Virus record (IMG/VR): IMGVR_UViG_3300036939_000018
Location: 1-59,205 of that record
Reading direction: 5' to 3' (one strand)
From: a virus
Length of the DNA: 59,205 bases
Positions 1 to 59,205 of the stretch are shown one piece after another. The notes beneath the pieces were generated by a model. The model had not been told where the DNA came from and ran no database searches. It worked only from the letters and a program-made list of their open reading frames with translations. The stretch's first letter is position 1; every line of letters begins with the position of its first letter. Made by a program: the position numbers and the translations under genes.

Positions 1-395
1 GCAAGTCGAAGAAAGATGATCAGCTAATTCTTGCTCAGCGTGGTGAAGGTATTCTCACTCATGCTGGAATGCAAGCAATAGGAGGAGCCGCAGCACTCAA
101 CACAATCAATAAGGGCTATAGAGTCCCTAAATTTGCATCAGGTGGCGTCGTAAGTGGGGAGTATGGTACACGAGGGGCTGATGCTGTAGAAAGAGGCCAT
201 CAAGAAAGAGAGAACCGCTCAAACGAGCCGATTAAGGTAGAAAGCCAAGTTATCAATAACGTCGAATACGTCACGATGGATCAAGCCAAAATTCTAGCCA
301 ACGACGCAAGGAATCAAGGGGCTAGAGACGGGGCAAAGTTTGTCAGCAACAAAATGCAAAACTCACCATCTTTTAGAAATAGGATGAGGTTTTAA
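1..395 (+). CDS. Tail tape measure protein, C-terminal end (partial)
   Basis: The frame is open from base 3, so the gene enters from the left edge of the window. The visible 130 residues contain the phrase LAQRGEGILTHAGMQAIGG, followed by a glycine-rich stretch ending in ASGGVVSG and a basic, helical tail. This pattern is typical of the C terminus of long phage tape measure proteins, which set tail length and are ejected with the DNA. The family assignment is inference from this end only. It lies on the plus strand although the tail chaperones at 3.9-4.9 kb are on the minus strand, so the usual chaperone-to-tape-measure continuity is broken here. Confidence 0.7.
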   Translation, partial: KSKKDDQLILAQRGEGILTHAGMQAIGGAAALNTINKGYRVPKFASGGVVSGEYGTRGADAVERGHQERENRSNEPIKVESQVINNVEYVTMDQAKILANDARNQGARDGAKFVSNKMQNSPSFRNRMRF

Positions 396-517
396 TTATA
401 AAAGATAAGAGAAGAAACAATTCAATTAAACTTGCAACCACTACTGTAAGCAATACAGAATATGTGACGATACAACAGCTTATGCAAGCCGTGAATGAAG
501 CAAGAAGAAAAGGAGGA
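395..517 (+). pseudogene. Remnant resembling the tape measure C terminus
   Basis: Directly after the tape measure stop codon, in another frame, the sequence encodes SNTEYVTIQQLMQAVNEARR. It matches the pattern NNVEYVTMDQAKILANDARN just upstream in the tape measure gene. No ATG precedes it; the first usable start is a GTG at 464. I read it as a decayed tandem duplication of the tape measure end. The alternative is a frameshifted extension of the tape measure. Confidence 0.4.
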
Positions 518-520
518 AAA

Positions 521-682
521 ATGAGCAAAAATAAAAACAGTGACGAGTCTGTAGAAAAAGCTTTAAAACTAGTCACTAGTTGGCTTGATATGTCTGACAA
601 TTATGATGCAGTAAATTATCCAGAAATTGAGCAAGGACTACTGAACAACAGGTTTAATGGCTCCGATTCTTGCAAGAGCTAA
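521..682 (+). CDS. Small hypothetical protein (53 aa)
   Basis: The start is chosen by a strong ribosome site (AAGGAGG) six bases before ATG 521. The product is a polar, acidic helical protein beginning MSKNKNSDESVEKAL. Its end overlaps the convergent methyltransferase gene by about 45 bases. No family is recognised. The ribosome site supports expression, but the protein may be a by-product of the duplicated tape measure end upstream. Confidence 0.45.
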   Translation: MSKNKNSDESVEKALKLVTSWLDMSDNYDAVNYPEIEQGLLNNRFNGSDSCKS

Positions 683-1930
683 TTTGTAATATTCTTCTTC
701 TCGTTCTATGCCTATATAGTTTTTCTTTTCTCTTATACAGGCCAATGCGGTTGTGCCACTACCAACAAAAGGATCTAATACAATTCCATTTTCTGGACAA
801 ACTAAGCGAACTAAGTAGCTTATAAGATTGGTTGGCTTGACTGTAATGTGAGTATTTTCTACTTTGCCATTACAGGTGCGATCGCTTTGTGAAGCTTTAG
901 GGTGATATATAAAGGGTACTTCAGGAGATAGATTAAGGAAGAAACGAGAAGCGTTAGCGGTACCGTCTCCGTCGTTTAGATGCATCGCATCAACATGAAA
1001 ATCGGTTTTTGTACCCAGTTGAAATAAGTTTTTATCGCTAGAAGGTGTTACGTGTACAGTGCTTCCACCTCTACTCTTACCTGCTCTCATTTCTGCTGTT
1101 TGTTCATCCAATAAGCGGACAGGACATGACTCTATGCATTGATAGGCAGTTATTAATTTTGTTCCACATTTTACGCAGTCAGGGGTATGAGACAGGATGA
1201 CGTTAGCAGGATATCTGCCTTGCGCTGTAGCAGTGTGAGGATAAGTGATTGGATTACCTAATCCCCATTGATAAATTCCATCACAACCTTTGTGGTTGGT
1301 ATTATTCCATCTAAGATGTTGATCTTCTACAGAAACCATTGATCTGCAATCATCAATATTTATGTTTTCTCTCTTTCCTGGCTTATAACAAAATAATATT
1401 GGTTCATGTGCAGGTTTAAGCATTTTCTTGCTTTTTGGGAATCCAGATCCAAACAACCAAGAGATGCTTTCTGAAATCTCAAAACCAGCTAATCTTAAAC
1501 TCAGCCCCATTAAATCAATAGTTCTGGTGCCAGCAAAGACTAAAGCATATCCACCCGGTTTTAGCACTCTGTAAACTTCACGCCATATTTTGGGGCTAGG
1601 CATAATATCCCAGTTTTTGCCCATGAAACCATTAGAATGATGCTCAGTTCCATCTTCTCCAAACATCCAGGCAGTGATTAATTTAGTGATGTCTTTAACC
1701 TTGCCTAAAGAATAAGGAGGATCTGTTACAACACAATCAATAAAGTTATCAGGCAAGGTTTTTAATACTTCATAACAATCACCAAGTAATACTTGATTGA
1801 TAGGCAACAAAGAACCGTACTGCTTGATCTGTTCTATTTGCTTATCTATTTCTTCTATCTGAGATTTAATATCTGCTATTTTCTGAGAAAAGAAATTATC
1901 AGTATTGACATTTTGATAACAATTAGGCAT
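638..1930 (-). CDS. DNA methyltransferase, beta class (N6-adenine or N4-cytosine)
   Basis: Transfers a methyl group from S-adenosylmethionine to an exocyclic amino group of a DNA base. Catalytic motif IV, DPPY, is at about residues 70-73, and the cofactor-binding motif DPFVGSGTT is near the C terminus at about 386-394. This order (IV before I) marks the beta class. A roughly 190-residue insert between them contains CVKCG and CIESCP cysteine pairs and is the likely target-recognition region. ATG 1930 is preferred over one 57 bases upstream because the upstream one overlaps the divergent gene at 1959. No cognate nuclease is adjacent, so an orphan enzyme protecting or marking phage DNA is most likely. 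Confidence 0.85.
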   Translation of the reverse strand: MPNCYQNVNTDNFFSQKIADIKSQIEEIDKQIEQIKQYGSLLPINQVLLGDCYEVLKTLPDNFIDCVVTDPPYSLGKVKDITKLITAWMFGEDGTEHHSNGFMGKNWDIMPSPKIWREVYRVLKPGGYALVFAGTRTIDLMGLSLRLAGFEISESISWLFGSGFPKSKKMLKPAHEPILFCYKPGKRENINIDDCRSMVSVEDQHLRWNNTNHKGCDGIYQWGLGNPITYPHTATAQGRYPANVILSHTPDCVKCGTKLITAYQCIESCPVRLLDEQTAEMRAGKSRGGSTVHVTPSSDKNLFQLGTKTDFHVDAMHLNDGDGTANASRFFLNLSPEVPFIYHPKASQSDRTCNGKVENTHITVKPTNLISYLVRLVCPENGIVLDPFVGSGTTALACIREKKNYIGIEREEEYYKLALARIGAIKPVVQ

Positions 1931-1958
1931 AGTTAAGAAAAGCGAGTAAGGTTTGATT

Positions 1959-2279
1959 ATGTCTAAGCAAAAATGGGGAAAAGGCACTGTTGCTATAAAA
2001 AGAATGCAACATGTAGATGGAAAGCTTCAGTATGTTCCTCATGAAGTGCAGTGCATAAAAAGAGGGATATGGGCGATTCATAAGGGCTTAGGATACATTA
2101 TTACCCATGCCCCCAGTGGAATGAAATTTACTGAACTAAGAACTCAGCGTGATTGCAAGGCCCTTGTTGATGAGATTAGCTTTATTGAATGGGTCGATAC
2201 TCCGAATACAATGCCGCACTTTGCACATCTTGAAGCCGCTAAGCCTATTTTACAAAAATATGTAGCTCAGATGAGATAA
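1959..2279 (+). CDS. Hypothetical protein (106 aa)
   Basis: Basic N terminus (MSKQKWGKGT) followed by a mixed alpha/beta sequence; not recognised. ATG 1959 is preferred over an in-frame TTG at 1953 because GTAAGG lies at a suitable distance upstream. The leader contains the AAGCGAG box seen before many accessory genes in this window. A strong hairpin terminator follows the stop. Confidence 0.6.
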   Translation: MSKQKWGKGTVAIKRMQHVDGKLQYVPHEVQCIKRGIWAIHKGLGYIITHAPSGMKFTELRTQRDCKALVDEISFIEWVDTPNTMPHFAHLEAAKPILQKYVAQMR

Positions 2280-2303
2280 CCCCCTCTAAGACTTAAATAA
2301 TTC

Positions 2304-2340
2304 AAAATAAGAGGATAGAACGTTCTATCCTCTTATTTTT
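2304..2340 (+). terminator. Perfect hairpin with T-run
   Basis: Arms AATAAGAGGATAGA and TCTATCCTCTTATT pair without mismatch and are followed by a T-run. It ends the transcript of the 1959 gene. The A-run on the left also allows termination from the other strand. The next start codon, ATG 2341, follows the T-run with no spacer. Confidence 0.8.
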
Positions 2341-2745
2341 ATGGCAATTCTAATATTTCCAGCGATCGCTCCTAACTACCTTAAAGAAATAAGCTTGCCG
2401 GACTATGGGATGCTTAGCCGCGAGTTTGAAGACGGTGGCGAACGTCGTATTAGCGCACAGTTCAACGGTTCTGATACAGGCTTAATCCTTGAATACCAGC
2501 TTCGCACCCACACAGAGTCCGCCACTATTATCGAATTTTGGGCACTTACAAAAGGAACCTGGCTTTCATTCACGTTACCTTCTGTGATAATACAGCATCC
2601 AGTAAATGTTGTAACAGCTATCAATTTGTTAAGCAATACTACTTATTGGCGTTTTGAAGAGGGGCTGAGCATTAAGACAGACTATGCAACAGCGCAACGT
2701 GGTTTATACTCATTTGACGTGAGTTTGCGAGCTGTGGTGAGCTGA
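2341..2745 (+). CDS. gpM-like minor tail protein (134 aa)
   Basis: Resembles lambda gpM-type tail tip proteins: an F-x-D-G-G-E-x-R motif near residue 30 (compare FGDGYxxR), then FW...KG...FTLPS around residues 62-80 and a C-terminal beta strand. It also closely matches the last 130 residues of the 1064-aa tail protein encoded at 52.9-56.1 kb (shared TTYWRF and AT-QRGLY). gpM connects the tail tube to the tip. The ATG lies directly after a terminator hairpin with no visible ribosome site, so start selection is uncertain. Element copy 1 begins on its stop codon. Confidence 0.6.
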   Translation: MAILIFPAIAPNYLKEISLPDYGMLSREFEDGGERRISAQFNGSDTGLILEYQLRTHTESATIIEFWALTKGTWLSFTLPSVIIQHPVNVVTAINLLSNTTYWRFEEGLSIKTDYATAQRGLYSFDVSLRAVVS

Positions 2746-2859
2746 GGATCTGGTGCTGTATCATTGTGATGATAGGATCGCTCAAACGTATACTGGCTAA
2801 GGTTTTGAGCAAGCGTTAAACCCTGCTTATATACAAGAAACAACAGGTTGTCTTAACGC
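2744..2859 (+). repeat. Dispersed three-stem element, copy 1 (short class)
   Basis: Starts GAGGATC on the stop codon of the gpM-like gene and ends at the closing AACGC. The central stem is CTCAAAC with GTTTTGAG; the final hairpin has TATACAAG in its loop. Followed at once by an A-run terminator for the minus strand. It points at the 3' end of the next gene, one of the orientation exceptions. Confidence 0.85.
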
Positions 2860-2892
2860 AAAAAAACAGGCTCTTATAATAAGAGCCTGTTG
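2860..2892 (-). terminator. Terminator of the 2906-3196 gene
   Basis: Read on the minus strand: GTTGCAACAGGCTCTT, a short loop, AAGAGCCTGT, then a seven-T run. It abuts the end of element copy 1. Confidence 0.8.
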
Positions 2893-2905
2893 CAACATTA
2901 TATTT

Positions 2906-3196
2906 TTAGATACCGAGTTCTTTGCGCCATTCTTGCCAAGACTTACCTAATAATCCAGGCGGAATAATATCTACTTCAGTATCAAAGCCATAAAATGAGA
3001 CTTCTCCTAAAAAGTAAATTGCAGCGTCAGTAGGTCTTAAAAATGGCTCGTATCTCACTTCGATCGAGTTCTTTACTCCGTTTGATATATCAGCCTCTCT
3101 TCCTCTTATTTGATTTTTAACTACAGCTTGGGCTATGTATTCCCATTCTTCTTGTGGAATCGTACTGTAGTTGCGATCGTTGTATGTGATTTGCAT
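2906..3196 (-). CDS. Hypothetical protein (96 aa)
   Basis: Not recognised. Acidic, with LGKSWQEWRKELGI at the C terminus. It is followed by a clear terminator, and its upstream region holds element copy 2. The gene-terminator layout supports a real gene. Probably a single-gene accessory cassette. Confidence 0.55.
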   Translation of the reverse strand: MQITYNDRNYSTIPQEEWEYIAQAVVKNQIRGREADISNGVKNSIEVRYEPFLRPTDAAIYFLGEVSFYGFDTEVDIIPPGLLGKSWQEWRKELGI

Positions 3197-3264
3197 GGCC
3201 TTATCTTTTTTAAGATTTGCTTCTTGAGCATAATCTGGTTGTTATACAAACGTCAAGCTTACAA

Positions 3265-3381
3265 GAGGATCTAGGCTTTGAACATACCCAGGATAAAACA
3301 CCTGTAACCATTGCTACATAAGTATTTCAGCGCGCGTTAAACCTTCTCATATACTCAAATCAACCTCGCAAACCTAACGCC
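3265..3381 (+). repeat. Dispersed element, copy 2 (short class)
   Basis: GAGGATC at the left, CATATACTCA in the hairpin loop, closing CTAACGCC at the right. The 3' arm is less perfectly paired than in other copies. It sits in the 436-base gap 3197-3631, which holds copies 2 and 3 and no gene. Confidence 0.85.
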
Positions 3382-3446
3382 GACAAGTAAGCTGTTATGC
3401 GTTATAAAGCGTCACAAGAAAAACTTTAGACCGTCTTGTTTTTGCA

Positions 3447-3563
3447 AAGGATCTTGCCTATTATCATGAGGATGCTAATCACGCTCAAATGCTTGCATCA
3501 TAAGGATTACAACCAGCGTTATATCCTCCTTTTATACAAGAAACACACCCTAGGGTTAACGCC
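3447..3563 (+). repeat. Dispersed element, copy 3 (short class)
   Basis: AAGGATC at the left, an internal CTCAAATGC, then GCGTTATATCC, TTATACAAGAAACA and closing TTAACGCC. It points to the gene starting at 3632, 70 bases downstream, and follows copy 2 in the same orientation. Confidence 0.85.
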
Positions 3564-3631
3564 GTTAAGTTGCCTAAAAGTACCATTAGAAGGTATGCTA
3601 TGATTTGACCTATAGCACCATAATTTAGACC

Positions 3632-3874
3632 ATGCCCGATATTACAACAGACAATATGGAGCGAATCGCATACCATGTCCCTGCACCGCTCTTAGAAGAG
3701 GCTAGACAGATGTGCGAGCTAGAAGGATGGAAGTTTAGCGAATTCCACCGGATGTGCTGGGAAGCAGGCTTAGCAGTACAGGCTGAGAAGTCTAACAAGA
3801 GACTTGTCAACAAAGGTTTAAGAGCCAAGCATCAAGCTAAGAAAAATCCGGACATTGATAGCCCGGATCAGTAG
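3632..3874 (+). CDS. Small protein, possible ribbon-helix-helix (80 aa)
   Basis: Residues 9-50 read as a strand (RIAYHVPAPL) followed by two helices (LEEARQMCELEGW and SEFHRMCWEAGLAVQAE), the layout of ribbon-helix-helix DNA-binding proteins. The C terminus is lysine-rich. The fold is inferred from the pattern only. It is preceded by two tandem elements. The start could also be ATG 3656. Confidence 0.5.
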   Translation: MPDITTDNMERIAYHVPAPLLEEARQMCELEGWKFSEFHRMCWEAGLAVQAEKSNKRLVNKGLRAKHQAKKNPDIDSPDQ

Positions 3875-3890
3875 ACATAACGCGAGAAAC

Positions 3891-4319
3891 TTAGTGAGTA
3901 GAACTGCTTAGCTCAGCTTTGTACTGCTCTATAGAACCTAAACCTGCCAAGCCAGCAAAAATTGATCCAGGATTGCTGGCTTTTTTAGTGGAAACTTGCT
4001 CTCGTTCTTTTTGTCCACTTGCTCGTCTCAAGTTCTCAACGTACAGTCTTACGTCTTTAGGCTTGCCACCAAAGGCTAGTCCCACTGCTTGATATAGTGA
4101 GAGAGTTTCGCGAGCTTGTTGCTGGCTGTATGCGATTACAAGCTGTTGAAATTCCCAGTGTGGTAAATCTAGCGCCTCAGAACGACTAAGTCCGTAGACG
4201 GCTCTTAGAGCGGGTAACGAGTCCCTTACGTTGCAGATGTACTCACGAGTTGCTTGGCGTTGTTCTCGGATGCTGGTAAAGCCTCTACGGTTGTGGCGGC
4301 GGGGGCTAGTTCCAAAGGG
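3891..4319 (-). CDS. Tail assembly chaperone, frameshifted extension (T part)
   Basis: This minus-strand frame is open from within the upstream chaperone gene to its stop at 3891 and has no start of its own at its head. It is -1 relative to the upstream frame. Codons downstream of the upstream stop give DSLPALRAVYGLSRSEALDL, with protein-like composition to the end. In siphoviruses the G and GT chaperones are made by a -1 slip. The in-frame heptamer C CCT TTG at 4313-4319 is a candidate slip site. A slip there gives a fusion of about 320 residues. Confidence 0.6.
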   Translation of the reverse strand, partial: PFGTSPRRHNRRGFTSIREQRQATREYICNVRDSLPALRAVYGLSRSEALDLPHWEFQQLVIAYSQQQARETLSLYQAVGLAFGGKPKDVRLYVENLRRASGQKEREQVSTKKASNPGSIFAGLAGLGSIEQYKAELSSSTH

Positions 4320-4852
4320 GCGTTTTCTTCCTCTTCTGGATAGTCTTGATCCGCTTGCTCAGCTGTTTCAGCTTCAACAGGCTGCATTGCTTCACGAATC
4401 TTATTTGCAAGTGTATTGACAAAAAGTGCCATAGGGACTTGTTTTCTTGGATTCCGCTTAGCTAATTCATCTTTGAGAATTTTAAGCAGAGAACCCGGTT
4501 CAAGTTCGCTTAACGCTTCGAGATATTGGCAATTAAGAGGTAATAACTCCTCTAATTTGTTGGCCATCTGCTCAGTTAGGCTATTTAATTGTCGCTGAAG
4601 AGAAGAGTCGATGTCGGTGCGATCGCTAAGCTCGTTTATCTTCTCAAGAATTGCTGAATATTGCCGACCCACTACCATCTGTTCAACTTGAACAGAAACG
4701 AATCTTAGATGATGACGTTCGCTAATGTGATCAGGCTTCCAGAACTCTAATATAGAGTCTCCAATCGAATAAGTTACAAGTGGCTCAACGTCACCCAAAA
4801 CTTCTTCTAATATGTCTCTGATTGGCTTTAATTTAATAGCTGAATCCGGCAT
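4226..4852 (-). CDS. Tail assembly chaperone (G part, 208 aa)
   Basis: Lies directly downstream of the tail tube gene on the same strand, the usual place of the lambda gpG-type chaperone that coats the tape measure during tail assembly. The sequence is helical and acidic with a low-complexity Ala/Glu-rich end (about residues 160-208), typical of the linker before the frameshift. The assignment rests on position, size and the overlapping -1 frame; sequence similarity could not be tested. Confidence 0.6.
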   Translation of the reverse strand: MPDSAIKLKPIRDILEEVLGDVEPLVTYSIGDSILEFWKPDHISERHHLRFVSVQVEQMVVGRQYSAILEKINELSDRTDIDSSLQRQLNSLTEQMANKLEELLPLNCQYLEALSELEPGSLLKILKDELAKRNPRKQVPMALFVNTLANKIREAMQPVEAETAEQADQDYPEEEENAPLELAPAATTVEALPASENNAKQLVSTSAT

Positions 4853-4886
4853 TTGTTATGTCTGAATAAAGAATAGAAAACTACTA

Positions 4887-4905
4887 GGGGAGCTAATAGC
4901 TCCCC
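4887..4905 (-). other. Intergenic hairpin between tube and chaperone genes
   Basis: GGGGAGCT and AGCTCCCC pair around a three-base loop. No T-run follows, so it is more likely an attenuator or processing site lowering chaperone expression after the abundant tube gene than a full terminator. Confidence 0.5.
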
Positions 4906-4912
4906 CTAAAGA

Positions 4913-5476
4913 TTAAGGTGTTACAACCGGAACACCAAGACCAACGGCTGTTCCCGTTGCAGTAGCATCACCACGTAACACTTTGTAACGAGTCACCGGA
5001 TCGGGATAAGCAACGATTCGCATAGTATAAGCTGTTTGTGTTTCCCGACCAAAAGCCAGAGACATCTCAACCTCAAAACCAGCGTTTAAAAAGGTGTACC
5101 AGTTATCAGTGTTGGTTGTAGGAAGCAACCCCTCATAAAGCTTGATCAACACTTTGTCTTTAGGCACGCGCAACCCTGTCAGGTCGCCATATTCTAACTT
5201 ACGCTTAGTTGGTGTCGTAGTATCAATTGTGTAGCGACCGGGGTTAGTTGCACGTCTGAAAAAGTCAAAACCAACGTCACCAATTGAGAGTTCTAGATTC
5301 GCCTCAAAGCCTGTAAAAGACTTGTCAATGGGTGCGCCTGACTCTTGAGACATGTGGTCAGCCATCATGTCATTCATGGTAAGCGTGGCATCCTCTAATT
5401 GATGCTCACGGGCAATAATGAACTCAGTTGCACCTGTACCAATGGTGATGTGTAATGGGCCGATGTGTGTAGGCAC
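4913..5476 (-). CDS. Major tail tube protein (187 aa)
   Basis: A beta-rich 187-residue protein between the tail terminator and the tail chaperones, the conserved place of the tube subunit. It starts MPTHIGPLHITIGTG and contains a threonine-rich middle and a YTMRIVAYPDP strand near residue 150. The minus-strand leader carries AAGCGAG (5515-5521), the box also found before accessory genes, which suggests its own promoter. Assignment is mainly positional. Confidence 0.65.
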   Translation of the reverse strand: MPTHIGPLHITIGTGATEFIIAREHQLEDATLTMNDMMADHMSQESGAPIDKSFTGFEANLELSIGDVGFDFFRRATNPGRYTIDTTTPTKRKLEYGDLTGLRVPKDKVLIKLYEGLLPTTNTDNWYTFLNAGFEVEMSLAFGRETQTAYTMRIVAYPDPVTRYKVLRGDATATGTAVGLGVPVVTP

Positions 5477-5567
5477 TGTTTTGAAGGTTCCTATATAATG
5501 GGATTATCGTTTTACTCGCTTTTATCTGGTTGAGAGTTTAATTCTCTTGACCTTTTTTATATAATTT

Positions 5568-5996
5568 TTATCGACTTAAATGAAATTTATAAGTAATTGA
5601 ACCAAAATAAAGATTAATATCCTCGTTGAATAAAGATTCTATTCTTTGGTCTGGGTTAATAAATTGTAAATGCTGATCAATCATTTGAAAGCGGTCAGGT
5701 GTCCAAGATTCAAGAACTTCTATGAGCTTTTGAATAGAGTCATCACAAGAAGCTTCGCGGGTTGCATAGGCAGTGAATCTTATTGTTGGTGCTGATATAT
5801 GGCGAGTAAGTTTCTCTCCAAACCCATAATTGTTAGTAGGAGTTAGTACTATTCGGGTTTTCCCATTTTGAATTTCACTCGATTTTTTGGGATGCTGTTG
5901 AGAAAAGTTTATAGATTCTGTGAGTCCTGAGTTAAGAGAGAGATAGTCCCATAGGGCGGCTTTAAATATGCGAGTATCCGGATACAAGCTAATCAC
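5568..5996 (-). CDS. Tail terminator-like protein (142 aa)
   Basis: Size, position (between the gp10-like neck protein and the tube) and pattern fit the tail completion/terminator protein that stops tube growth. Visible pattern: a helical N terminus (ALWDYLSLNSGL), strands around residues 50-75 and a C-terminal INLYFGSITYKFHL strand. Overlaps the neck gene by 8 bases. Confidence 0.5.
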   Translation of the reverse strand: MISLYPDTRIFKAALWDYLSLNSGLTESINFSQQHPKKSSEIQNGKTRIVLTPTNNYGFGEKLTRHISAPTIRFTAYATREASCDDSIQKLIEVLESWTPDRFQMIDQHLQFINPDQRIESLFNEDINLYFGSITYKFHLSR

Positions 5997-6330
5997 TTAA
6001 GCTCCTCCCTATAGCTCGCGCTATTTCTGGTGCAACTTCCTCTATGTAATTGGTACGATTATTTACCCAGATGGCATAAGTAACGTCTTTTTTTACATTT
6101 TGTTCTCGTAGAATTCCCTTGATACTTAACCCCCCTGCTATAACTCCGCACCTTATAGCCGATTGAGTTATAGAGATGCTCATGGGTCTTGTTGTTTTCC
6201 AAAGGCGCTTAGTGTCTACTGGGGTATTGTTTCTTAGAATCTCAGCACCATCTGTACAGCCTTTATGGAGCTTTAATCCAAGGTTGATTTTAAGAGCATT
6301 AATACCATTCTTATTCAGCGTTACTGACAT
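5989..6330 (-). CDS. HK97 gp10-like head-tail joining protein (113 aa)
   Basis: N-terminal helix (LHKGCTDGAEILRNNTPVDT) followed by strands and VTYAIWVNNRTNYIEEVAPE, which follows the gp10 pattern of a YA-x-(Y/W)-(V/I) strand and a C-terminal helix. Proteins of this family sit at the neck between connector and tube. Overlaps its neighbours on both sides. Confidence 0.55.
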   Translation of the reverse strand: MSVTLNKNGINALKINLGLKLHKGCTDGAEILRNNTPVDTKRLWKTTRPMSISITQSAIRCGVIAGGLSIKGILREQNVKKDVTYAIWVNNRTNYIEEVAPEIARAIGRSLSD

Positions 6331-6496
6331 GACTACTTTGAGAAATTGTTTTTGCTGCTGCTACCCAATAACTTTTGATATTCTCAGGTAAGTTATCCCA
6401 GACTGGCATGGGCAACCCCTGATAGTTTTTCCATTGAGCTTTATCTCCATATGCCTGATAGCCTTCTTTGGCTAATTCCAGATACCTGTCTTCCAT
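6311..6496 (-). CDS. Small virion-operon protein (61 aa)
   Basis: Short protein with PVWDNLPENIKSYWVAAAK, a motif I associate with small hypothetical proteins in phage head genes. It overlaps the gp10-like gene by 20 bases, consistent with coupled translation. Function unknown. Confidence 0.5.
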   Translation of the reverse strand: MEDRYLELAKEGYQAYGDKAQWKNYQGLPMPVWDNLPENIKSYWVAAAKTISQSSHVSNAE

Positions 6497-6512
6497 GATT
6501 AATATTTTCTTC

Positions 6513-6983
6513 TTAATTGTTATTGATATTTTCGACGTCTACTAAAATTGTGTGGTCACTATTGTCTGCTACTTCAAAAGGGACATTTTGAGAAGTGTCT
6601 ATGGTTATCCTGTAGCGGTTACTGTGTTTTCTGTCTACTTGCTCTAATATTCCTTTAATTATCTTATTGTTCCAATTGTCTATTACTGCATAAGCTCCAA
6701 GTTGTAAAGATTCTTCTGAAATATTACCGTCTATAGTGCATTTCCAAAAAGAATAATTAGAAAGACCTAACGGATCACTTTCTGATGCCATGCCTCTGGT
6801 TTGAAGCTTAATACTTACACATTCAGTATTAAGTAGAAGGTCTGGAATAATTACGGTAGGCAAGTCGTAAGGATTGTTTGTGTCAAGTTCAGGAATAACA
6901 AAAACTCTGAGTCGTCCTGATGAACCAGAACCAGCAAAAGCTTTAAAAATTGAAACACAATCAATTTTTCCGACATCAAGCAT
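6513..6983 (-). CDS. Putative head closure or connector protein (156 aa)
   Basis: Lies between the DUF4054-like adaptor and the neck proteins. Beta-rich with a serine/glycine run near residue 18. Its start overlaps the preceding gene by 8 bases. The role comes only from gene order; no diagnostic motif was found. Confidence 0.4.
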   Translation of the reverse strand: MLDVGKIDCVSIFKAFAGSGSSGRLRVFVIPELDTNNPYDLPTVIIPDLLLNTECVSIKLQTRGMASESDPLGLSNYSFWKCTIDGNISEESLQLGAYAVIDNWNNKIIKGILEQVDRKHSNRYRITIDTSQNVPFEVADNSDHTILVDVENINNN

Positions 6984-7371
6984 AAGTAAAAGGGATTATT
7001 AATTTATGCTTTAATGCTTCTAGCTGTTGACCATAGACAGTAGAACCTAAATCACTGTTGCTAGAAGACTCAATTGCACTACCTACAGGCAAAGGTGTTG
7101 TATTGAATTCCACTAAAATATCATCTTGGATTTCTATTCGCTTAACGTCCCCTGGTTTAAACCCCAGAGTCTCTACTGATGTGTTCGTTGTTTTCTTGGT
7201 TGAACTTAATGCTAAAAAGTGAGCAGTCAACAGACCCATAGCTTCTTCTTGATGTATTCCATAAATTGAAAAATCTATATGATTAAATGCTCTATTTAGG
7301 TGATATTGTACTTTCGCTTGTGCAACATCAGAAAACTCATCATAGACTGCTATAAATGTTTGATAGTCCAT
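6976..7371 (-). CDS. DUF4054-like head-tail adaptor (131 aa)
   Basis: N-terminal YQTFIAVYDEFSD, a central GLLTAHFLALSS helix and a C-terminal LGSTVYGQQLEALKHKL match the DUF4054 pattern (F-x-F start, AH-x-L in the middle, T-x-YG-Q-x(2)-L near the end). These are helical head-completion proteins next to the portal. Its start overlaps the stop of the upstream gene by one base. Confidence 0.65.
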   Translation of the reverse strand: MDYQTFIAVYDEFSDVAQAKVQYHLNRAFNHIDFSIYGIHQEEAMGLLTAHFLALSSTKKTTNTSVETLGFKPGDVKRIEIQDDILVEFNTTPLPVGSAIESSSNSDLGSTVYGQQLEALKHKLIIPFTYA

Positions 7372-7901
7372 TAGCTAGTTCTCTTAGCTAGTTCTTTTTC
7401 AAGAAAGACTTTCCTTTCATTGGATGTCCTAATGACTTCGGGTCTGTTCTCTCCTTTCATCCATTCATCTATCCATGCTATAGCTGTAGTTGCTTTTACT
7501 AATTTAATAGCTTCAGCACTAGTAAAGTTGCTATAACTTGGATAATCAGACTCAATGGTAGATGTTGCAGCAACATCAATGCTTAAGCCAACAAGAGCTT
7601 TTACAATCGGCATCTTTAAAGCTCGTTGCCAATCCGACCACAATATCTGAATGTTTGCGCCAGGTCGTAACTCAATCCAGTCAGGCGAGTTATAGCTGTT
7701 ATTACCCAAACTTTCAGGAGGTAACATTATCTGCCTTTGATAAGTTGGCAAAGGTTTTCTAAACTCTTGTGAATCTACATCTTCAATATCTTCTAGCTGT
7801 TGTTGCTCTTTTTTAGGGCGATAGACAATAGCAACCCAGTAAGGAGAAGGCGGAGCAACTTGTTCTAGAATAGCCGTTGTTTTTGCGTTAGTCTCTGGCA
7901 T
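7371..7901 (-). CDS. Virion-operon hypothetical protein (176 aa)
   Basis: Sits between the capsid and adaptor genes and is presumably a structural or assembly factor. Acidic N-terminal third, then a helical part with SAEAIKLVKATTAIAWIDEW. No known family recognised. Confidence 0.5.
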   Translation of the reverse strand: MPETNAKTTAILEQVAPPSPYWVAIVYRPKKEQQQLEDIEDVDSQEFRKPLPTYQRQIMLPPESLGNNSYNSPDWIELRPGANIQILWSDWQRALKMPIVKALVGLSIDVAATSTIESDYPSYSNFTSAEAIKLVKATTAIAWIDEWMKGENRPEVIRTSNERKVFLEKELAKRTS

Positions 7902-7905
7902 GAAA

Positions 7906-8898
7906 TTAGATTCCTTCTACTATTGCCATTTCCATTGGACGGGTGCAATGCACACCACCAAAACGGCTTACAGTGTGAACAACAAACTCAAGATTCTGCT
8001 GTTGTTCTGGCAAAACCGTATAAGGAATGGGGATGCTGATGTGAATAGTATCTTCATCATCAGGCAGAATTAGCATTACATCAGTTCCGCCTGTACCCTT
8101 ACCTTTGAGGTTATTGTCTGCAATGATTTGCGTGATGTAACCCATTTCTCGCTGACCCCCCAACCAAGTTTCAGCAATACTCATATCAGTATTGGCACGA
8201 GGGTTAAACAAATAATTGCGCTGAGTTGTAGGGAGTACAATCTTCTTAGGCATTGCCAACTCATTAGTAGTGTCTACTAACCTACTAACAAAACTATTGA
8301 GAGCACCTACAATCTGTTGATCATTGAAGGAATTGTCTATTGTTACGGGGCTTGTGAAGCGCTGCATAGGGATATTAAAAATCCCTGGTAAACCCACTGT
8401 GTCATCACCCAAGAACGAGGTGATGTTCACATACTTGTCATTAGCTTCTCTAGTCGCTGTTAAACGTTGTGACTGTAGAGGCTTGTTGAAAGCTCGCGCT
8501 TTATTGACTTCCTCCCAAGACCAACCTGTATGGTTTCCTATTGTCTTGATCGGATAGCGAGCACGGCGCGTTAGTGTCCCTACTCGTGGGCCACCCTTTG
8601 TGTAGTCAGAAATCAGAGCAGAGATACCAACCGTGTCATACTCCTCAATCTCAACATAATCCGCCCACGCTAAAGATGTATCAATGCGAATAGGAAGAAT
8701 GCTCCCGTTAGCCATTTTTAACGGTGCATAGCGCTTCTTGTAAGCTGTTGCTCGCTGAACAACTAGCTGTCGCCCTACAAACGCTAATGTATCAGCGTCA
8801 TAGTGTCCGGTGCTTGCACCGGAGTCTAGGCGATCAGGCAAGTTTAGAAGCTTATTTAGTTGATCAACATTTTCAGTGGGTGCGGTCAAGCCTGACAT
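7906..8898 (-). CDS. Major capsid protein, DUF2184 type (330 aa)
   Basis: Follows the decoration protein and DUF2213 protease, the conserved trio around DUF2184 capsids. Visible hallmarks: an early YKKRYAPL segment, DTSLAWADYVEIEEYDTVG, GWSWEEVNKA around residue 120, LPTTQRNYLF near 225 and a C-terminal THTVSRFGG-like strand (VHTVSRFGGVHCTRP). HK97-fold capsid protein forming the head shell. Confidence 0.75.
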   Translation of the reverse strand: MSGLTAPTENVDQLNKLLNLPDRLDSGASTGHYDADTLAFVGRQLVVQRATAYKKRYAPLKMANGSILPIRIDTSLAWADYVEIEEYDTVGISALISDYTKGGPRVGTLTRRARYPIKTIGNHTGWSWEEVNKARAFNKPLQSQRLTATREANDKYVNITSFLGDDTVGLPGIFNIPMQRFTSPVTIDNSFNDQQIVGALNSFVSRLVDTTNELAMPKKIVLPTTQRNYLFNPRANTDMSIAETWLGGQREMGYITQIIADNNLKGKGTGGTDVMLILPDDEDTIHISIPIPYTVLPEQQQNLEFVVHTVSRFGGVHCTRPMEMAIVEGI

Positions 8899-8927
8899 AG
8901 CGATTACTTCCTAAATATAAGTATTTA

Positions 8928-9734
8928 TTAGAAATTTAGAGCAACGATGCCAAGAGCACCAGCAGTGCCAGAGCTATCAAACCTTGCTCCCGTTAGCTGT
9001 AAAAATCCTGTAGCAGCACCAGCTCGCACCATTCCAGCGGTAGTACCACCAACTCCATAAAAGACAGTAGAAGATGGCGAGAAGTCAGTCAGAACGCGCA
9101 TCCAAACTCGACCTCTATTGAGTGAGTTAATCATTTCTCCAGGGTTTACACCATCTTCATCAGTCAGCCCTAAGCCTTCAATATTCGCATGGGCATCAGT
9201 CCGAACATTGACACATCTAGGGACATCTGTAGAAGCTTGAGGCAGTTTGCCCACACCAGCGGGGTCGGTTAATCCAGTTGCAATTACTCGACCAAAAGGA
9301 ATTCTTTTGGGATCGAGAGCGTCTTGTAATTTAGTTGCAGCAAAACCAGTTCCACCGCCTGACACTGTAACCTCAATCGCGTTAGCTGTACCAATTCCAC
9401 GAGCAGAAACAGTAATATCGGTGCCAATTGCTGCAACAGCTAAGCCGCGAATCATTGGATCATTGCTCAGAGCTGTAATGATTCCAGTTCTAATATCGCT
9501 TACTGTTGCACTAGTGCCACTTGTGAAAGTTGCCGAAATACCATTAACACTTACCGTGTAATCAGTATTTGATACTGCGGTGCCGACAGTAATAGAATAA
9601 ACAGCATTTTGTAAACCAGAACCATTCCTCAAGTTTGGAGTAACGTAATCATGAGGGAAGCTATCAACGAGCATCCCTTCAATGGCGTTAGGGCTGTAGA
9701 GTTCTGAAGGAGTGGAGAATCCAGTTAGATACAT
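8928..9734 (-). CDS. Structural cement/decoration protein (268 aa)
   Basis: Gly/Thr/Ala-rich beta protein between protease and capsid. Near residue 60 a domain begins with ITVGTAVSNTDYTVSVNG, and the C terminus (GVGGTTAGMVRAGAATG) resembles phage structural cement proteins. An Ig-like or tail-tube-like insert around residues 45-135 seems to interrupt the core. It would stabilise the capsid or project from it. Confidence 0.55.
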   Translation of the reverse strand: MYLTGFSTPSELYSPNAIEGMLVDSFPHDYVTPNLRNGSGLQNAVYSITVGTAVSNTDYTVSVNGISATFTSGTSATVSDIRTGIITALSNDPMIRGLAVAAIGTDITVSARGIGTANAIEVTVSGGGTGFAATKLQDALDPKRIPFGRVIATGLTDPAGVGKLPQASTDVPRCVNVRTDAHANIEGLGLTDEDGVNPGEMINSLNRGRVWMRVLTDFSPSSTVFYGVGGTTAGMVRAGAATGFLQLTGARFDSSGTAGALGIVALNF

Positions 9735-9753
9735 TTTCTAAAAGTTCCTTATA

Positions 9754-11040
9754 TTATTTTGTTGTGACTTCTTGAGGCTTGGTCATTGACAGAACCATCT
9801 CAGCCCATGCCAGAGTATCTTCTCTAACTGTGGGTGTTGTTGAAGGGGAGGTAGCTTGACGACTAGCTGCTACAAGAGGGGCTGAAGTGTCACGTTTTTC
9901 GTGTTCTTCAACAATGCCGTCAAAACGAGCTTCTATATAGGCATCAGTTTTTCCCTCTAAAGTAGTGAGAGAGGTTTTGTTGAGGAGAACGGCCTCTTGT
10001 AACCCCCTAATTGTGGTGGAAGAGTCAATCTTAAAGCCTGCGGGGAGAAGGCCATCGCACTTCCGGGCATAGCAGGAAATACAGGGTTGATTGGTTGCCT
10101 CATCTTGTTTTGGTTGAGCTTTTGCCGATTCTTCTAGCTGGTCAACCTTTGCCTGAAGAGTATCTCGCTCTTTTGTCAACGTTTCCAAAGCAGCATCTTT
10201 AGCGGCTAGCAGCACTTCTGAATCAGTTTTCTCCTTTGTTGCGTTAACCAACTTTGTCTTCTCGTCTTGAAGTTCTTTTTCAAGCTCAACAATTCTGGCT
10301 TTACTTGTGGCAATAGAGGAAGCATCCTTGTTGAAGCGATCGCTAATTTCTTTTGCGTAGCTTACAGGGACGGCAATACTTGAAAAATCATCAAGCTTTA
10401 AGGTAATGGTTTCCAATGTTTGTGCAGACGCGGGGATCGTACTCATAATAGTTTCTGGTTGACTATCTTGTTTAATAGGTTCACTAATAAAAAACTCTAT
10501 ATCTTCTGCTGAGTCCATGCTGACTTTGACATCAGATCCAGCTCTGCCACGCTCGCAAATGGTGATGTGATTTCCCATTCTGTAAAGCTGGTCAAATTTA
10601 CCATCAGAGCGCTGTCTAGTCCCAGCTAGGTAACCACAGCTCACCTCTCTTGTCTTCCCTGATTGAATGTTTTTGATTGCTTCGGAGTCCGTTACGGTTG
10701 CAACTATGCCCAAGAAATCCCCATCTAATGTCACTAGATTACCTGTCATGCCCTTGGAGTAATGCTTTGCATTGTCAGCATTTAGCATTACAGGAGGGTG
10801 ATTAGGATTGGTTAGTGGCTTCATTTTGAAGCTATCAATACTTTTAGCATCAAATAAAACTTCAGGCGTTACTACCTCAACTCGTTCGCTTCCGTCTTTG
10901 TTGTAGTACTTTAATTCACCAGCTTTTGCGATTGTCATGTGCAAACGCAAAAAGCCCTCAGGCGTCATCTCCGTTTTGTAAATAGTGCCTGAATCAAAAT
11001 GCAATTCTTCTATTGTTGAACTTTCGGAAGCGTTAACCAT
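9754..11040 (-). CDS. DUF2213 prohead protease with scaffold tail (428 aa)
   Basis: The N-terminal half shows the DUF2213 pattern: TPEGFLRLHMTIAKAG near residue 25, LTNPNHPPVMLNADN near 80, REVSCGYLAG around 132 and an ITICERGRAGSDVKVSMDS end. Residues about 240-305 form a long charged coiled coil, as expected for a fused scaffold. A CYARKC cysteine pair follows. The protein would assemble the procapsid and then degrade the scaffold. Confidence 0.7.
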   Translation of the reverse strand: MVNASESSTIEELHFDSGTIYKTEMTPEGFLRLHMTIAKAGELKYYNKDGSERVEVVTPEVLFDAKSIDSFKMKPLTNPNHPPVMLNADNAKHYSKGMTGNLVTLDGDFLGIVATVTDSEAIKNIQSGKTREVSCGYLAGTRQRSDGKFDQLYRMGNHITICERGRAGSDVKVSMDSAEDIEFFISEPIKQDSQPETIMSTIPASAQTLETITLKLDDFSSIAVPVSYAKEISDRFNKDASSIATSKARIVELEKELQDEKTKLVNATKEKTDSEVLLAAKDAALETLTKERDTLQAKVDQLEESAKAQPKQDEATNQPCISCYARKCDGLLPAGFKIDSSTTIRGLQEAVLLNKTSLTTLEGKTDAYIEARFDGIVEEHEKRDTSAPLVAASRQATSPSTTPTVREDTLAWAEMVLSMTKPQEVTTK

Positions 11041-11143
11041 AGCTAGACTTATGGCAATAAAAGCAAGCCTAGCATGGTGTTAGATGATTTAAATTAATTT
11101 AAGCTTGAGTGGCTTGTTTTAAATTATTCAGACAACAAAACGA

Positions 11144-11419
11144 CTAGTTGTCTTCTTCATGTTCTTCTAATGGTTCGTCTGTCAAAACTCCCCTGTTTTC
11201 TAAGAATGCTTTTTCAAACAGAAGATTGATTCCCTCTTCTGTAATATTGACAATTTCTACACCATTAGCATTACCGATCGCAGCCGTTAAACTCACTAGA
11301 CCTTCAGCCATGTCAACTAGCTGATTAGGCTTATTATCTTCTGCCAACTGCTGATGAAGTATTACCAGATTAATTTGTTTAATTAGAAGATGGGTGAAGC
11401 GTTGCCCTATATGACTCAT
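11144..11419 (-). CDS. Small acidic protein (91 aa)
   Basis: ATG 11419 is chosen because it lies just after the endolysin stop (11424); an in-frame ATG at 11491 would overlap the endolysin by 68 bases. Hydrophobic middle and a very acidic end (DEPLEEHEEDN). Unknown, perhaps a lysis or head-assembly accessory. Confidence 0.5.
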   Translation of the reverse strand: MSHIGQRFTHLLIKQINLVILHQQLAEDNKPNQLVDMAEGLVSLTAAIGNANGVEIVNITEEGINLLFEKAFLENRGVLTDEPLEEHEEDN

Positions 11420-11423
11420 GGGT

Positions 11424-12602
11424 TTAATGATTAACTTCAAGTGGGATTTGATTATAGCCAGCTTGTCGCAATTCTTTAAAAGCTTGCTCAATCTGACTAA
11501 ACTCTTTCGTTGTCATTGTCACAATACAGCCTGCACTTCCAGGACTGTATAGGCGATTAGAATCATTATGAATCATTAATTCGCTTCTCATTACTCTACC
11601 AATATAAATAGGGTCAGGCAAAATATGAAAAGCGTTCCCTTCAATGCCCTTGACATGCTTTAGGTTATAAGGAGAAAGATTAACTTGATAGCTTTCTACA
11701 TTATTGCCCTCTGGAGTTTTGACGTAACGGTGTCCGGGTAATGGGCCTTTGCCCTTAAGCTTTGTTCCTCCTGAATATTGGTATCCTGGTTGTCCTGATG
11801 TACATTGCCAATCTTGCTCAGTTTTCCAACCTTTAAGCGTCAAGACTCCTATTATTATGTTTCGAGTAGCTTGATCACCTAAAGGCATATCAAACACTAA
11901 TCTTGGGGCAAACTTCTCCGGTAACGATGATCTTGAGACGGGTTCTGGCAAAGCTCTATACAGGGATGCAAACTCGCTGCGAACATTGTCTGATAGGCAG
12001 CTGTCTAACCATTCAAGAGCTTTGTTTTGATGGGGCAAGTCTTTGTAGTGTTTGACAACATTAAGCAGGCTTATGGGCTTTTCTGTTGGAGCTGAACTAA
12101 TTAGGTTTTTGACTTGTTGCCAATCATCTAAAATCAGCTCATCAACAATAACTTTCCCAGTAACCCACAAAATAGCCTCCGCTCGCCTTCTTCGAGTTAA
12201 ACCCTTTACAGGTCGCTTTACTCCATTGACAATTGCTTTGTCCCAGTCTAGTAAGCGTTGAGGGACTTCTGTTAGTTTGTAGTTTATGGCTTGCGAAAAA
12301 GTTTTACCTTGTAGAGCACCCGTCCCAACGTTGTAAAGAAAACTTATAAGGGCAGCTCTTTGATTCGTGTTGAGCTTATCCCATATTTCATCAGGTATGG
12401 AGTGTGCAACGCTTATCAAAGATTCATACAAATATAGAGCAGCTTGTTTTTCTGTTATAGTCAGCTCCGGCTTTACCCAAGAGCCTGTTTGCCCGAATCC
12501 GATTGTCAAAACCCCACTAGGACACCTATATGAAGCAAGCCTTAAGTCTTCAAAGCTCTTGACTAGTTCTATTGCTTGTGGAGGGATAGCGTCAATCCTC
12601 AT
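11424..12602 (-). CDS. Two-domain endolysin: GH24 lysozyme plus L,D-transpeptidase-like domain (392 aa)
   Basis: Residues 10-150 are a phage lysozyme: E18, C27 and T33 keep the spacing E-8-C-5-T of the T4/P22 catalytic triad, followed by TIGFGQTG and LISFLYNVGTGAL. This part cleaves glycan strands. The C-terminal part contains LMIHNDSNRLYSPGSAGCIV, with H345 and C359 spaced as in the H-x(n)-S-x-GC signature of L,D-transpeptidase (YkuD-like) folds. Such a domain could act on peptide crosslinks. About 90 residues between the two are unassigned. Adjacent membrane proteins may be the holin and its partner. Confidence 0.7.
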   Translation of the reverse strand: MRIDAIPPQAIELVKSFEDLRLASYRCPSGVLTIGFGQTGSWVKPELTITEKQAALYLYESLISVAHSIPDEIWDKLNTNQRAALISFLYNVGTGALQGKTFSQAINYKLTEVPQRLLDWDKAIVNGVKRPVKGLTRRRRAEAILWVTGKVIVDELILDDWQQVKNLISSAPTEKPISLLNVVKHYKDLPHQNKALEWLDSCLSDNVRSEFASLYRALPEPVSRSSLPEKFAPRLVFDMPLGDQATRNIIIGVLTLKGWKTEQDWQCTSGQPGYQYSGGTKLKGKGPLPGHRYVKTPEGNNVESYQVNLSPYNLKHVKGIEGNAFHILPDPIYIGRVMRSELMIHNDSNRLYSPGSAGCIVTMTTKEFSQIEQAFKELRQAGYNQIPLEVNH

Positions 12603-12978
12603 CAGGTTCTACTACCTTATAAGGTGAGCTTGCAACGTGTTCTCTTGTATCTATGTAAGGTTCATCTGTTGCATCAACTTGACTCAGGTAAGGCGGTTGA
12701 TTAACACTTGGTGGATTGTAAGCAACATAGTCGTTGCTTGACCCTAAGTTCATTTCTTGGTTCTGCACCTCTTGTGTAACATTTGTACGGCGGCTCATGC
12801 CTCTAAAACCTCCTGTAACCAAAGCAGTCAATCCGGCCGTCAATAGGGTGTCTTTTTGGTCACTAGATACTAAAGAATTCGGGGTAAAGACACTGAGCAA
12901 TATGAGGCTAAAAGGGATTATGACGGATGAGATTTCCAGAAAGTCTTCTGTCCAGGGTCTATCATTCGCTGATTTCAT
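12592..12978 (-). CDS. Putative holin-like membrane protein (128 aa)
   Basis: Two hydrophobic segments, about residues 15-33 (SSVIIPFSLILLSVF) and 45-57 (LLTAGLTALVTGGF), then a basic turn and a long polar tail. Size, membrane segments and 11-base overlap with the endolysin gene suggest a holin. No family signature was seen, so the lysis role is positional. Confidence 0.45.
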   Translation of the reverse strand: MKSANDRPWTEDFLEISSVIIPFSLILLSVFTPNSLVSSDQKDTLLTAGLTALVTGGFRGMSRRTNVTQEVQNQEMNLGSSNDYVAYNPPSVNQPPYLSQVDATDEPYIDTREHVASSPYKVVEPDED

Positions 12979-13534
12979 TAAGTAAATCCTTGACGCTTGC
13001 AGTTATTGGTTTGTCTTGAATAAGCTTTTGCAATAACGCCATTTTTATTTTCAGCCCCGTAACATTTTGGGTTAACTGAAAAATGACGCCGCTTGATATT
13101 ATTTCATTAATTCTATCTTGATTGCTTCTGGCTGTATCTGATGCCATACCAGACATCCTTAAAGCCAAGTCACAGTTAGCGCGAGCGATGCCTATGTCAG
13201 CTCTGAGGGTGTCCAACTCGCTATGTGTCATAAATGATGGAAGTCGTTGCTCAAGCCTGTCAAAACGAGCATCAACCTCGGTCTGAAAAGCTTCTTCTTT
13301 TTCCTTCATCTTTTTAAAGGCATCCCAGACAATAGGAATAGCTAAACCAGATAAAGCGCCAAAAGCCCCCCATACCGCTGCTGTACCACCAAAGCGTTGA
13401 ACTTCAAGGAAAATAAAAGTTCCACAACTACCAAATATAAGTCCACGAACTAATAGCCTCGGAGTTAAAGCACTTCTTTTTATAAGTTTAAAATCTTGAT
13501 TGTTGTTTTGTTCTGGTAGATTGTGATTGATCAT
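12962..13534 (-). CDS. Membrane protein with coiled coil (190 aa)
   Basis: Two hydrophobic segments (LLVRGLIFGSCGTFIFLEV and WGAFGALSGLAIPIVW, about residues 27-68) followed by a charged helical region likely to form a coiled coil, with FDRLEQRL near residue 92. Overlaps the holin-like gene by 17 bases. Could be a second holin, spanin-like factor or superinfection protein. Confidence 0.45.
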   Translation of the reverse strand: MINHNLPEQNNNQDFKLIKRSALTPRLLVRGLIFGSCGTFIFLEVQRFGGTAAVWGAFGALSGLAIPIVWDAFKKMKEKEEAFQTEVDARFDRLEQRLPSFMTHSELDTLRADIGIARANCDLALRMSGMASDTARSNQDRINEIISSGVIFQLTQNVTGLKIKMALLQKLIQDKPITASVKDLLNEISE

Positions 13535-13541
13535 GCATCAC

Positions 13542-13994
13542 TTAATAAACTGTGTTTTTAGCTGAACTAATATCCCCAGACGAATCATTATCATTTATTA
13601 CAACGTATTTAAACTTGATAAAAGGTAATCCGTCAACCTGGAACGAATCACCATCCTTAAGAGGTTTCTTTGCAACAAATAATCCAGTCATACTGTTAAT
13701 AAGTTTTTGCTTCTCACTTATTGGCTCAATAATATGTAAGTCGTCATAGACTGACTTACTCGCATGAATAGTACACAAATTGCGAGTTAACAAGATTGAG
13801 GGAATATAAATACAGTAGATGTTATCAGATGAAAAAACTAAGCTAGTGTCTGGTGATCTCCCTATTAGCCACTTGCTCAGCCCATCAAAGTATAGACTCA
13901 CACAAAACCTGAAACACCCATAATGAACCTGTCTCTGGGGTGTTGGCACCTCGTGGGCTGACTGTTCAACCTTTAAATAGGCTTGCTTTGCCAT
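13542..13994 (-). CDS. Hypothetical protein (150 aa)
   Basis: First gene of the minus-strand virion/lysis operon, 37 bases from the divergent gene at 14032. A beta-rich, soluble-looking sequence not recognised. The divergent spacer is short, so the operon promoter must lie within or next to it. Confidence 0.5.
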   Translation of the reverse strand: MAKQAYLKVEQSAHEVPTPQRQVHYGCFRFCVSLYFDGLSKWLIGRSPDTSLVFSSDNIYCIYIPSILLTRNLCTIHASKSVYDDLHIIEPISEKQKLINSMTGLFVAKKPLKDGDSFQVDGLPFIKFKYVVINDNDSSGDISSAKNTVY

Positions 13995-14031
13995 GATTAA
14001 GCCCTGAAACTCTTATTGTAAATTACAAATC

Positions 14032-14409
14032 ATGAATCTTTATAGTGGTTACAGGTTTTATGGATTACTAGACCAGCTGCCAGAAGTCACCCGTCGCAAC
14101 CCTGACGACATACGCGATGGGTGGACATGGGGGGACTTTGAACTATACCCACAATTTGACCATGAAGAATATTATCCTCAAGTAAGTCATTTGTTGCAAC
14201 AAGCAATCATGAGGCGTTGTTGGTTGTTTTGCATAGTGTCACCATTGCCTTCTTTCCCCAATTTCTACTTTGCAACGGTTTGTAAATATGAAGACACAAA
14301 ACGGGTAGAGCTGGGTTTTGGGGTAGCAAATGACCTCTGTACCGCTCTGCTGGTAGCCTATGTTATGGCGCTGGAAAAGTCTGAAATCATCAAAGGATCT
14401 GAGGCTTGA
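14032..14409 (+). CDS. Hypothetical protein (125 aa)
   Basis: Contains DGWTWGDFELYPQFD near residue 30 and a C-terminal helix ALLVAYVMALEKSE. Not recognised. Its last five codons lie inside element copy 4, so the element abuts or replaced the original end of the gene. Confidence 0.5.
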   Translation: MNLYSGYRFYGLLDQLPEVTRRNPDDIRDGWTWGDFELYPQFDHEEYYPQVSHLLQQAIMRRCWLFCIVSPLPSFPNFYFATVCKYEDTKRVELGFGVANDLCTALLVAYVMALEKSEIIKGSEA

Positions 14410-14509
14410 TCATGTTGAAAAGAACAGTGCTCAAAGTCTTACTACGTATGGATTAGAACTGACGTTAAACCTTCCTTTTATACAAGAACAGAGGGGATGT
14501 TTTAACGCC
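14393..14509 (+). repeat. Dispersed element, copy 4 (short class)
   Basis: AAGGATC overlaps the end of the preceding gene. The hairpin loop has TTATACAAG and the closing arm is TTTTAACGCC. It points to the P63C-like gene at 14679. A minus-strand terminator follows within 20 bases. Confidence 0.85.
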
Positions 14510-14525
14510 TGTTTATGAGCAACAA

Positions 14526-14558
14526 AAAACGCCTCGCTGAATCAGCGAGGCGTTGCAA
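14526..14558 (-). terminator. Strong hairpin, T-run on the minus strand
   Basis: AACGCCTCGCTGA pairs with TCAGCGAGGCGTT over 13 bases; the A-run is on the left, so it terminates leftward transcripts. The nearest genes to the right are on the plus strand, so it either blocks antisense read-through or belongs to the element cassette. Confidence 0.7.
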
Positions 14559-14678
14559 CAAAATTATAGTACACACAGACCGCTGGAAAAGTCTGTTCAA
14601 TGGATTGACAACGTAGATGTCTAAATGATATCTTGTAAGAGTAGTAAAAAACGGCTAGCGAGCCGCAATTAACACACA

Positions 14679-15521
14679 ATGTCTAACTTTAGCATAGAAC
14701 AAATAGAGAGTGAACTCTCTAAAGAAGTGCGCTGCGATGATAAAGGTAGAGGTTTTTTCACCGTTAAGGGTGCAGCTCGTCTTGCAGATATTGATGATAG
14801 TAGCTTGGGTAAAAGCCTTGGAACAGGGGCGGCGCTACAGCCGTCTAAAATGGCTAAATTCCTTATCTCAAAAGGGTTTGATGGGGCGGCGTTGCCAAAA
14901 TGGAGAACTGAGGGGATTCCCGATCAGGCAGTTCATAGCATCTTAGAATACTTTACTTTTGAAGCTGGAAGACATTGCACCGAAAAGGCCAAGGCAGCCT
15001 TCCGGTTTGTAGGATGTTGGGGTATTCGTGACTTATCACACAAAGTTACTGGGTGGAAACCTGAGAGCAAAGAACCCAATGGCGATGAAGTAAAAGCCTA
15101 TGTTGATGCTGTCCTGAAACAACTGCTAGAGGAGCAGATACCCGAACGGGCTACTACTTGGCAATGCCGATACACAAAGCGGTTTTGGGAAGCGCTAGAG
15201 AATCTCTACGGACTCCATCAGGGTGATCAGGGGTGTGCGTCGTTCATCCGGCACTATATCTATGAGTACTTCCCAGTAGAAGTCCAAAACCGACTTGATC
15301 TCATCAACCCTATTCTCAGCACAGGTACACGAGCTAATCGCCAGCATCAGCACTTTGATGACACCTTGCTTGAACTGCTTAAAGTTCAGATTTCACATGT
15401 TACTTGGCTGTTGGAAGCATCTGCTGATCGTAAAGCTTTTAAACAATCAATGAAGAAAGTTAAAAAGCTTAACTTCAACTTTGGAACCAAAACACTTAAA
15501 GAGGGCGGAGCAAATGTCTAA
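14679..15521 (+). CDS. P63C-like phage regulator/antirepressor (280 aa)
   Basis: The C-terminal half (about residues 155-265) has the P63C layout: W-x(4)-TKRFWEALENLYGL, an IYEYFPVEVQNRLDLINP segment, TGTRANRQHQHF and a helical end. The N-terminal part (GFFTVKGAARLADID) looks like a winged-helix regulator. P63C domains accompany antirepressor-type DNA-binding modules, often in cyanobacteria and their phages. It overlaps the downstream Arc-like gene, so the two are probably one regulatory unit. Confidence 0.6.
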   Translation: MSNFSIEQIESELSKEVRCDDKGRGFFTVKGAARLADIDDSSLGKSLGTGAALQPSKMAKFLISKGFDGAALPKWRTEGIPDQAVHSILEYFTFEAGRHCTEKAKAAFRFVGCWGIRDLSHKVTGWKPESKEPNGDEVKAYVDAVLKQLLEEQIPERATTWQCRYTKRFWEALENLYGLHQGDQGCASFIRHYIYEYFPVEVQNRLDLINPILSTGTRANRQHQHFDDTLLELLKVQISHVTWLLEASADRKAFKQSMKKVKKLNFNFGTKTLKEGGANV

Positions 15522-15654
15522 TCAATTACCGTCCTACCCCTTAAGACTTCCTGATGATATCAAGAAGCGGTGCCAACAGAAAGCCAAAGAAAAACGAATG
15601 AGCCTTAATCAGTGGATCATTCAGGCAATGGAAGAAAAAGCAGACAATCAATAA
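15514..15654 (+). CDS. Arc-like ribbon-helix-helix protein (46 aa)
   Basis: A short gene starting inside the end of the P63C-like gene. The protein reads PLRLPDDIKKRCQQKAKEK then SLNQWIIQAMEEKA, matching the Arc/Mnt pattern of one strand (RLP-x-D/E), a helix and a second helix starting S-LN. Such proteins are dimeric repressors. The eight-base overlap implies translational coupling. A terminator follows. Confidence 0.75.
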   Translation: MSNQLPSYPLRLPDDIKKRCQQKAKEKRMSLNQWIIQAMEEKADNQ

Positions 15655-15663
15655 AACCTAACA

Positions 15664-15692
15664 GAAAGCCCCTTAAGATAGGGGCTTTTCTT
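15664..15692 (+). terminator. Terminator after the Arc-like gene
   Basis: AAAGCCCCTTA pairs with TAGGGGCTTT, followed by TCTT. Ends the P63C-like/Arc-like unit. Confidence 0.75.
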
Positions 15693-15732
15693 ATTAAATG
15701 AAAATTACCCAAAATCATCCCCATCTCAGCTA

Positions 15733-15848
15733 GAGGATCTGCCCTCCGATCATACTGATGATAATCGACCTCTAAGCCTTATACAGTAAGCTTTTGAAAG
15801 AGCGTGAAACTCCTTTCTATACTCAAAACACACGACTAGTTTCACGCC
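15733..15848 (+). repeat. Dispersed element, copy 5 (short class)
   Basis: The final arms are GCGTGAAAC and GTTTCACGC. Both differ from the consensus GCGTTAAAC and GTTTAACGC by one base, and the changes compensate, so the stem stays perfect. Loop TCTATACTCA. Tandem with copy 6 in the 410-base gap before the polymerase gene. Confidence 0.9.
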
Positions 15849-15907
15849 GCCTTATGAGTCAAACGTTATCACAAATACTGCCTTCGGACTTTTACTTAAA
15901 TCCGGCA

Positions 15908-16024
15908 GAGGATCGCCCTCTTTCCCCTTCGAGGATAAAACCACCTCAAAGCATTACGCCGCAAGCTTTTGAGCAAGCGTTAAACCCACTCTATACTCTA
16001 CAAACGCACCACTAGCTTCACGCC
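15908..16024 (+). repeat. Dispersed element, copy 6 (short class)
   Basis: The central stem is very clear: CTCAAAGC and GCTTTTGAG. Loop TCTATACTCT; the closing arm TTCACGCC pairs imperfectly with GCGTTAAAC. Points to the polymerase gene, 40 bases downstream. Confidence 0.85.
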
Positions 16025-16042
16025 ACTTGTGTTAAAGTAGAG

Positions 16043-16060
16043 TTGACGAATTCATAACAA
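16043..16060 (+). promoter_or_regulatory. TTGACG box abutting the polymerase start
   Basis: TTGACGAATTCATAACAA followed directly by GCGAATG, the start codon. The motif is the same as the -35/spacer module before many accessory genes, but here there is no room for a -10 downstream, which argues that the box itself is a protein-binding site. Confidence 0.5.
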
Positions 16061-16064
16061 GCGA

Positions 16065-19000
16065 ATGACCAGACCTTTTGTCAGTCTTCATTGTCACTCT
16101 GAATACTCCCTGCTCGATGGTTTGTCTAAAGTTAAGGAGCTAGTAAAGCGGGCCAAGGAACTCAATCATCCAGCAATCGCCCTAACAGATCATGGTGTGA
16201 TGCATGGTTCTATAGAGTTGTATCGTAATGGCCTTGATGAGGATATAAAGCCCATCATTGGATGTGAAGCATACTTAAGAGATTTCGCAATCACAAGCCG
16301 CCTCAAAGACTTCTCAGGTGATGGAGATTACAAAGTTAAAGATCGATACCACCAGTTGGTCTTGGCTCAAAATCCAACTGGGTATAAAAATCTCTGTAAG
16401 TTGACCAGCATTGCTCATTTGGGAGAAGGCAGGGGAGCTAAAACTTCAACCGCTGAAACCTCAACCAAACATAAAGGCTGGATAACCCTAGAGGAGTTAG
16501 AGCAGTATTCAGAAGGGCTAATCATCACAAGCGGATGTATGGCTGGGATTATCCCCCAATGTCTTAAGGCAGGAAACCCAGAGTTAGCCGATCAAATAGT
16601 CGAATGGTATAAGAAGGTGTTTGGCGATCGCTTCTACATTGAAATTCAAGACCACGCCGCTAATGATGGTAGTCGCGAACTCAACTTACAACTAGTAGCG
16701 CTGGCCCAAAAGCATCAAGTAGCCATTGTTGCAACAGCAGACAATCACTACACAAAGCCTTGCGATAAGTCGGCGCATGATGCTTTGTTGTGTATCAACA
16801 CCAAGAAGCTTCTCTCGGATGAGAAAAGAATGAGGTATGAGGGAGCTTACTGGCTTCCTACGGGCGATGAGATGCTGGAAAGGTTATCTGCTTATCTGCC
16901 CTATGAGATCGCCTTAGAGGCGATTGAGAACACCGTTAAATTGGCAAAGCAAGTAGAAGATTACAAGTTGTTTCGCAAACCGACGCCCCCCCGTTTTTCA
17001 TTGCCTGAAGGTTATGATACTCCAGAATTTTATGTTGAAGAATTGGCTTATAAGGGACTAAGAAACCGTTTTAAAGGATCGTTACCTCCTCAAGAATATC
17101 TTGAGAGAATCGACTATGAACTGAGCATTGTCAATCAAATGGGCTTTGCTGAATACTTTGCAATAGTTGAGGATTTATGCTCGTTTGCTCGTTCTAAAAA
17201 TATCTGGTTAGGTATAGGTAGAGGTTCTGTCGGAGGTTCTCTCGTAGCTTATGCAATGGGAATCACTAATATTGATCCTATTCCGCATGGGCTACTCTTT
17301 GAGCGCTTTCTTAATCCCGAACGACGTTCCATGCCTGATATTGATACAGACGTTTGTCAAGAACGACGGGGGGAGCTTATAGCTTATTTGTCGGAAAAGT
17401 ATGGTCTTAAGTATGTCGCTCAAATTGCAACTTTTGGAGAAATGAAAAGCTCTTCTGCTCTCAAAAATACAGCACGAGTCTACAACGCACAGTATCAGCA
17501 GTTCAATGAAATCACTAAAGGGATTCCAAAAGTTCGTGGAAAAGTTCCAACCCTTGAGAAACTCATCTCTGACAGAGACACTTATGCAGAGTTTTACGAC
17601 TTATACAGCAACGATAAACTCTTATTAGATGAAGAAGGGCAAAAAACTGTAAGTTTTAAGGCTGTTGTTGATACTGCTATAAGCTTGTCTGGAACGGTCT
17701 GTAGTGTTGGCATTCATGCGGCCGGAGTAGTTATAGGCTGGTGCCCTCTTGATGAAGTCATGCCCTTAATGAAAGGTTCAGAGGGGGAAATAGTTTCGCA
17801 ATATCAGATGCAGGACGTAGAAGACTTAGGACTCATTAAGTTTGACGTTCTTGGTCTTAAGACACTTACTGTAATGAGAAAAGCAATCGAAGCAATAGAG
17901 CGAGTCGAACAAGAAGTAATTAATCTTGATGAAATTAATTACAATGACAGTCGTGTTTTTAGGTTTCTCGGAAGTGGTAAAACTGATGGCATTTTTCAAT
18001 TCGAGGGATATGGTGGAGACATATTAAGAGGCATACAACCTAAAAATTTAAATGACGTTAGCGCGGCAAACACTCTAAATAGACCACAATGTACCGATAA
18101 AGAAATAGATATTGCTTACATTAAGCGCTCACAAGGGATAGAGCCAATATCTTATTTGATTCCAGCTCTTGAGCCAATCCTTAAAGAGACATTAGGGCTT
18201 CCTATCAACCAAGAACAACTCCTCAGAATATGCTGTGACATAGCAGGATTCAGTTTAGGCGAAGCTGACAATATACGTCGAGGGATTGGCAAGAAAGATT
18301 TAACTAAGATAGCCGCACTAGAACAACAATTTCTAGAAGGTTGCGCCCGTAATTGGCATGATGAAGCTGTAGCTAAAGAACTCTTTAGTGTCATTCGTGC
18401 GGGTTCTGAATATGGTTTCAATAAGTCTCATTCAATGGCTTATGGTATTATTGCCTACCAAACTGCATGGCTAAAGTACTACTATTATGCCTATTTCATG
18501 GCAGCTCTTATAAGCCTGGAAAAGGTTACTAAAAAGAAAAAACACGAGGATGACACGAATAAACGCACACAATATATCATTAACGCAAAAAAAGAGGGGG
18601 TAGTCTTTTTGCCTCCGCACATCAATGAGTCTGATCGAGATTTTTTAGTACTAGACTCTCTCACTATACGATGGGGTTTAACAGCTATAACTGGCGTCGG
18701 AGACACCCTTATAGATGCAATCGTTTTAGAGAGACAATACAACGGTGCGTTTAAGGATTGGAACGATTTCAATAAGCGAGTAAAAACCAATAAAAAAAGC
18801 TTAACTGCTCTAGTAAAATCTGGTGCGCTTGACTGTCTAGGACTTAACAGAAGGCAGATGCTTGAATATAAGCCAATCATGACGGCCTATAAAAAAGCTA
18901 AAGAAGACAGAGCTAAAGAGCTTTTGAAGTGGCAGAAAGAAGCTGATAAAATTACATCTGAACCATCTACCAGCAAGAAAAAGAAGAAAAACAGCCAAGA

Positions 19001-19490
19001 CGCAATACAGGACACGCTTAAAGAGTTAGATTTAATCTTGGAAAAAATCTCAGAATTTAAAGAGCCTCTACCAGTACCTAGTATTGAGTCTATTAAAGAC
19101 TTTTCGCTGTCTGAAAAACTTAAAGGAGAAAAAGAAGTGTTAGGGCTTTATGCATCAGGGCACCCACTAGATAGCTATAAGGTAGGATGCAACCCGTTCA
19201 ATGAGGTTGTCAAAAACAAACTGTTCATTAGCACTGTGCTAATCACTAGCGTTCGAGAAACCAATTCTAAGAATGGCACGATGGCATATTGTACCATTGA
19301 AGACAAAGAAGGGGCGACTATGACCCTTAAAGTGTTCAATGAAAAATGGATACTCTATAAGTCAATCTTGAGGGTTGACTCTATTCTGAGCATTACAGCG
19401 AAAGCTCAAATTTGGGAGAAGCGCTTAGAATTAATACTTGAAGCAGCATTGATTCCCACTAAAAACACTGAGGAAGAAGACGAGTTTTAA
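16065..19490 (+). CDS. dnaE: DNA polymerase III alpha subunit (1141 aa)
   Basis: Replicative C-family polymerase. The PHP domain starts with HCHSEYSLLDG (residues 9-19) and LTDHGVMHG. The palm has GRGSVGGSLVAYAMGIT (about 383-399), SMPDIDTD with catalytic aspartates (about 423-430) and KFDVLGLKTLT with the third aspartate (about 590). EVLGLYASGHPLDSY precedes an OB fold at about 1045-1120. The length is close to bacterial DnaE, so it looks complete. A lysine-rich linker (KKKKKN) near residue 975 is phage-specific. The gene has its own upstream region with two elements and a terminator behind it. Confidence 0.93.
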   Translation: MTRPFVSLHCHSEYSLLDGLSKVKELVKRAKELNHPAIALTDHGVMHGSIELYRNGLDEDIKPIIGCEAYLRDFAITSRLKDFSGDGDYKVKDRYHQLVLAQNPTGYKNLCKLTSIAHLGEGRGAKTSTAETSTKHKGWITLEELEQYSEGLIITSGCMAGIIPQCLKAGNPELADQIVEWYKKVFGDRFYIEIQDHAANDGSRELNLQLVALAQKHQVAIVATADNHYTKPCDKSAHDALLCINTKKLLSDEKRMRYEGAYWLPTGDEMLERLSAYLPYEIALEAIENTVKLAKQVEDYKLFRKPTPPRFSLPEGYDTPEFYVEELAYKGLRNRFKGSLPPQEYLERIDYELSIVNQMGFAEYFAIVEDLCSFARSKNIWLGIGRGSVGGSLVAYAMGITNIDPIPHGLLFERFLNPERRSMPDIDTDVCQERRGELIAYLSEKYGLKYVAQIATFGEMKSSSALKNTARVYNAQYQQFNEITKGIPKVRGKVPTLEKLISDRDTYAEFYDLYSNDKLLLDEEGQKTVSFKAVVDTAISLSGTVCSVGIHAAGVVIGWCPLDEVMPLMKGSEGEIVSQYQMQDVEDLGLIKFDVLGLKTLTVMRKAIEAIERVEQEVINLDEINYNDSRVFRFLGSGKTDGIFQFEGYGGDILRGIQPKNLNDVSAANTLNRPQCTDKEIDIAYIKRSQGIEPISYLIPALEPILKETLGLPINQEQLLRICCDIAGFSLGEADNIRRGIGKKDLTKIAALEQQFLEGCARNWHDEAVAKELFSVIRAGSEYGFNKSHSMAYGIIAYQTAWLKYYYYAYFMAALISLEKVTKKKKHEDDTNKRTQYIINAKKEGVVFLPPHINESDRDFLVLDSLTIRWGLTAITGVGDTLIDAIVLERQYNGAFKDWNDFNKRVKTNKKSLTALVKSGALDCLGLNRRQMLEYKPIMTAYKKAKEDRAKELLKWQKEADKITSEPSTSKKKKKNSQDAIQDTLKELDLILEKISEFKEPLPVPSIESIKDFSLSEKLKGEKEVLGLYASGHPLDSYKVGCNPFNEVVKNKLFISTVLITSVRETNSKNGTMAYCTIEDKEGATMTLKVFNEKWILYKSILRVDSILSITAKAQIWEKRLELILEAALIPTKNTEEEDEF

Positions 19491-19509
19491 CCCTGATTGC
19501 AATTAATCC

Positions 19510-19541
19510 CTAACAAGTGGCAGCCGCCACTTGTTTTTTAT
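19510..19541 (+). terminator. Terminator of the polymerase gene
   Basis: AACAAGTGGC and GCCACTTGTT pair around AGCC and are followed by a T-run. Confidence 0.85.
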
Positions 19542-19601
19542 AGAGGGTCAATATTGACGTTTTAAACCTACAATGAAAGAAGGAGAACAAAGTATAAAAC
19601 A

Positions 19602-20021
19602 ATGACTACTGATTTATTTGTACTAACGCAAGCATCGGCACTTCATTCAAAAATAGGTCAAAGCAGTTATTTTTTAAAGAGCCTGAAAGAGTCAGCATCA
19701 ATTCACACTTTATTCCAAATTGCAACAGAGTTAAGACTTTGTCAAACTTGGATAAGTGAAATTGAACAAATAGAAAATAAGATTGCTGAAATTGTAAAAC
19801 GGGATTACTTAAATATTTTCACTGATCAAGTTCAGTATGCAGATGAAGTTAAGAAATTTGAAAGCAAGCTAGACCGCTTGATTGACTTGGGTCGTAACTT
19901 AGACAACAGAATAGGATTAACCACACTTAGTGAATCAATAGATACTATTTGGGCATTGAACCGCAACATCCAGAGAGAAGTCGATTCTGCTTTAGAAGAT
20001 TTGAATAAAGAGAATACTTAA
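19602..20021 (+). CDS. Hypothetical helical protein (139 aa)
   Basis: Almost entirely helical, with heptad-like stretches at about residues 50-70 (IEQIENKIAEIVKR) and 83-130. No family recognised. TTGACGTTTTAA lies 45 bases upstream and AAGGAG at about 19579-19584, so it has its own promoter and ribosome site, though the ribosome-site spacing to ATG 19602 is long. Confidence 0.55.
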   Translation: MTTDLFVLTQASALHSKIGQSSYFLKSLKESASIHTLFQIATELRLCQTWISEIEQIENKIAEIVKRDYLNIFTDQVQYADEVKKFESKLDRLIDLGRNLDNRIGLTTLSESIDTIWALNRNIQREVDSALEDLNKENT

Positions 20022-20089
20022 ATTTACTTTAGCCTTAAGTAGAAGTCCTCTAACGTTAGGCAGACTTGATTTCTTATGTGTATCTTTAC

Positions 20090-20408
20090 CTAGAAACTCG
20101 AATCCCCTCCCCCACAATCATGAGAGTCTGATGAGTGGGAATGATGACTTGATGAATCGTGGCTGTGGTGATGGTTAGAAGAACTACCAGAATCAGCACT
20201 GTGATGGTGTTTTGCAGGTTCGCTTAATATCTCTGCTGTATTAACCATGCTATTCAGCGTTTGCTGGTTGGCGTCGGCAAGTTGGCGTTTAGTATCAGCT
20301 TACTTCTGAGTCTTTCATACGTGTCCAACCTTGAGCATTCTCTTTAACAATGGCTTGCAGACTATTAACCTTATGAACGTTGCTGTCAGGATCTCTCATG
20401 TATGGCAT
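20090..20408 (-). pseudogene. Broken gene with histidine-rich tail
   Basis: Reading from ATG 20408, a helical N terminus (MPYMRDPDSNVHKVNSLQA) runs into a stop after KDSEVS. Removing four bases (GTAA, near 20300) restores one frame: ADTKRQLADANQQTLNSMV and then a His/Ser-rich tail ending CGGGDSSF. So a roughly 100-residue protein appears disrupted by a four-base insertion. A sequencing error or true decay cannot be told apart from this sequence. Confidence 0.55.
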
Positions 20409-20418
20409 AGTGTTTCTA

Positions 20419-20976
20419 CTAAAAACAATTTGACTGCTTAAGTTTAGGCTTTCTTAATCTTGGTGTCCATGCAGGATGCTCGTAGTTTTGCTTTAGCCAG
20501 TTGTACCCGTCTCTTACATAAAAAGCATCGTTCAAAGCATTATGAGGTCTGGTTGTCTGTTTTGGTAACTCAACCCCCAGATCGTCAGCCCATTGTTTTA
20601 TATCATAAGTAATCCAAGGAAGACTTTTGGGCCTGTCAACCATTCTTCCAAAACGCTGAGCCAAGCAAACATGATCATAGTCTGCATAATCAGCAATCAG
20701 TACAATATCATTGCTGCCAACATAATTGAAATATTCTAAAATTTGATTACCAATTTTATCTTGTGCAACAGGCCATGGTAAAAAAACGTGAGGCCCTGGT
20801 ACTTCAGACGCCATGTTGTTTAATACGTTCTCTTTTAGCCAATCAGTTGCTAAGTCTTGACGATAATCACTGTTCATTAAGTATAGGTGCTTATCATCTT
20901 CTGACACCATTCCCAGAGAAATAGGAACAATTGTTTCACCGTTCTCTTCAAATTCCCAATCATAAAATATTTTCAC
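20419..20976 (-). CDS. 3'-5' exoribonuclease, Rv2179c-like DEDDh family (185 aa)
   Basis: Starts MKIFYDWEFEENGETIVPISLGMV, the D-x-E motif of DEDDh nucleases in the form typical of the Rv2179c family. Middle ADYADYDHVCLAQRFGRMVDRP carries the second aspartate, LPWITYDIKQW a conserved strand, and RPHNALNDAFYV the final H-x(4)-D. Predicted to trim RNA 3' ends or nick structured nucleic acid using two metals. Overlaps the next gene start by four bases. Confidence 0.75.
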   Translation of the reverse strand: MKIFYDWEFEENGETIVPISLGMVSEDDKHLYLMNSDYRQDLATDWLKENVLNNMASEVPGPHVFLPWPVAQDKIGNQILEYFNYVGSNDIVLIADYADYDHVCLAQRFGRMVDRPKSLPWITYDIKQWADDLGVELPKQTTRPHNALNDAFYVRDGYNWLKQNYEHPAWTPRLRKPKLKQSNCF

Positions 20977-21161
20977 TCGTATTCCTCCGTAAATATAATT
21001 GTATGACTATGGGCAAACAATTCACTCAAAGACAATGAGCCTACAGATTCTATACGATGCCAAAACATAGGACGCTCTCCTAAATCAATTCTTAAATAGA
21101 CCCAAGTGCCACGTCTTAATTTTCGATACCATTGGAAATTAGAAAGACAAATGTCAAACAT
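20973..21161 (-). CDS. Small hypothetical protein (62 aa)
   Basis: Aromatic- and arginine-rich (FQWYRKLRRGTWVYLRIDLG). Translationally coupled with the exoribonuclease downstream through a four-base overlap. Function unknown. Confidence 0.55.
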   Translation of the reverse strand: MFDICLSNFQWYRKLRRGTWVYLRIDLGERPMFWHRIESVGSLSLSELFAHSHTIIFTEEYE

Positions 21162-21171
21162 TTTTATAGGA

Positions 21172-21429
21172 TTAGCCTATAATTTTAAATTCTGCTATTT
21201 TGTGTCCATCTAAATAAATTTCCTCTTCTATTGGATTCCAAGAATCTTTATATATTCTCAAGAGCCTGTTATCAGCTACAGCTTTGTTAAGGTTGTCTTC
21301 GTTTTCAAATATTTGATGTAGTAACCTTTCTACAGCAATTTTATATTCATGATGTTTTTCTATCATCATGTCCATGCAAGTACTTATGAGAGGAATACTT
21401 TGTGAATGAATCCCTATAGGAAATGACAT
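21172..21429 (-). CDS. Hypothetical protein (85 aa)
   Basis: A mostly helical N-terminal half and a strand-rich C terminus (EEEIYLDGHKIAEFKI). First gene of the three-gene unit that ends with the exoribonuclease. A GGGAG ribosome site precedes it. Not recognised. Confidence 0.5.
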   Translation of the reverse strand: MSFPIGIHSQSIPLISTCMDMMIEKHHEYKIAVERLLHQIFENEDNLNKAVADNRLLRIYKDSWNPIEEEIYLDGHKIAEFKIIG

Positions 21430-21481
21430 ACTATAAAATCTCCCTTTTCAAGCAATACCTTTATTCTATCAGAACCAAGCA

Positions 21482-21508
21482 AAATACCCCAGGACTCTGG
21501 GGTATTTA
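21482..21508 (-). terminator. Terminator of the ferritin-like gene
   Basis: AAATACCCCAG pairs with CTGGGGTATTT around a four-base loop. Sits just past the stop of the 21533-22303 gene and before the leader of the next minus-strand unit. Confidence 0.75.
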
Positions 21509-21532
21509 AATTTTCTTATAGATGTTTTTTAT

Positions 21533-22303
21533 TTAATAACCTTGAAACCGATTTTCTGACTCGAATGGCGGTCTGTACCGTGGGACATTACTCCACTTGC
21601 TCAGCGCTGGTGCAATCTGACCGCTCACCACCAAATCCGATTGTTCTAAGAACCACTCTAAGCCGATTTTCCAGTGTTTCAGATAGCCATCACCTACAAT
21701 CCACCTGATAGTAGACTTTCGTAGTGCATTAAGGCTTACAGACGGCTTGTAGGAGTCTAGCTTGAGACGGTTACATACCGCTCGACCTACTGCCTGATGT
21801 CTTTGTTCATCTTGGCTAACTTTTTGTCCCACCCAACCTAAACTTAGTCCCCCTGCTCGTAACAACACTGGCAATGAGCATGGTACAAATACCCCAATCT
21901 CTAGCAGAGTTGCCTTGAGTAGTGGATGCCCCTCATCATCTTGCCACTGTTGGCTAAGTTGTTCAGCTTCTCTAAGATACTGTTCGCGTACAGGGTAAAC
22001 AGCGATCGCCTTCTTGAACTGTGCCAAGTGAACCGACTCGTCGGGAATGTTCGACTCAATCAGCTTCTCTGCAACCTCTGGGATCGAATTCTTGCCCTTA
22101 ATATCTGCTTTCCAACCTTCAGCCAGGTATGAGGCTACATCCACCTCTAAGACGATTGCAGAGGCTAGGATTCGTTCGAGTATCTCTGGCACATTATCTG
22201 TAGTTATAGGCAACGGCGTTGCTGTAAGAGTCTGAGGTTTCCAGTACTGTGGTATACCCTCAGAGTTACAACGCGCGTCATAGAGAGTTTGAAAGGTAGC
22301 CAT
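21533..22303 (-). CDS. Ferritin-like di-iron protein, candidate small R2-type subunit (256 aa)
   Basis: Four helices carry a di-iron ligand pattern: E53, E89-x-x-H92 (DESVH), E135 (LLEIGVF) and E166-x-x-H169 (QDEQRH). Spacings of 36, 43 and 31 residues resemble the ferritin superfamily. Extra R2-like features: DE-x-x-H in the last helix, Phe four residues after E135, and Phe96 at the position where ribonucleotide reductase R2 has its radical tyrosine. A reductase large-subunit-like gene lies 4 kb away. The protein is much shorter than a standard R2, so other di-iron oxidases are possible. Element copy 7 is upstream. Confidence 0.45.
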   Translation of the reverse strand: MATFQTLYDARCNSEGIPQYWKPQTLTATPLPITTDNVPEILERILASAIVLEVDVASYLAEGWKADIKGKNSIPEVAEKLIESNIPDESVHLAQFKKAIAVYPVREQYLREAEQLSQQWQDDEGHPLLKATLLEIGVFVPCSLPVLLRAGGLSLGWVGQKVSQDEQRHQAVGRAVCNRLKLDSYKPSVSLNALRKSTIRWIVGDGYLKHWKIGLEWFLEQSDLVVSGQIAPALSKWSNVPRYRPPFESENRFQGY

Positions 22304-22427
22304 AAAGCTGTCGCGTGTGGAGACTGTTAATCAGCATAGTGCTTTCTAAGTTTCAACGCACTAGCCCTAGCGGATTGGCAATATTGGAGATTAGCAGCCT
22401 AGAGGAATGTGATAACGGTAATTTTTT

Positions 22428-22553
22428 GGCGTTAGACTTGTGGTGCTGTAGGTGTATATAGGGAAGGTTTAACGCAAGTCGAAAGTCTTACAGAGTATAG
22501 AATTCAAGTCGATTACCATTGATACCATTGAGGGGTTCTTGAGGGCGATCCTC
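22428..22553 (-). repeat. Dispersed element, copy 7 (long class)
   Basis: On the minus strand GAGGATCGCCCTC opens and GTCTAACGCC closes; loop CTATATACAC. Points toward the ferritin-like gene. A terminator for the gene behind it sits at its right edge. Confidence 0.85.
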
Positions 22554-22556
22554 AAG

Positions 22557-22588
22557 AAAAAACCCCGGTCGTGATACCGGGGTTTTCT
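22557..22588 (-). terminator. Terminator of the DUF3850 gene
   Basis: AACCCCGGT and ACCGGGGTT pair around CGTGAT, with A-run left and T-run right, so it could work in both directions. Confidence 0.8.
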
Positions 22589-22604
22589 TAGTTATGAGAT
22601 TTAC

Positions 22605-22910
22605 CTATGGGTACGTCATCCAACGTTCTTTATCAAGAATAAAGTTAGGCTTCATACTGTTTACATCAAAACTAATTACACACCAACCTGGTTGTACACC
22701 TTCAACCTGGTTGTGAGTCAAGACATGTGTAATCTTAACTTCAATTTCATTGCCAGAAAAGGGATAGTAATCGCCCGGATCATATTCCTTTAAAGCCAAG
22801 GTGTCACCCACCTTAAAGTCTCGATCCAGTTTACTTACCACACAAGTCTTATGTCCGATTACGATGTCTCTGAAGAATGGCTCTATTGTTTTAAGTTCGT
22901 GAATTGTCAT
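22605..22910 (-). CDS. DUF3850 (ASCH/PUA-like) protein (101 aa)
   Basis: Starts MTIHELKTIEPFFRDIVIGH, continues with KLDRDFKVGDTLALKEYD and ends with a GWCVISFD strand, the DUF3850 pattern (M-x-IHELK, DF-x-VGD-x-L-x-L-EYD). This is a small ASCH-type RNA- or nucleotide-binding fold common in phages. The frame is open for 51 more codons upstream, but a full promoter (TTGACA-17-TAGAAT) lies inside that stretch, so ATG 22910 is the likely start. Confidence 0.75.
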   Translation of the reverse strand: MTIHELKTIEPFFRDIVIGHKTCVVSKLDRDFKVGDTLALKEYDPGDYYPFSGNEIEVKITHVLTHNQVEGVQPGWCVISFDVNSMKPNFILDKERWMTYP

Positions 22911-22935
22911 TAATCTAAATTTGTGACTTCTCTCA

Positions 22936-22964
22936 ATTCTATTGACGTTTTCACAACTTGTCAA
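22936..22964 (-). promoter_or_regulatory. Promoter of the DUF3850 gene
   Basis: On the minus strand TTGACA, 17 bases (AGTTGTGAAAACGTCAA), TAGAAT. The spacer ends with ACGTCAA as in other promoters of this window. Nearly identical to the MazG-like gene promoter at 24081-24109. Confidence 0.7.
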
Positions 22965-23063
22965 GTCTCCCTGCTTCCCAAAATAATGCTCAGAATCGCC
23001 AGTTTTGCTGCTCGCCTCAAAAAATTTGTGCTTAGTCGGTTTTGCTTGTGACACTAGAACCAT

Positions 23064-23340
23064 ATGGATTACAGCTTATAAAAATGCCAAAAACAATGTT
23101 CAATATAATGAAAGTGACGAAGAAACCGCTTAAGCATAAAAAATAAAATGCCTCAAACACTTGCTCTATAAGTGTTTGAGTCAGCGCATTGGCTGTGACA
23201 CTACTACTGCATACGTCTGAAGTGAAACCGACACAGTGTCACAGCCTAGAACCCTGATTCTCTTGTGTCACGGTACAGCAGTTTTGAAGAGTTTGTGACA
23301 TCTTGACCAAAATCCTGTGATAACATCAATTATTAGTTAA
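23064..23340. promoter_or_regulatory. Intergenic region with two hairpins and TGTGACA boxes
   Basis: No gene was seen. It holds a hairpin CTCAAACACTT/AAGTGTTTGAG (23152-23180), a long inverted repeat GGCTGTGACACT/AGTGTCACAGCC (about 23191-23246), a palindrome GACACAGTGTC and further TGTGTCAC and TGTGACA boxes at about 23265 and 23294. The repeated box suggests a binding-site cluster, perhaps an operator or origin. Confidence 0.45.
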
Positions 23341-23541
23341 TCACCTTTCAGATTGTTTGGTAAGTCTAATCCTGTTTTGTTCATCTGCCAAGAAATTCTT
23401 TAAGCGATCAAATTCTGCTTCTAATATTTCTTTGGTAACGTCCCATTGAATTCCAATCTCTTTGGCAGCTAGCGGGATTATTGTCCATGACATACCAGGG
23501 TGGAGCTTTTCTAATTCTCTACGAGCTTGTGGTAATTGCAT
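23341..23541 (-). CDS. Small hypothetical protein (66 aa)
   Basis: Helical, with LHPGMSWTIIPLAAKEIGIQW near the N terminus. Its start overlaps the stop of the MazG-like gene by one base, so both are likely co-translated. Unknown function. Confidence 0.55.
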   Translation of the reverse strand: MQLPQARRELEKLHPGMSWTIIPLAAKEIGIQWDVTKEILEAEFDRLKNFLADEQNRIRLTKQSER

Positions 23542-24047
23542 TAGCGCTTATCTCCTGAACCTCTTAACACATTACGACTCTTGCGATCGGTTAACTTGTT
23601 TATGTTCATCTGCATTACTTCTTCAATATTGCTGCCTACAGTTGGGTGTGAACTATTCCATTTAAGCTGCATAAAGGTCTGACTCATTGCATAGCGCAAC
23701 CGATAGTGATTCCTGTAGTCTAGGACTTTATCTAAAACACCTTCAGTTCTTATAATTAATTGATGACTACAGCGAACTAAGTCATTACCTTTTACAATGA
23801 CACGTGCGTTTAAAATGTCTTTGAGCGTCCACTTCTCTTCATGAGCCGCCATTGTTAGATAAGCTAAGCAATCCCCTAACTCAAGTAAATAACCCGTCTT
23901 ATCTAATCCTTCCCCTCTCATAGAGCGCTTTACCTTGCCCAATGCCTCACCCGCCTCTTCTGCCATCCCTACAGCGCAAAAGAGAAGATGATCGCAATCT
24001 GTAGGAGTAACCCATAGTTCTATGAGCTTGGCTTGATATTCGTCGAT
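23541..24047 (-). CDS. MazG-like nucleotide pyrophosphohydrolase (about 168 aa)
   Basis: EEAGEALGKVKR and LLELGDCLAYLTMAAHE form the E-x-x-E...E-x-x-D metal-binding signature of MazG-type enzymes, which hydrolyse NTPs or alarmones. The first helix of the fold (IDEYQAKLIELWVTPTDCD) is encoded upstream of the first ATG (23966), so the real start must be near 24047, yet no ATG, GTG or TTG exists there. An ATC follows an AGGA. Non-AUG initiation or a lost start codon are both possible. The C-terminal third is unique. Confidence 0.6.
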   Translation of the reverse strand: MDEYQAKLIELWVTPTDCDHLLFCAVGMAEEAGEALGKVKRSMRGEGLDKTGYLLELGDCLAYLTMAAHEEKWTLKDILNARVIVKGNDLVRCSHQLIIRTEGVLDKVLDYRNHYRLRYAMSQTFMQLKWNSSHPTVGSNIEEVMQMNINKLTDRKSRNVLRGSGDKR

Positions 24048-24080
24048 GTTCCTGGCTTGACGTTTTTATACTGCCTCTTG

Positions 24081-24109
24081 ATACTATTGACATTTTCACA
24101 ACTTGTCAA
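24081..24109 (-). promoter_or_regulatory. Promoter of the MazG-like gene
   Basis: TTGACA, 17 bases ending ATGTCAA, TAGTAT on the minus strand, about 35 bases before the proposed start. Near copy of the DUF3850 promoter. Confidence 0.65.
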
Positions 24110-24169
24110 GCAAACCAAAGATGCTGTTTTTGTTGCAACAGGAGTAAACGGCGTAACACGGTGGTAAAC

Positions 24170-24295
24170 AGCGTTAGCCCCCCATGTTGTTTATGAGTAT
24201 AGAAGGGACTCTAACGCCGGGGTGTGAGTCTGAAAGTGTTGTGCTGTAAGGATTTGGCGCTTACGGATGCCTCAAGGATATGGGGGGTGATCCTT
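24170..24295 (-). repeat. Dispersed element, copy 8 (long class)
   Basis: AAGGATC opens and CTAACGCT closes on the minus strand; loop CTATACTCAT; arms GCGTTAG and CTAACGC. Points to the MazG-like gene. A 72-codon open frame (24211-24429) runs through it but is probably not a gene. Confidence 0.85.
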
Positions 24296-24326
24296 TGTTC
24301 TTCTGTAATTGCATTATTTCCCACGC

Positions 24327-24444
24327 ATATCGTCGAGTTGGGTAGACGATATTCCTCGTTTTTGAAAGCCTTGCCCAGTAAAGCTTTCGGCGACTTACAT
24401 ATGTAAAGTTTTGTTTCATATCGTGCCATTAAGTAGACAATACA
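24327..24444 (-). repeat. Block shared with 48029-48146
   Basis: On the minus strand it begins ATTGTCTACTTA, then TGGCACGATATGAAAC, and ends with the hairpin ATATCGTC...GACGATAT. The same succession occurs on the plus strand at 48029-48146. Both blocks lie next to the AGGATC end of a long-class element (copies 8 and 19). It may be a decayed short gene or a non-coding extension of the element. Confidence 0.55.
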
Positions 24445-24460
24445 GTTAAACTATAGAAGT

Positions 24461-24472
24461 CTTTGCGCAAAG
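24461..24472. promoter_or_regulatory. Palindrome before the Rha-like gene
   Basis: CTTTGCGCAAAG, a perfect 12-base palindrome seven bases before ATG 24480. Likely an operator, possibly for autoregulation. Confidence 0.4.
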
Positions 24473-24479
24473 AAAACAA

Positions 24480-25922
24480 ATGACGAATATAGTTTGGGTC
24501 AAAAGAGGCGACAAAGAGAAGGTGGACTCAAGACAAGTTTTAGACGTTTTAGGTTTAGATAACCACAAGCAATGGATGTACAAGTATGTTTTCAAGGATG
24601 TTGAAGGTTTTGAGGCTGAAACAGGAGATGAACTTGAAGTAGATTATGAGCGAAACAAAAGAGGTAAACCTACAAAATTTGCTTGGTTCACAGAGAAGCA
24701 AGTTTATTTTGTAATTGCAAAGGCAAGGAACACTATAGACGCTCTTGATGCCAAAAAAACTCTTGCTCAAATGTTCGCCAATCTCAGACAAAGTGAAAAA
24801 GAAAATAAAACAAAAATGACTACAACAACAGTATGGCAAGATCGCCTAAACAAAATAGCCGTCCCAGTGATGAATGACTCTAAAGTAGGTGAAGTTCAAC
24901 TTTTTTCTCCGCAAGCGTTGAAGCACATAGAAAACAAGTTTTCCCCAGATGAGAAGTTCATCCAGTTTTTAAGCAATCTAGAAGCAGAGACGGGGTATAT
25001 TCTGCCTTGGAACTTTGATTTTGGTTCTTGTGGCATTCTGACTTATCCGCCAGAATATAAAAGCTACATTGATACGTATCGAAAAATCACAGAGATAGAA
25101 GATGCGCGGTATATCTGCATGTGGGGAAGTGAAGAGTTACCAGCTTTACCTGATGAAGAATACTTAGTGCCTGCTAATGATATACCACCTACAGGAGGTG
25201 TATGGCTTGACGAGACACGCCTTCATAAGGAAGTCTGGCAAGAGATTATTGAGTGTGTAAAAGACGTTGTAGAGGCATACAACGACCCTCAGCGCAAAGA
25301 AAAATATGGCATCCCCTCTCAAAAAGAACTCGAAACTGATTACGAGAACCTAGAACAGGACACCATATTCCTGACAAATACACTTCAAGCTTACAACAGG
25401 TTTCAAGAATTTAACGAGGAAACCCCTAAGGTCTTAGGTTTCCAAGTTCATAAGGATTGGCTTCTGTGGTTAGAGTCCGACAACAATATAGCTTCAGCCA
25501 TGAGAAAGTTCTATCTAGGTTCGTCTGCTGAAGTTTTTTTCTCTATCACTAAAGAACAAGATGAAGATGGAGATGAATATTATAAAACTACACCAGGGTC
25601 ATTTGTGATTGTCTATCCTTTCTGGGCCAATATCAAAGATGGTAAGTCCTGGTATACAGAGATGGAACCCAACCCAGAATATAACCCTGATGCCCCACTA
25701 TTTCAAACAGTGCGATTCTATGATGAGAAATACGAACCGCTATTCGACTGGTATCTAGAGAACATCTGGCTTCCTCAGCACTCTCTTAAGTTCTTCCAGG
25801 CTACCGACCCTAAAGGCTACCCTCAACTAGCCATGTTGCTTGCCGACTTGCCCTCTAACACTAATCTCCCCAAGATGTTTCTGAAGGCAGCACAAAAGCA
25901 GCTGGCGGCTAGTCAAAGCTAA
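24480..25922 (+). CDS. Rha-like phage regulator with novel C-terminal domain (480 aa)
   Basis: Residues 1-105 follow the Rha regulatory pattern: VDSRQVLDVLGLDNHKQW, then RNKRGKPTKFAWFTEKQVYF and a helical end. Residues about 140-480 are a long acidic, aromatic-rich region that I do not recognise. A 479-residue paralogue at 36.5 kb shares both parts, including GFQVHKDWL-x-WL, MRKFYLGS and WLPQHS-x-KFF. Rha proteins act as phage regulators or antirepressors. A terminator follows. Confidence 0.6.
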   Translation: MTNIVWVKRGDKEKVDSRQVLDVLGLDNHKQWMYKYVFKDVEGFEAETGDELEVDYERNKRGKPTKFAWFTEKQVYFVIAKARNTIDALDAKKTLAQMFANLRQSEKENKTKMTTTTVWQDRLNKIAVPVMNDSKVGEVQLFSPQALKHIENKFSPDEKFIQFLSNLEAETGYILPWNFDFGSCGILTYPPEYKSYIDTYRKITEIEDARYICMWGSEELPALPDEEYLVPANDIPPTGGVWLDETRLHKEVWQEIIECVKDVVEAYNDPQRKEKYGIPSQKELETDYENLEQDTIFLTNTLQAYNRFQEFNEETPKVLGFQVHKDWLLWLESDNNIASAMRKFYLGSSAEVFFSITKEQDEDGDEYYKTTPGSFVIVYPFWANIKDGKSWYTEMEPNPEYNPDAPLFQTVRFYDEKYEPLFDWYLENIWLPQHSLKFFQATDPKGYPQLAMLLADLPSNTNLPKMFLKAAQKQLAASQS

Positions 25923-25944
25923 TCACGATACAAATACTTATTCT

Positions 25945-25979
25945 GAACTGGCATACTGTTATGGTGTGCCAGTTTTTTG
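25945..25979 (+). terminator. Terminator of the Rha-like gene
   Basis: AACTGGCATAC and GTGTGCCAGTT pair, followed by a T-run. Confidence 0.8.
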
Positions 25980-25988
25980 TTGTATAGA

Positions 25989-26018
25989 TTGACAACGTTA
26001 TAAAAACGTCAGTATATT
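25989..26018 (+). promoter_or_regulatory. Promoter with palindromic spacer
   Basis: TTGACA, 18 bases (ACGTTATAAAAACGTCAG), TATATT, followed by AAGCGAG and AAAGGA before ATG 26050. Same module as at 44763 and 48330. Confidence 0.75.
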
Positions 26019-26049
26019 GGATACATAAGCGAGATTAAAGGATAAATCA

Positions 26050-26307
26050 ATGATTGACTTAAACTCTTCTGCAACAGAAAATAGTACTTGTGCTTATGGT
26101 GAGCTAAGCTTGGGAGAAACGGTAGCTTTAAGAACGGCTTTGAAAAAAGCAATAGAAGATCCTAAAAATAGTTTTATGGTTCTAGAACTTAAAAGAGTAT
26201 TGGTCAAAATGCAAGTAATAGAGGTTGAAGCTGATCAGGAGAATCGATATATAGGTTTTACTGTTGGTACTGAAAGACCTAATTTTGAATTCAATCTTGA
26301 TGATTAA
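26050..26307 (+). CDS. Small hypothetical protein (85 aa)
   Basis: Acidic, with a central helix (LGETVALRTALKKAIEDP) and strands at the end. Has the complete early-type leader (promoter, AAGCGAG, AAAGGATAA) and its own terminator: a single-gene accessory cassette. Unknown. Confidence 0.65.
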   Translation: MIDLNSSATENSTCAYGELSLGETVALRTALKKAIEDPKNSFMVLELKRVLVKMQVIEVEADQENRYIGFTVGTERPNFEFNLDD

Positions 26308-26331
26308 AATCCATATTTGAATCAAATAAGA

Positions 26332-26358
26332 TAGCCGCCTAATCAGGCGGCTTTCTTA
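26332..26358 (+). terminator. Terminator of the 26050 gene
   Basis: AGCCGCCT and AGGCGGCT pair, followed by TTCTTATT. Shared in style with several GCCGCC terminators of this window. Confidence 0.75.
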
Positions 26359-26375
26359 TTTCTATCTGTCCAATC

Positions 26376-28130
26376 CTAACTACCACACACCACACAATCT
26401 GGGTCATCAATCACACAAAGCTGCCCCTTATCCAAGTAAGACTGATTCACCCTCGAATACTGCTGGTAGTAAGTACCCCCAAGAGGAGAACGCTCTACAA
26501 AGTCCTTAAACCATTCGACATCTACATAGAAGTACAAATCAAAGCTAGTGCTATGAGCCAACCCTGTGGACTCCATCATTAGCTGCCACTCCTCATGGTG
26601 TTGCTGGTGCAAGTCTTGACCCACATCAGAAGCGATTTCAATGTAAGGATGATACTGTACAATGTCCTCACCATGCACCGCACTCTCACGCCCTTCTGGG
26701 TTACTAAACGGGGGATCTATTTGGCGGGATACTGTGTAGCCTGCAAGGTCTGTATAGTCGAGATAGCACCGTTGGGTAGGCTCAACGGAGAATACCCTTT
26801 CGAGTCCGTAAGAACGGGCTATTTCAGCAGCCGATTGATATGCATTCCATAAGGAAAAAGCAATTCGCAATGCATTATCTGGCATCTGTGGATACCTTTC
26901 TATTAAGACAGTCGCTCTATTTAACCATTCTTCATGTGTTGAGAAATAAGTTCTAGCTTTTTTGTTGAAGCCACAAACACGAACATATTCTAGGGCTTCC
27001 ACATGTTCCTCATAGGTTACACCTTGCGCTGCCAAAAACGATGCCAATCCTAGAACAGTAACCGCGACTTGGCGATCCTGCTCAACAGACAAATACAGCT
27101 CTGGATTATAGTTGTGAGCCATCTCACGCCACATTGTATGAAGCTCACATAGGAAGCGAGTAGTAGCACAAAACGCTTCCACAATGTCTTCAGGATTAGC
27201 GCATTGCGCCACGTTAACTGGAGTAATCAAACACGACGCTGAATGCTCTAAACTTATGGCCTGACAAACGTTTAAGTACAATTGCCTGTCATTTTGATAG
27301 CGTATCTTCTCAAGAAAAACGCTCTCCTCATTTACTGCCTGTACTATCCGCTCACAAAGCTGCTCATCTTTCAAGACTGACTTATCAAACCTGACACCTT
27401 TCTTAGAGCCACCGGGAACGTCGCTGAGGGGGAAATCTAAATAATTCCAGATAAAAGGTGCGGTTGCATTTGCCGAAGTCGTAATGATTCCGTTTTTGTG
27501 GGTTCCCCCACGGGCGATAACTTTGCAAATACCACCGAATAGCCTTAAAAGGTTCTCAATACAAGGGTTCGCTAGATAGTCTGCAAGCCATACGTACACG
27601 CTTAGAAAGCCTTCATCATCTTCTTCTAGACCGAATACACCTGTAGAGATAACGGCTGTCTCAGAGCGTCTTCCTGCGGGGCGAATGTCTGAAAGGTCTA
27701 CTAGGATACTTGCACCTTTTTGTGCAGCGTCAATAAAATCTATCCAAGATTGGCGGATAGAGTTCATGTCGTCTTCAACATTGATTAGAACGTCAACACT
27801 TTGACCATTCCATAAGCGCCCTTTGTTCTCTCCCATCTTTGCGCGATCTGGATGTTTTATCCCAATGTCAAACCACCACTTAAATACACTGGGTTTCCAA
27901 TTATCTAGACAGTTGTTGGCTAGATGAATTTTTATTCCTGCATTGGTCTGAAGATACCAAGAAAGTGCAGGAAGTTCCTTCTTTAAATCCCCCTCGTAAA
28001 CTCGCAGCATACACGATGGGGCTAAGGTTTTACGCTCTGGATGATAGAGAAAAGACTTTATTCGCCCTGTTGGTGCAATCGCTGGATGAGCTTTGATAAG
28101 TTGCTCTAGTTTTGGTGTTAGACGGGTCAT
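26376..28130 (-). CDS. Ribonucleotide reductase large-subunit-like protein (584 aa)
   Basis: Order of visible motifs fits the reductase barrel: APSC with C40, SDIRPAGRRSETAVISTG, then LNVCQAISL with N287 and C289 at the radical-cysteine loop, C300 followed by LITPVNV, RQVAVTVLGLASFLAAQGVTY, SVEPTQRCYLDY, STGLAHSTSFDLY, and a C-terminal CVVC (C579, C582) as in the reducing arm. It would make deoxynucleotides for phage replication. Oddly, the glutamate two residues after the radical cysteine is Ala291. Class I or II cannot be decided; a ferritin-like protein nearby could be a partner. Confidence 0.6.
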   Translation of the reverse strand: MTRLTPKLEQLIKAHPAIAPTGRIKSFLYHPERKTLAPSCMLRVYEGDLKKELPALSWYLQTNAGIKIHLANNCLDNWKPSVFKWWFDIGIKHPDRAKMGENKGRLWNGQSVDVLINVEDDMNSIRQSWIDFIDAAQKGASILVDLSDIRPAGRRSETAVISTGVFGLEEDDEGFLSVYVWLADYLANPCIENLLRLFGGICKVIARGGTHKNGIITTSANATAPFIWNYLDFPLSDVPGGSKKGVRFDKSVLKDEQLCERIVQAVNEESVFLEKIRYQNDRQLYLNVCQAISLEHSASCLITPVNVAQCANPEDIVEAFCATTRFLCELHTMWREMAHNYNPELYLSVEQDRQVAVTVLGLASFLAAQGVTYEEHVEALEYVRVCGFNKKARTYFSTHEEWLNRATVLIERYPQMPDNALRIAFSLWNAYQSAAEIARSYGLERVFSVEPTQRCYLDYTDLAGYTVSRQIDPPFSNPEGRESAVHGEDIVQYHPYIEIASDVGQDLHQQHHEEWQLMMESTGLAHSTSFDLYFYVDVEWFKDFVERSPLGGTYYQQYSRVNQSYLDKGQLCVIDDPDCVVCGS

Positions 28131-28225
28131 TATTGGCTGTTGCTTGAATGATTTAAAACAAAATTATAGCGCATTTTAGAAGCTATATGATGTTAATCTT
28201 TTTTTATCCATACGGATCTAGCTAG

Positions 28226-28993
28226 ATGGATTTTAAAACGTTAAGAGCAGCTTTTAAAGCTGAATATCCTGATCAAGAATCAGCATCTCAGGTCGATTTA
28301 TTATTATTTCAACTTATTAAGGCTTTTAAAAACGAGACGATCAATGTCCCTGTAGAGTCTTCGTCGGGAGCATCTACTCTAACGGTGATGTCGCCTACAA
28401 CAGGAGCACAACTTGTAAATGGTATCCCTGTAGAAATTATTGCCGTTTCACAATTTCCTCGTTTTGTGGGTCGAGTTGATTTTTATGCTAACAACATCAA
28501 AGTTGGTGAGGATCGAAACCCTCCCTATAGCATTACTTATACTCCGACTACCCTAGGGTCTTTAACTCTTAGAGCAACTGCTGTAAGCCAAGATGGTATA
28601 ACCACAACTAACAGTGCTGATGTAGTCGTCACGGTAGTAGGAGTAGTAATACCTAATCAGCCCCCAATAGTCTCATTGGCTAATCCAGGCAGCGTTACTG
28701 CGGGTCAGACTGTTGTATTGTCGGCAACGGCTTCAGACCCAGATGGCACTATAAGCAAGGTGGAATTTTACCAAGGTTCAACAAAGATTGGTGAAGACAC
28801 AAGTTCTCCTTATGGCGTTAACTGGACACCTTCTGCTGGTTCTTATGTCTTGACGGCAGTAGCCTTCGATAATCAAAATCTCAGCACTACTAGCGTCGCT
28901 AGAAACGTTACCGTATCGGAAACTGTTCAATCATATTCACCAGCTCTGGTTTTCTCTGATATTCGCAATTCAGGTTACAAGGCTTTAGTTTAA
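28226..28993 (+). CDS. Tail adhesin with two Ig-like domains (255 aa)
   Basis: After a helical 45-residue start, two repeats of an Ig-like (Big_7-type) domain follow: VGRVDFYANNIKVGEDRNPP near residue 90 and ISKVEFYQGSTKIGEDTSSP near 185, each with Y-x(2)-W/T-T and LTA-x-A strands. Such domains bind surface polysaccharide on virions. First gene of a receptor-binding cluster leading to the terminase genes. Confidence 0.7.
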   Translation: MDFKTLRAAFKAEYPDQESASQVDLLLFQLIKAFKNETINVPVESSSGASTLTVMSPTTGAQLVNGIPVEIIAVSQFPRFVGRVDFYANNIKVGEDRNPPYSITYTPTTLGSLTLRATAVSQDGITTTNSADVVVTVVGVVIPNQPPIVSLANPGSVTAGQTVVLSATASDPDGTISKVEFYQGSTKIGEDTSSPYGVNWTPSAGSYVLTAVAFDNQNLSTTSVARNVTVSETVQSYSPALVFSDIRNSGYKALV

Positions 28994-29005
28994 GGACATA
29001 GAAAA

Positions 29006-29368
29006 ATGCCTATTACAGTTAAAGACGCTAATAATTCTAATCAATCTGTCAATCAATTAGGGGACTACACTCCGTCTGCTCCTTTCCCTGTTGCCGCCCT
29101 ACCCCCTAATACGGCTGTAACTGGTACTCGTACAGTTACAACCGCAGGAACCCCCGTTAGCTTGGGTACAACAACAGGCCTTGTGTCAGGGGTAACGGTA
29201 AAGTCACTCGGTGCAAACACCCAAAGAGTTTTTTTAAGGGCTACTGGTTCATCATCAAGCTTTGAACTTAAACCCGGTGAAAGTACTATTTTATTCATTT
29301 CTACCTTGGCAATAATCACTGTTGATGCTGAAGTTAATGGTGAAGGTGTTACATTTCACGGGTCGTAA
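29006..29368 (+). CDS. Small beta-rich virion protein (120 aa)
   Basis: Thr/Val/Gly-rich with a central GVTVKSLGANTQRVFLRAT and LKPGESTILF, which resembles small phage fibre-associated beta-sandwich proteins. Lies 12 bases after the Ig-like adhesin and 3 bases before the tailspike. Presumed fibre component. Confidence 0.55.
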   Translation: MPITVKDANNSNQSVNQLGDYTPSAPFPVAALPPNTAVTGTRTVTTAGTPVSLGTTTGLVSGVTVKSLGANTQRVFLRATGSSSSFELKPGESTILFISTLAIITVDAEVNGEGVTFHGS

Positions 29369-29371
29369 AAC

Positions 29372-31072
29372 ATGCCTCTTGCCCACATTACTAGACCTGC
29401 ATCGCAAATCAACAATAAAAGTGTAAAACGTCTTGTTGCTAAAACTATCTATGTAGATAGCATAAATGGCAACAATATTAACAGTGGAGCGAGTCAGGCT
29501 TTACCTGTGCAAACACTATCAAAAGCCAATGAGCTTTTGATAAACAATACTATTGTCTATCTGAAAAAGGGTCAAACATACAGGGGCACTATTTTTGTCG
29601 ATTTTGTCAACGGTTGTATTATTGACAGCTATGGAACAGGTAAGCACCCCATACTGGAGGGGACTGAGCCAATTAATAAGGCAAATTTTACCCTAACAAA
29701 TGGGCAAACAAAAACTTACCAAGTGTCATGGAGTTTTCCCGACTCTCTTGTTACTAATTGCAGTGAGTTTGGGGCTAGAGTTTGGGAGACAAATGTAGGA
29801 ATAGAAAAAGTATTAATCAAGAAAACTTCCATTGAAGACGTTGAATCCTCGCCTGGATCTTATTTTTCTGATTTAGGAAATAATACTGTTTATGTTCATC
29901 CGACTGATAGTACTAATCCAGTAACTAATAGTTTTACTTATGATGCTTGTGCTCATGCTGGCGGTATTCAAGGCTTAAGCAATAGCAGCAACGGAACTAG
30001 AGATAATATTGTCCGAAATATTCGAGTTCGGCGTCCAGGAGCCAATAACGGGGGGATTGTCCTAAGCCAAGAATGCTCTATCCTTAATTGTGCTGTTGAA
30101 TGGGGTGGCAAACATCATGTTTTGTTGGGCAGTGGGACTATTGACACTCTCTACTGCTATAAGGGTGACGAAGCCATCAACCCTATTGTATTTTTTGAAT
30201 CTAAAGCTTTTGTAGGAGGAACTAAAAGCCTAAAGTGTAGAAATATAAAAATAATAGATGTCGGAGATTCTCCTGGTGGAGTAATTTATTGTCACCTATT
30301 GACTGGTGAACGATATGAAACAACTCAGTTTGACGATTGTGTTATATCCCGTAACGGAAAAACAACGGGGTTTCATTGGGGCTCCTTGTTTGAAAGCAAA
30401 GAAATAATTTTTAACAACTGTTTGTCTATTGGTGGTCAAGCTGCTGTTGGACTAGATAGTAACCCAGACAAAATTGTAATGAATGGTTGCGAGATTATAG
30501 GGGCTGACAGAGGCATTCAGAGAAATGCTGTTTATACACCTGTTCAACAATTTATTTTTAATAATGGTGCCATAAAAGATTGTGGCTTTGCTTTTTATAT
30601 TGTTGGTCAGATGGACTTAGAAGTAACAAATAGTGTTTTTCAAAACACAACTCCTTTCACTTTTCCTAATCATTTCAACAAAAGCTACTCTGTCAATAAA
30701 TCTATTTTAAGAGGAAGACAAAACGAATTCGTCTATGATTTTTGGACTCAGCAAATAGATGGCACAAAAACAGGCGACTCTAACCTGTACGACACAAATG
30801 GTGTGAATCCAGATAGATTCTATCGTTTAGGCTTTGATGCTGGCCATAGTTTGACAGAGTGGAAAACTAACTATGGAATAGACTTAAACACTCAGATTGA
30901 AACACCTATAAAATGGCAAGGAAATCCTTCACTGCGACAATATCAATTAGCTAGTAATTCACTGGGATTTGCTTCAGGCGTAGGAATATTAAATACATTT
31001 ACTCAAAAGTATCCAGGCTTAACTCCTGTACAAATTGAGACAACCATTAAAGCGGAGGCTGACGCATTGTAA
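29372..31072 (+). CDS. Right-handed beta-helix tailspike (566 aa)
   Basis: IYVDSINGNNINSGASQALP and TIVYLKKGQTYRG near residues 26-70 are the usual entry to a pectate-lyase-like beta helix, followed by about 300 residues of short repeated strands (GGIVLS, NCLSIGG, MNGCEIIG). Likely binds or cleaves host surface polysaccharide. Its stop overlaps the start of the next gene (TAATG). Confidence 0.75.
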   Translation: MPLAHITRPASQINNKSVKRLVAKTIYVDSINGNNINSGASQALPVQTLSKANELLINNTIVYLKKGQTYRGTIFVDFVNGCIIDSYGTGKHPILEGTEPINKANFTLTNGQTKTYQVSWSFPDSLVTNCSEFGARVWETNVGIEKVLIKKTSIEDVESSPGSYFSDLGNNTVYVHPTDSTNPVTNSFTYDACAHAGGIQGLSNSSNGTRDNIVRNIRVRRPGANNGGIVLSQECSILNCAVEWGGKHHVLLGSGTIDTLYCYKGDEAINPIVFFESKAFVGGTKSLKCRNIKIIDVGDSPGGVIYCHLLTGERYETTQFDDCVISRNGKTTGFHWGSLFESKEIIFNNCLSIGGQAAVGLDSNPDKIVMNGCEIIGADRGIQRNAVYTPVQQFIFNNGAIKDCGFAFYIVGQMDLEVTNSVFQNTTPFTFPNHFNKSYSVNKSILRGRQNEFVYDFWTQQIDGTKTGDSNLYDTNGVNPDRFYRLGFDAGHSLTEWKTNYGIDLNTQIETPIKWQGNPSLRQYQLASNSLGFASGVGILNTFTQKYPGLTPVQIETTIKAEADAL

Positions 31073-31866
31073 TGTTTCTTAATAAACACCGTGGAATGGT
31101 TGCCAGTAAAAAACCCATCCCGACAACGTCTTTAAACTTGCATTCTGATGTTATTGCTTATAGGGATAGAATAATAGCAAAAGGCAGTACAATATCTAAC
31201 TCTGATCTGTCTGCATTGGATACTTGGGCAAGAACCATAATTGACGCCAATCTAAAAAGCTTGTTTCTTGCGTTTTATCCTTATGCTGGGAATGACTGGA
31301 TTTCTGCAAGAGAAGCTCTGTGGGTTCCCAATGGTGCGCCTACTCAGTTAGCTCTTGTAGGTACTAATTTTACTTCGTCTAATTATACTCGAATCACTGG
31401 ATTTGCAGGAGACGGTACACAAGGCTTTAGCACTGGGTTTTCCTTTAATGGTGCGTCAAATTGGAGCTATTCTGTTTATTTGCGAACCAGTGGGAATAAT
31501 AGCGTACAAATAGGTACAGGTAGCGGTGATAGTGATTATTTAGCACAAAATTTTAGTGGAATAAGTTATTACTCTAATTCTAGTGGACACATTGACGGTA
31601 CGTTTCAGGGGTGGTATACAGCACAATATTCTAATTTATTGCGTAATGGTGTTCTTTTACACACTAATACTAATGTAAATAGCGGCATTGTTGCTAGTAA
31701 TCAAAATACATATATTCATGGGCGCAATAATCAAGGCGCTTTGTTTCAAGGAACCAATAGAAGCATAGGTTGCGTAGCTGTTAGTACTACTAAAACTCCT
31801 GCTCAAGATTTAACAATTTATAATGCAGTTCAGACCTTAATGACTGCTTTTGGTAGATCTGTATAG
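31072..31866 (+). CDS. Tail fibre protein with possible LamG-like region (264 aa)
   Basis: Helical start (VIAYRDRIIAKGST), then a strand-rich domain with GFAGDGTQGFSTGFSF, WSYSVYLRTSGNNSVQIG and a helical end. The layout resembles LamG-like modules in phage fibres. Coupled to the tailspike gene by a one-base overlap. Confidence 0.5.
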   Translation: MFLNKHRGMVASKKPIPTTSLNLHSDVIAYRDRIIAKGSTISNSDLSALDTWARTIIDANLKSLFLAFYPYAGNDWISAREALWVPNGAPTQLALVGTNFTSSNYTRITGFAGDGTQGFSTGFSFNGASNWSYSVYLRTSGNNSVQIGTGSGDSDYLAQNFSGISYYSNSSGHIDGTFQGWYTAQYSNLLRNGVLLHTNTNVNSGIVASNQNTYIHGRNNQGALFQGTNRSIGCVAVSTTKTPAQDLTIYNAVQTLMTAFGRSV

Positions 31867-31867
31867 T

Positions 31868-32389
31868 ATGCCTAGAGGTAACGTTAGTAAGCTTGAATAT
31901 TTACGTCCAGAGATCATTGAAAAATATCTCTCAGGAAAAACGGGCGGTGAACTTGTTGCTGAGTACTCACAGATCCCACGCGCAACCGTCTACAGATGGC
32001 TCAAGGAAGTCAAAGATCTGACTGAGACGCCTACGAGACAACCACAGAGTGATGAAGCTTCTACGCCCACTGTGTCTCAATCTAAGGCTAGTCTCAGTCT
32101 TGTTACATTGCCTATGAGCGATAAAGTAGAAGATACTCTGCCTGACTTACAATACCTTAAACGTAAGCTCAGAAAAATTATTAATACTGATGGCGATTCG
32201 CTCAGCAAGAACGACAATATAAGAGTAAATGCTATAAGTTGCTACTTGAAGGTTGTTGTAATTGAACATGGCAATAAACAGATCGCCCTCGAAGATGAAG
32301 ACGATCTACAAGAAGAGGAAATTGATTACAGTAAGTTATCCGATGAGGAATTGACGGACTTATATCATAAGAAGCTTAAGTCTATTTAG
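31868..32389 (+). CDS. terS: Terminase small subunit (173 aa)
   Basis: Begins MPRGNVSKLEYLRPEIIEKY and has an N-terminal helix-turn-helix (LVAEYSQIPRATVYRWLKEV), a Ser/Thr-rich linker and a helical acidic C terminus ending KLSDEELTDLYHKKLK. It sits four bases before the terminase large subunit. It recognises the packaging site. ATG 31868 is preferred to an in-frame GTG at 31850 that overlaps the fibre gene. Confidence 0.75.
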   Translation: MPRGNVSKLEYLRPEIIEKYLSGKTGGELVAEYSQIPRATVYRWLKEVKDLTETPTRQPQSDEASTPTVSQSKASLSLVTLPMSDKVEDTLPDLQYLKRKLRKIINTDGDSLSKNDNIRVNAISCYLKVVVIEHGNKQIALEDEDDLQEEEIDYSKLSDEELTDLYHKKLKSI

Positions 32390-32393
32390 AAAG

Positions 32394-33923
32394 ATGTCAG
32401 TAGTTATTGACAAACAAAAAATACTTTTAAACCGAATAAAGCTATTAGAAAAAGCGTCAAAAGACAAAAGTTTTCGACAGTTATTTAAAATAAAATGTTC
32501 TAGAGATATTATATTTTTTTGCAATAGTATTTGCTGCACTTACGACCCGCGCAAAAAACCTGCGATGATTCCTTTCATCCTCTTTCCAAAACAAGAGGAA
32601 TATTTGCTATGGAGAAATGAAAGACGCGCCAAAAAAGAACATGGCTTAGTAGAGAAAAGCAGGGATGCTGGTCTCACATACCTCAACGTTCTCTCACAAA
32701 CTCATGCATGGCTATTTGAGAGCGGTTATTCAGGACTATTGGCAAGTCGTAAGGAAATACTGGTGGATCGCCGTGGTGACCCCTCGTCTATCTTTGAGAA
32801 AATAAGAATCATTCTCAGATATCTACCAATCTGGATGTTGCCCGAGGATTTTAGATGGTCTGAACATGATAACTATATGCGTCTCATTAATCCTGAAAAT
32901 GGAAATGTGATAACTGGGGAAGCAGGATCATCCATTGGGAGGGGAGGAAGATCTTCTGTAGTAGACCTAGATGAGTTTGCATTCCTTGAACATCCTGAAC
33001 AAGTAGACGCCGCTGTATCACAAAATAGTGATTGTGTAATCTATACCTCAACTCCTAATGGGATAGGAAATCTGTTTTACAAAAAACGCCATAGTCACAG
33101 AATGCCAGTGTTCACTATGCGATGGACAGATCATCCTGAAAAAGATCAGCAATGGTATGACAAACAAGTCAGAACTCTTGACCCTATTGTATTAGCTCAA
33201 GAAGTAGACGTTGATTACACGGCGTCCGCAGAAGGAGTATACATATTAGCCAAGTGGGTGCAAGCTGCGATCGCCAATCCTCTCCCTATGCTCCCAATGT
33301 ATGGTGAAAATGTGGCAGCAGTAGACGTTGCTGGCAGTGGACAAAATAAGACCGTATGGGGGGCACGTAAAGGCCCAGTAGTGTATCAGATCAGAGAGTG
33401 GCAAGGTAAAAACACTACTGAGTCTGGCTATGATGTGCGCGACCTGATGATTGAACATGAATGCACACATCTAACCTATGACGCCGATGGCATTGGCTCG
33501 CAGTTGTGCAATGCCTGGATAGGCGATAACTTACCTTTTAGTGTGTATCCCTTTCATGGCAATGGAACGCCCTCTGAGCGTGTCTGGGAGGGAGAAGACA
33601 AAACAAGTAAGCAGAAGTTCAGGAACGCACGGGCGGAGGCTTATGGTCTTATTCGTGAGAGGTTCAGGAAGACTTATGAGAACTTGCATGGCATAAAGTC
33701 CTATCCGGTTGAAGACTTGATTAGTATCCCTAATCACCCTACTCTCATTGCACAGTTAAGCGTCCCCAAGTATAAGAGGGACGCTAGTGGCAAATATTTG
33801 ATCGAGTCTAAAGAAGATATGAGAAAGCGGGGTATAGATTCTTGTGACCACGCGGATTGTCTAGCCTACCTGTTTTCGCCAACAGAAAGTGCTATTGATG
33901 AGTTTGAAGCGTGGCTAAGCTAG
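32394..33923 (+). CDS. terL: Terminase large subunit (509 aa)
   Basis: The packaging motor ATPase/nuclease. The ATPase loop is VEKSRDAGLTYL at about residues 85-96, a variant Walker A as in other phage terminases; Walker B is SVVDLDEFAF at about 187-196. The nuclease domain shows AVDVAGSGQ (about 308), YDADGIGSQ (about 361) and DSCDHADCLAYL (about 481) with the metal-binding aspartates. Length is typical. Confidence 0.88.
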   Translation: MSVVIDKQKILLNRIKLLEKASKDKSFRQLFKIKCSRDIIFFCNSICCTYDPRKKPAMIPFILFPKQEEYLLWRNERRAKKEHGLVEKSRDAGLTYLNVLSQTHAWLFESGYSGLLASRKEILVDRRGDPSSIFEKIRIILRYLPIWMLPEDFRWSEHDNYMRLINPENGNVITGEAGSSIGRGGRSSVVDLDEFAFLEHPEQVDAAVSQNSDCVIYTSTPNGIGNLFYKKRHSHRMPVFTMRWTDHPEKDQQWYDKQVRTLDPIVLAQEVDVDYTASAEGVYILAKWVQAAIANPLPMLPMYGENVAAVDVAGSGQNKTVWGARKGPVVYQIREWQGKNTTESGYDVRDLMIEHECTHLTYDADGIGSQLCNAWIGDNLPFSVYPFHGNGTPSERVWEGEDKTSKQKFRNARAEAYGLIRERFRKTYENLHGIKSYPVEDLISIPNHPTLIAQLSVPKYKRDASGKYLIESKEDMRKRGIDSCDHADCLAYLFSPTESAIDEFEAWLS

Positions 33924-33929
33924 AGAGTT

Positions 33930-34334
33930 TTACATCGGTGGATAATAGTTTGATTGTATTTCCTGAATATCCTTGATTGTTTCCACCTCTTCAACATAAG
34001 CATAATCTAATGTACAAAAAGGCTTTTGATTGTTTAGTAAGTCCTCATAGGTGTTTCCGTCATACGGTTTTGACTGAACACCAACAACCGTTCCTTCAGT
34101 GCTGACGTACAATACTTCGCCCGGATGATACCAAGTTAGATGGTGAATAACTTGATATTTTCTTACACTGTGGTTTTGTTTTACCCATTGCCAAACCCTA
34201 TGAGCATCACCTGTGAACATAAGTTGTTCTCCTTTAAATATTGATCTTGCTCCCATTAGTCCTTTTTTTTCTACTGGAGGTTTTACACTGTAACCTAATT
34301 TAGCCAGCGTTTGATGTAGTGATAAGCTAGACAT
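33930..34334 (-). CDS. Hypothetical protein (134 aa)
   Basis: Residues 25-50 (MGARSIFKGEQLMFTGDAHRV) followed by strands; no family recognised. Ends seven bases from the convergent terminase gene and follows another minus-strand gene by 12 bases, so the two may form one transcript. Confidence 0.5.
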   Translation of the reverse strand: MSSLSLHQTLAKLGYSVKPPVEKKGLMGARSIFKGEQLMFTGDAHRVWQWVKQNHSVRKYQVIHHLTWYHPGEVLYVSTEGTVVGVQSKPYDGNTYEDLLNNQKPFCTLDYAYVEEVETIKDIQEIQSNYYPPM

Positions 34335-34346
34335 TATTGGAACTCC

Positions 34347-34715
34347 TTATGCTTTAGCGGTTAAATCAATTGCGCGGTACTGTCCGGTATAGATAGACTT
34401 CATCAATGAACCAGAGACGCTGTTGGCCCAGTACTCTACATGCCAAGGGGTCAGCTTATTTAGTGCGTTCTCAGCAGCTTTATGGGTTTTATAGACGTTA
34501 AAACATCCTCCTAATTTTGTTACTATTCCCCAGACTCTACTGCCTGTTTTCTTGTCCAACAGTTCCATCACTGTTAATTTGATAACGCTCTTACTTACGA
34601 ATCTTGCACCCTTGCCAGCGACAACCACAAACCAGCATGTTGCCCACTCCTCGCACCGGATGATCCGGCTTGCTTCGATTTTCAGGTGTTGGGCGATCTG
34701 GTTTAGGGCGTTCAT
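34347..34715 (-). CDS. Hypothetical protein (122 aa)
   Basis: Not recognised. Contains a WATCWFVVVAGKGARFVSK strand region and AAENALNKLTPWHVEYW. The leader has the full module: TTGACG promoter, CAAGCGAGG and GGATAA before the ATG. Confidence 0.6.
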   Translation of the reverse strand: MNALNQIAQHLKIEASRIIRCEEWATCWFVVVAGKGARFVSKSVIKLTVMELLDKKTGSRVWGIVTKLGGCFNVYKTHKAAENALNKLTPWHVEYWANSVSGSLMKSIYTGQYRAIDLTAKA

Positions 34716-34739
34716 GGCTTTATCCTCGCTTGTGAATCC

Positions 34740-34769
34740 AGTCTAATCTTATTGTTATTCAATCGTCAA
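34740..34769 (-). promoter_or_regulatory. Promoter, TTGACG type
   Basis: Minus strand TTGACG, 18 bases (ATTGAATAACAATAAGAT), TAGACT, then AAGCGAGG before ATG 34715. Confidence 0.75.
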
Positions 34770-34816
34770 TAGTTCAGGCAAAAGATTTTAACCGTAGTCG
34801 TACTATGTTCATATAC

Positions 34817-34943
34817 GGCGTTAAGATACCAGTCTGTTGTTGAGTATAGGAGGGAGTCTAACGCCTTAGTGCAAGGTCTAAAAGTCTTGTCCTATATGAC
34901 TTCGATGCTCAGCAACATCAAAAGGATCTTGAAGGAGATCCTC
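34817..34943 (-). repeat. Dispersed element, copy 9 (long class)
   Basis: Closely similar to copy 10, including the flanks. Opens GAGGATCTCCTTCAAGATCC; loop CTATACTCAA; closes CTTAACGCC. Points to the gene at 34347-34715. Confidence 0.9.
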
Positions 34944-34958
34944 CAGGAGATAGGCACT

Positions 34959-34990
34959 AAAAAGCCGCCTTACTATAAGGCGGCTTTTTC
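34959..34990. terminator. Terminator between cassettes
   Basis: AAAAAGCCGCCTTA and TAAGGCGGCTTTTT pair; symmetrical, so it may work in both directions. It ends the minus-strand gene at 35010-35207. Confidence 0.8.
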
Positions 34991-35009
34991 AAAATTAACT
35001 TAGCTTACG

Positions 35010-35207
35010 TCATACTACGTTATTGGTTTTTCTCCAATACTTGGTTAGCCATACTTCAAACTTTAGATTTTCGTGCTCCACAATTATTGTCCCTGGTTCC
35101 GATGACTTACCTGACATAGATACATCTATAGCAAACCATTCATCATCATGTAGTCTGGCTGCTAACTTTGCGGCTTGATTCAGTAAGTCTTCAGTAATTT
35201 GTGGCAT
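35010..35207 (-). CDS. Small hypothetical protein (65 aa)
   Basis: A helical start (EDLLNQAAKLAARLHDDEWF) and a strand-rich end. Single-gene cassette with its own promoter, leader and terminator. Not recognised. Confidence 0.55.
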   Translation of the reverse strand: MPQITEDLLNQAAKLAARLHDDEWFAIDVSMSGKSSEPGTIIVEHENLKFEVWLTKYWRKTNNVV

Positions 35208-35235
35208 GGTCTTATCCTCATTTGCTTGTAAATCC

Positions 35236-35265
35236 AGTCTAATCTCTTTGTTATTAAATCGTCAA
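35236..35265 (-). promoter_or_regulatory. Promoter, TTGACG type
   Basis: TTGACG, 18 bases (ATTTAATAACAAAGAGAT), TAGACT on the minus strand, followed by CAAGCAAATGAGGATAAG before ATG 35207. Confidence 0.75.
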
Positions 35266-35312
35266 CAATTCAAGCAAGAGATTTCACCCGTTGTCGTACT
35301 ATGTTCATATAG

Positions 35313-35439
35313 GGCGTTAAGAACCCAGTTTGTTGTTGTGTATAGGAGGAAGTCTAACGCCTTGAAAGATAGGCTAAAAGTATTACTGTGTATGACTTCA
35401 ACACTCAGCAACATCAAAAGGATCTTGAAGGCGATCCTC
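35313..35439 (-). repeat. Dispersed element, copy 10 (long class)
   Basis: Near-duplicate of copy 9; the similarity continues about 70 bases on the promoter side. Opens GAGGATCGCCTTCAAGATCC; loop CTATACACAA. Confidence 0.9.
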
Positions 35440-35452
35440 CAGCAGATAGGAA

Positions 35453-35486
35453 CAAAAAAGCCGCCCTTTACGAGCGGTTTTTTTTA
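35453..35486. terminator. Terminator between cassettes
   Basis: AAAAAAGCCGC and GCGGTTTTTTTT pair around an imperfect inner part. Placed as at 34959. Confidence 0.7.
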
Positions 35487-35508
35487 CTTTAGATTGACGT
35501 ATATCGGA

Positions 35509-35697
35509 CTATAGTCTACCAGTGCTGTAGAGCTTAGTTAAGTGCTTATCTGCTTGATGCTGTAACTCGTTTCCTAACTCATCTCTCAGAGCTGTTATTT
35601 GCGCCTCTAGGGCTTCTACCTCTGCTAGCTTACGTTATAGTTCTGTCTGGGCTTGTGTGACTTGTGATTGAATCTGGAGGGCCTTGGTGAAGTCCAC
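35509..35697 (-). pseudogene. Small coiled-coil gene with an in-frame stop
   Basis: From GTG 35697 the frame encodes VDFTKALQIQSQVTQAQTEL, then TAA (35635-35637), then continues RKLAEVEALEAQITALRDEL to TAG at 35509. The two halves form one coiled coil, so a single C-to-T change of a CAA codon explains the break. The promoter and leader upstream look intact. Confidence 0.6.
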
Positions 35698-35726
35698 TGT
35701 AAGTACCTTTTCTCGCTTGCCTTACT

Positions 35727-35756
35727 AGCCTAATCTTACCGTTATATAAACGTCAA
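35727..35756 (-). promoter_or_regulatory. Promoter, TTGACG type
   Basis: TTGACG, 18 bases (TTTATATAACGGTAAGAT), TAGGCT, then CAAGCGAGAAAAGG on the minus strand, before the broken gene at 35697. Confidence 0.7.
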
Positions 35757-35803
35757 TTATCCGAGCCAAAAGATTTATCCATACTCAGTACGAGTAGGTA
35801 TAC

Positions 35804-35931
35804 GGCGTTAAGAACCCTGGTTGTTTATGAGTATAGAAGGAAGTTTAACGCCTGTTTTTAGCGCCTAAAAGCTAATCACAGCAAGCCTTACAGCGTTCTT
35901 GTCCCTCAGATGATATTGGGGCTGATCCTCT
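35804..35931 (-). repeat. Dispersed element, copy 11 (long class)
   Basis: Opens AGAGGATCAGCCCCAATATC, loop TTCTATACTCATAA, closes CTTAACGCC. Shares its whole left half with copy 12, only 310 bases away. Confidence 0.9.
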
Positions 35932-35988
35932 GCTCAGCTTGGCTCCTAGAAGATAATACGAGTGGAGTACAAGAATTACCTAAAGACA

Positions 35989-36219
35989 ATGGAATCAGAA
36001 CACAAGCTCCATGTATGGCTAACAGCATTGATCGTTGTTTTTTTTATTGGGACTATGTATTTAGACTTGCAGCACACCGAAGCAAGGTTTAAGCAAGTAG
36101 CAGAGCAAGAAGAAAGATTACACGCAAACTACGTCACTCAGTGTGCTTTAGCAACTGAACACAACACAGCTTGGTGCGAAATGCGATGGATGGAAGTAAT
36201 ACACAATCCCGTGCCCTAA
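35989..36219 (+). CDS. Small single-pass membrane protein (76 aa)
   Basis: MESEHKLHVW, then one hydrophobic segment (LTALIVVFFIGTMYL, residues 11-25), then a charged helix (QVAEQEERLHANY) and two cysteines. An in-frame GTG at 35962 is a possible earlier start. It lies between copies 11 and 12. Could be a superinfection-exclusion or lysis factor, but nothing proves this. Confidence 0.5.
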   Translation: MESEHKLHVWLTALIVVFFIGTMYLDLQHTEARFKQVAEQEERLHANYVTQCALATEHNTAWCEMRWMEVIHNPVP

Positions 36220-36242
36220 CCTCACTATAATCCGACTACAGA

Positions 36243-36369
36243 GGCGTTAGTCAACCCTGTTGTGTATGAGTATAGAGGAGAGTCTAACGCCTGTTTTTTA
36301 GCCTCAAATCCAATCACAGCAAGCGTTACAGCGTTATTGTCCCTCAGATGATATTGGGGCTGATCCTCT
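36243..36369 (-). repeat. Dispersed element, copy 12 (long class)
   Basis: Arms GGCGTTAG and CTAACGCC; loop TCTATACTCATACA. Points at the 3' end of the membrane protein gene, one of the orientation exceptions. Confidence 0.9.
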
Positions 36370-36397
36370 GCTGAAAGAAACCTGACTTGTTATCACG

Positions 36398-36432
36398 TTC
36401 GATAATAGAAGATTGAATCTTACATTATCGAA
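36398..36432. promoter_or_regulatory. Inverted repeat before the second Rha-like gene
   Basis: TTCGATAAT and ATTATCGAA flank AAGATTGAATCTT, itself palindromic. A second version, AATAGAAGGTTAAATCTTGC, lies about 90 bases nearer the gene (about 36491-36510). Likely operators of the regulator gene at 36549. Confidence 0.45.
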
Positions 36433-36548
36433 TAACCGTACGTTGGCGGCTGAAACCTATATACAGTAATCCTTTTCATGATTGTTACAAAATAGAAGGT
36501 TAAATCTTGCAATATGGACTACAATGTAAGAGTAGAGTAAAAAATCCA

Positions 36549-37988
36549 ATGACTAGCACAGACATAGAATTTGTTCAACGCGGCGGTAAAAATAAAATCG
36601 ATTCTCGTTTGCTAGCAAAAAATCTAGAAATAGACAGGCATAAGCAATGGCTTCAGGATCTAATTTTTTGCAATCCTGAGAACTTCATTGTTGATACGGG
36701 CGATGACATAGACATCGACTATCAAAAAAACAAGCGGGGCAAGCCAACCCGTTTCGTCTGGTTCACTGAGTCGCAATTCTACTACATCATATCGAAGTGT
36801 AATAACACACCACAAGTTACTAGGATTAAGGCCATGACAGCACAGAAGTTAGCCGAATTAAGAAACAAGTCTGGAGAAGTCCCTTGCTATAAGGCTGTCT
36901 GGGAACACAACACCAAGCGGTTATTAGTCAACAAAATAAATGATAAGGGATTGACCAATCCTGAAAAATACGTCTTTTATCACGAGAAAAACATTGAAAA
37001 CAAGTTCTCTCCAGATGAGTACTTTACAAAGTTCCTGTCAACACTTGAGCGTGAGACAGGTTATGTATTGCCGTGGTCGTTTGCGTTTGATGAGGGGGAA
37101 TGCTTACCAGTGCCACCTCAGTATTTTGAAAAGCTCAAGCAATACGACGACATCTCACGGCACGAAGATGAAGATGTTACCAATATGTGGGGAAATGAGG
37201 ATTTACCGTTTATACCCTTTGCTTACTGCTCAGAACGGCAAGCTGCAAACTGCTGGATAAATGCACCAGATAATCTTATGGAGGTGTGGAATGAGTTTGT
37301 TGAGAAGGCTTGCAAGTGTGTTGACGCCTACAACGATCCGAACCGAAAGGAGAATTATGGACTACCAACACACAAGGAAGTAGAGGAGGGAACTTATCCG
37401 TGTCCACCTGAAGATCCTGATTTTGTTACACCGCCTCTCGCTGAGCTTCTAGAGGTATCCGAAAGACTTAATGAGATAAACGACAATCGGATTAAGATCC
37501 TGGGCTTTCAAGTCCATAAGGACTGGTTAGACTGGTTGTCTAGTGATGAGCAGATGGCTCAATCAATGCGAAAGTTCTATTTAGGTTCTGACCGCCCTGT
37601 TGTTTTCCGGGCTTATCGTCCTTATTGTGATTTTGAAGACAACCCACAAATTAGTAGTGACACATTTGTTATTGAGTATCCGCAATGGGCAACAGAAGTA
37701 GACGGTTACACTCTATCCCAGCGTTCTGATTATTATTTTTTAGACACAAAACCAAACCCAGATGCACCACTATTTCAGACTATTCGCCTTTACGACAACA
37801 AATACAAAGTCCTTTTTGACTGGTATCTATACTATCTCTGGTTGCCACAGCACTCTATGAAATTCTTTGAGCAATGCGATCCGGCTGGTTATCCTCAGTT
37901 GGCTAAAGTAGTACAAGATTTGTCACAAGACAGCCGATTACCCATGATGTTCGTTCAATCCGTACAGAAACAATTGACAGGCACGTAA
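36549..37988 (+). CDS. Second Rha-like regulator with novel C-terminal domain (479 aa)
   Basis: Paralogue of the 24.5 kb gene over its full length. N terminus: FVQRGGKNKIDSRLLAKNLE, DRHKQWLQDL and KNKRGKPTRFVWFTESQFYY. C-terminal part shares ENKFSPDE, GFQVHKDWLDWL, MRKFYLGS, NPDAPLFQT and WLPQHSMKFFE. ATG 36549 is chosen from the alignment with the paralogue; the frame stays open 14 codons further. The conserved C-terminal part is the same unrecognised domain. Confidence 0.6.
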   Translation: MTSTDIEFVQRGGKNKIDSRLLAKNLEIDRHKQWLQDLIFCNPENFIVDTGDDIDIDYQKNKRGKPTRFVWFTESQFYYIISKCNNTPQVTRIKAMTAQKLAELRNKSGEVPCYKAVWEHNTKRLLVNKINDKGLTNPEKYVFYHEKNIENKFSPDEYFTKFLSTLERETGYVLPWSFAFDEGECLPVPPQYFEKLKQYDDISRHEDEDVTNMWGNEDLPFIPFAYCSERQAANCWINAPDNLMEVWNEFVEKACKCVDAYNDPNRKENYGLPTHKEVEEGTYPCPPEDPDFVTPPLAELLEVSERLNEINDNRIKILGFQVHKDWLDWLSSDEQMAQSMRKFYLGSDRPVVFRAYRPYCDFEDNPQISSDTFVIEYPQWATEVDGYTLSQRSDYYFLDTKPNPDAPLFQTIRLYDNKYKVLFDWYLYYLWLPQHSMKFFEQCDPAGYPQLAKVVQDLSQDSRLPMMFVQSVQKQLTGT

Positions 37989-38121
37989 GACTTCTGATCA
38001 CCAGCTTGTCTTATACCTGTTCGACTATGAGACTTTTGACTTAGCTAACGTTCGAGCGGTGTGCAGCAAAGTAGGAATTGAAGTGATGCTGCACAAGTAA
38101 GACAAAATAATATTGAACAAC

Positions 38122-38152
38122 AAAAAGCCGTCTAATGTTAGGCGGCTTTTTG
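38122..38152. terminator. Terminator between Rha-like gene and 38167 gene
   Basis: AAAAAGCCGTCTAA and TTAGGCGGCTTTTT pair with one G-T wobble. Serves the two convergent genes. Confidence 0.8.
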
Positions 38153-38166
38153 TTCTGTGTGAGGAT

Positions 38167-38499
38167 TTATTCGTTTATCCAGTTTTGACCGTTCCAGCGT
38201 TTTACATAGTTTTTGTTTTCATCTAGAATAAATTTCTCGCCAAAATAATGAAGCTTACCTTCTACAAGAAAGCGAGCGTAACCAGTAGAACCTCTTCTCG
38301 TTGTCTCATGGCCATCAAATTCTACTGTGTGTCCACATAAGAGCAGTTCTGCCATCCAGTCTTTGAATGTTCTACTAGAACCTAATACGCAGCCTTTAGA
38401 ATTGGGAGTTCTTAAAATTACTCCTTCCACTTTTTTAGGTAAACTTTTACCCGCAGGATAATATTCGTGCTTAAATTTGAGTCCTTTATGAGTGGTCAT
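38167..38499 (-). CDS. Hypothetical protein (110 aa)
   Basis: Basic protein with GVILRTPNSKGCVLGSSRTF and a C-terminal WNGQNWINE. The leader has the TTGACT promoter, CAAGCGAG and AAAGGATG. Single-gene cassette, not recognised. Confidence 0.6.
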   Translation of the reverse strand: MTTHKGLKFKHEYYPAGKSLPKKVEGVILRTPNSKGCVLGSSRTFKDWMAELLLCGHTVEFDGHETTRRGSTGYARFLVEGKLHYFGEKFILDENKNYVKRWNGQNWINE

Positions 38500-38532
38500 A
38501 ACTTCATCCTTTTGCTCGCTTGCTTACTTACT

Positions 38533-38561
38533 ATCCTATTGAGTTGTTATGTAAAAGTCAA
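38533..38561 (-). promoter_or_regulatory. Promoter, TTGACG type
   Basis: TTGACT, 17 bases (TTTACATAACAACTCAA), TAGGAT on the minus strand, then AAGCAAGCGAG. Confidence 0.7.
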
Positions 38562-38611
38562 TACTGTTGTGCCACCTCCCACAATCCCACCAATCAACCC
38601 GACCTGACAAG

Positions 38612-38726
38612 AGCGTTAGACTATCCTGCTTTTCTTGTGTATAAGGAAGGTCTAACGCCGCTCAAGACGTTGATATATGGTCATCTGAGGCTGATTATCC
38701 CCACAATGATCGAGGGTGAGATCATC
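38612..38726 (-). repeat. Dispersed element, copy 13 (short class)
   Basis: Perfect final arms GCGTTAGAC and GTCTAACGC; loop CTTATACACAAG. Opens GATGATC instead of GAGGATC. Points to the 38167-38499 gene. Confidence 0.85.
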
Positions 38727-38777
38727 ACAGCAGCAATACGTCAGTTTACGCTTATTTACGTCTCTGCTAATTATAAA

Positions 38778-38806
38778 ATGACGTTTATGTAACAATGATT
38801 CATACT
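38778..38806 (+). promoter_or_regulatory. Promoter, TTGACG type
   Basis: ATGACG, 17 bases (TTTATGTAACAATGATT), CATACT, before ATG 38835. Matches the shared module except in the first base and the -10. Confidence 0.5.
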
Positions 38807-38834
38807 GACCTATGTTAACCACAGGAATAATCAA

Positions 38835-39293
38835 ATGAGCCTAGACGTTTATCTGAAATCTGCTCAACCAATTACTAAGAAATCTACAGGCATCTTTATC
38901 CGGCAAGAAGGCAGTACAAAAGAAGTCACTGTGGAAGAGTGGAATAGTCTTAACCCGGACAGGGCGATCACTGTAGGAGACATTGAAGAATCAGAATACG
39001 AGTCTGAATACGTCTATGAAGCAAACATCACTCACAACATGGGGGTAATGGCAGGTGAGTGTGGTGTTTATGAGGTTGTATGGCATCCTAACGCCTATGG
39101 CATTACAACTGCTCAACAACTTATACAACCGCTCACAGAGGCCATCAAAAAGCTCAAAGCCGATCCTGAATATTACGAGCAATTCAATCCACCAAACAAG
39201 TGGGGTAACTATAAGGCCTTGCTACTGTTTCTTGAGAATTACCTGGAAGCTTGCAAAGAAAATCCTGATGCTTTAGTGAGCGTATCACGATAA
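38835..39293 (+). CDS. Conserved phage protein of unknown function (152 aa)
   Basis: Contains EANITHNMGVMAGECGVYEVVW and PPNKWGNYKALLLFLENYL, ending VSVSR. I recall the same N-I-THN-x-G, W-G-x-Y and S-V-S-R marks in a widespread phage/mobile-element protein family without a known role. Own promoter and a strong terminator. Confidence 0.6.
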   Translation: MSLDVYLKSAQPITKKSTGIFIRQEGSTKEVTVEEWNSLNPDRAITVGDIEESEYESEYVYEANITHNMGVMAGECGVYEVVWHPNAYGITTAQQLIQPLTEAIKKLKADPEYYEQFNPPNKWGNYKALLLFLENYLEACKENPDALVSVSR

Positions 39294-39317
39294 AAATCCT
39301 TTGTTGTAACAAGTCCA

Positions 39318-39349
39318 AAGACGCCTCTTTTTTTAGGCGTTTTTTTTTG
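39318..39349 (+). terminator. Terminator after the 38835 gene
   Basis: GACGCCT and AGGCGTT surround a T-rich loop, then a ten-T run. Element copy 14 begins directly behind the T-run. Confidence 0.8.
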
Positions 39350-39464
39350 CGTTAGACCACCTCTGTGGATTTGAGTATAGAACAGGGTTTAACGTCGCCT
39401 ATAAGCCCTACTATATAAGCGTTTGAACCTTATTATCCTCGCTATGTTCCGAGTCTAGATCCTC
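39349..39464 (-). repeat. Dispersed element, copy 14 (short class)
   Basis: Opens GAGGATCTAGACTC and closes GTCTAACGC on the minus strand; loop TTCTATACTCAAAT. Sits between two plus-strand genes, so it is an orientation exception. Confidence 0.85.
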
Positions 39465-39509
39465 AACAGCACCACCAGTTTAAAAGGGCGTAAAATAGGT
39501 TAAACCCTA

Positions 39510-40919
39510 TTGCATCCCATCATGACCGCAACCAACACCGACGCTCTCATTGCTCGCCTAGAAGCTGAAAATGAAGCCTTGAGATTGGATGGTATCCTCA
39601 AGAACCTTGCCAGCAAGATAGGGGTAATAGGAGCTGATCCACGAACCGCCGCCACATTTGGCACAACAGAAACTCCTACTCTACAAGAAATTGATGAGTG
39701 GTTCGAGTCAGACAAATTCTTTGCCAAACTTATAGAAGACTTGCCCCGATTAGAATCCAAGAAGTGGGCCATTATCAGCGTTACTCACGATCGTGATACT
39801 GGAGACATGACTCAAGCCTTACAAAAACTTATAGACAGTACTGCTCCTATTTTTACTACTGCTCGCATCACAGCCAGAAAATATGGTGGATCTGCAATAG
39901 TTCTAGCAGCAAACGACGGCGTCGAAGATACAACTCAACCTATAAGAAAAGAGACACTCAAGAGTATTCGGTTAGTAGGAGTGCGTGAAGCTGGTATAAG
40001 CCAACAGATTATGGCTAGAGAGTGGGGAACAGATCCCATGAGCGAATATTATAATCAGCCAACACTCTATCAGTTCTCAGATCCAGGTATGACATTAGTA
40101 CATCCCGATCGCCTTCTATTGTTTAAGAGTGTCGATGTGGGCGATCGCAGAAGCAGGGAAGCTTATAACGGTTTCTCTGTGCCACTGCTTAAGCGCTGTA
40201 AGAACGAGTTGGTAAACTATAGAGGAGCACTTGATACTATAGCCACAGCACTGCTCAGCTTCAATAGATTAGTGGTTAAGCTCAAGAACTTAGTCGCTTT
40301 ACTGGATGCCAAGAAGCAAAAAGAGATAGAAGCACGTCTACAACTTTACCAATACACTGCTGGTGTAATGAGCGCTTATGTAGGCGATCCTGAAGATGTG
40401 ATTGAGTATCTTAACAGAAGCTTTGTCGGAGTCAACGAGATGTTGCAATGGATGAAGCTTGACCTAGGAGCCTGTGCTGATGAACCTCACACCACATTTT
40501 TCAACGAGTCACCTTCTGGCAATACTTCTGGTACTGATCAAAAAAACAACCTTAATAATATTGTTGCAACAAGTCAAGAATTACATATTAGAACGCCTCT
40601 AGAGAAGCTTATAGATTTGTGGTGCCACTGTAAGGAGTCACCAACAAAGGGTATTCCGCCAAAATCTTATGAGCTGACATTCCCAGTGGTCTATGAACTT
40701 AACGAGACAGAACGTGCAGCGTTGAAGAAGACTGAGGCAGAGACTTATGCCCTACTTCTCAAAGGCAATGGACAAGAGGGAGTGGTCAATCCTATAGAGG
40801 TTGCAGAAGCTATCTCTAGGGATGTTCCCCTTGCATCAACAATTGACCTAGAAGCGCGTCTGAGGGCTAAAGCAGAGTTTGAGCAAGAAGGAATGGTATT
40901 GAGTCAAGAATCGCCTTAA
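39510..40919 (+). CDS. Portal protein, DUF1073-like (469 aa)
   Basis: Shows the DUF1073 portal pattern: DEWFESDKFFAKLIEDLPRLESKKW near residue 65, TTARITARKYGGSAIVLAAND around 115, a conserved QFSDPGMTLVHPDRLLLF near 185 and FFNESPSGNTSGTDQKN around 330. The portal is the dodecameric DNA entry ring. It lies about 5.5 kb downstream of the terminase genes on the same strand, with accessory genes between. Confidence 0.75.
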   Translation: MHPIMTATNTDALIARLEAENEALRLDGILKNLASKIGVIGADPRTAATFGTTETPTLQEIDEWFESDKFFAKLIEDLPRLESKKWAIISVTHDRDTGDMTQALQKLIDSTAPIFTTARITARKYGGSAIVLAANDGVEDTTQPIRKETLKSIRLVGVREAGISQQIMAREWGTDPMSEYYNQPTLYQFSDPGMTLVHPDRLLLFKSVDVGDRRSREAYNGFSVPLLKRCKNELVNYRGALDTIATALLSFNRLVVKLKNLVALLDAKKQKEIEARLQLYQYTAGVMSAYVGDPEDVIEYLNRSFVGVNEMLQWMKLDLGACADEPHTTFFNESPSGNTSGTDQKNNLNNIVATSQELHIRTPLEKLIDLWCHCKESPTKGIPPKSYELTFPVVYELNETERAALKKTEAETYALLLKGNGQEGVVNPIEVAEAISRDVPLASTIDLEARLRAKAEFEQEGMVLSQESP

Positions 40920-41539
40920 AAATCAAAAGCAATATCTTCTTTCTCTTCAATCGTCACATTGACAGAACCGCTCGCACTGCGGATGACTCCATCTTTCTTT
41001 ACCTGAACTTGTCCTACTCGATCTCGATTGTTATCCGCAAAAGTAAAACGTATCTCATACTTGTTTGGGATTTTTCTACCGTCTCCTGGTGTTCTAAATT
41101 GTTTCTTGCATTTTCTATTACCACACAACCACTTCAGCTCGTCTTCTGTGTTGCCAATTTGTCTAGCTTTATAAACCTTGCAGTGAGGGCATTTGGGTCT
41201 ATAAGCTTTGTAATATTCTTTCTTATACTTGCGTTGCAGGCGTAATCGTTGGGACTTTGTGCTGCCCAGCTTATCTTCTATTCGAGTTAGCTGCATTGTC
41301 ACATGGTTAGAAGTTTTAATGCCAAGCTCAGCTAGGATAACACTTGTTTCTTGTGGCTCTATACCGACGCCATAGTAACGAGCGAATATTTCCACCTGTT
41401 GGGGGCTTCCTTCGTTCTGGAGACGTTCCAGGGTTATATCTGGATACAGTTTATCCCTGTATTGTTTTCTAAATGGGAGGGGGACACCAGAGCGCAAAGG
41501 GTCAAGCACGGCAACAAGTCTTGTAACAGTATGACCCAT
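40916..41539 (-). CDS. Zinc-ribbon protein (207 aa)
   Basis: CPHC (about residue 115) and CGNRKC (about 138) make a four-cysteine zinc ribbon; the preceding part is basic and helical, suggesting DNA binding. Convergent with the portal, overlapping by four bases. The start lies only ten bases from the final hairpin of element copy 15, leaving no room for the usual promoter. Confidence 0.6.
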   Translation of the reverse strand: MGHTVTRLVAVLDPLRSGVPLPFRKQYRDKLYPDITLERLQNEGSPQQVEIFARYYGVGIEPQETSVILAELGIKTSNHVTMQLTRIEDKLGSTKSQRLRLQRKYKKEYYKAYRPKCPHCKVYKARQIGNTEDELKWLCGNRKCKKQFRTPGDGRKIPNKYEIRFTFADNNRDRVGQVQVKKDGVIRSASGSVNVTIEEKEDIAFDF

Positions 41540-41548
41540 TATGACATA

Positions 41549-41664
41549 GCGTTAGACTAGTGGTCTGAATTTGAGTATAGAGGAGAGTTCAATGCAAGCT
41601 GTAATGCTTATGGGGTATGGGATTGAGGTTGATTGTTGTGTAAAGGGTGTTGAGGGAGATCCTC
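41549..41664 (-). repeat. Dispersed element, copy 15 (short class)
   Basis: Opens GAGGATCTCCCTCAAC; loop CTCTATACTCAAAT; closing GTCTAACGC directly before the zinc-ribbon start codon. The opposite arm GCATTGAAC is degenerate. Confidence 0.8.
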
Positions 41665-41707
41665 TGTCAAAATGGGTGAGTGGTCAGGCATTTTGCTATA
41701 ATTAGGG

Positions 41708-41780
41708 CAGAACATATATTGTGATTAGCCCTGCTCGTGACAGGTCTTAAGCGCCTCTCTAAAAAGGGAGGTTGTTTTTT
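41708..41780 (+). ncRNA. Candidate small RNA
   Basis: An extended -10 (TGCTATAAT, 41694-41702) is followed within about 75 bases by a stem CCTCTCT/AGGGAGG with TTGTTTTTT. No open frame lies between. AGGGC and GCCCT (41704-41732) could form a 5' stem if transcription starts slightly earlier. No match to a known RNA could be tested. Confidence 0.35.
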
Positions 41781-41842
41781 ATGACACAGATAAAGTTGAA
41801 AACGAATTAGAAGGTCGTAGAATTTTGGTAGTTGCAGGGCTG

Positions 41843-42081
41843 TTATCTTTCATTGTTTGAACCTCTCTCCACCAACTCAATACCCATAGTGGCTAAAGGG
41901 TCTAGGCTTTTTTAGCCTGTTTTCCCGCCAACTACTTTGTCAAGTAAATCCCTCAAGCTTGAGCGAGGTACGCCGCAAAAACGTGCTAATGCAGAGATGC
42001 TCATTCCCGCATTTACCGTCTTTTGTACTTACAAAAGCAAAAACCGTCTTGCTCGTTTACTGCTACAATGTTGCTAGTCAT
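41843..42081 (-). pseudogene. Decayed helix-turn-helix regulator
   Basis: Three short frames on the minus strand join into one protein-like series: MTSNIVAVNEQDGFCFCKYK, then GMSISALARFCGVPRSSLRD (a clear helix-turn-helix), then LATMGIELVERGSNN. Each junction needs a frameshift. I read this as the remains of a DNA-binding regulator. The 677-base gap 41540-42215 otherwise holds copy 15 and the small RNA candidate. Confidence 0.5.
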
Positions 42082-42166
42082 AACGACGTTTCCTTGTGTG
42101 TTGTTGTGGCGCACTGCCTGATAAGAAGCGACTGCAATCGCTTTGGCAGTGTTACTATTATATCAT

Positions 42167-42194
42167 GAAAGCCACTCGAAAAGGTGGCTTTTGT
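42167..42194. terminator. Hairpin before the head-morphogenesis operon
   Basis: AAAGCCAC and GTGGCTTT pair around TCGAAAAG. Weak T-run; may act on either strand. Confidence 0.5.
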
Positions 42195-42215
42195 GCTTTA
42201 TATGTGTAATCCAAT

Positions 42216-42398
42216 ATGACACAAACTAACACTGATTCAGAACCATTCCGCAAACAGGGAAAGATTCTAGACTCATCCGAACTCAATCTAATAGCGGATA
42301 CCAGTAGCGAAGCTGTGGAAAGTGCGATCGCCTCATTGCGACGTTCTAGTATGGTGAAGACTGCCGACTTGATAGAGGCAAAGTCTGCTAATGGCTGA
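42216..42398 (+). CDS. Small protein before head morphogenesis gene (60 aa)
   Basis: Polar helical protein with SSEAVESAIASLRRSS. Overlaps the next gene by eight bases. Probably a head-assembly accessory; not recognised. Confidence 0.5.
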   Translation: MTQTNTDSEPFRKQGKILDSSELNLIADTSSEAVESAIASLRRSSMVKTADLIEAKSANG

Positions 42399-43065
42399 GT
42401 ATTCTTACGACTCTCGTTCTAATCGTTATCGGAACCTACAAACGGGGCGTTATATCCCGAAGACTCAAGTAGACGCTCTTATAAGAAAACGCATAGCTCA
42501 GATTGAATCTGACCTTCAGACTGTTGGCAACCTATTAGAGTCCGACCGTATAAGTCTTGAGACGTGGCAACGCACCACAGCTTATACTATCCGGGAACTT
42601 CACCTTCAGTCTTATCTACTGGCGCGTGGTGGCAAAGCTCAAATGACACCGGAAGATTATCTGGTGGTTGCTCGCGAGCTTAAGAAACAATATGGTTACC
42701 TAAGGGTCTTTGCTGAAGACATCAACAGAGGGTACAGTATCGACTCCAAGGGGCGTGAAGTACCAATGACAGTGGGACGGTTTCATGCAAGACTCAAACT
42801 TTACGCCAAGAGCGGTAGAGCAGCAGCAATACTGGCTGAGCAACAAATACACAAGACTCGTGGTAGTGTGGCCATGAGTCGCCACCTAGGGGCGACTGAT
42901 AAGCATTGTGCCTCATGTTTGCGTTATGCTTCTGCGGGAGTTCAGCCTGTGGGTTTGTTGCCTATGCCTTGCCAACAATGTGAATGTGGTAACAATTGTT
43001 TGTGTAGTGTTCAGTGGTATGGCGTTGATGATTTGCAACGTTTGACATTGCAAACTGGCACATAG
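42391..43065 (+). CDS. Head morphogenesis protein, Mu gpF/SPP1 gp7-like (224 aa)
   Basis: Helical body followed by a cysteine-rich end: HCASCLRYASAGVQPVG, then CQQCECGNNCLCSVQW. This matches the C-x(2)-C...C-x(n)-C-x-C mark of Mu F-type minor head proteins, which act with the portal. Position after the portal fits. Confidence 0.65.
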   Translation: MAEYSYDSRSNRYRNLQTGRYIPKTQVDALIRKRIAQIESDLQTVGNLLESDRISLETWQRTTAYTIRELHLQSYLLARGGKAQMTPEDYLVVARELKKQYGYLRVFAEDINRGYSIDSKGREVPMTVGRFHARLKLYAKSGRAAAILAEQQIHKTRGSVAMSRHLGATDKHCASCLRYASAGVQPVGLLPMPCQQCECGNNCLCSVQWYGVDDLQRLTLQTGT

Positions 43066-43081
43066 TAGCTCTGTTGATAGC

Positions 43082-43198
43082 GGCGTCAAAGCACGGGTGT
43101 GTTTGTAGAGTACAGAGTAGTTTTAACGCCTGCTGTAATGCTTATCTGGTAAGGCTTTGAGGCAAGTTTATCATTAGATGTTCAAAGCCCCGATCCTT
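43082..43198 (-). repeat. Dispersed element, copy 16 (short class)
   Basis: Opens AAGGATCGGGGCTTTG; loop CTGTACTCTACAAA; arms GGCGTTAAA and TTTGACGCC pair with one U-G wobble if the minus-strand RNA is considered. Central part CTCAAAGCCTTACC. Lies between two plus-strand genes (exception). Confidence 0.8.
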
Positions 43199-43224
43199 TG
43201 CTCGAAAGCAAAAGCTTATGGTAT

Positions 43225-43253
43225 GTGACAGTTGTTGATTGACGTTTTAATAA
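43225..43253 (+). promoter_or_regulatory. Promoter with TTGACG box
   Basis: GTGACA, 17 bases, TAATAA; TTGACGTTTTAATAACA overlaps the spacer and -10. AAAAGCGAGCGAAAGGAG follows before ATG 43316. Confidence 0.5.
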
Positions 43254-43315
43254 CAGTTGAGCAACAATAGAGAAAAGCGAGCGAAAGGAGACGGGGCTTT
43301 AGCCCCCTGAATATT

Positions 43316-43771
43316 ATGAACTTTGATAAAGCTGTAGAAGCCTTCAAGAATAACCCATCTGCTGAAAATGCGTGGGAGCTGCAAAAAGCAATGGTGGTAT
43401 ACTCAGCAGAATTCAGCGAACCCATAAAAGATAAGAAGGTTGTTAAAACTCGCAAAGTAACCAAAACAGCAAAAACAGCAGGTCTTAAGACTCGCAAAGG
43501 CGGCAAGTGGGATAAACTTTTTAAAGAAGTGCAAGAATTGTTTGCCGCCTTTGATTGGTCATTGATTCTTTATAAGTCTAATGAAAACATTGAAGCTTGG
43601 AAAGTTTTAACCAAAGATGGAAATCAAGCCATACTTTACCTTAGTTCAGATGGTTTTAGTATGGGAGGAAAGAAAGCAGGCGATGTTCTAACAGGAGAGT
43701 TTGAGGGGTACGACGACATGGATCGTTTCAATGACTTCCTAGTGTCAAACGATATAGAAATAGACGAATAA
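43316..43771 (+). CDS. Hypothetical protein (151 aa)
   Basis: A lysine-rich linker (KKVVKTRKVTKTAKT, about residues 42-56) separates a short helical start from a C-terminal domain with WDKLFKEVQELFAAFDW and a very acidic end. Possibly nucleic-acid binding. Full cassette with promoter, AAGCGAG leader and terminator. Confidence 0.55.
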   Translation: MNFDKAVEAFKNNPSAENAWELQKAMVVYSAEFSEPIKDKKVVKTRKVTKTAKTAGLKTRKGGKWDKLFKEVQELFAAFDWSLILYKSNENIEAWKVLTKDGNQAILYLSSDGFSMGGKKAGDVLTGEFEGYDDMDRFNDFLVSNDIEIDE

Positions 43772-43782
43772 CAAGTTGCAAA

Positions 43783-43818
43783 CAAAAAGCCCCGCTAATA
43801 TATTAGCGGGGCTTTTTC
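43783..43818. terminator. Terminator after the 43316 gene
   Basis: AAAAAGCCCCGCTAATA and TATTAGCGGGGCTTTTT pair nearly perfectly; bidirectional. Confidence 0.85.
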
Positions 43819-43843
43819 ATAGTCGCAAGTTACTAAGGAAATA

Positions 43844-44110
43844 TTAGGCAAGTGATTCGACTTCTATCTTATCAAATTCTACTGATCCTGCATCAGCTAT
43901 TCTCCACTTATATTGTGGATATGAACTACTTTTGCGGCTTTCGCTTGATACCATTTGTACATTGTAGAATCCGGGCTTAACGTCAATCTGGTCTTTTGGC
44001 TTGCCTTGTTCTATCCCGTACTGTTGAACTGTGCCATTAAGCGCTGTCATGATAAGCATCCCAGTAAACGGGTCATCGTCACTTTTTAGAATGCCAGTAA
44101 GCTTAGCCAT
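43844..44110 (-). CDS. Tail-tip accessory protein, paralogue of the next gene (88 aa)
   Basis: PFTGMLIMTALNGTVQQYGI followed by VKPGFYNVQMVSSES matches PFTGYFCYVNSGG...LPPGRYSVEWIESGK in the gene immediately upstream, so the two are tandem duplicates of one beta domain. Last genes of the minus-strand tail tip series. Probably virion components. Confidence 0.5.
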   Translation of the reverse strand: MAKLTGILKSDDDPFTGMLIMTALNGTVQQYGIEQGKPKDQIDVKPGFYNVQMVSSESRKSSSYPQYKWRIADAGSVEFDKIEVESLA

Positions 44111-44544
44111 TATTCTGATCCTTTGCGCTTCACTGAAACGTTACCGGGTGCGACTTCTTGCTCGGTAGCAGGGGGCTGGCTTGCAACTGTAGGATCGCTT
44201 GATGGGGTTGTAGCTTCATTAGCGGGAACCGTCTCTTTTGGTGCAGGCACTTGTGTTTCCACTGCTTTCTGGTCTACTGGTTCGCCTTTAAGGCTGCTTA
44301 GGATGTCTTTCAGTTCAACTTCAGGTTGATCGGGCACGATCGCAACATCAAATTGTGGCTCTTTGCCTGACTCAATCCACTCTACGCTGTAGCGTCCAGG
44401 GGGCAGTTCAATAGGTTCAACTTTTGGAGAACCTTCTTCTACTTCGATGACAGAACGCTCTCCGCCACTATTTACATAACAAAAATATCCCGTGAAGGGT
44501 TTACCCTCTTGGGGGCTAAAAGGTCTTGTTGTAACAATAGCCAT
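44110..44544 (-). CDS. Tail-tip accessory protein (144 aa)
   Basis: The N-terminal 65 residues hold the beta domain shared with the 88-residue neighbour; the C-terminal half is a low-complexity Pro/Ala/Thr/Glu linker (VETQVPAPKETVPANEATT). The stop and the next start share one base. Function not known. Confidence 0.5.
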   Translation of the reverse strand: MAIVTTRPFSPQEGKPFTGYFCYVNSGGERSVIEVEEGSPKVEPIELPPGRYSVEWIESGKEPQFDVAIVPDQPEVELKDILSSLKGEPVDQKAVETQVPAPKETVPANEATTPSSDPTVASQPPATEQEVAPGNVSVKRKGSE

Positions 44545-44629
44545 TTTTCTGTATTCCTAAACAATTGTGGAAAATGTTATTTTACTTCCTATTAGGTTAG
44601 ATGCGATAGTGCCACCGGATAGATAAGCA

Positions 44630-44745
44630 GAGGATCAGGGTTGTGAACATACTAAGGACAAACACATTCAAAGCCTTGCTGGATAAGCGTTTTGTGCGGC
44701 GTTAGACCTTCTTTATACACAAGAAACAACTGGACTGTCTAACGC
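44630..44745 (+). repeat. Dispersed element, copy 17 (short class)
   Basis: Perfect final arms GCGTTAGAC and GTCTAACGC; loop TTTATACACAAG. Points to the small secreted-peptide gene at 44818; its promoter begins 18 bases further on. Confidence 0.9.
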
Positions 44746-44762
44746 TGTTTTTCGGACGCTCC

Positions 44763-44791
44763 TTGACGTGTTATAAAAGTGTCAGTATATT
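44763..44791 (+). promoter_or_regulatory. Promoter with palindromic spacer
   Basis: TTGACG, 17 bases (TGTTATAAAAGTGTCAG), TATATT. Very close to the module at 48330. It serves the 40-residue peptide gene. Confidence 0.75.
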
Positions 44792-44817
44792 GGTAGCTGT
44801 ACTGAGTAAATTTAAAC

Positions 44818-44940
44818 ATGAGAACAGTTGTTGCAACATTGTTAATCATTGGGTTAGTAATTCCGGCTTTTGCGGCAGAGTCTCCTAATCCGGGATGTGG
44901 TCGTAGAGATGGGGCATCGGATTGTCCAGCGCCTAAATAG
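44818..44940 (+). CDS. Small exported cysteine-containing peptide (40 aa)
   Basis: MRTVVATLLIIGLVIPAFA is a clear signal peptide with a likely cut after AFA. The mature part is about 21 residues, AESPNPGCGRRDGASDCPAP plus lysine, with two cysteines that could form a disulphide. It has its own strong promoter and element copy 17. Its end lies 24 bases from the convergent tail hub stop. Role unknown. Confidence 0.6.
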   Translation: MRTVVATLLIIGLVIPAFAAESPNPGCGRRDGASDCPAPK

Positions 44941-44964
44941 GCGGCTTTACTATTCGCTAAAAGA

Positions 44965-47766
44965 TTAAGCTACTGTTATCAAACCTGTCGGCTCTAACAT
45001 CTCAGGTACCCATAACACAGCACTTATAGAGATAGTACCATCGGGTTGCGGATCGATTGTACTGATCCGATAGGTGCGCTTCTGAGAAGCTTGCTTCGTA
45101 ATTACTATATAATCCCCTGTTCGGTTTTCACCAGGGCCTTGCAGAGGGCCAGGGAGTCCATATACTCTTAAAAACACTTGGTCACCCGAAAGATAAGCAT
45201 TTACAGGCACGTTAAGTTGCATCCCCCCGTCACCTAGTCTAAAAATACTCGCCTCATAGCCCAACAAATACTCAACGCCTATTTTTACAGGTGCAGAGAG
45301 CAAAATGTCACAAACAACCCCCCCGTTATAAGTTTCTGTAAGTGTAGTAACGCTTTGAACAAAACCACTACAATCTTTTTCAAATTCTGTGAGTAAATGT
45401 TGAACAATAATCAAGTCTCCAGGCTGTAAATATGCCCCCTGTAACCCCGTCTTAAAGGTTATTGCTCTATCTTGTAGCAAGCGAGTCTTGAGGTAGACTT
45501 GTCCTACCTTTTCAGCTTGGTAGAAATTGGTCACGGAGTCGAGATTAAGACTTTCTTCTACCACTGGCACTTCACCGTTATAGGCCGCCATAGTTTGAAT
45601 AGTTAGAGTGGCGGTGTTAAAATTTGCATCACTACCATCTTTATAAGAAACAATCAGTGTGTTCAGGTCTTGAGATTCCCCAAATTCTTCTGAGAAAGAA
45701 CCCTCTATTATATTGCTCGCATTGAATAAGCCACGCTTAGGCTGGTCGGGTCTTTCGGGTATTAGTGCAAAGCGTCCACCAATACGACTAGGAAAAAGAA
45801 GAGAACCTAAGCTTTCTCTTGTAGCCCACTGTGACCAAGCAACGGGTTCAGTTATCTGTCCGTCCCAAAAGAATTGGCGACCAATGCAATAAATTTTAGA
45901 CTCCATGATGCTGTTGTAATCTACAAAGAAGTCAGCATCTATGAAATTGCCTAGACCACCATCAAAACTTGTGAGTGTGTCTACGTATATGTCAGGAAAA
46001 TAATTAGAGCAGCCATAATGATAAATTAAGAACCGATCACCTGGCTCCCAATTGCAAGACTGGGCGGTAACTATGTGAGCAGGGTTAACTCCTGTATAAC
46101 CAGTGATAGTAGACTCTGTTCGTTTGTCTAAGTTTCGCAAAATAAACCCAACCTGAAGACAATTGGGTAGAGGGATAATAGCACTAATATATCCTGCATT
46201 ATCAAACATTATGTTGTCTTGAGAGCCTGGTGCTGCAATGTAGGAACCCCCTATTACTTTCATGTTAGAACGTGCTTGACGCACCAGCATTTTCATATTG
46301 GGAGTCCCCTGTAACTGAGCGGAAGCTGTTGCTATAAGTCCTACCATTGGCATATTGGGATAACCTACAACAGACAACTGACCGATAGCACTCGGATATA
46401 CTATCTCGTTGACGCTGGTGATCTGACAGGGAGCACCTCCTTGCGCAGCCCATTGAGTGCGTTCTTTGTAGTCATTATTTGCTCTAACATTTTCAGTAAT
46501 GCCCCCCTCCATTGAGAGTACCCAGCCTGTCCCAACTGGATAAGAACGGATAACTCCGTCATCCCTCAATGCATAACTTAAATCATTGGTGGGTTGTTCT
46601 TCTTGTGTTATGGTGCGTAGTTCTAGTTTGTATTTTCCGAGGGGTAAGTTTGCTATTGAAAAAGTACGGCGTAAGTTAGTACGAGTTTTTGATTTAATGT
46701 GAATGCGAGCAAGCTTAATAGGGACTCCGCTTGGAAGCTGCGTGAGATAAATATCCCACACGTTAGCTAGATCGACAGTTTCAATATTTTTGTCTTCGTC
46801 TTGTTTGCTTGCCCAGTACTGGGCATTTAGATTAACTTGAATCTCGTTAATACGTTTTGTAGTAGTGTATTTTACATCCCATACAGCATAAATGGGTAGG
46901 TTGTCAACCTGGTTAATAACTTTATCTGCAACTACTGAAGTACTGGTTTTGGCAACAACCCGAAAACTTACCCCATTATGCCGATACTGGTCAGCAGGGC
47001 TGAACGCAGGGACATCCTCTTCTTTCAAGACAATGGTGCTGCTGTTTGCATTGGCTTCAATTGTTACGCGGCTGTCTAGACCCATCTGATTCTGAGCACC
47101 AGGACTAATAGCTTGTGAGTAGTAGGGGAATTCTGGAAATGAGCCTTGATTAGGTGTGCCAAGAGAAGTTTTCGTGACAATATCCGCTACAAAAAAGTTA
47201 TCACGTGGTTGATCATTAATGGTTATTTTGTTCTCGTCAATTGCGCCTATCTTCCCATAGCCCAAAACTGATAACTGATAAAGCTTCTGGTTGCCCATGC
47301 GGGTTTCTACACGACTGTTAACAACAAACCCCGCAGTAAGAACGCCGCCTGTGGGATTCAAGTCTCTATTTCCATATAAGAGAGGGATAGGCCCACCAAT
47401 GCTTGGTAGAGAAGCGACACTATCAAAGCCATAAGCTTGAGCAGGTGTTTTCTCTTCCTCTTCTTTCTTGCCCTTAGAGCCAAACAACCGGAACCCGATC
47501 GCCGCACCCATAAGTGCCCCCACAATCCCGCCGACGCCCAACAATGGCGCAGCAAAGAACCCAATAGCAGCAAACGCAAGTATTGCTAGTACCTTGCCAT
47601 TCTGAACGTCGTAAAATACTGCATTTGGATCATTTGCTAGTTTGTTTAAAGTACGTTGCCTTAAGTCATGATGAAATATTGCAAGCTCTTGTAAATCTTC
47701 AGGCGTTAACTTGACGTTGTGACGCTCCTGGAGATAAGCGAGAAAATCGTAGTCTTGGGGAAGCAT
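44965..47766 (-). CDS. Tail hub/tip protein, lambda gpJ-like (933 aa)
   Basis: A glycine-rich hydrophobic segment (AAIGFFAAPLLGVGGIVGAL, about residues 61-80) precedes VASLPSIGGPIPLLYGNRDL and VSVLGYGKIG-type phrases (LSVLGYGKIG), the usual N-terminal marks of gpJ-like central hub proteins. The remaining 700 residues are beta-rich. It forms the tail tip and contacts the receptor. It lies downstream of the NlpC-like and gpL-like genes on the same strand, preserving lambda L-K-J order. Confidence 0.75.
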   Translation of the reverse strand: MLPQDYDFLAYLQERHNVKLTPEDLQELAIFHHDLRQRTLNKLANDPNAVFYDVQNGKVLAILAFAAIGFFAAPLLGVGGIVGALMGAAIGFRLFGSKGKKEEEEKTPAQAYGFDSVASLPSIGGPIPLLYGNRDLNPTGGVLTAGFVVNSRVETRMGNQKLYQLSVLGYGKIGAIDENKITINDQPRDNFFVADIVTKTSLGTPNQGSFPEFPYYSQAISPGAQNQMGLDSRVTIEANANSSTIVLKEEDVPAFSPADQYRHNGVSFRVVAKTSTSVVADKVINQVDNLPIYAVWDVKYTTTKRINEIQVNLNAQYWASKQDEDKNIETVDLANVWDIYLTQLPSGVPIKLARIHIKSKTRTNLRRTFSIANLPLGKYKLELRTITQEEQPTNDLSYALRDDGVIRSYPVGTGWVLSMEGGITENVRANNDYKERTQWAAQGGAPCQITSVNEIVYPSAIGQLSVVGYPNMPMVGLIATASAQLQGTPNMKMLVRQARSNMKVIGGSYIAAPGSQDNIMFDNAGYISAIIPLPNCLQVGFILRNLDKRTESTITGYTGVNPAHIVTAQSCNWEPGDRFLIYHYGCSNYFPDIYVDTLTSFDGGLGNFIDADFFVDYNSIMESKIYCIGRQFFWDGQITEPVAWSQWATRESLGSLLFPSRIGGRFALIPERPDQPKRGLFNASNIIEGSFSEEFGESQDLNTLIVSYKDGSDANFNTATLTIQTMAAYNGEVPVVEESLNLDSVTNFYQAEKVGQVYLKTRLLQDRAITFKTGLQGAYLQPGDLIIVQHLLTEFEKDCSGFVQSVTTLTETYNGGVVCDILLSAPVKIGVEYLLGYEASIFRLGDGGMQLNVPVNAYLSGDQVFLRVYGLPGPLQGPGENRTGDYIVITKQASQKRTYRISTIDPQPDGTISISAVLWVPEMLEPTGLITVA

Positions 47767-47830
47767 AAGGTAGAGGGTGAGATGATCTACTATGCTATCG
47801 TTTACGTCACTTCCGGCGCGTTAGGTAGCA

Positions 47831-47958
47831 GAGGATCGAAGCTTCGATCCTTTTGAGGACAAAGTAGCTGAAAGCCATACACATCAAAACTTTGAGGCTT
47901 TATATTATGGCGTTAGACCCGTCTCTATACTCATAATCACACCTGTTTGTTAACGCTG
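47831..47958 (+). repeat. Dispersed element, copy 18 (long class)
   Basis: The opening hairpin is nearly perfect: AGGATCGAAGCTTCGATCCT. Loop CTCTATACTCATAA; closing GTTAACGC. First of two elements in the 622-base gap before the ParB-like gene. Confidence 0.9.
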
Positions 47959-48028
47959 CTTGTCTGGGTTATATGTCCTGTTATAACAATACTAAAAAAT
48001 ATATATCCTTGTTTTCTTTGCTAAGGCA

Positions 48029-48146
48029 TATTGTCTACTTAGTGGCACAATATGAAACATTCTTTAACATTTTATGAATCGCTAAAAGCCTTACTCCACA
48101 AGGCTTCTAGAAATAGAGCGATATCGTCTACCCAACTCGACGATAT
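48029..48146 (+). repeat. Block shared with 24327-24444
   Basis: ATTGTCTACTTAGTGGCACAA, then AAAAGCCTTACTCC and the hairpin ATATCGTC...GACGATAT. Coding potential is lost early here (stop after 11 codons), while the hairpin is kept. Lies upstream of element copy 19. Confidence 0.55.
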
Positions 48147-48177
48147 TTAAGAAAATAAAGCCATAGTCGATTAACAA

Positions 48178-48304
48178 AAGGATCAACCCCAATATCCTTT
48201 AGATGTCCTGAGCTGTCAAACCCTTACGGCATAATGCGTTCAGCCCTCGATAACGGGCGTTAAACTCTCCTCTATACTCATACACAACAGGGGGTTCTAA
48301 CGCC
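48178..48304 (+). repeat. Dispersed element, copy 19 (long class)
   Basis: Opening hairpin AAGGATCAACCCCAATATCC; loop CTCTATACTCATACA; arms GGCGTTA and TAACGCC. Points to the ParB-like gene, with the promoter 25 bases further on. Confidence 0.9.
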
Positions 48305-48329
48305 GTTATCCTGTGCTTGTCCGAAAGTA

Positions 48330-48358
48330 TTGACGTGTTATAAAAACGTCAATAGAAT
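48330..48358 (+). promoter_or_regulatory. Promoter with palindromic spacer
   Basis: TTGACG, 17 bases (TGTTATAAAAACGTCAA), TAGAAT. TGACG and CGTCA form the ends of a palindrome around TGTTATAAAAA. AAGCAAGCGAG and AAGGATAA follow before ATG 48389. Confidence 0.8.
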
Positions 48359-48388
48359 GGGAAGCAAGCGAGAAATAAGGATAATGTC

Positions 48389-49297
48389 ATGGCTTCTAAT
48401 AATAACTTCAAGGCAGACTACGACTTACTGCGTGTAAAGAAGCCTGAGTATGATGTGTTGCGGATCATGCTCAAAGATGGGCAGATAGTCAGACCTGAAT
48501 CAATCGATCGTCAAGACTTGTTTGAAGGCAACGTTGAAGTTCACTGGAACGGGCGGATACAGTATGATGCCGTTGAGCTAGAAGAATTGCGAGACAGCAT
48601 TATTGCAATCGGTATTTTAGAAGACATCAGCGGGTTCTATAAGCTTGATAAAGATGGTCAGAAAGTCTTGGTTATTACAGATGGTCATCGCAGGTTGTTT
48701 GCGACTGCGTGGGCGCGTGAGTTAGGGCACCCTATAGCCAAGCTACCCGTTAAGCCTGACAAGCTAGAAAAAGGAATGGGTGAGGAGTATTACTTACTCA
48801 CTCAGTTAAAAACGAACAATGGAACTAAAGTTCCTCTCACCATGCTTGAGCAGGGCTTGGTGGTTAAGCGCTTTCTCGCTTATGGTCATGACATGGATGA
48901 GATAGTCGAGCAAACTGGAATCAAGAAACCTCACTTAGAGAATTGCTTGGCGCTCGCCAATACACCCGGTGGAATCAAGCAGCTTATCAAGGATGGCGTT
49001 ATAGCGCCAACAACAATAATTAACGCTATCAATACGGACAAGGCTGAATATCGCGACGTGTTGGATGAGGCTTTAGAGATTGCTGAGCAAGAAGCCACAC
49101 AGAACGGTAAGGACAAAGTTAAAGTCACAAGCACACACGTCAAGAAGGCCCGTGAGAAGCGACAAGCTCAAGAGATGTCTGTCGCTGAACAAGCAAAGCT
49201 TCTGGAGGATGTCAAACACATAGACTGGGAAGCCTTGCCGCCTTCAGTTCTCTTGAAGGTTAATGAGATCGTCAGGAAACATTGGGAGAAGAAATAA
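48389..49297 (+). CDS. ParB-like nuclease/partition domain protein (302 aa)
   Basis: LEELRDSIIAIGILEDISGF (about residues 64-83) and VLVITDGHRRLFATAWAREL (about 94-113) are the ParB N-terminal signature with GHRR. A helix-turn-helix-like stretch lies near MDEIVEQTGIKKPHLENCLA. Phage ParB-like proteins can be CTP-dependent DNA-binding factors or regulators. No ParA is visible nearby, so plasmid partition is not proven. Confidence 0.7.
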   Translation: MASNNNFKADYDLLRVKKPEYDVLRIMLKDGQIVRPESIDRQDLFEGNVEVHWNGRIQYDAVELEELRDSIIAIGILEDISGFYKLDKDGQKVLVITDGHRRLFATAWARELGHPIAKLPVKPDKLEKGMGEEYYLLTQLKTNNGTKVPLTMLEQGLVVKRFLAYGHDMDEIVEQTGIKKPHLENCLALANTPGGIKQLIKDGVIAPTTIINAINTDKAEYRDVLDEALEIAEQEATQNGKDKVKVTSTHVKKAREKRQAQEMSVAEQAKLLEDVKHIDWEALPPSVLLKVNEIVRKHWEKK

Positions 49298-49646
49298 ACC
49301 AAACCGACTCAACACAAGCATAAACCCGTCGATGGAGTGGCTCTCGGGCTGCTCCCTTTTCATTTGCATAGATAACCCACAGTTCCTCTCCTTCCTGATA
49401 AGCCATTCCCAGGTTCGCCTCTTTGCCTATTCGCAGACATAACAAGTCGCCATGCTGTATCTGTCCTATTCGTGGCTGACAATACCTCTCTAGCAGCTCT
49501 GCGACCAAATTAGGCGGGTGGGATTCTACTGTAGGGTATTGCTCATAAACCCAGTCAAGATTTGGGAGGGGCGGGAGTTGAAGGCGAGCGCGTTCCTGGA
49601 TTACGATGCTGAGGCAGTCGTTATGTTTGCGTTGAAACTTGCTCAT
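49272..49646 (-). CDS. NlpC/P60-like tail protein, gpK-like (124 aa)
   Basis: The N terminus HNDCLSIVIQERARLQLP has the D-C motif of NlpC/P60 hydrolases (C11), and IQHGDLLCLRIG fits the next conserved strand. Where the catalytic histidine is expected (H-x-G) the protein has N-L-G, so activity is doubtful. Position between gpL-like and gpJ-like genes matches lambda gpK. Overlaps the ParB-like gene by 26 bases, end to end. Confidence 0.45.
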   Translation of the reverse strand: MSKFQRKHNDCLSIVIQERARLQLPPLPNLDWVYEQYPTVESHPPNLVAELLERYCQPRIGQIQHGDLLCLRIGKEANLGMAYQEGEELWVIYANEKGAAREPLHRRVYACVESVWFISSPNVS

Positions 49647-49677
49647 GATAAAGTAAAGGAAATGTCATTGTTTTTGT

Positions 49678-49953
49678 ATGAAATTAGATTTAACCGACTT
49701 TGATCTTGGGTGCGAAGATTCAAGCATAGAAGCTTCAAAAAACTTTCGTAGATGGAGTGGGGTTTCTTACGTTAGTCATGATTCTGAAAAACTTACTGTG
49801 CGAGTCCATTATGTTGAAATGATTATGGGTCACAGAGACCATGACAGCTATGTTACGGATTTAGACAGAAAAAGATTGCCTTATAAGTTGCAGCAGATTC
49901 TTTTAGACATGGACAATCAGAACTTATGCAATCCTTCAGTGCCTTCTGATTGA
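49678..49953 (+). CDS. Hypothetical protein (91 aa)
   Basis: Acidic; contains VRVHYVEMIMGHRDHDSYV. Starts 31 bases from the divergent NlpC-like gene. A possible AAAGGAAATG precedes it at about 49657. Not recognised. Confidence 0.45.
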   Translation: MKLDLTDFDLGCEDSSIEASKNFRRWSGVSYVSHDSEKLTVRVHYVEMIMGHRDHDSYVTDLDRKRLPYKLQQILLDMDNQNLCNPSVPSD

Positions 49954-49993
49954 CGCCTCTTAGTCCGATTGTTGAGAACTCCTAACGCCTGAG

Positions 49994-50308
49994 TTAGTAG
50001 TTCGATCGCCTCTTGATTCTTGGACACTTTGCTACTGTGTTCTGATAAGCCGCTAGGCGATCTCTCACGACGTCTATGATAGTTTCTACAAACGCACCAT
50101 TAACATCGTTCTCAGGCTCTCTGATTGCGCCATTCTGCCAGCTTATACAAAAGCCTGTACCGTAACTTGTCCCACCGCTGATGATTTCCTTACCATCTTC
50201 TGTTCTGGTGGTAAAATGAGAAGATTCATATTTGCCTAGCATATTATTTACGTTTTGATAGAATTCTGTGAGATAATAAAAAGTGGGGTTACGGATTGCG
50301 ACATCCAC
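49994..50308 (-). CDS. Hypothetical phage protein (104 aa)
   Basis: GTGFCISWQNGAIREPENDV followed by NGAFVETIIDVVRDRLAAYQ, a pattern I associate with uncharacterised phage proteins. Divergent from the next gene with only 30 bases between them, so promoters must overlap. Confidence 0.5.
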   Translation of the reverse strand: MDVAIRNPTFYYLTEFYQNVNNMLGKYESSHFTTRTEDGKEIISGGTSYGTGFCISWQNGAIREPENDVNGAFVETIIDVVRDRLAAYQNTVAKCPRIKRRSNY

Positions 50309-50338
50309 CCCTTTAACCCTTAGACTACAAGGATCAAC

Positions 50339-51103
50339 ATGAATATTGTATCAGTAATCCGTGTCTCTATCAAGCTCGGTGAAATTCCATTAAATGCTTA
50401 CCGAGTAACAAGAGACGATGAAAGCTTTGTTGACTTGCTGGCAGGAAAAACCGTAAGCAGTGCCATCGGTGAGCATGATTCAACCCTGCCGCGTTCAATG
50501 GGGGTAAAATCTCTCAAAGACTTACCACACAAGGACAAGAGCTTGCCGCATCGAATAAAGGCAGAAAGCGGAGAAAGCTTTACTCCGATATCTGTAAAAG
50601 ATGCTGTAATTTATTGGGGCAAAATGGCTGAAAAGAAAAATCAGCTAGCTATCTCAATATTGGTTGCTTCAGCCATTGAAAGCATCGAAAGACGGATTGA
50701 CGCTGTTATTCAGGCAGACAAGAAACCAGAAGTTGCTCAATCTATCAAAGAAGAGATAGATGATCTAAATTTTGCGTTTGACGGAAATATGAAGGAATGG
50801 ATCGAGAAACGGGCTTACTCGATGTCGATGCACCCCTGGTTTCAACAGCACTGTATAGCAAACCATTATCCAGCATGGGATGTGCATAACGCTATGACAG
50901 TCGCCATATTCAATCAGACAGCAGAACAAGCGCGTCAAAAGCCTCTGGTTGTAGAGGGGCTAGACGCAAGAATAGGACTTAATCACCAAGAAGATCCAGA
51001 AGGTCAAGAACTTTTAGCAAGAGTTAAGCGTAAATTCTGCTTACTGAAGGCTGGTACTTGGCAAGAGAAAGTCAGTAAAGCCGTGAAACTATGTTCTAAT
51101 TAA
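50339..51103 (+). CDS. Regulator-like protein (254 aa)
   Basis: Central part FTPISVKDAVIYWGKMAEKKNQ, then AIESIERRID, similar in style to cyanobacterial and phage antirepressor-like proteins that combine a short DNA-binding N terminus with this helical unit. C terminus is helical and basic. AAGGA precedes the ATG. Function inferred only from this pattern. Confidence 0.45.
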   Translation: MNIVSVIRVSIKLGEIPLNAYRVTRDDESFVDLLAGKTVSSAIGEHDSTLPRSMGVKSLKDLPHKDKSLPHRIKAESGESFTPISVKDAVIYWGKMAEKKNQLAISILVASAIESIERRIDAVIQADKKPEVAQSIKEEIDDLNFAFDGNMKEWIEKRAYSMSMHPWFQQHCIANHYPAWDVHNAMTVAIFNQTAEQARQKPLVVEGLDARIGLNHQEDPEGQELLARVKRKFCLLKAGTWQEKVSKAVKLCSN

Positions 51104-51123
51104 GGAATACTAGGAAACTGCGA

Positions 51124-51154
51124 TTAGCCCGGTAATAACTACTGGGCTTTTTGT
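51124..51154 (+). terminator. Terminator of the 50339 gene
   Basis: TTAGCCCGGTA and TACTGGGCTTT pair with a wobble, then TTTG. Confidence 0.7.
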
Positions 51155-51183
51155 TTGACATTCCATTGACGCTTTGATAACAT
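51155..51183 (+). promoter_or_regulatory. Promoter with TTGACG box
   Basis: TTGACA, 17 bases, TAACAT; TTGACGCTTTGATAACA overlaps spacer and -10. AAAAAGCGAG follows, then AAGAGA before ATG 51218. Confidence 0.65.
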
Positions 51184-51217
51184 AGTAAAAAGCGAGCAAT
51201 TAAGAGACAAGAATCCT

Positions 51218-51610
51218 ATGCCCTTTAATTATCCTGATGCTTTAAAGTCGATAGGTGCTTCCATGCTGGTGGAAGGAGCGGAACAATACACGCCTGAGAT
51301 GATTTTTCTAAGAGGTGCTGTAAATTGTTTGAACTGTATGGGCGGGCCAAATTACAATCCAGGGACAACATCAATTCTCAATCGGGTGTTTGATGAAGAA
51401 AGTCCTAAAGAAGCTGTAAGGTTTTTGTGCATTGTCAAAAAGATTTCTTGGACTCATCGAGATCAAAATATTGATTACAGGTTTTTTTGGAACTTGTTTA
51501 AAGAACGCCAAGAAGACTTATCCGAGTTTAAGAAAGCGCTTAGAGGCTATGTCCGTGATGACAGAGATTTTTCTAATGTGATACCTGAACGTCTCCAAAA
51601 CCTTTGCTGA
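51218..51610 (+). CDS. Hypothetical protein (130 aa)
   Basis: Central CLNCMGGPNYNPGTTSILNR and an acidic helical end. Own promoter and terminator: an accessory cassette. Not recognised. Confidence 0.55.
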   Translation: MPFNYPDALKSIGASMLVEGAEQYTPEMIFLRGAVNCLNCMGGPNYNPGTTSILNRVFDEESPKEAVRFLCIVKKISWTHRDQNIDYRFFWNLFKERQEDLSEFKKALRGYVRDDRDFSNVIPERLQNLC

Positions 51611-51639
51611 CCTCTAAGCCCCCTTAACTACACAATATA

Positions 51640-51671
51640 TTAGCCGCCCAGTTAAGGCGGCTTTTTATTTT
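51640..51671 (+). terminator. Terminator of the 51218 gene
   Basis: AGCCGCC and GGCGGCT pair around CAGTTAA, followed by TTTTATTTT. Confidence 0.8.
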
Positions 51672-51698
51672 GACATTTGGGTGACGTTTTGATAAGAT
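51670..51698 (+). promoter_or_regulatory. Promoter with TGACG box
   Basis: TTGACA, 17 bases, TAAGAT, with GTGACGTTTTGATAAGA over spacer and -10, then CAAGCAAG and AAAGG before ATG 51730. Directly fused to the preceding terminator. Confidence 0.65.
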
Positions 51699-51729
51699 AT
51701 TACAGCAAGCAAGTTAAAGGCACATTTTC

Positions 51730-52008
51730 ATGACTGAATCCGAGAAGCTTTTCGATTACTATTACAGTGCTAAGCAGGCGGCTAGCTTTGGTCGGATGTG
51801 TAATAAGGTTAGGGGGCTAGATTACACAGAGGCAGTTGAAACAGGAGGTGTTCCTACAAGCAACTTTGACGACTTGATATGTATAGCAAGAGGCGTCAGT
51901 ATTCAAGAATGTAGTTTCATTAAAAAACCGCTGCCGACTATGACAGGCTATCAATCTCCAACATACTTGAATCGGTCATTTAATTTTAATAACTTGAGAG
52001 ATTATTAA
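51730..52008 (+). CDS. Hypothetical protein (92 aa)
   Basis: Starts MTESEKLFDYYYSAKQAASF; no known domain. Single-gene cassette with promoter and terminator. Confidence 0.55.
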   Translation: MTESEKLFDYYYSAKQAASFGRMCNKVRGLDYTEAVETGGVPTSNFDDLICIARGVSIQECSFIKKPLPTMTGYQSPTYLNRSFNFNNLRDY

Positions 52009-52076
52009 ATGACGCCGTTGTTCTCTTGTTGAAGCTAATTGACTAACAACCCTCTCAATTCAATTAATCATAAATA

Positions 52077-52107
52077 AGACCCATTCTAGCTCTAGAGTGG
52101 GTTTTAT
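52077..52107. terminator. Terminator between convergent genes
   Basis: AAGACCCATTCTAG and CTAGAGTGGGTTTT pair; T-run to the right. Serves the 51730 gene and possibly the gpL-like gene. Confidence 0.7.
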
Positions 52108-52610
52108 TGTACTTGCACTTGAGTGCTTCTTGGCACTTCTGGCACCAAGCCAGGGATATCAATCCGACCGTTGCCAGTACCCGTCCTAAAATAAACGCTG
52201 GGAAACACAGCCTCAACGGCGCTAAAGGGCGATTGAAGGTCTATTGATATCTCTGCACCCTCAAACCTGCTAGACTTCACCACAAGCATATCCCTGATGG
52301 GGGAAGCATTAGGATTGTCGGGAAATACTTGGATCACCACAACGATTGCCTTTCTGAACCCGTCATTATTCCATACGTACTCGTTGATGGGTGGGATATT
52401 AGGAAGAATGACCGATGCACTAGTATTCTCTAGTTCTAGGGTACGTTGAGAGCCTGAGTAAAATACAGGGGCGTAGCTGTAAGTCTTGCCGTTGAAGATA
52501 TAATCGAGGCCAGCTTGGAAGTTCTGATAAAAAAGATCAATCCCTGACAGAAGATGTACTTCTATCAGGGTTGCTTTGCTGACGCTAGTTTTAAGGTGTT
52601 CGAGTACCAT
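52104..52610 (-). CDS. Minor tail protein, gpL-like (168 aa)
   Basis: N-terminal helix, then YIFNGKTYSYAPVFYSGSQR (compare the gpL pattern of a WQG-x-x-Y-x-P loop), PNIPPINEYVW, and near the end SPFSAVEAVFPSVYF, which matches gpL S-P-x-E-x(n)-FPG. Tail tip component upstream of gpK and gpJ. No C-terminal cysteine cluster is present, unlike lambda gpL. Confidence 0.5.
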   Translation of the reverse strand: MVLEHLKTSVSKATLIEVHLLSGIDLFYQNFQAGLDYIFNGKTYSYAPVFYSGSQRTLELENTSASVILPNIPPINEYVWNNDGFRKAIVVVIQVFPDNPNASPIRDMLVVKSSRFEGAEISIDLQSPFSAVEAVFPSVYFRTGTGNGRIDIPGLVPEVPRSTQVQVQ

Positions 52611-52638
52611 TGCAGAAGCTTTAGGGGCACTCTCTATT

Positions 52639-52806
52639 TTAGGTGCTGGCTACCTCCTTGTGAGCAAGAGCAACATCTAGTGCGTGAGTCAGTCTATAAA
52701 GACGTTGCCATTCTTTAATGTCGTCCTTGGTTGCTGCCTTTTTGCGAGCATCTTGAAATATTGCTGATGCGATCTGATTAGCCTTAAGTATTTTGCTTTT
52801 GCTCAT
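52639..52806 (-). CDS. Small hypothetical protein (55 aa)
   Basis: MSKSKILKANQIASAIFQDA, then a basic helix and RLYRLTHALDVALAHKEV. A TTGACA-17-TAACAT promoter with the TTGACGTTTTGATAACA box precedes it and AAGGAAAAT lies before the ATG. Just upstream of the gpL-like gene and on the same strand. Confidence 0.6.
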   Translation of the reverse strand: MSKSKILKANQIASAIFQDARKKAATKDDIKEWQRLYRLTHALDVALAHKEVAST

Positions 52807-52831
52807 TGTTTGATTTTCCTTAACTTCTAGT

Positions 52832-52860
52832 ATGTTATCAAAACGTCAAAGAATTGTCAA
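52832..52860 (-). promoter_or_regulatory. Promoter with TTGACG box
   Basis: Minus strand TTGACA, 17 bases, TAACAT; the overlapping TTGACGTTTTGATAACA is nearly identical to the box at 51166. Confidence 0.65.
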
Positions 52861-52905
52861 GTAATTGGATAAGGTACGCTTACTGTATAGTCTTCAGTCG
52901 TTCCA

Positions 52906-55900
52906 ATGGCTCTCCCTTTTGATTCTGCTACTATCCAAGCTCAACTTGCACAGGCTCGCATTTTCCTGGACACTTACACCCGATCGTCCTTCCCCTTTCT
53001 TATTAATGCCCAGAATGTCATAAGGAATAACTTTCATTCTTTGCTCGCAGGTGGTAGAGGTGGGTATTTTTGGGATAGTGCTGGCCCAACAGAAGGTCAG
53101 GCTCTTATAGCTAAGGCTTGCTTCTTAGCTTTCAAAGCTAGTGGCGATCAAGCGTGGCGCGAAAAAGGTTTAGCCACAAGTCAAGCATTAGTAGACTACT
53201 TTTACTTAGACCCGATACCCACCGCACCCTCTAGCCCTGCTGATACTCCCTGGTTATCTCATTGGCTCATCAACAGTGGGCCTGATCCAGTACCTTCTAA
53301 GGGATTGCCACAGGATAACCCTTTTGAGATGGGGCATTTTTTCGAGGAAGTCACTTTCACCAATGGAGTTGCAACACTCACTCCAATGCTTGCAGACCTC
53401 TATAAGGTTGCAACGCTTGGGAGTGAACCAGCGTTCAGGTCAGTATTTGCACCGCTGAAAAGTGGCTCGCTTTATGCTTTTGATTACTGGGTTTCTAACC
53501 TTTCTTTAGCTGGTAATACTTATCGTGTTTACGTTGATACAGCTCAAGCCGGGGGGCGTGCTCCAACCTTAACCAATGAACCCGCTGGCACTATAAAACT
53601 CGCAACCACTTATACGGGTCAAGCTTTGGTGACTTATTCAACTTATCGTCCTGATATTCCCATTGGGGTGAATAAGTTAGGTGAACCTTATCCAATGTGG
53701 TATCCAATTGAACGCCCAAATCTACCTACATACATGGGCACGGCGTGGGATGCTATTTGGTGGTCTTATGATGCCTTCAAAGAGGCGTACAACCTCACCA
53801 ATGATGACAAATGGCGCAGAGCTGCTGATGCGACAAAGTTTACGGCTATCCAATGTGCGTCTGTTGACAATCCAAGTTTCTACTATCCAAAGTCGGCTGA
53901 TGTTAATCCGTTCTCATATCCCGGCACCCAACTTGTAACTGCAAACAACCGCTCTCTTGCTACAGCCGAAAGAATCACAAGCGGACTTAAAGAACAATGG
54001 CTACAAGTAACAGCACCAGAAGCAGATGACCCAGACGTCGATCCTGATTTTCTTTATCCTAGCTATGAGGTTCAGAACTTCATCGTTGTTACAGCTTTTG
54101 ATGTTGTGACAACAACCATTCTAGTAGAATGTGCTCATTCTGATGGAGGATTACAAAGTGGCTTTGTATATGATGGCGTTCTTGAAATAGTATTATCAAC
54201 TGCTGCCAATTCTTTGGACTTAAGTCAACAATATAAATGTCCGTTGGTATGTCCAGCAGCAAGTGAAATTCTTACCAAGACTCTTATTCGTACTGACTTT
54301 ATACGATGGTCTACTATTCGCAATGTTTGGTGGTCTACTTGTGCTGACGACCCCATTTATACTTATTCTGGTGGAGGGGATACGATTGTCAAGTCTGTGC
54401 AACAAGAGATTATCAATGGCAACACTGCATTAATTTGGCAGATAATAATAAATCATGATAGCTCGGGTGGGTTTGCTGGTTTTGGATTTCCTTTGATTCA
54501 CGCTCAAACGGCTGAACCTCCTGGATTCTTTTATGCTCAGACGGGCAATACTGCCATAAAACTTAATGATGCAAATAACAAAGAATTCTTCTGTAATTTA
54601 CCTGATACAGGTGGAAATTGGGTTTACTTTAAACCATCCTGGAATCAGTTTTCTAATGTAGACGACCATGAGCCGCAAGGGGCACTTACAAATATTCAAA
54701 TAGCAGCAAGAGACAATAACAGTACTACTAAAATCTGGTACGTGGGCGATCCGGGGGAGCCTTTGCCCCCTGGATTAGTGTATAAAGCAAGTCTTGTAAG
54801 TCGTTCTAAGACGTCTCACACTTTCTTTGTGGGAGACTTTAAGCCAATAAATAATCAGCTTGATGCTCTGCTCTACAATCCTGGAGTTGTAAGCTTTACG
54901 GTTAATACTATAGAAACTGCTCCTGGGAGTGGCATTAGAAAAAAAGACTCTTGGGGTGGGCCACCTTATACAGGGTATCAAGACCCTTATCACTGGGCTT
55001 TGTGGGGTTATCCTTCGAGAGCTAGTCAAGTAGTTGCTTTTATCCGTGACGCCCAAACGGCTTATACTCGGCAGTCAGCAGCAAAACTAAGAGGCTTAGT
55101 AGCCCCTGTTTTTTTATGGGCTTATTGGGATAGTGCTGACTTCCGTATCTATGCTGATGGTCAGATTAATGTGTTTGTGTTTGCTGGCCCCGATCCTAAT
55201 GTGCGATGGGCACCTTACACTTATCGTGCAATGGAAGCCCTTGCAAAATACTTATTAGTTAATCCGGGTGATCAGGCAGCTCGTGGTGTGCTGACTTCGT
55301 TCTTTAGGTTTATTCTCAACTATTACAAAGCAAGTGGCTCTAATCGAGCAATCACTGATATCCCCCCTGTCGTTAACCCCCAAGTCAACTATCGAGAACC
55401 TCATGCCTCAGCCTTGATTTGTAGAGCTGCTCTCTATGCAAATGTTGCAGGATTAGAGCCTGATACAACCTATGAGCTGATAGAACGCACTCTTAGCGAT
55501 ATGGATGAGCAATACATTTCCAGTGGTGTAATGGCAGGTTCGTGGTTTGCAGGTCAACCTACGTTTAATCATGACGGAGTGACGTATCGGGAAGGATTTC
55601 TTTTTTGGGCGGCTGAAATCCTTATTACTTTGTCAGAACTCCTCATTTACCAGAACCAGATTAATGACCCTGCTGCAAGCGGTTACAGTGGTATTGCACA
55701 GGCTGGAACATACCCAGACTTGCCGCCTAATTTTGTAACCACTTTCGAGATGCCAAGCTATAAACAAAACATCAATAGATTTGACGAGGGTGGTGAGCAA
55801 AGATTAAAAACAACTCACACAGGAGTAGGAACAAAAATAGGCTTTCGCTATGAAAAGATTAATGCCGAACAAGTGAGATTGCTTAGTGAGTTTTGGAAAG

Positions 55901-56100
55901 CTAATCGTGGGAAAGAAATCCCCTTTACACTTCCTGCAAACATCATTGTTCACCCTGCTGTTATACTGGCAGCATTATCTAGTTTAGGTTCTACGACCTA
56001 CTGGAGATTTTCTGAAGCTCCCAAAATAGAGACAGAGTTTGCCACTACACAAAGAGGACTCTATAACGTTGATGTCACAATCCAATCAGTAATTAATTAG
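52906..56100 (+). CDS. Large tail protein: helical toroid plus gpM-like C terminus (1064 aa)
   Basis: Several helical parts (GGYFWDSAGPTEGQALIAKA near residue 53, GTAWDAIWWSYDAFKEAY near 277, WAPYTYRAMEALAKYLLV near 768) resemble six-hairpin glycosidase-like alpha/alpha barrels. Beta domains interrupt them at about 140-240 and 370-640. Residues about 935-1064 are homologous to the free gpM-like protein at 2341-2745. It probably anchors in the tail through this end and degrades or binds host envelope sugars. Confidence 0.6.
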   Translation: MALPFDSATIQAQLAQARIFLDTYTRSSFPFLINAQNVIRNNFHSLLAGGRGGYFWDSAGPTEGQALIAKACFLAFKASGDQAWREKGLATSQALVDYFYLDPIPTAPSSPADTPWLSHWLINSGPDPVPSKGLPQDNPFEMGHFFEEVTFTNGVATLTPMLADLYKVATLGSEPAFRSVFAPLKSGSLYAFDYWVSNLSLAGNTYRVYVDTAQAGGRAPTLTNEPAGTIKLATTYTGQALVTYSTYRPDIPIGVNKLGEPYPMWYPIERPNLPTYMGTAWDAIWWSYDAFKEAYNLTNDDKWRRAADATKFTAIQCASVDNPSFYYPKSADVNPFSYPGTQLVTANNRSLATAERITSGLKEQWLQVTAPEADDPDVDPDFLYPSYEVQNFIVVTAFDVVTTTILVECAHSDGGLQSGFVYDGVLEIVLSTAANSLDLSQQYKCPLVCPAASEILTKTLIRTDFIRWSTIRNVWWSTCADDPIYTYSGGGDTIVKSVQQEIINGNTALIWQIIINHDSSGGFAGFGFPLIHAQTAEPPGFFYAQTGNTAIKLNDANNKEFFCNLPDTGGNWVYFKPSWNQFSNVDDHEPQGALTNIQIAARDNNSTTKIWYVGDPGEPLPPGLVYKASLVSRSKTSHTFFVGDFKPINNQLDALLYNPGVVSFTVNTIETAPGSGIRKKDSWGGPPYTGYQDPYHWALWGYPSRASQVVAFIRDAQTAYTRQSAAKLRGLVAPVFLWAYWDSADFRIYADGQINVFVFAGPDPNVRWAPYTYRAMEALAKYLLVNPGDQAARGVLTSFFRFILNYYKASGSNRAITDIPPVVNPQVNYREPHASALICRAALYANVAGLEPDTTYELIERTLSDMDEQYISSGVMAGSWFAGQPTFNHDGVTYREGFLFWAAEILITLSELLIYQNQINDPAASGYSGIAQAGTYPDLPPNFVTTFEMPSYKQNINRFDEGGEQRLKTTHTGVGTKIGFRYEKINAEQVRLLSEFWKANRGKEIPFTLPANIIVHPAVILAALSSLGSTTYWRFSEAPKIETEFATTQRGLYNVDVTIQSVIN

Positions 56101-56121
56101 TTGAGTAGATTTTATAAAATA

Positions 56122-56155
56122 AATGCTCACTATTCCCTAAATAGTGAGCATTGCT
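56122..56155. terminator. Hairpin after the large tail gene
   Basis: AATGCTCACTATT and AATAGTGAGCATT pair around CCCTA. The T-run is weak. Confidence 0.6.
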
Positions 56156-56251
56156 TGTAGCGAGTTTTAAGGTTGTCTTTTCTGTGTTTGAAAGATAAAG
56201 TTACATGAGCTTAGCCAACTTTTTATATGATATTTTATTTAAACTTAAACG

Positions 56252-56521
56252 TCAATATCTCAAAGCCATTATTTCTAAAACCTGCTTTTCCGACAGTTTG
56301 AAATATTCCCTTCTATCGCATCGTGTTTCTGAATACTTCTCGTGCAACTCATTCTCAAGCGCGGGGGCGTCATGAGTAAAAATACTACAGATGTGATAAA
56401 TCCGTTTAATGTTTGCGCCCTGTAATTGCTTGCGACGTTGCCAGGGTTTCTTGCTGCGACCTATTTTGTAGCCGTCTGGATAAAGCAGTAAATACACGTA
56501 TCCTGATTTTGATTTTTGCAT
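56252..56521 (-). CDS. GIY-YIG-like (T5orf172/MUG113) protein (89 aa)
   Basis: GYVYLLLYPDGYKIGRSKKP (about residues 7-26), then W-x-RR-x-QL and HDAPALENELHEKYSETR with a final REYFKLSE, the pattern of the T5orf172/MUG113 branch of the GIY-YIG nuclease superfamily. The conserved arginine and the E-x(2)-LH are present. Could be a stand-alone endonuclease or a regulator. No intron or homing target was found beside it. Confidence 0.7.
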   Translation of the reverse strand: MQKSKSGYVYLLLYPDGYKIGRSKKPWQRRKQLQGANIKRIYHICSIFTHDAPALENELHEKYSETRCDRREYFKLSEKQVLEIMALRY

Positions 56522-56579
56522 CTTGCCATTTATACCGTAATGTGATAGTGTTCTTTTGTTTTATTATTTCTTTAGAATT

Positions 56580-57383
56580 ATGCAATTGTCACAAATTTGT
56601 ATTGCTACAGTCGGATTTTTGAGCGTGATGTCCCCTGTAATGGCTCAAATTACTGTCCCTATTCCCACTGTCGATACTCCTATTATCGATACTCCTAGCA
56701 TTGACACTCCTCTTACTCAACCTATCGACATTACCCCCATCACTATCGATCCTGTTGTTACAAACATTGTTGCTCCTATTATTCCTGATGATGTAACGGT
56801 TCCTACAATTCCAGTTACTCTGCCAACTGTAGGGGATGTAATTGATTTGACAGACACAATAGCGACACCAATAGTTGATGCTGTTGGAAACACAGTAGAA
56901 GACGTCCTTACAGGTGCACCCGTGACGCTTCCGGACGGCTCAAACATTATTCCGCTCATTGACCCTGTAACTCAGGCTGTAGTGGGCAGTATAGACCCTG
57001 CAACCGGGGCGATCGCCCGTCCAGATGGTCAAGTAGTTGGTAATGTGACCAATCAAGGCGGAACTGGTGGTAGTGGGTCAGGCAATGGCACGGGTGGCAC
57101 TGGCGGGAATAGTGCAGGGGGTTCGGGTGGTGCAAGTGGGAGCAATACCAATAAAGTAGAGGTCAACAACCGAAACACCTTCATTGCTATTCCCCAACCT
57201 GCACTTGGAAGCAAGGGAAAGACTACAACAGAGGTGATTGAAGAGACAACGCCGGAAGGGACAAGACGCAATCGGACTATAACAACTGGATACAGTGAGA
57301 GTGTGCCTACCTTGAGCATTAGCGGAGGTTATGCAGGGGGAGAAGGGTTAGGATTGATTCAACTTGCGATACCTTTACGTTAG
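56580..57383 (+). CDS. Exported low-complexity protein (267 aa)
   Basis: MQLSQICIATVGFLSVMSPV with a cut after VMA is a signal peptide. The mature part starts with repeats of T-P-I-I-D and IDTP type (about residues 25-75), has a middle with DGSNIIPLIDPVTQAVVG, a Gly/Ser/Asn-rich linker (about 160-190) and a C-terminal strand-rich end (ISGGYAGGEGLGLIQLAI). It looks like a host-type secreted protein carried by the phage. An earlier TTG start at 56556 is less likely. Confidence 0.6.
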   Translation: MQLSQICIATVGFLSVMSPVMAQITVPIPTVDTPIIDTPSIDTPLTQPIDITPITIDPVVTNIVAPIIPDDVTVPTIPVTLPTVGDVIDLTDTIATPIVDAVGNTVEDVLTGAPVTLPDGSNIIPLIDPVTQAVVGSIDPATGAIARPDGQVVGNVTNQGGTGGSGSGNGTGGTGGNSAGGSGGASGSNTNKVEVNNRNTFIAIPQPALGSKGKTTTEVIEETTPEGTRRNRTITTGYSESVPTLSISGGYAGGEGLGLIQLAIPLR

Positions 57384-57409
57384 TGGTATTAAACCTCAAA
57401 CTCCTTCAT

Positions 57410-57443
57410 TTAGAAAGCCCGGTCATTTGACCGGGCTTTTATT
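57410..57443. terminator. Terminator after the exported protein gene
   Basis: AAGCCCGGTCA and TGACCGGGCTT pair, followed by TTATTTG; A-rich on the left. Serves both flanking genes. Confidence 0.8.
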
Positions 57444-57463
57444 TGTTTCGGATTAACTTCTTG

Positions 57464-57730
57464 TTAGTCCCATTCCACAGCTGACCTTACTCCATATTGT
57501 TTATACTCCATATTGTTTATGTTGGTTGGGCGGTATTCTCCATAGACTCGCAAATTATGCCAATCAATATGTTCATTGGCTACCCATAAAGCAATATGAG
57601 AAGGATACTCAGCTGATTCTAGTTTTAGACAATCAGCTTCCAAGATTGACCACTGTTTGATGACTGTTATGAATTCAGTGGGTCTTCCTTCCCAAACTTG
57701 TGTGTATCCGATGTGGTTGCTCATAGTCAT
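57464..57730 (-). CDS. Hypothetical protein (88 aa)
   Basis: WEGRPTEFITVIKQWSILEA and a hydrophobic HIALWVANEH stretch. Unknown. The C-terminal coding end contains a direct repeat of CCATATTGTTTAT (around 57491-57520). First of several short minus-strand genes. Confidence 0.5.
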   Translation of the reverse strand: MTMSNHIGYTQVWEGRPTEFITVIKQWSILEADCLKLESAEYPSHIALWVANEHIDWHNLRVYGEYRPTNINNMEYKQYGVRSAVEWD

Positions 57731-57765
57731 TTTTTGCTGTTAGTTGAGTTTGTGAGAAGTTGAAG

Positions 57766-57966
57766 TTAAGTGAATGATTTAAGCTCACTTTTGTAAACGC
57801 GGATAGATGTATCGTGATTCTTTGTTATAGGAATTGCTGCAAAAATCTTATACATTCCATCTTCAAGATCTTCAATTTCGATTTCCGTACCCTTAGGAAT
57901 CAGCACTGTTAATTGATTGTCTATTTTGTTCTGTCTTTGAAACTTTGCCGTTGTTTTTGTTTTCAT
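57766..57966 (-). CDS. Small protein, possible SH3-like (66 aa)
   Basis: Basic start (KTKTTAKFQRQNKIDNQ), then LTVLIPKGTEIEIEDLEDGM and strands; the IPKGTEI turn suggests a small beta barrel. AGAAGAAAATG precedes it. Unknown. Confidence 0.5.
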   Translation of the reverse strand: MKTKTTAKFQRQNKIDNQLTVLIPKGTEIEIEDLEDGMYKIFAAIPITKNHDTSIRVYKSELKSFT

Positions 57967-58014
57967 TTTCTTCTCATTATTGATTGGTTAGCTAGCAGAT
58001 GCACTCTGAAAATT

Positions 58015-58179
58015 TTAATAATTTGCAGAATCAAAATCACAATCTGGATCGTACGAATATCTTTTTATATAAAAAGAGTCTACATCGAGATCGTGTTCTG
58101 AGGCCCATTCTCCAGCATCTTGGTGATAGTAAAATCCGTCTTGAATCAAATTGTTGTTTTTGTCATAAATAGCGTACAT
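58015..58179 (-). CDS. Small acidic protein (54 aa)
   Basis: MYAIYDKNNNLIQDGFYYHQ then an Asp/Tyr-rich end (SYDPDCDFDSANY). The ribosome site GGAGAAAG is well placed before ATG 58179. Third in a row of short minus-strand genes. Unknown. Confidence 0.6.
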   Translation of the reverse strand: MYAIYDKNNNLIQDGFYYHQDAGEWASEHDLDVDSFYIKRYSYDPDCDFDSANY

Positions 58180-58266
58180 TTCTTTCTCCTTGTTTAATGT
58201 TTAATGTTGAATGTTCAATCTAAAATCCCATTATCTGGATACTTGCCCACGCCTCAAAGTTAAGGT

Positions 58267-58749
58267 TTAATGGATTTTCTGCCTCCTTCCAAGCTTTTTT
58301 TGTTGGCTTCTTGGTTTTTGGTTCGCTAGGATTTCCCCAAGATTTCCCCAAGCTAATCCGAATCGCAATGAGCAGGTTTTCCCCCTTCCCAACTCAACGC
58401 TGTACCCTTTGCGATCATCTGTCAGAAGGCGACCGCAGAAACAACAGTTGCCTGTGCTGTGACCATGCTCACTAGTGACTTTCTCTGGATTAGCCGCTAA
58501 GTCTTCAAGGAAGCCTAAGACCCAATCAGGACACCCCGCCGCCTTCCAAAAACGCCCTGTCCGGTCAATATTTCCAAGCCACACTTTCTCGCTTGTGTTG
58601 ACGCTTATAGACCCTGGATATTTGCTCTTTGCCCCTGTTCTGTGTAGCGTTAAGACTTTACCGTTCTGATGCAGATTGCGAATTGATGGATATTTGATGG
58701 CTTTAGCAGCCTCATCGAACATTTCAATAAGCTTTACTAGTTGACTCAT
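58267..58749 (-). CDS. DUF6011-like cysteine-containing protein (160 aa)
   Basis: CCFCGRLLTDDRKGYSVELG followed by RGKTC matches the C-x-x-CGR-x-L-(T/S)-D...G-x-x-C pattern of DUF6011, a small zinc-binding unit. The C terminus is basic (SQQKKLGRRQK). Leader has TTGACG promoter, AAGCGAG and AAAAGGATAA. Element copy 20 is upstream. Confidence 0.65.
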   Translation of the reverse strand: MSQLVKLIEMFDEAAKAIKYPSIRNLHQNGKVLTLHRTGAKSKYPGSISVNTSEKVWLGNIDRTGRFWKAAGCPDWVLGFLEDLAANPEKVTSEHGHSTGNCCFCGRLLTDDRKGYSVELGRGKTCSLRFGLAWGNLGEILANQKPRSQQKKLGRRQKIH

Positions 58750-58778
58750 GGGTTTATCCTTTTACTCGCTTATTCACC

Positions 58779-58807
58779 AGTCTAATAGCTTGTTATAAAA
58801 TCGTCAA
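58779..58807 (-). promoter_or_regulatory. Promoter, TTGACG type
   Basis: TTGACG, 17 bases (ATTTTATAACAAGCTAT), TAGACT, then TAAGCGAGTAAAAGG on the minus strand. A textbook copy of the shared module. Confidence 0.8.
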
Positions 58808-58811
58808 CAAT

Positions 58812-58937
58812 AGCGTTAGACGTGGTGGTTGGTTATGAGTATAGAGGAAGGTTTAACGCCTATGTTGCGAGGCTGAAACCTATACAGAGGTAGGTCTCAG
58901 CCTACTTATCATCAAAATGATCTGAGAGGCGATCCTC
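58812..58937 (-). repeat. Dispersed element, copy 20 (long class)
   Basis: Central stem GGCTGAGACCTA with TAGGTTTCAGCC is the longest of all copies and differs in sequence from that of copy 6 while pairing in the same place. Loop CTCTATACTCATAA; closing GTCTAACGC. Points to the DUF6011-like gene. Confidence 0.9.
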
Positions 58938-59007
58938 TCCAGAACAGGGGAGGGGGACATATACCAAAACGGTACATATTAATATATAAAATAACGGGGG
59001 TATCCTA

Positions 59008-59124
59008 GAGGATCGACACTTATATCATTGTGAGGATAATAACCCTGTATCGCATGCCCAGCAAGGCTTGTGGGCGGCGTTAAACTCTATCTATACACAA
59101 GAAACACCGCCTAGTGTTAACGCC
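59008..59124 (+). repeat. Dispersed element, copy 21 (short class)
   Basis: Opens GAGGATCGACAC, includes GAGGATAATAACCC, loop TCTATACACAAGAA, closes GTTAACGCC. Followed by a minus-strand terminator as in copies 1 and 4. The gene it points to lies outside the window. Between copies 20 and 21 only AT-rich sequence was seen. Confidence 0.85.
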
Positions 59125-59136
59125 GCCGAATACACA

Positions 59137-59172
59137 CAAAAAACAAGCCTCATCTAATCAGAGGCTTGTTGC
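59137..59172 (-). terminator. Terminator for a gene beyond the right edge
   Basis: CAAGCCTC and GAGGCTTG pair around ATCTAATCA; the A-run on the left makes it act on leftward transcripts. GTTGCAAC overlaps its right side, as at 2860 and 14526. Confidence 0.75.
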
Positions 59173-59205
59173 AACATTACAATACTATCTAATAAAGGTC
59201 TTGTT

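Follow-up and report, generated by a model that had tools for sequence, protein, structure and literature searches.

Stem-loop and dyad elements adjoin promoters and changed gene junctions in a putative cyanophage contig and its relatives

Twenty-one copies of an intergenic element, in which a ~50-bp stem-loop (P1) is combined with a 29-bp dyad and with a 3′ segment that ends in GATCCTC, are dispersed over a 59,205-bp viral contig, and related element families occur in four other contigs rich in the HIP1 motif. The elements are linked to outward-facing promoter boxes in four genomes, are absent from the gene junctions that the contig and its nearest relative have conserved, and have been copied between places. 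Our preferred reading, held tentatively, is that they are composite modules lying upstream of accessory-gene promoters and serving, in addition, as seams for cassette exchange.

The window, i.e. the whole stretch of DNA analysed, is an entire IMG/VR record (G000, 59,205 bp) classed as linear. A 4,219-aa ORF in the relative G001 is matched in part by the first gene fragment (69-395) of the window, so the contig is probably incomplete. The HIP1 motif (GCGATCGC) is present in 10 copies where 0.41 are expected, an enrichment that points to a cyanophage with HIP1-rich cyanobacterial hosts; G001, G002, G005 and G006 have 34, 4, 49 and 26 copies. A terminase search identified G001 (121,774 bp, 76% identity), the nearest relative, and the fragment G002; a head-protein search identified G006 (90,554 bp, 56%), and G005 was recovered through the dyad pattern. 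Positions 1-130 and 90414-90543 at the ends of G006 repeat 130 bp at 99% identity, and this contig may be complete although it is classed as linear. The landmarks of the window are:

7906-8898 (-), major head protein
9754-11040 (-), maturation protease
16065-19490 (+), DNA polymerase
32394-33923 (+), terminase
39510-40919 (+), portal
44965-47766 (-), tail protein J

A weight-matrix scan of the right arms recovers the 21 elements that had been claimed from an earlier, sequence-only reading of this DNA, 11 on the plus and 10 on the minus strand, each with the full architecture. Their lengths are near-constant, at 121-123 bp or 132-133 bp, the longer form mostly reflecting an insert of 9-10 bp between stem-loop and dyad.

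E01, 2739-2861 (-), element
E02, 3260-3382 (-), element; TTGACG box 4 bp from its 3′ end, serving gene 2906-3196(-)
E03, 3442-3564 (-), element
E04, 14388-14510 (-), element left of gene 14679
E05, 15728-15849 (-), element
E06, 15903-16025 (-), element upstream of the DNA polymerase promoter box
E07, 22427-22558 (+), element
E08, 24169-24300 (+), element with the 9-10 bp insert
E09, 34816-34948 (+), element; ~250 bp including promoter and terminator in common with E10
E10, 35312-35444 (+), element; pairs with E09
E11, 35803-35935 (+), element; in common with E12 over its entire length
E12, 36242-36373 (+), mosaic element
E13, 38611-38731 (+), element; P1 in common with E17 over 0-50 only
E14, 39347-39469 (+), element
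E15, 41547-41669 (+), element; G001 and G002 have an element at the same place
E16, 43081-43203 (+), element with gene 43316; both absent there in G001 and G002
E17, 44625-44747 (-), element
E18, 47826-47958 (-), element
E19, 48173-48305 (-), element
E20, 58811-58942 (+), element
E21, 59003-59125 (-), element

The 29-bp dyad reads CTnnAAnnCTTA-n5-TAAGnnTTnnAG, with a spacer that varies among copies. P1 has no T-run and keeps a fixed spacing to the dyad, and all copies are intergenic. Relatives carry at least 35 (G001), at least 8 (G002), 16-18 (G006) and about 7 or 8 (G005) elements. Each lineage has its own P1 arm: GGCGTTAGAC in the window, ACGGaACTAC (also CCTACAGT and CCTCCAGTA) in G001 and G002, TTCCGACATGTT in G006, where a dyad lies on each side of P1, and TTGCATATACCT in G005. 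No other contig in the collection contains the arm pair of G006. Common to the phage sets is a dyad consensus (ggCTnAAAnncTTannnnGtAaGgnTTtgAg, aGCTnaAanCCaTAtncAGtAAGCATTAgAGGT, AGCTaggAnntatacannGtAanggnTntAGc); the element ends vary within the window and differ wholly in the relatives. The strict stem pattern has no true copy elsewhere in IMG/VR and GTDB genomes. Five genome matches were set aside as chance, four of them Calothrix-type and representing a single identical stretch, which in L087 lies within an 816-aa ORF. A blastn search of the region against 50,697 phage records gave no match.

A second module, in which a similar dyad comes after the inverted repeat ATATCGTC..GACGATAT, is present in two inverted copies at 24327-24442 and 48029-48146, just past E08 and E19. 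Further inverted repeats, each followed by dyad-like sequence, occur at 23100-23245(-) (GCTGTGACACT) and 36395-36485(+) (TTCGATAAT), so the total number of modules in the window may exceed 21.

The two symmetrical parts of the element differ in how they vary. In P1 of 43 G001 and G002 elements, two-sided changes at paired positions number 38; shuffles give 14.4, with none of 500 as high, although they leave relatedness in, so that these changes are not independent events. The signal is lost when the partner is slid, and the covarying pairs include some G-U pairs. We infer that P1 forms a hairpin in RNA or single-stranded DNA. The dyad has 25 two-sided changes against 26.7 in shuffles, i.e. no covariation, and its conservation is mirror-symmetric in three phage sets. 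Symmetry without covariation does not indicate a helix and is more simply explained by double-stranded DNA that a dimer would occupy; the dyad is most likely a putative binding site of a dimeric DNA-binding protein. An RNA leader was considered and dropped, since the dyad does not covary, folding of ten whole elements is scarcely stronger than that of their shuffled versions (z-scores -2.4 to 0.2) and orientation is independent of the genes.

In Calothrix sp. PCC 7716 (G013, loci L135-L154), the one genome counted, the dyad pattern with up to two mismatches occurs 49 times and the reversed pattern 9 times; the matches are mostly outside long ORFs, some of them within this genome's own repeats. 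Around none of the other IMG/VR matches to the dyad pattern (L114-L124) is there an element like those of the window.

The earlier reading had most elements (16/21) aimed at the next gene, with a promoter between the two and a terminator closing the gene. By our count the downstream gene is on the element's own strand in 14 of 20 cases, because elements sit in divergent gaps, and the elements are not gene-directed. Among gaps of at least 100 bp in the window, an element is present in all six divergent ones, in 8 of the 17 between genes of the same direction and in one of the five convergent ones. Element and gene strand are the same in 4/9 same-direction gaps of the window and 7/15 of G001; agreement in about half of the cases argues that the module is not a gene-oriented leader. 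Elements occur in same-strand runs that follow genomic region: minus from 2.7 to 16.0 kb, plus from 22.4 to 43.2 kb and minus again from 44.6 to 48.3 kb. The matching regions of G001 have mostly the same element strand, with switches near the DNA polymerase and near the tail genes. Replication-linked polarity was rejected as the cause of these runs, as GC skew does not switch with element strand.

Outward-facing TTGACR boxes lie within 100 bp of 11/21, 13/35, 4/8 and 10/16 elements in four genomes (the window first), where 3.4, 4.5, 1.0 and 1.9 are expected at random places, and inward-facing boxes lie within the same distance of 5, 5, 0 and 0 elements. Since the random control includes coding DNA, the contrast between outward and inward boxes is the better evidence for promoter linkage. 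In the window the boxes are more often on the 5′ side of the element (9) than on the 3′ side (3), and about half of the elements have no box within 100 bp. Terminator-like hairpins, separate from P1, adjoin about 7 of the 21 elements, so that gene-closing terminators are not general, and a fixed order of element, terminator, promoter and gene is not supported.

The stretch at 34.7-36.4 kb is as it had been described, with four plus-strand elements (E09-E12) around four small genes or ORFs: two intact minus-strand genes, one broken ORF and a membrane-type protein.

34347-34715 (-), small accessory gene, 122 aa, no family match
34740-34769 (-), TTGACG promoter-like site, 47 bp from the E09 5′ end, reading away into gene 34347-34715(-)
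35010-35207 (-), small accessory gene, 65 aa, no family match
35236-35265 (-), TTGACG promoter-like site, 47 bp from the E10 5′ end, reading into gene 35010-35207(-)
35515-35697 (-), small ORF broken by one in-frame TAA
35962-36219 (+), membrane-type protein, 85 aa, one hydrophobic stretch, no family match

P1 alone, whole elements, or elements together with promoter and terminator have been copied between places. In pairwise identity profiles, similarity ends sharply at element or sub-element edges. The pair E13/E17 shares nothing beyond P1 (positions 0-50), and the same holds for 53334/112221 and 22460/54104 in G001. Sharing covers the whole element in E11/E12, spans about -100 to +150 in E09/E10 and includes the second dyad module in E08/E19. 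E12 is a mosaic whose P1 is 90% like that of E19 and whose 3′ part is 96% like that of E11. E08 and E12 have similar P1 sequences, and the next genes after them, 24480-25922(+) and 36507-37988(+), are paralogues with 43% identity. Mosaicism was also tested by correlating 5′ and 3′ halves, but a control in which the split was placed within P1 failed just as badly, and that test was dropped in favour of the identity profiles.

Comparison with related phages, from which cassette gain and loss with breakpoints inside the elements had been expected, gives a bias at junctions and the sharp copy edges described above, but caught no exchange at base level. None of the 16 junctions conserved between the window and G001 has an element in either genome. 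Of the junctions that have changed, elements occupy 15 of 58 in the window and 25 of 110 in G001 (one-sided p = 0.016 and 0.022, on our own gene calls). Gap length is a confounder, and p for the window rises to about 0.09 when only gaps of at least 100 bp are compared. Change does not require elements, since 43 of the 58 changed window junctions are free of them. Synteny unbroken at the elements is thus not what the relatives display. Terminase and portal genes are separated by 5 bp and no element in G006, by 1.8 kb and three elements in G001, by about 3.2 kb and 3-4 elements in G002 and by 5.6 kb, six elements and different genes in the window. Gene 14679, together with 15481, lies at another place in the G001 genome, again with an element on its left. 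This gene (14679-15521(+), beside E04) has weak matches to the P63C domain and to a BstA-type abortive-infection family. Pairs of elements that occupy matching positions in the window and in G001 resemble each other no more than randomly chosen pairs do, and base-by-base comparison therefore cannot separate gain and loss from divergence. Exchange between close relatives was not caught because the relatives are too distant for base-level breakpoints; the search found none closer than G001, with its 76% identical terminase.

In the model that we prefer, recombination through shared stretches, during phage replication or co-infection, would move small genes, and each moved gene would bring its promoter and control site along. 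The dyad would be read by a protein of phage or host, and P1 would act as a hairpin in RNA or single-stranded DNA; the module may also affect regulation or expression. A bolder version, which we think distinctly improbable, would place the dyad at the core of an undescribed system of cassette exchange that employs a protein of the host and serves phages of HIP1-rich cyanobacteria. The host-type chromosome would contain scattered similar dyads, each phage would hold tens of copies, each with a lineage-specific hairpin copied as a 50-bp unit, and genes would enter and leave between sites.

The chief rival to the promoter-module reading remains that of dispersed operators or silencers, in which a dimeric phage or host regulator occupies dyads genome-wide, like L5 stoperators or φC31 operators, and the junction bias merely reflects promoters sitting where accessory genes sit. 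It is compatible with the same anatomy, and we regard it as possible though rather unlikely. In its favour, each genome has many copies, which are uniform in that genome but differ from those of other genomes; the dyad has the character of a protein site; outward promoters are adjacent in four genomes; and every divergent gap of at least 100 bp carries an element. However, a unit of 121-133 bp with a 50-bp stem-loop far exceeds known dispersed operators, P1 is copied as a unit without its flanks, element strand is independent of transcription, and no candidate repressor was identified. Less likely again is a mobile palindromic parasite, with P1 a REPIN- or MITE-like hairpin copying itself beside dyads and gene turnover a by-product. 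P1 similarity does end sharply on both sides in unlinked pairs, its arms are inverted repeats, larger relatives hold 16 to 35 copies and REPINs are known in Nostoc punctiforme (PMC3116915). Yet P1 is held at fixed spacing to the dyad in copies that are all intergenic, linkage to promoters is kept across diverged phages, and the Y1 transposase (PF01797) is absent from G001 and from the window, whose record may be incomplete. Two Y1 genes in G006 (17555-17902(-) and 86948-87313(-)) adjoin TnpB-type genes, as in IS605 elements; these and a TnpB gene in G001 (L092:15179-16381(-)) are apparently plain insertions unrelated to the elements. The G001 TnpB was also rejected as a guide-RNA system, its Pfam domains being IS605-type and its ends looking unrelated to the elements.

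Site-specific recombination sites of the attC, pdif or res kind, with an unseen and possibly host recombinase, seem very unlikely to us. The 29-bp dyad can be read as 11-7-11, the length is near that of attC or res, elements run on one strand and the dyad is present in a Calothrix genome too, but none of the five genomes encodes a serine recombinase, a tyrosine recombinase (PF00589) is likewise absent from G000, G001, G002 and G006, similarity edges fall mostly at P1 or element ends and not at one crossover point, and the dyad spacer differs among copies. The least probable of these alternatives is that the elements are transcribed at many places as a family of structured non-coding RNAs: the covarying P1 arms with some G-U pairs would suit it, but the conserved dyad does not covary, the ten whole elements fold poorly (see above), orientation is not tied to genes and there is no Rfam match.

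Among known systems, the closest in layout are the PeSLs of T4-type phages, repeated intergenic modules of promoter and stem-loop in gene-shuffling regions, which are held to provide seams for gain and loss of small genes (PMC4503421). As with PeSLs, a stem-loop lies beside a promoter in intergenic DNA (for about half of the window elements) and the elements are concentrated where gene content shuffles between relatives. In contrast to PeSLs, the stem-loop does not terminate the gene before it, the module includes a 29-bp dyad, the order of promoter and stem-loop is not fixed and no sequence kinship is known. The primary PeSL papers are reportedly those of Arbiol (2010) and Comeau (2014). The PeSL-like reading of the earlier note thus retains its cassette borders and promoters and loses its gene-aimed elements and, for all but about a third of copies, its terminators. 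As no sequence kinship is known and the stem-loop is not a terminator, we do not claim PeSL membership; the elements look like an independent counterpart of T4-type cassettes.

The stoperators of Cluster A mycobacteriophages (20-30 sites per genome) are likewise dispersed, homogeneous within and drifting between genomes, but are asymmetric 13-14 bp sites oriented with transcription (PMC6550527), whereas the elements are 121-133 bp long with a symmetric dyad and no such orientation. The ESAS of Cluster K mycobacteriophages are also phage-group-specific imperfect inverted repeats, located ahead of a subset of genes, directly at start codons and with a 13-bp SAS (PMC3203893); the elements are found beside promoters and independent of gene strand. 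REPIN/RAYT systems and small dispersed cyanobacterial repeats are hairpin-forming inverted-repeat units copied around intergenic DNA (PMC3116915). P1 resembles them in this respect, but lies inside a larger, fixed, promoter-linked module, with no Y1 transposase in the window or G001. Integron attC and pdif sites are intergenic and border exchangeable genes. The elements share this position and a similar size or symmetry, but have several edge positions, no recombinase in the window or G001 and no conserved GTTRRRY and RYYYAAC ends of the attC type.

How accessory genes stay expressible during exchange has been worked out for few tailed-phage groups. Here, in an unrelated group, stem-loop, protein-type dyad and promoter are joined in one module, which marks junctions of differing gene content. 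Such modules provide a means of recognising cassette borders in the genomes of cyanophages, and the similar dyads in a host-type chromosome point to a protein that can be sought directly.
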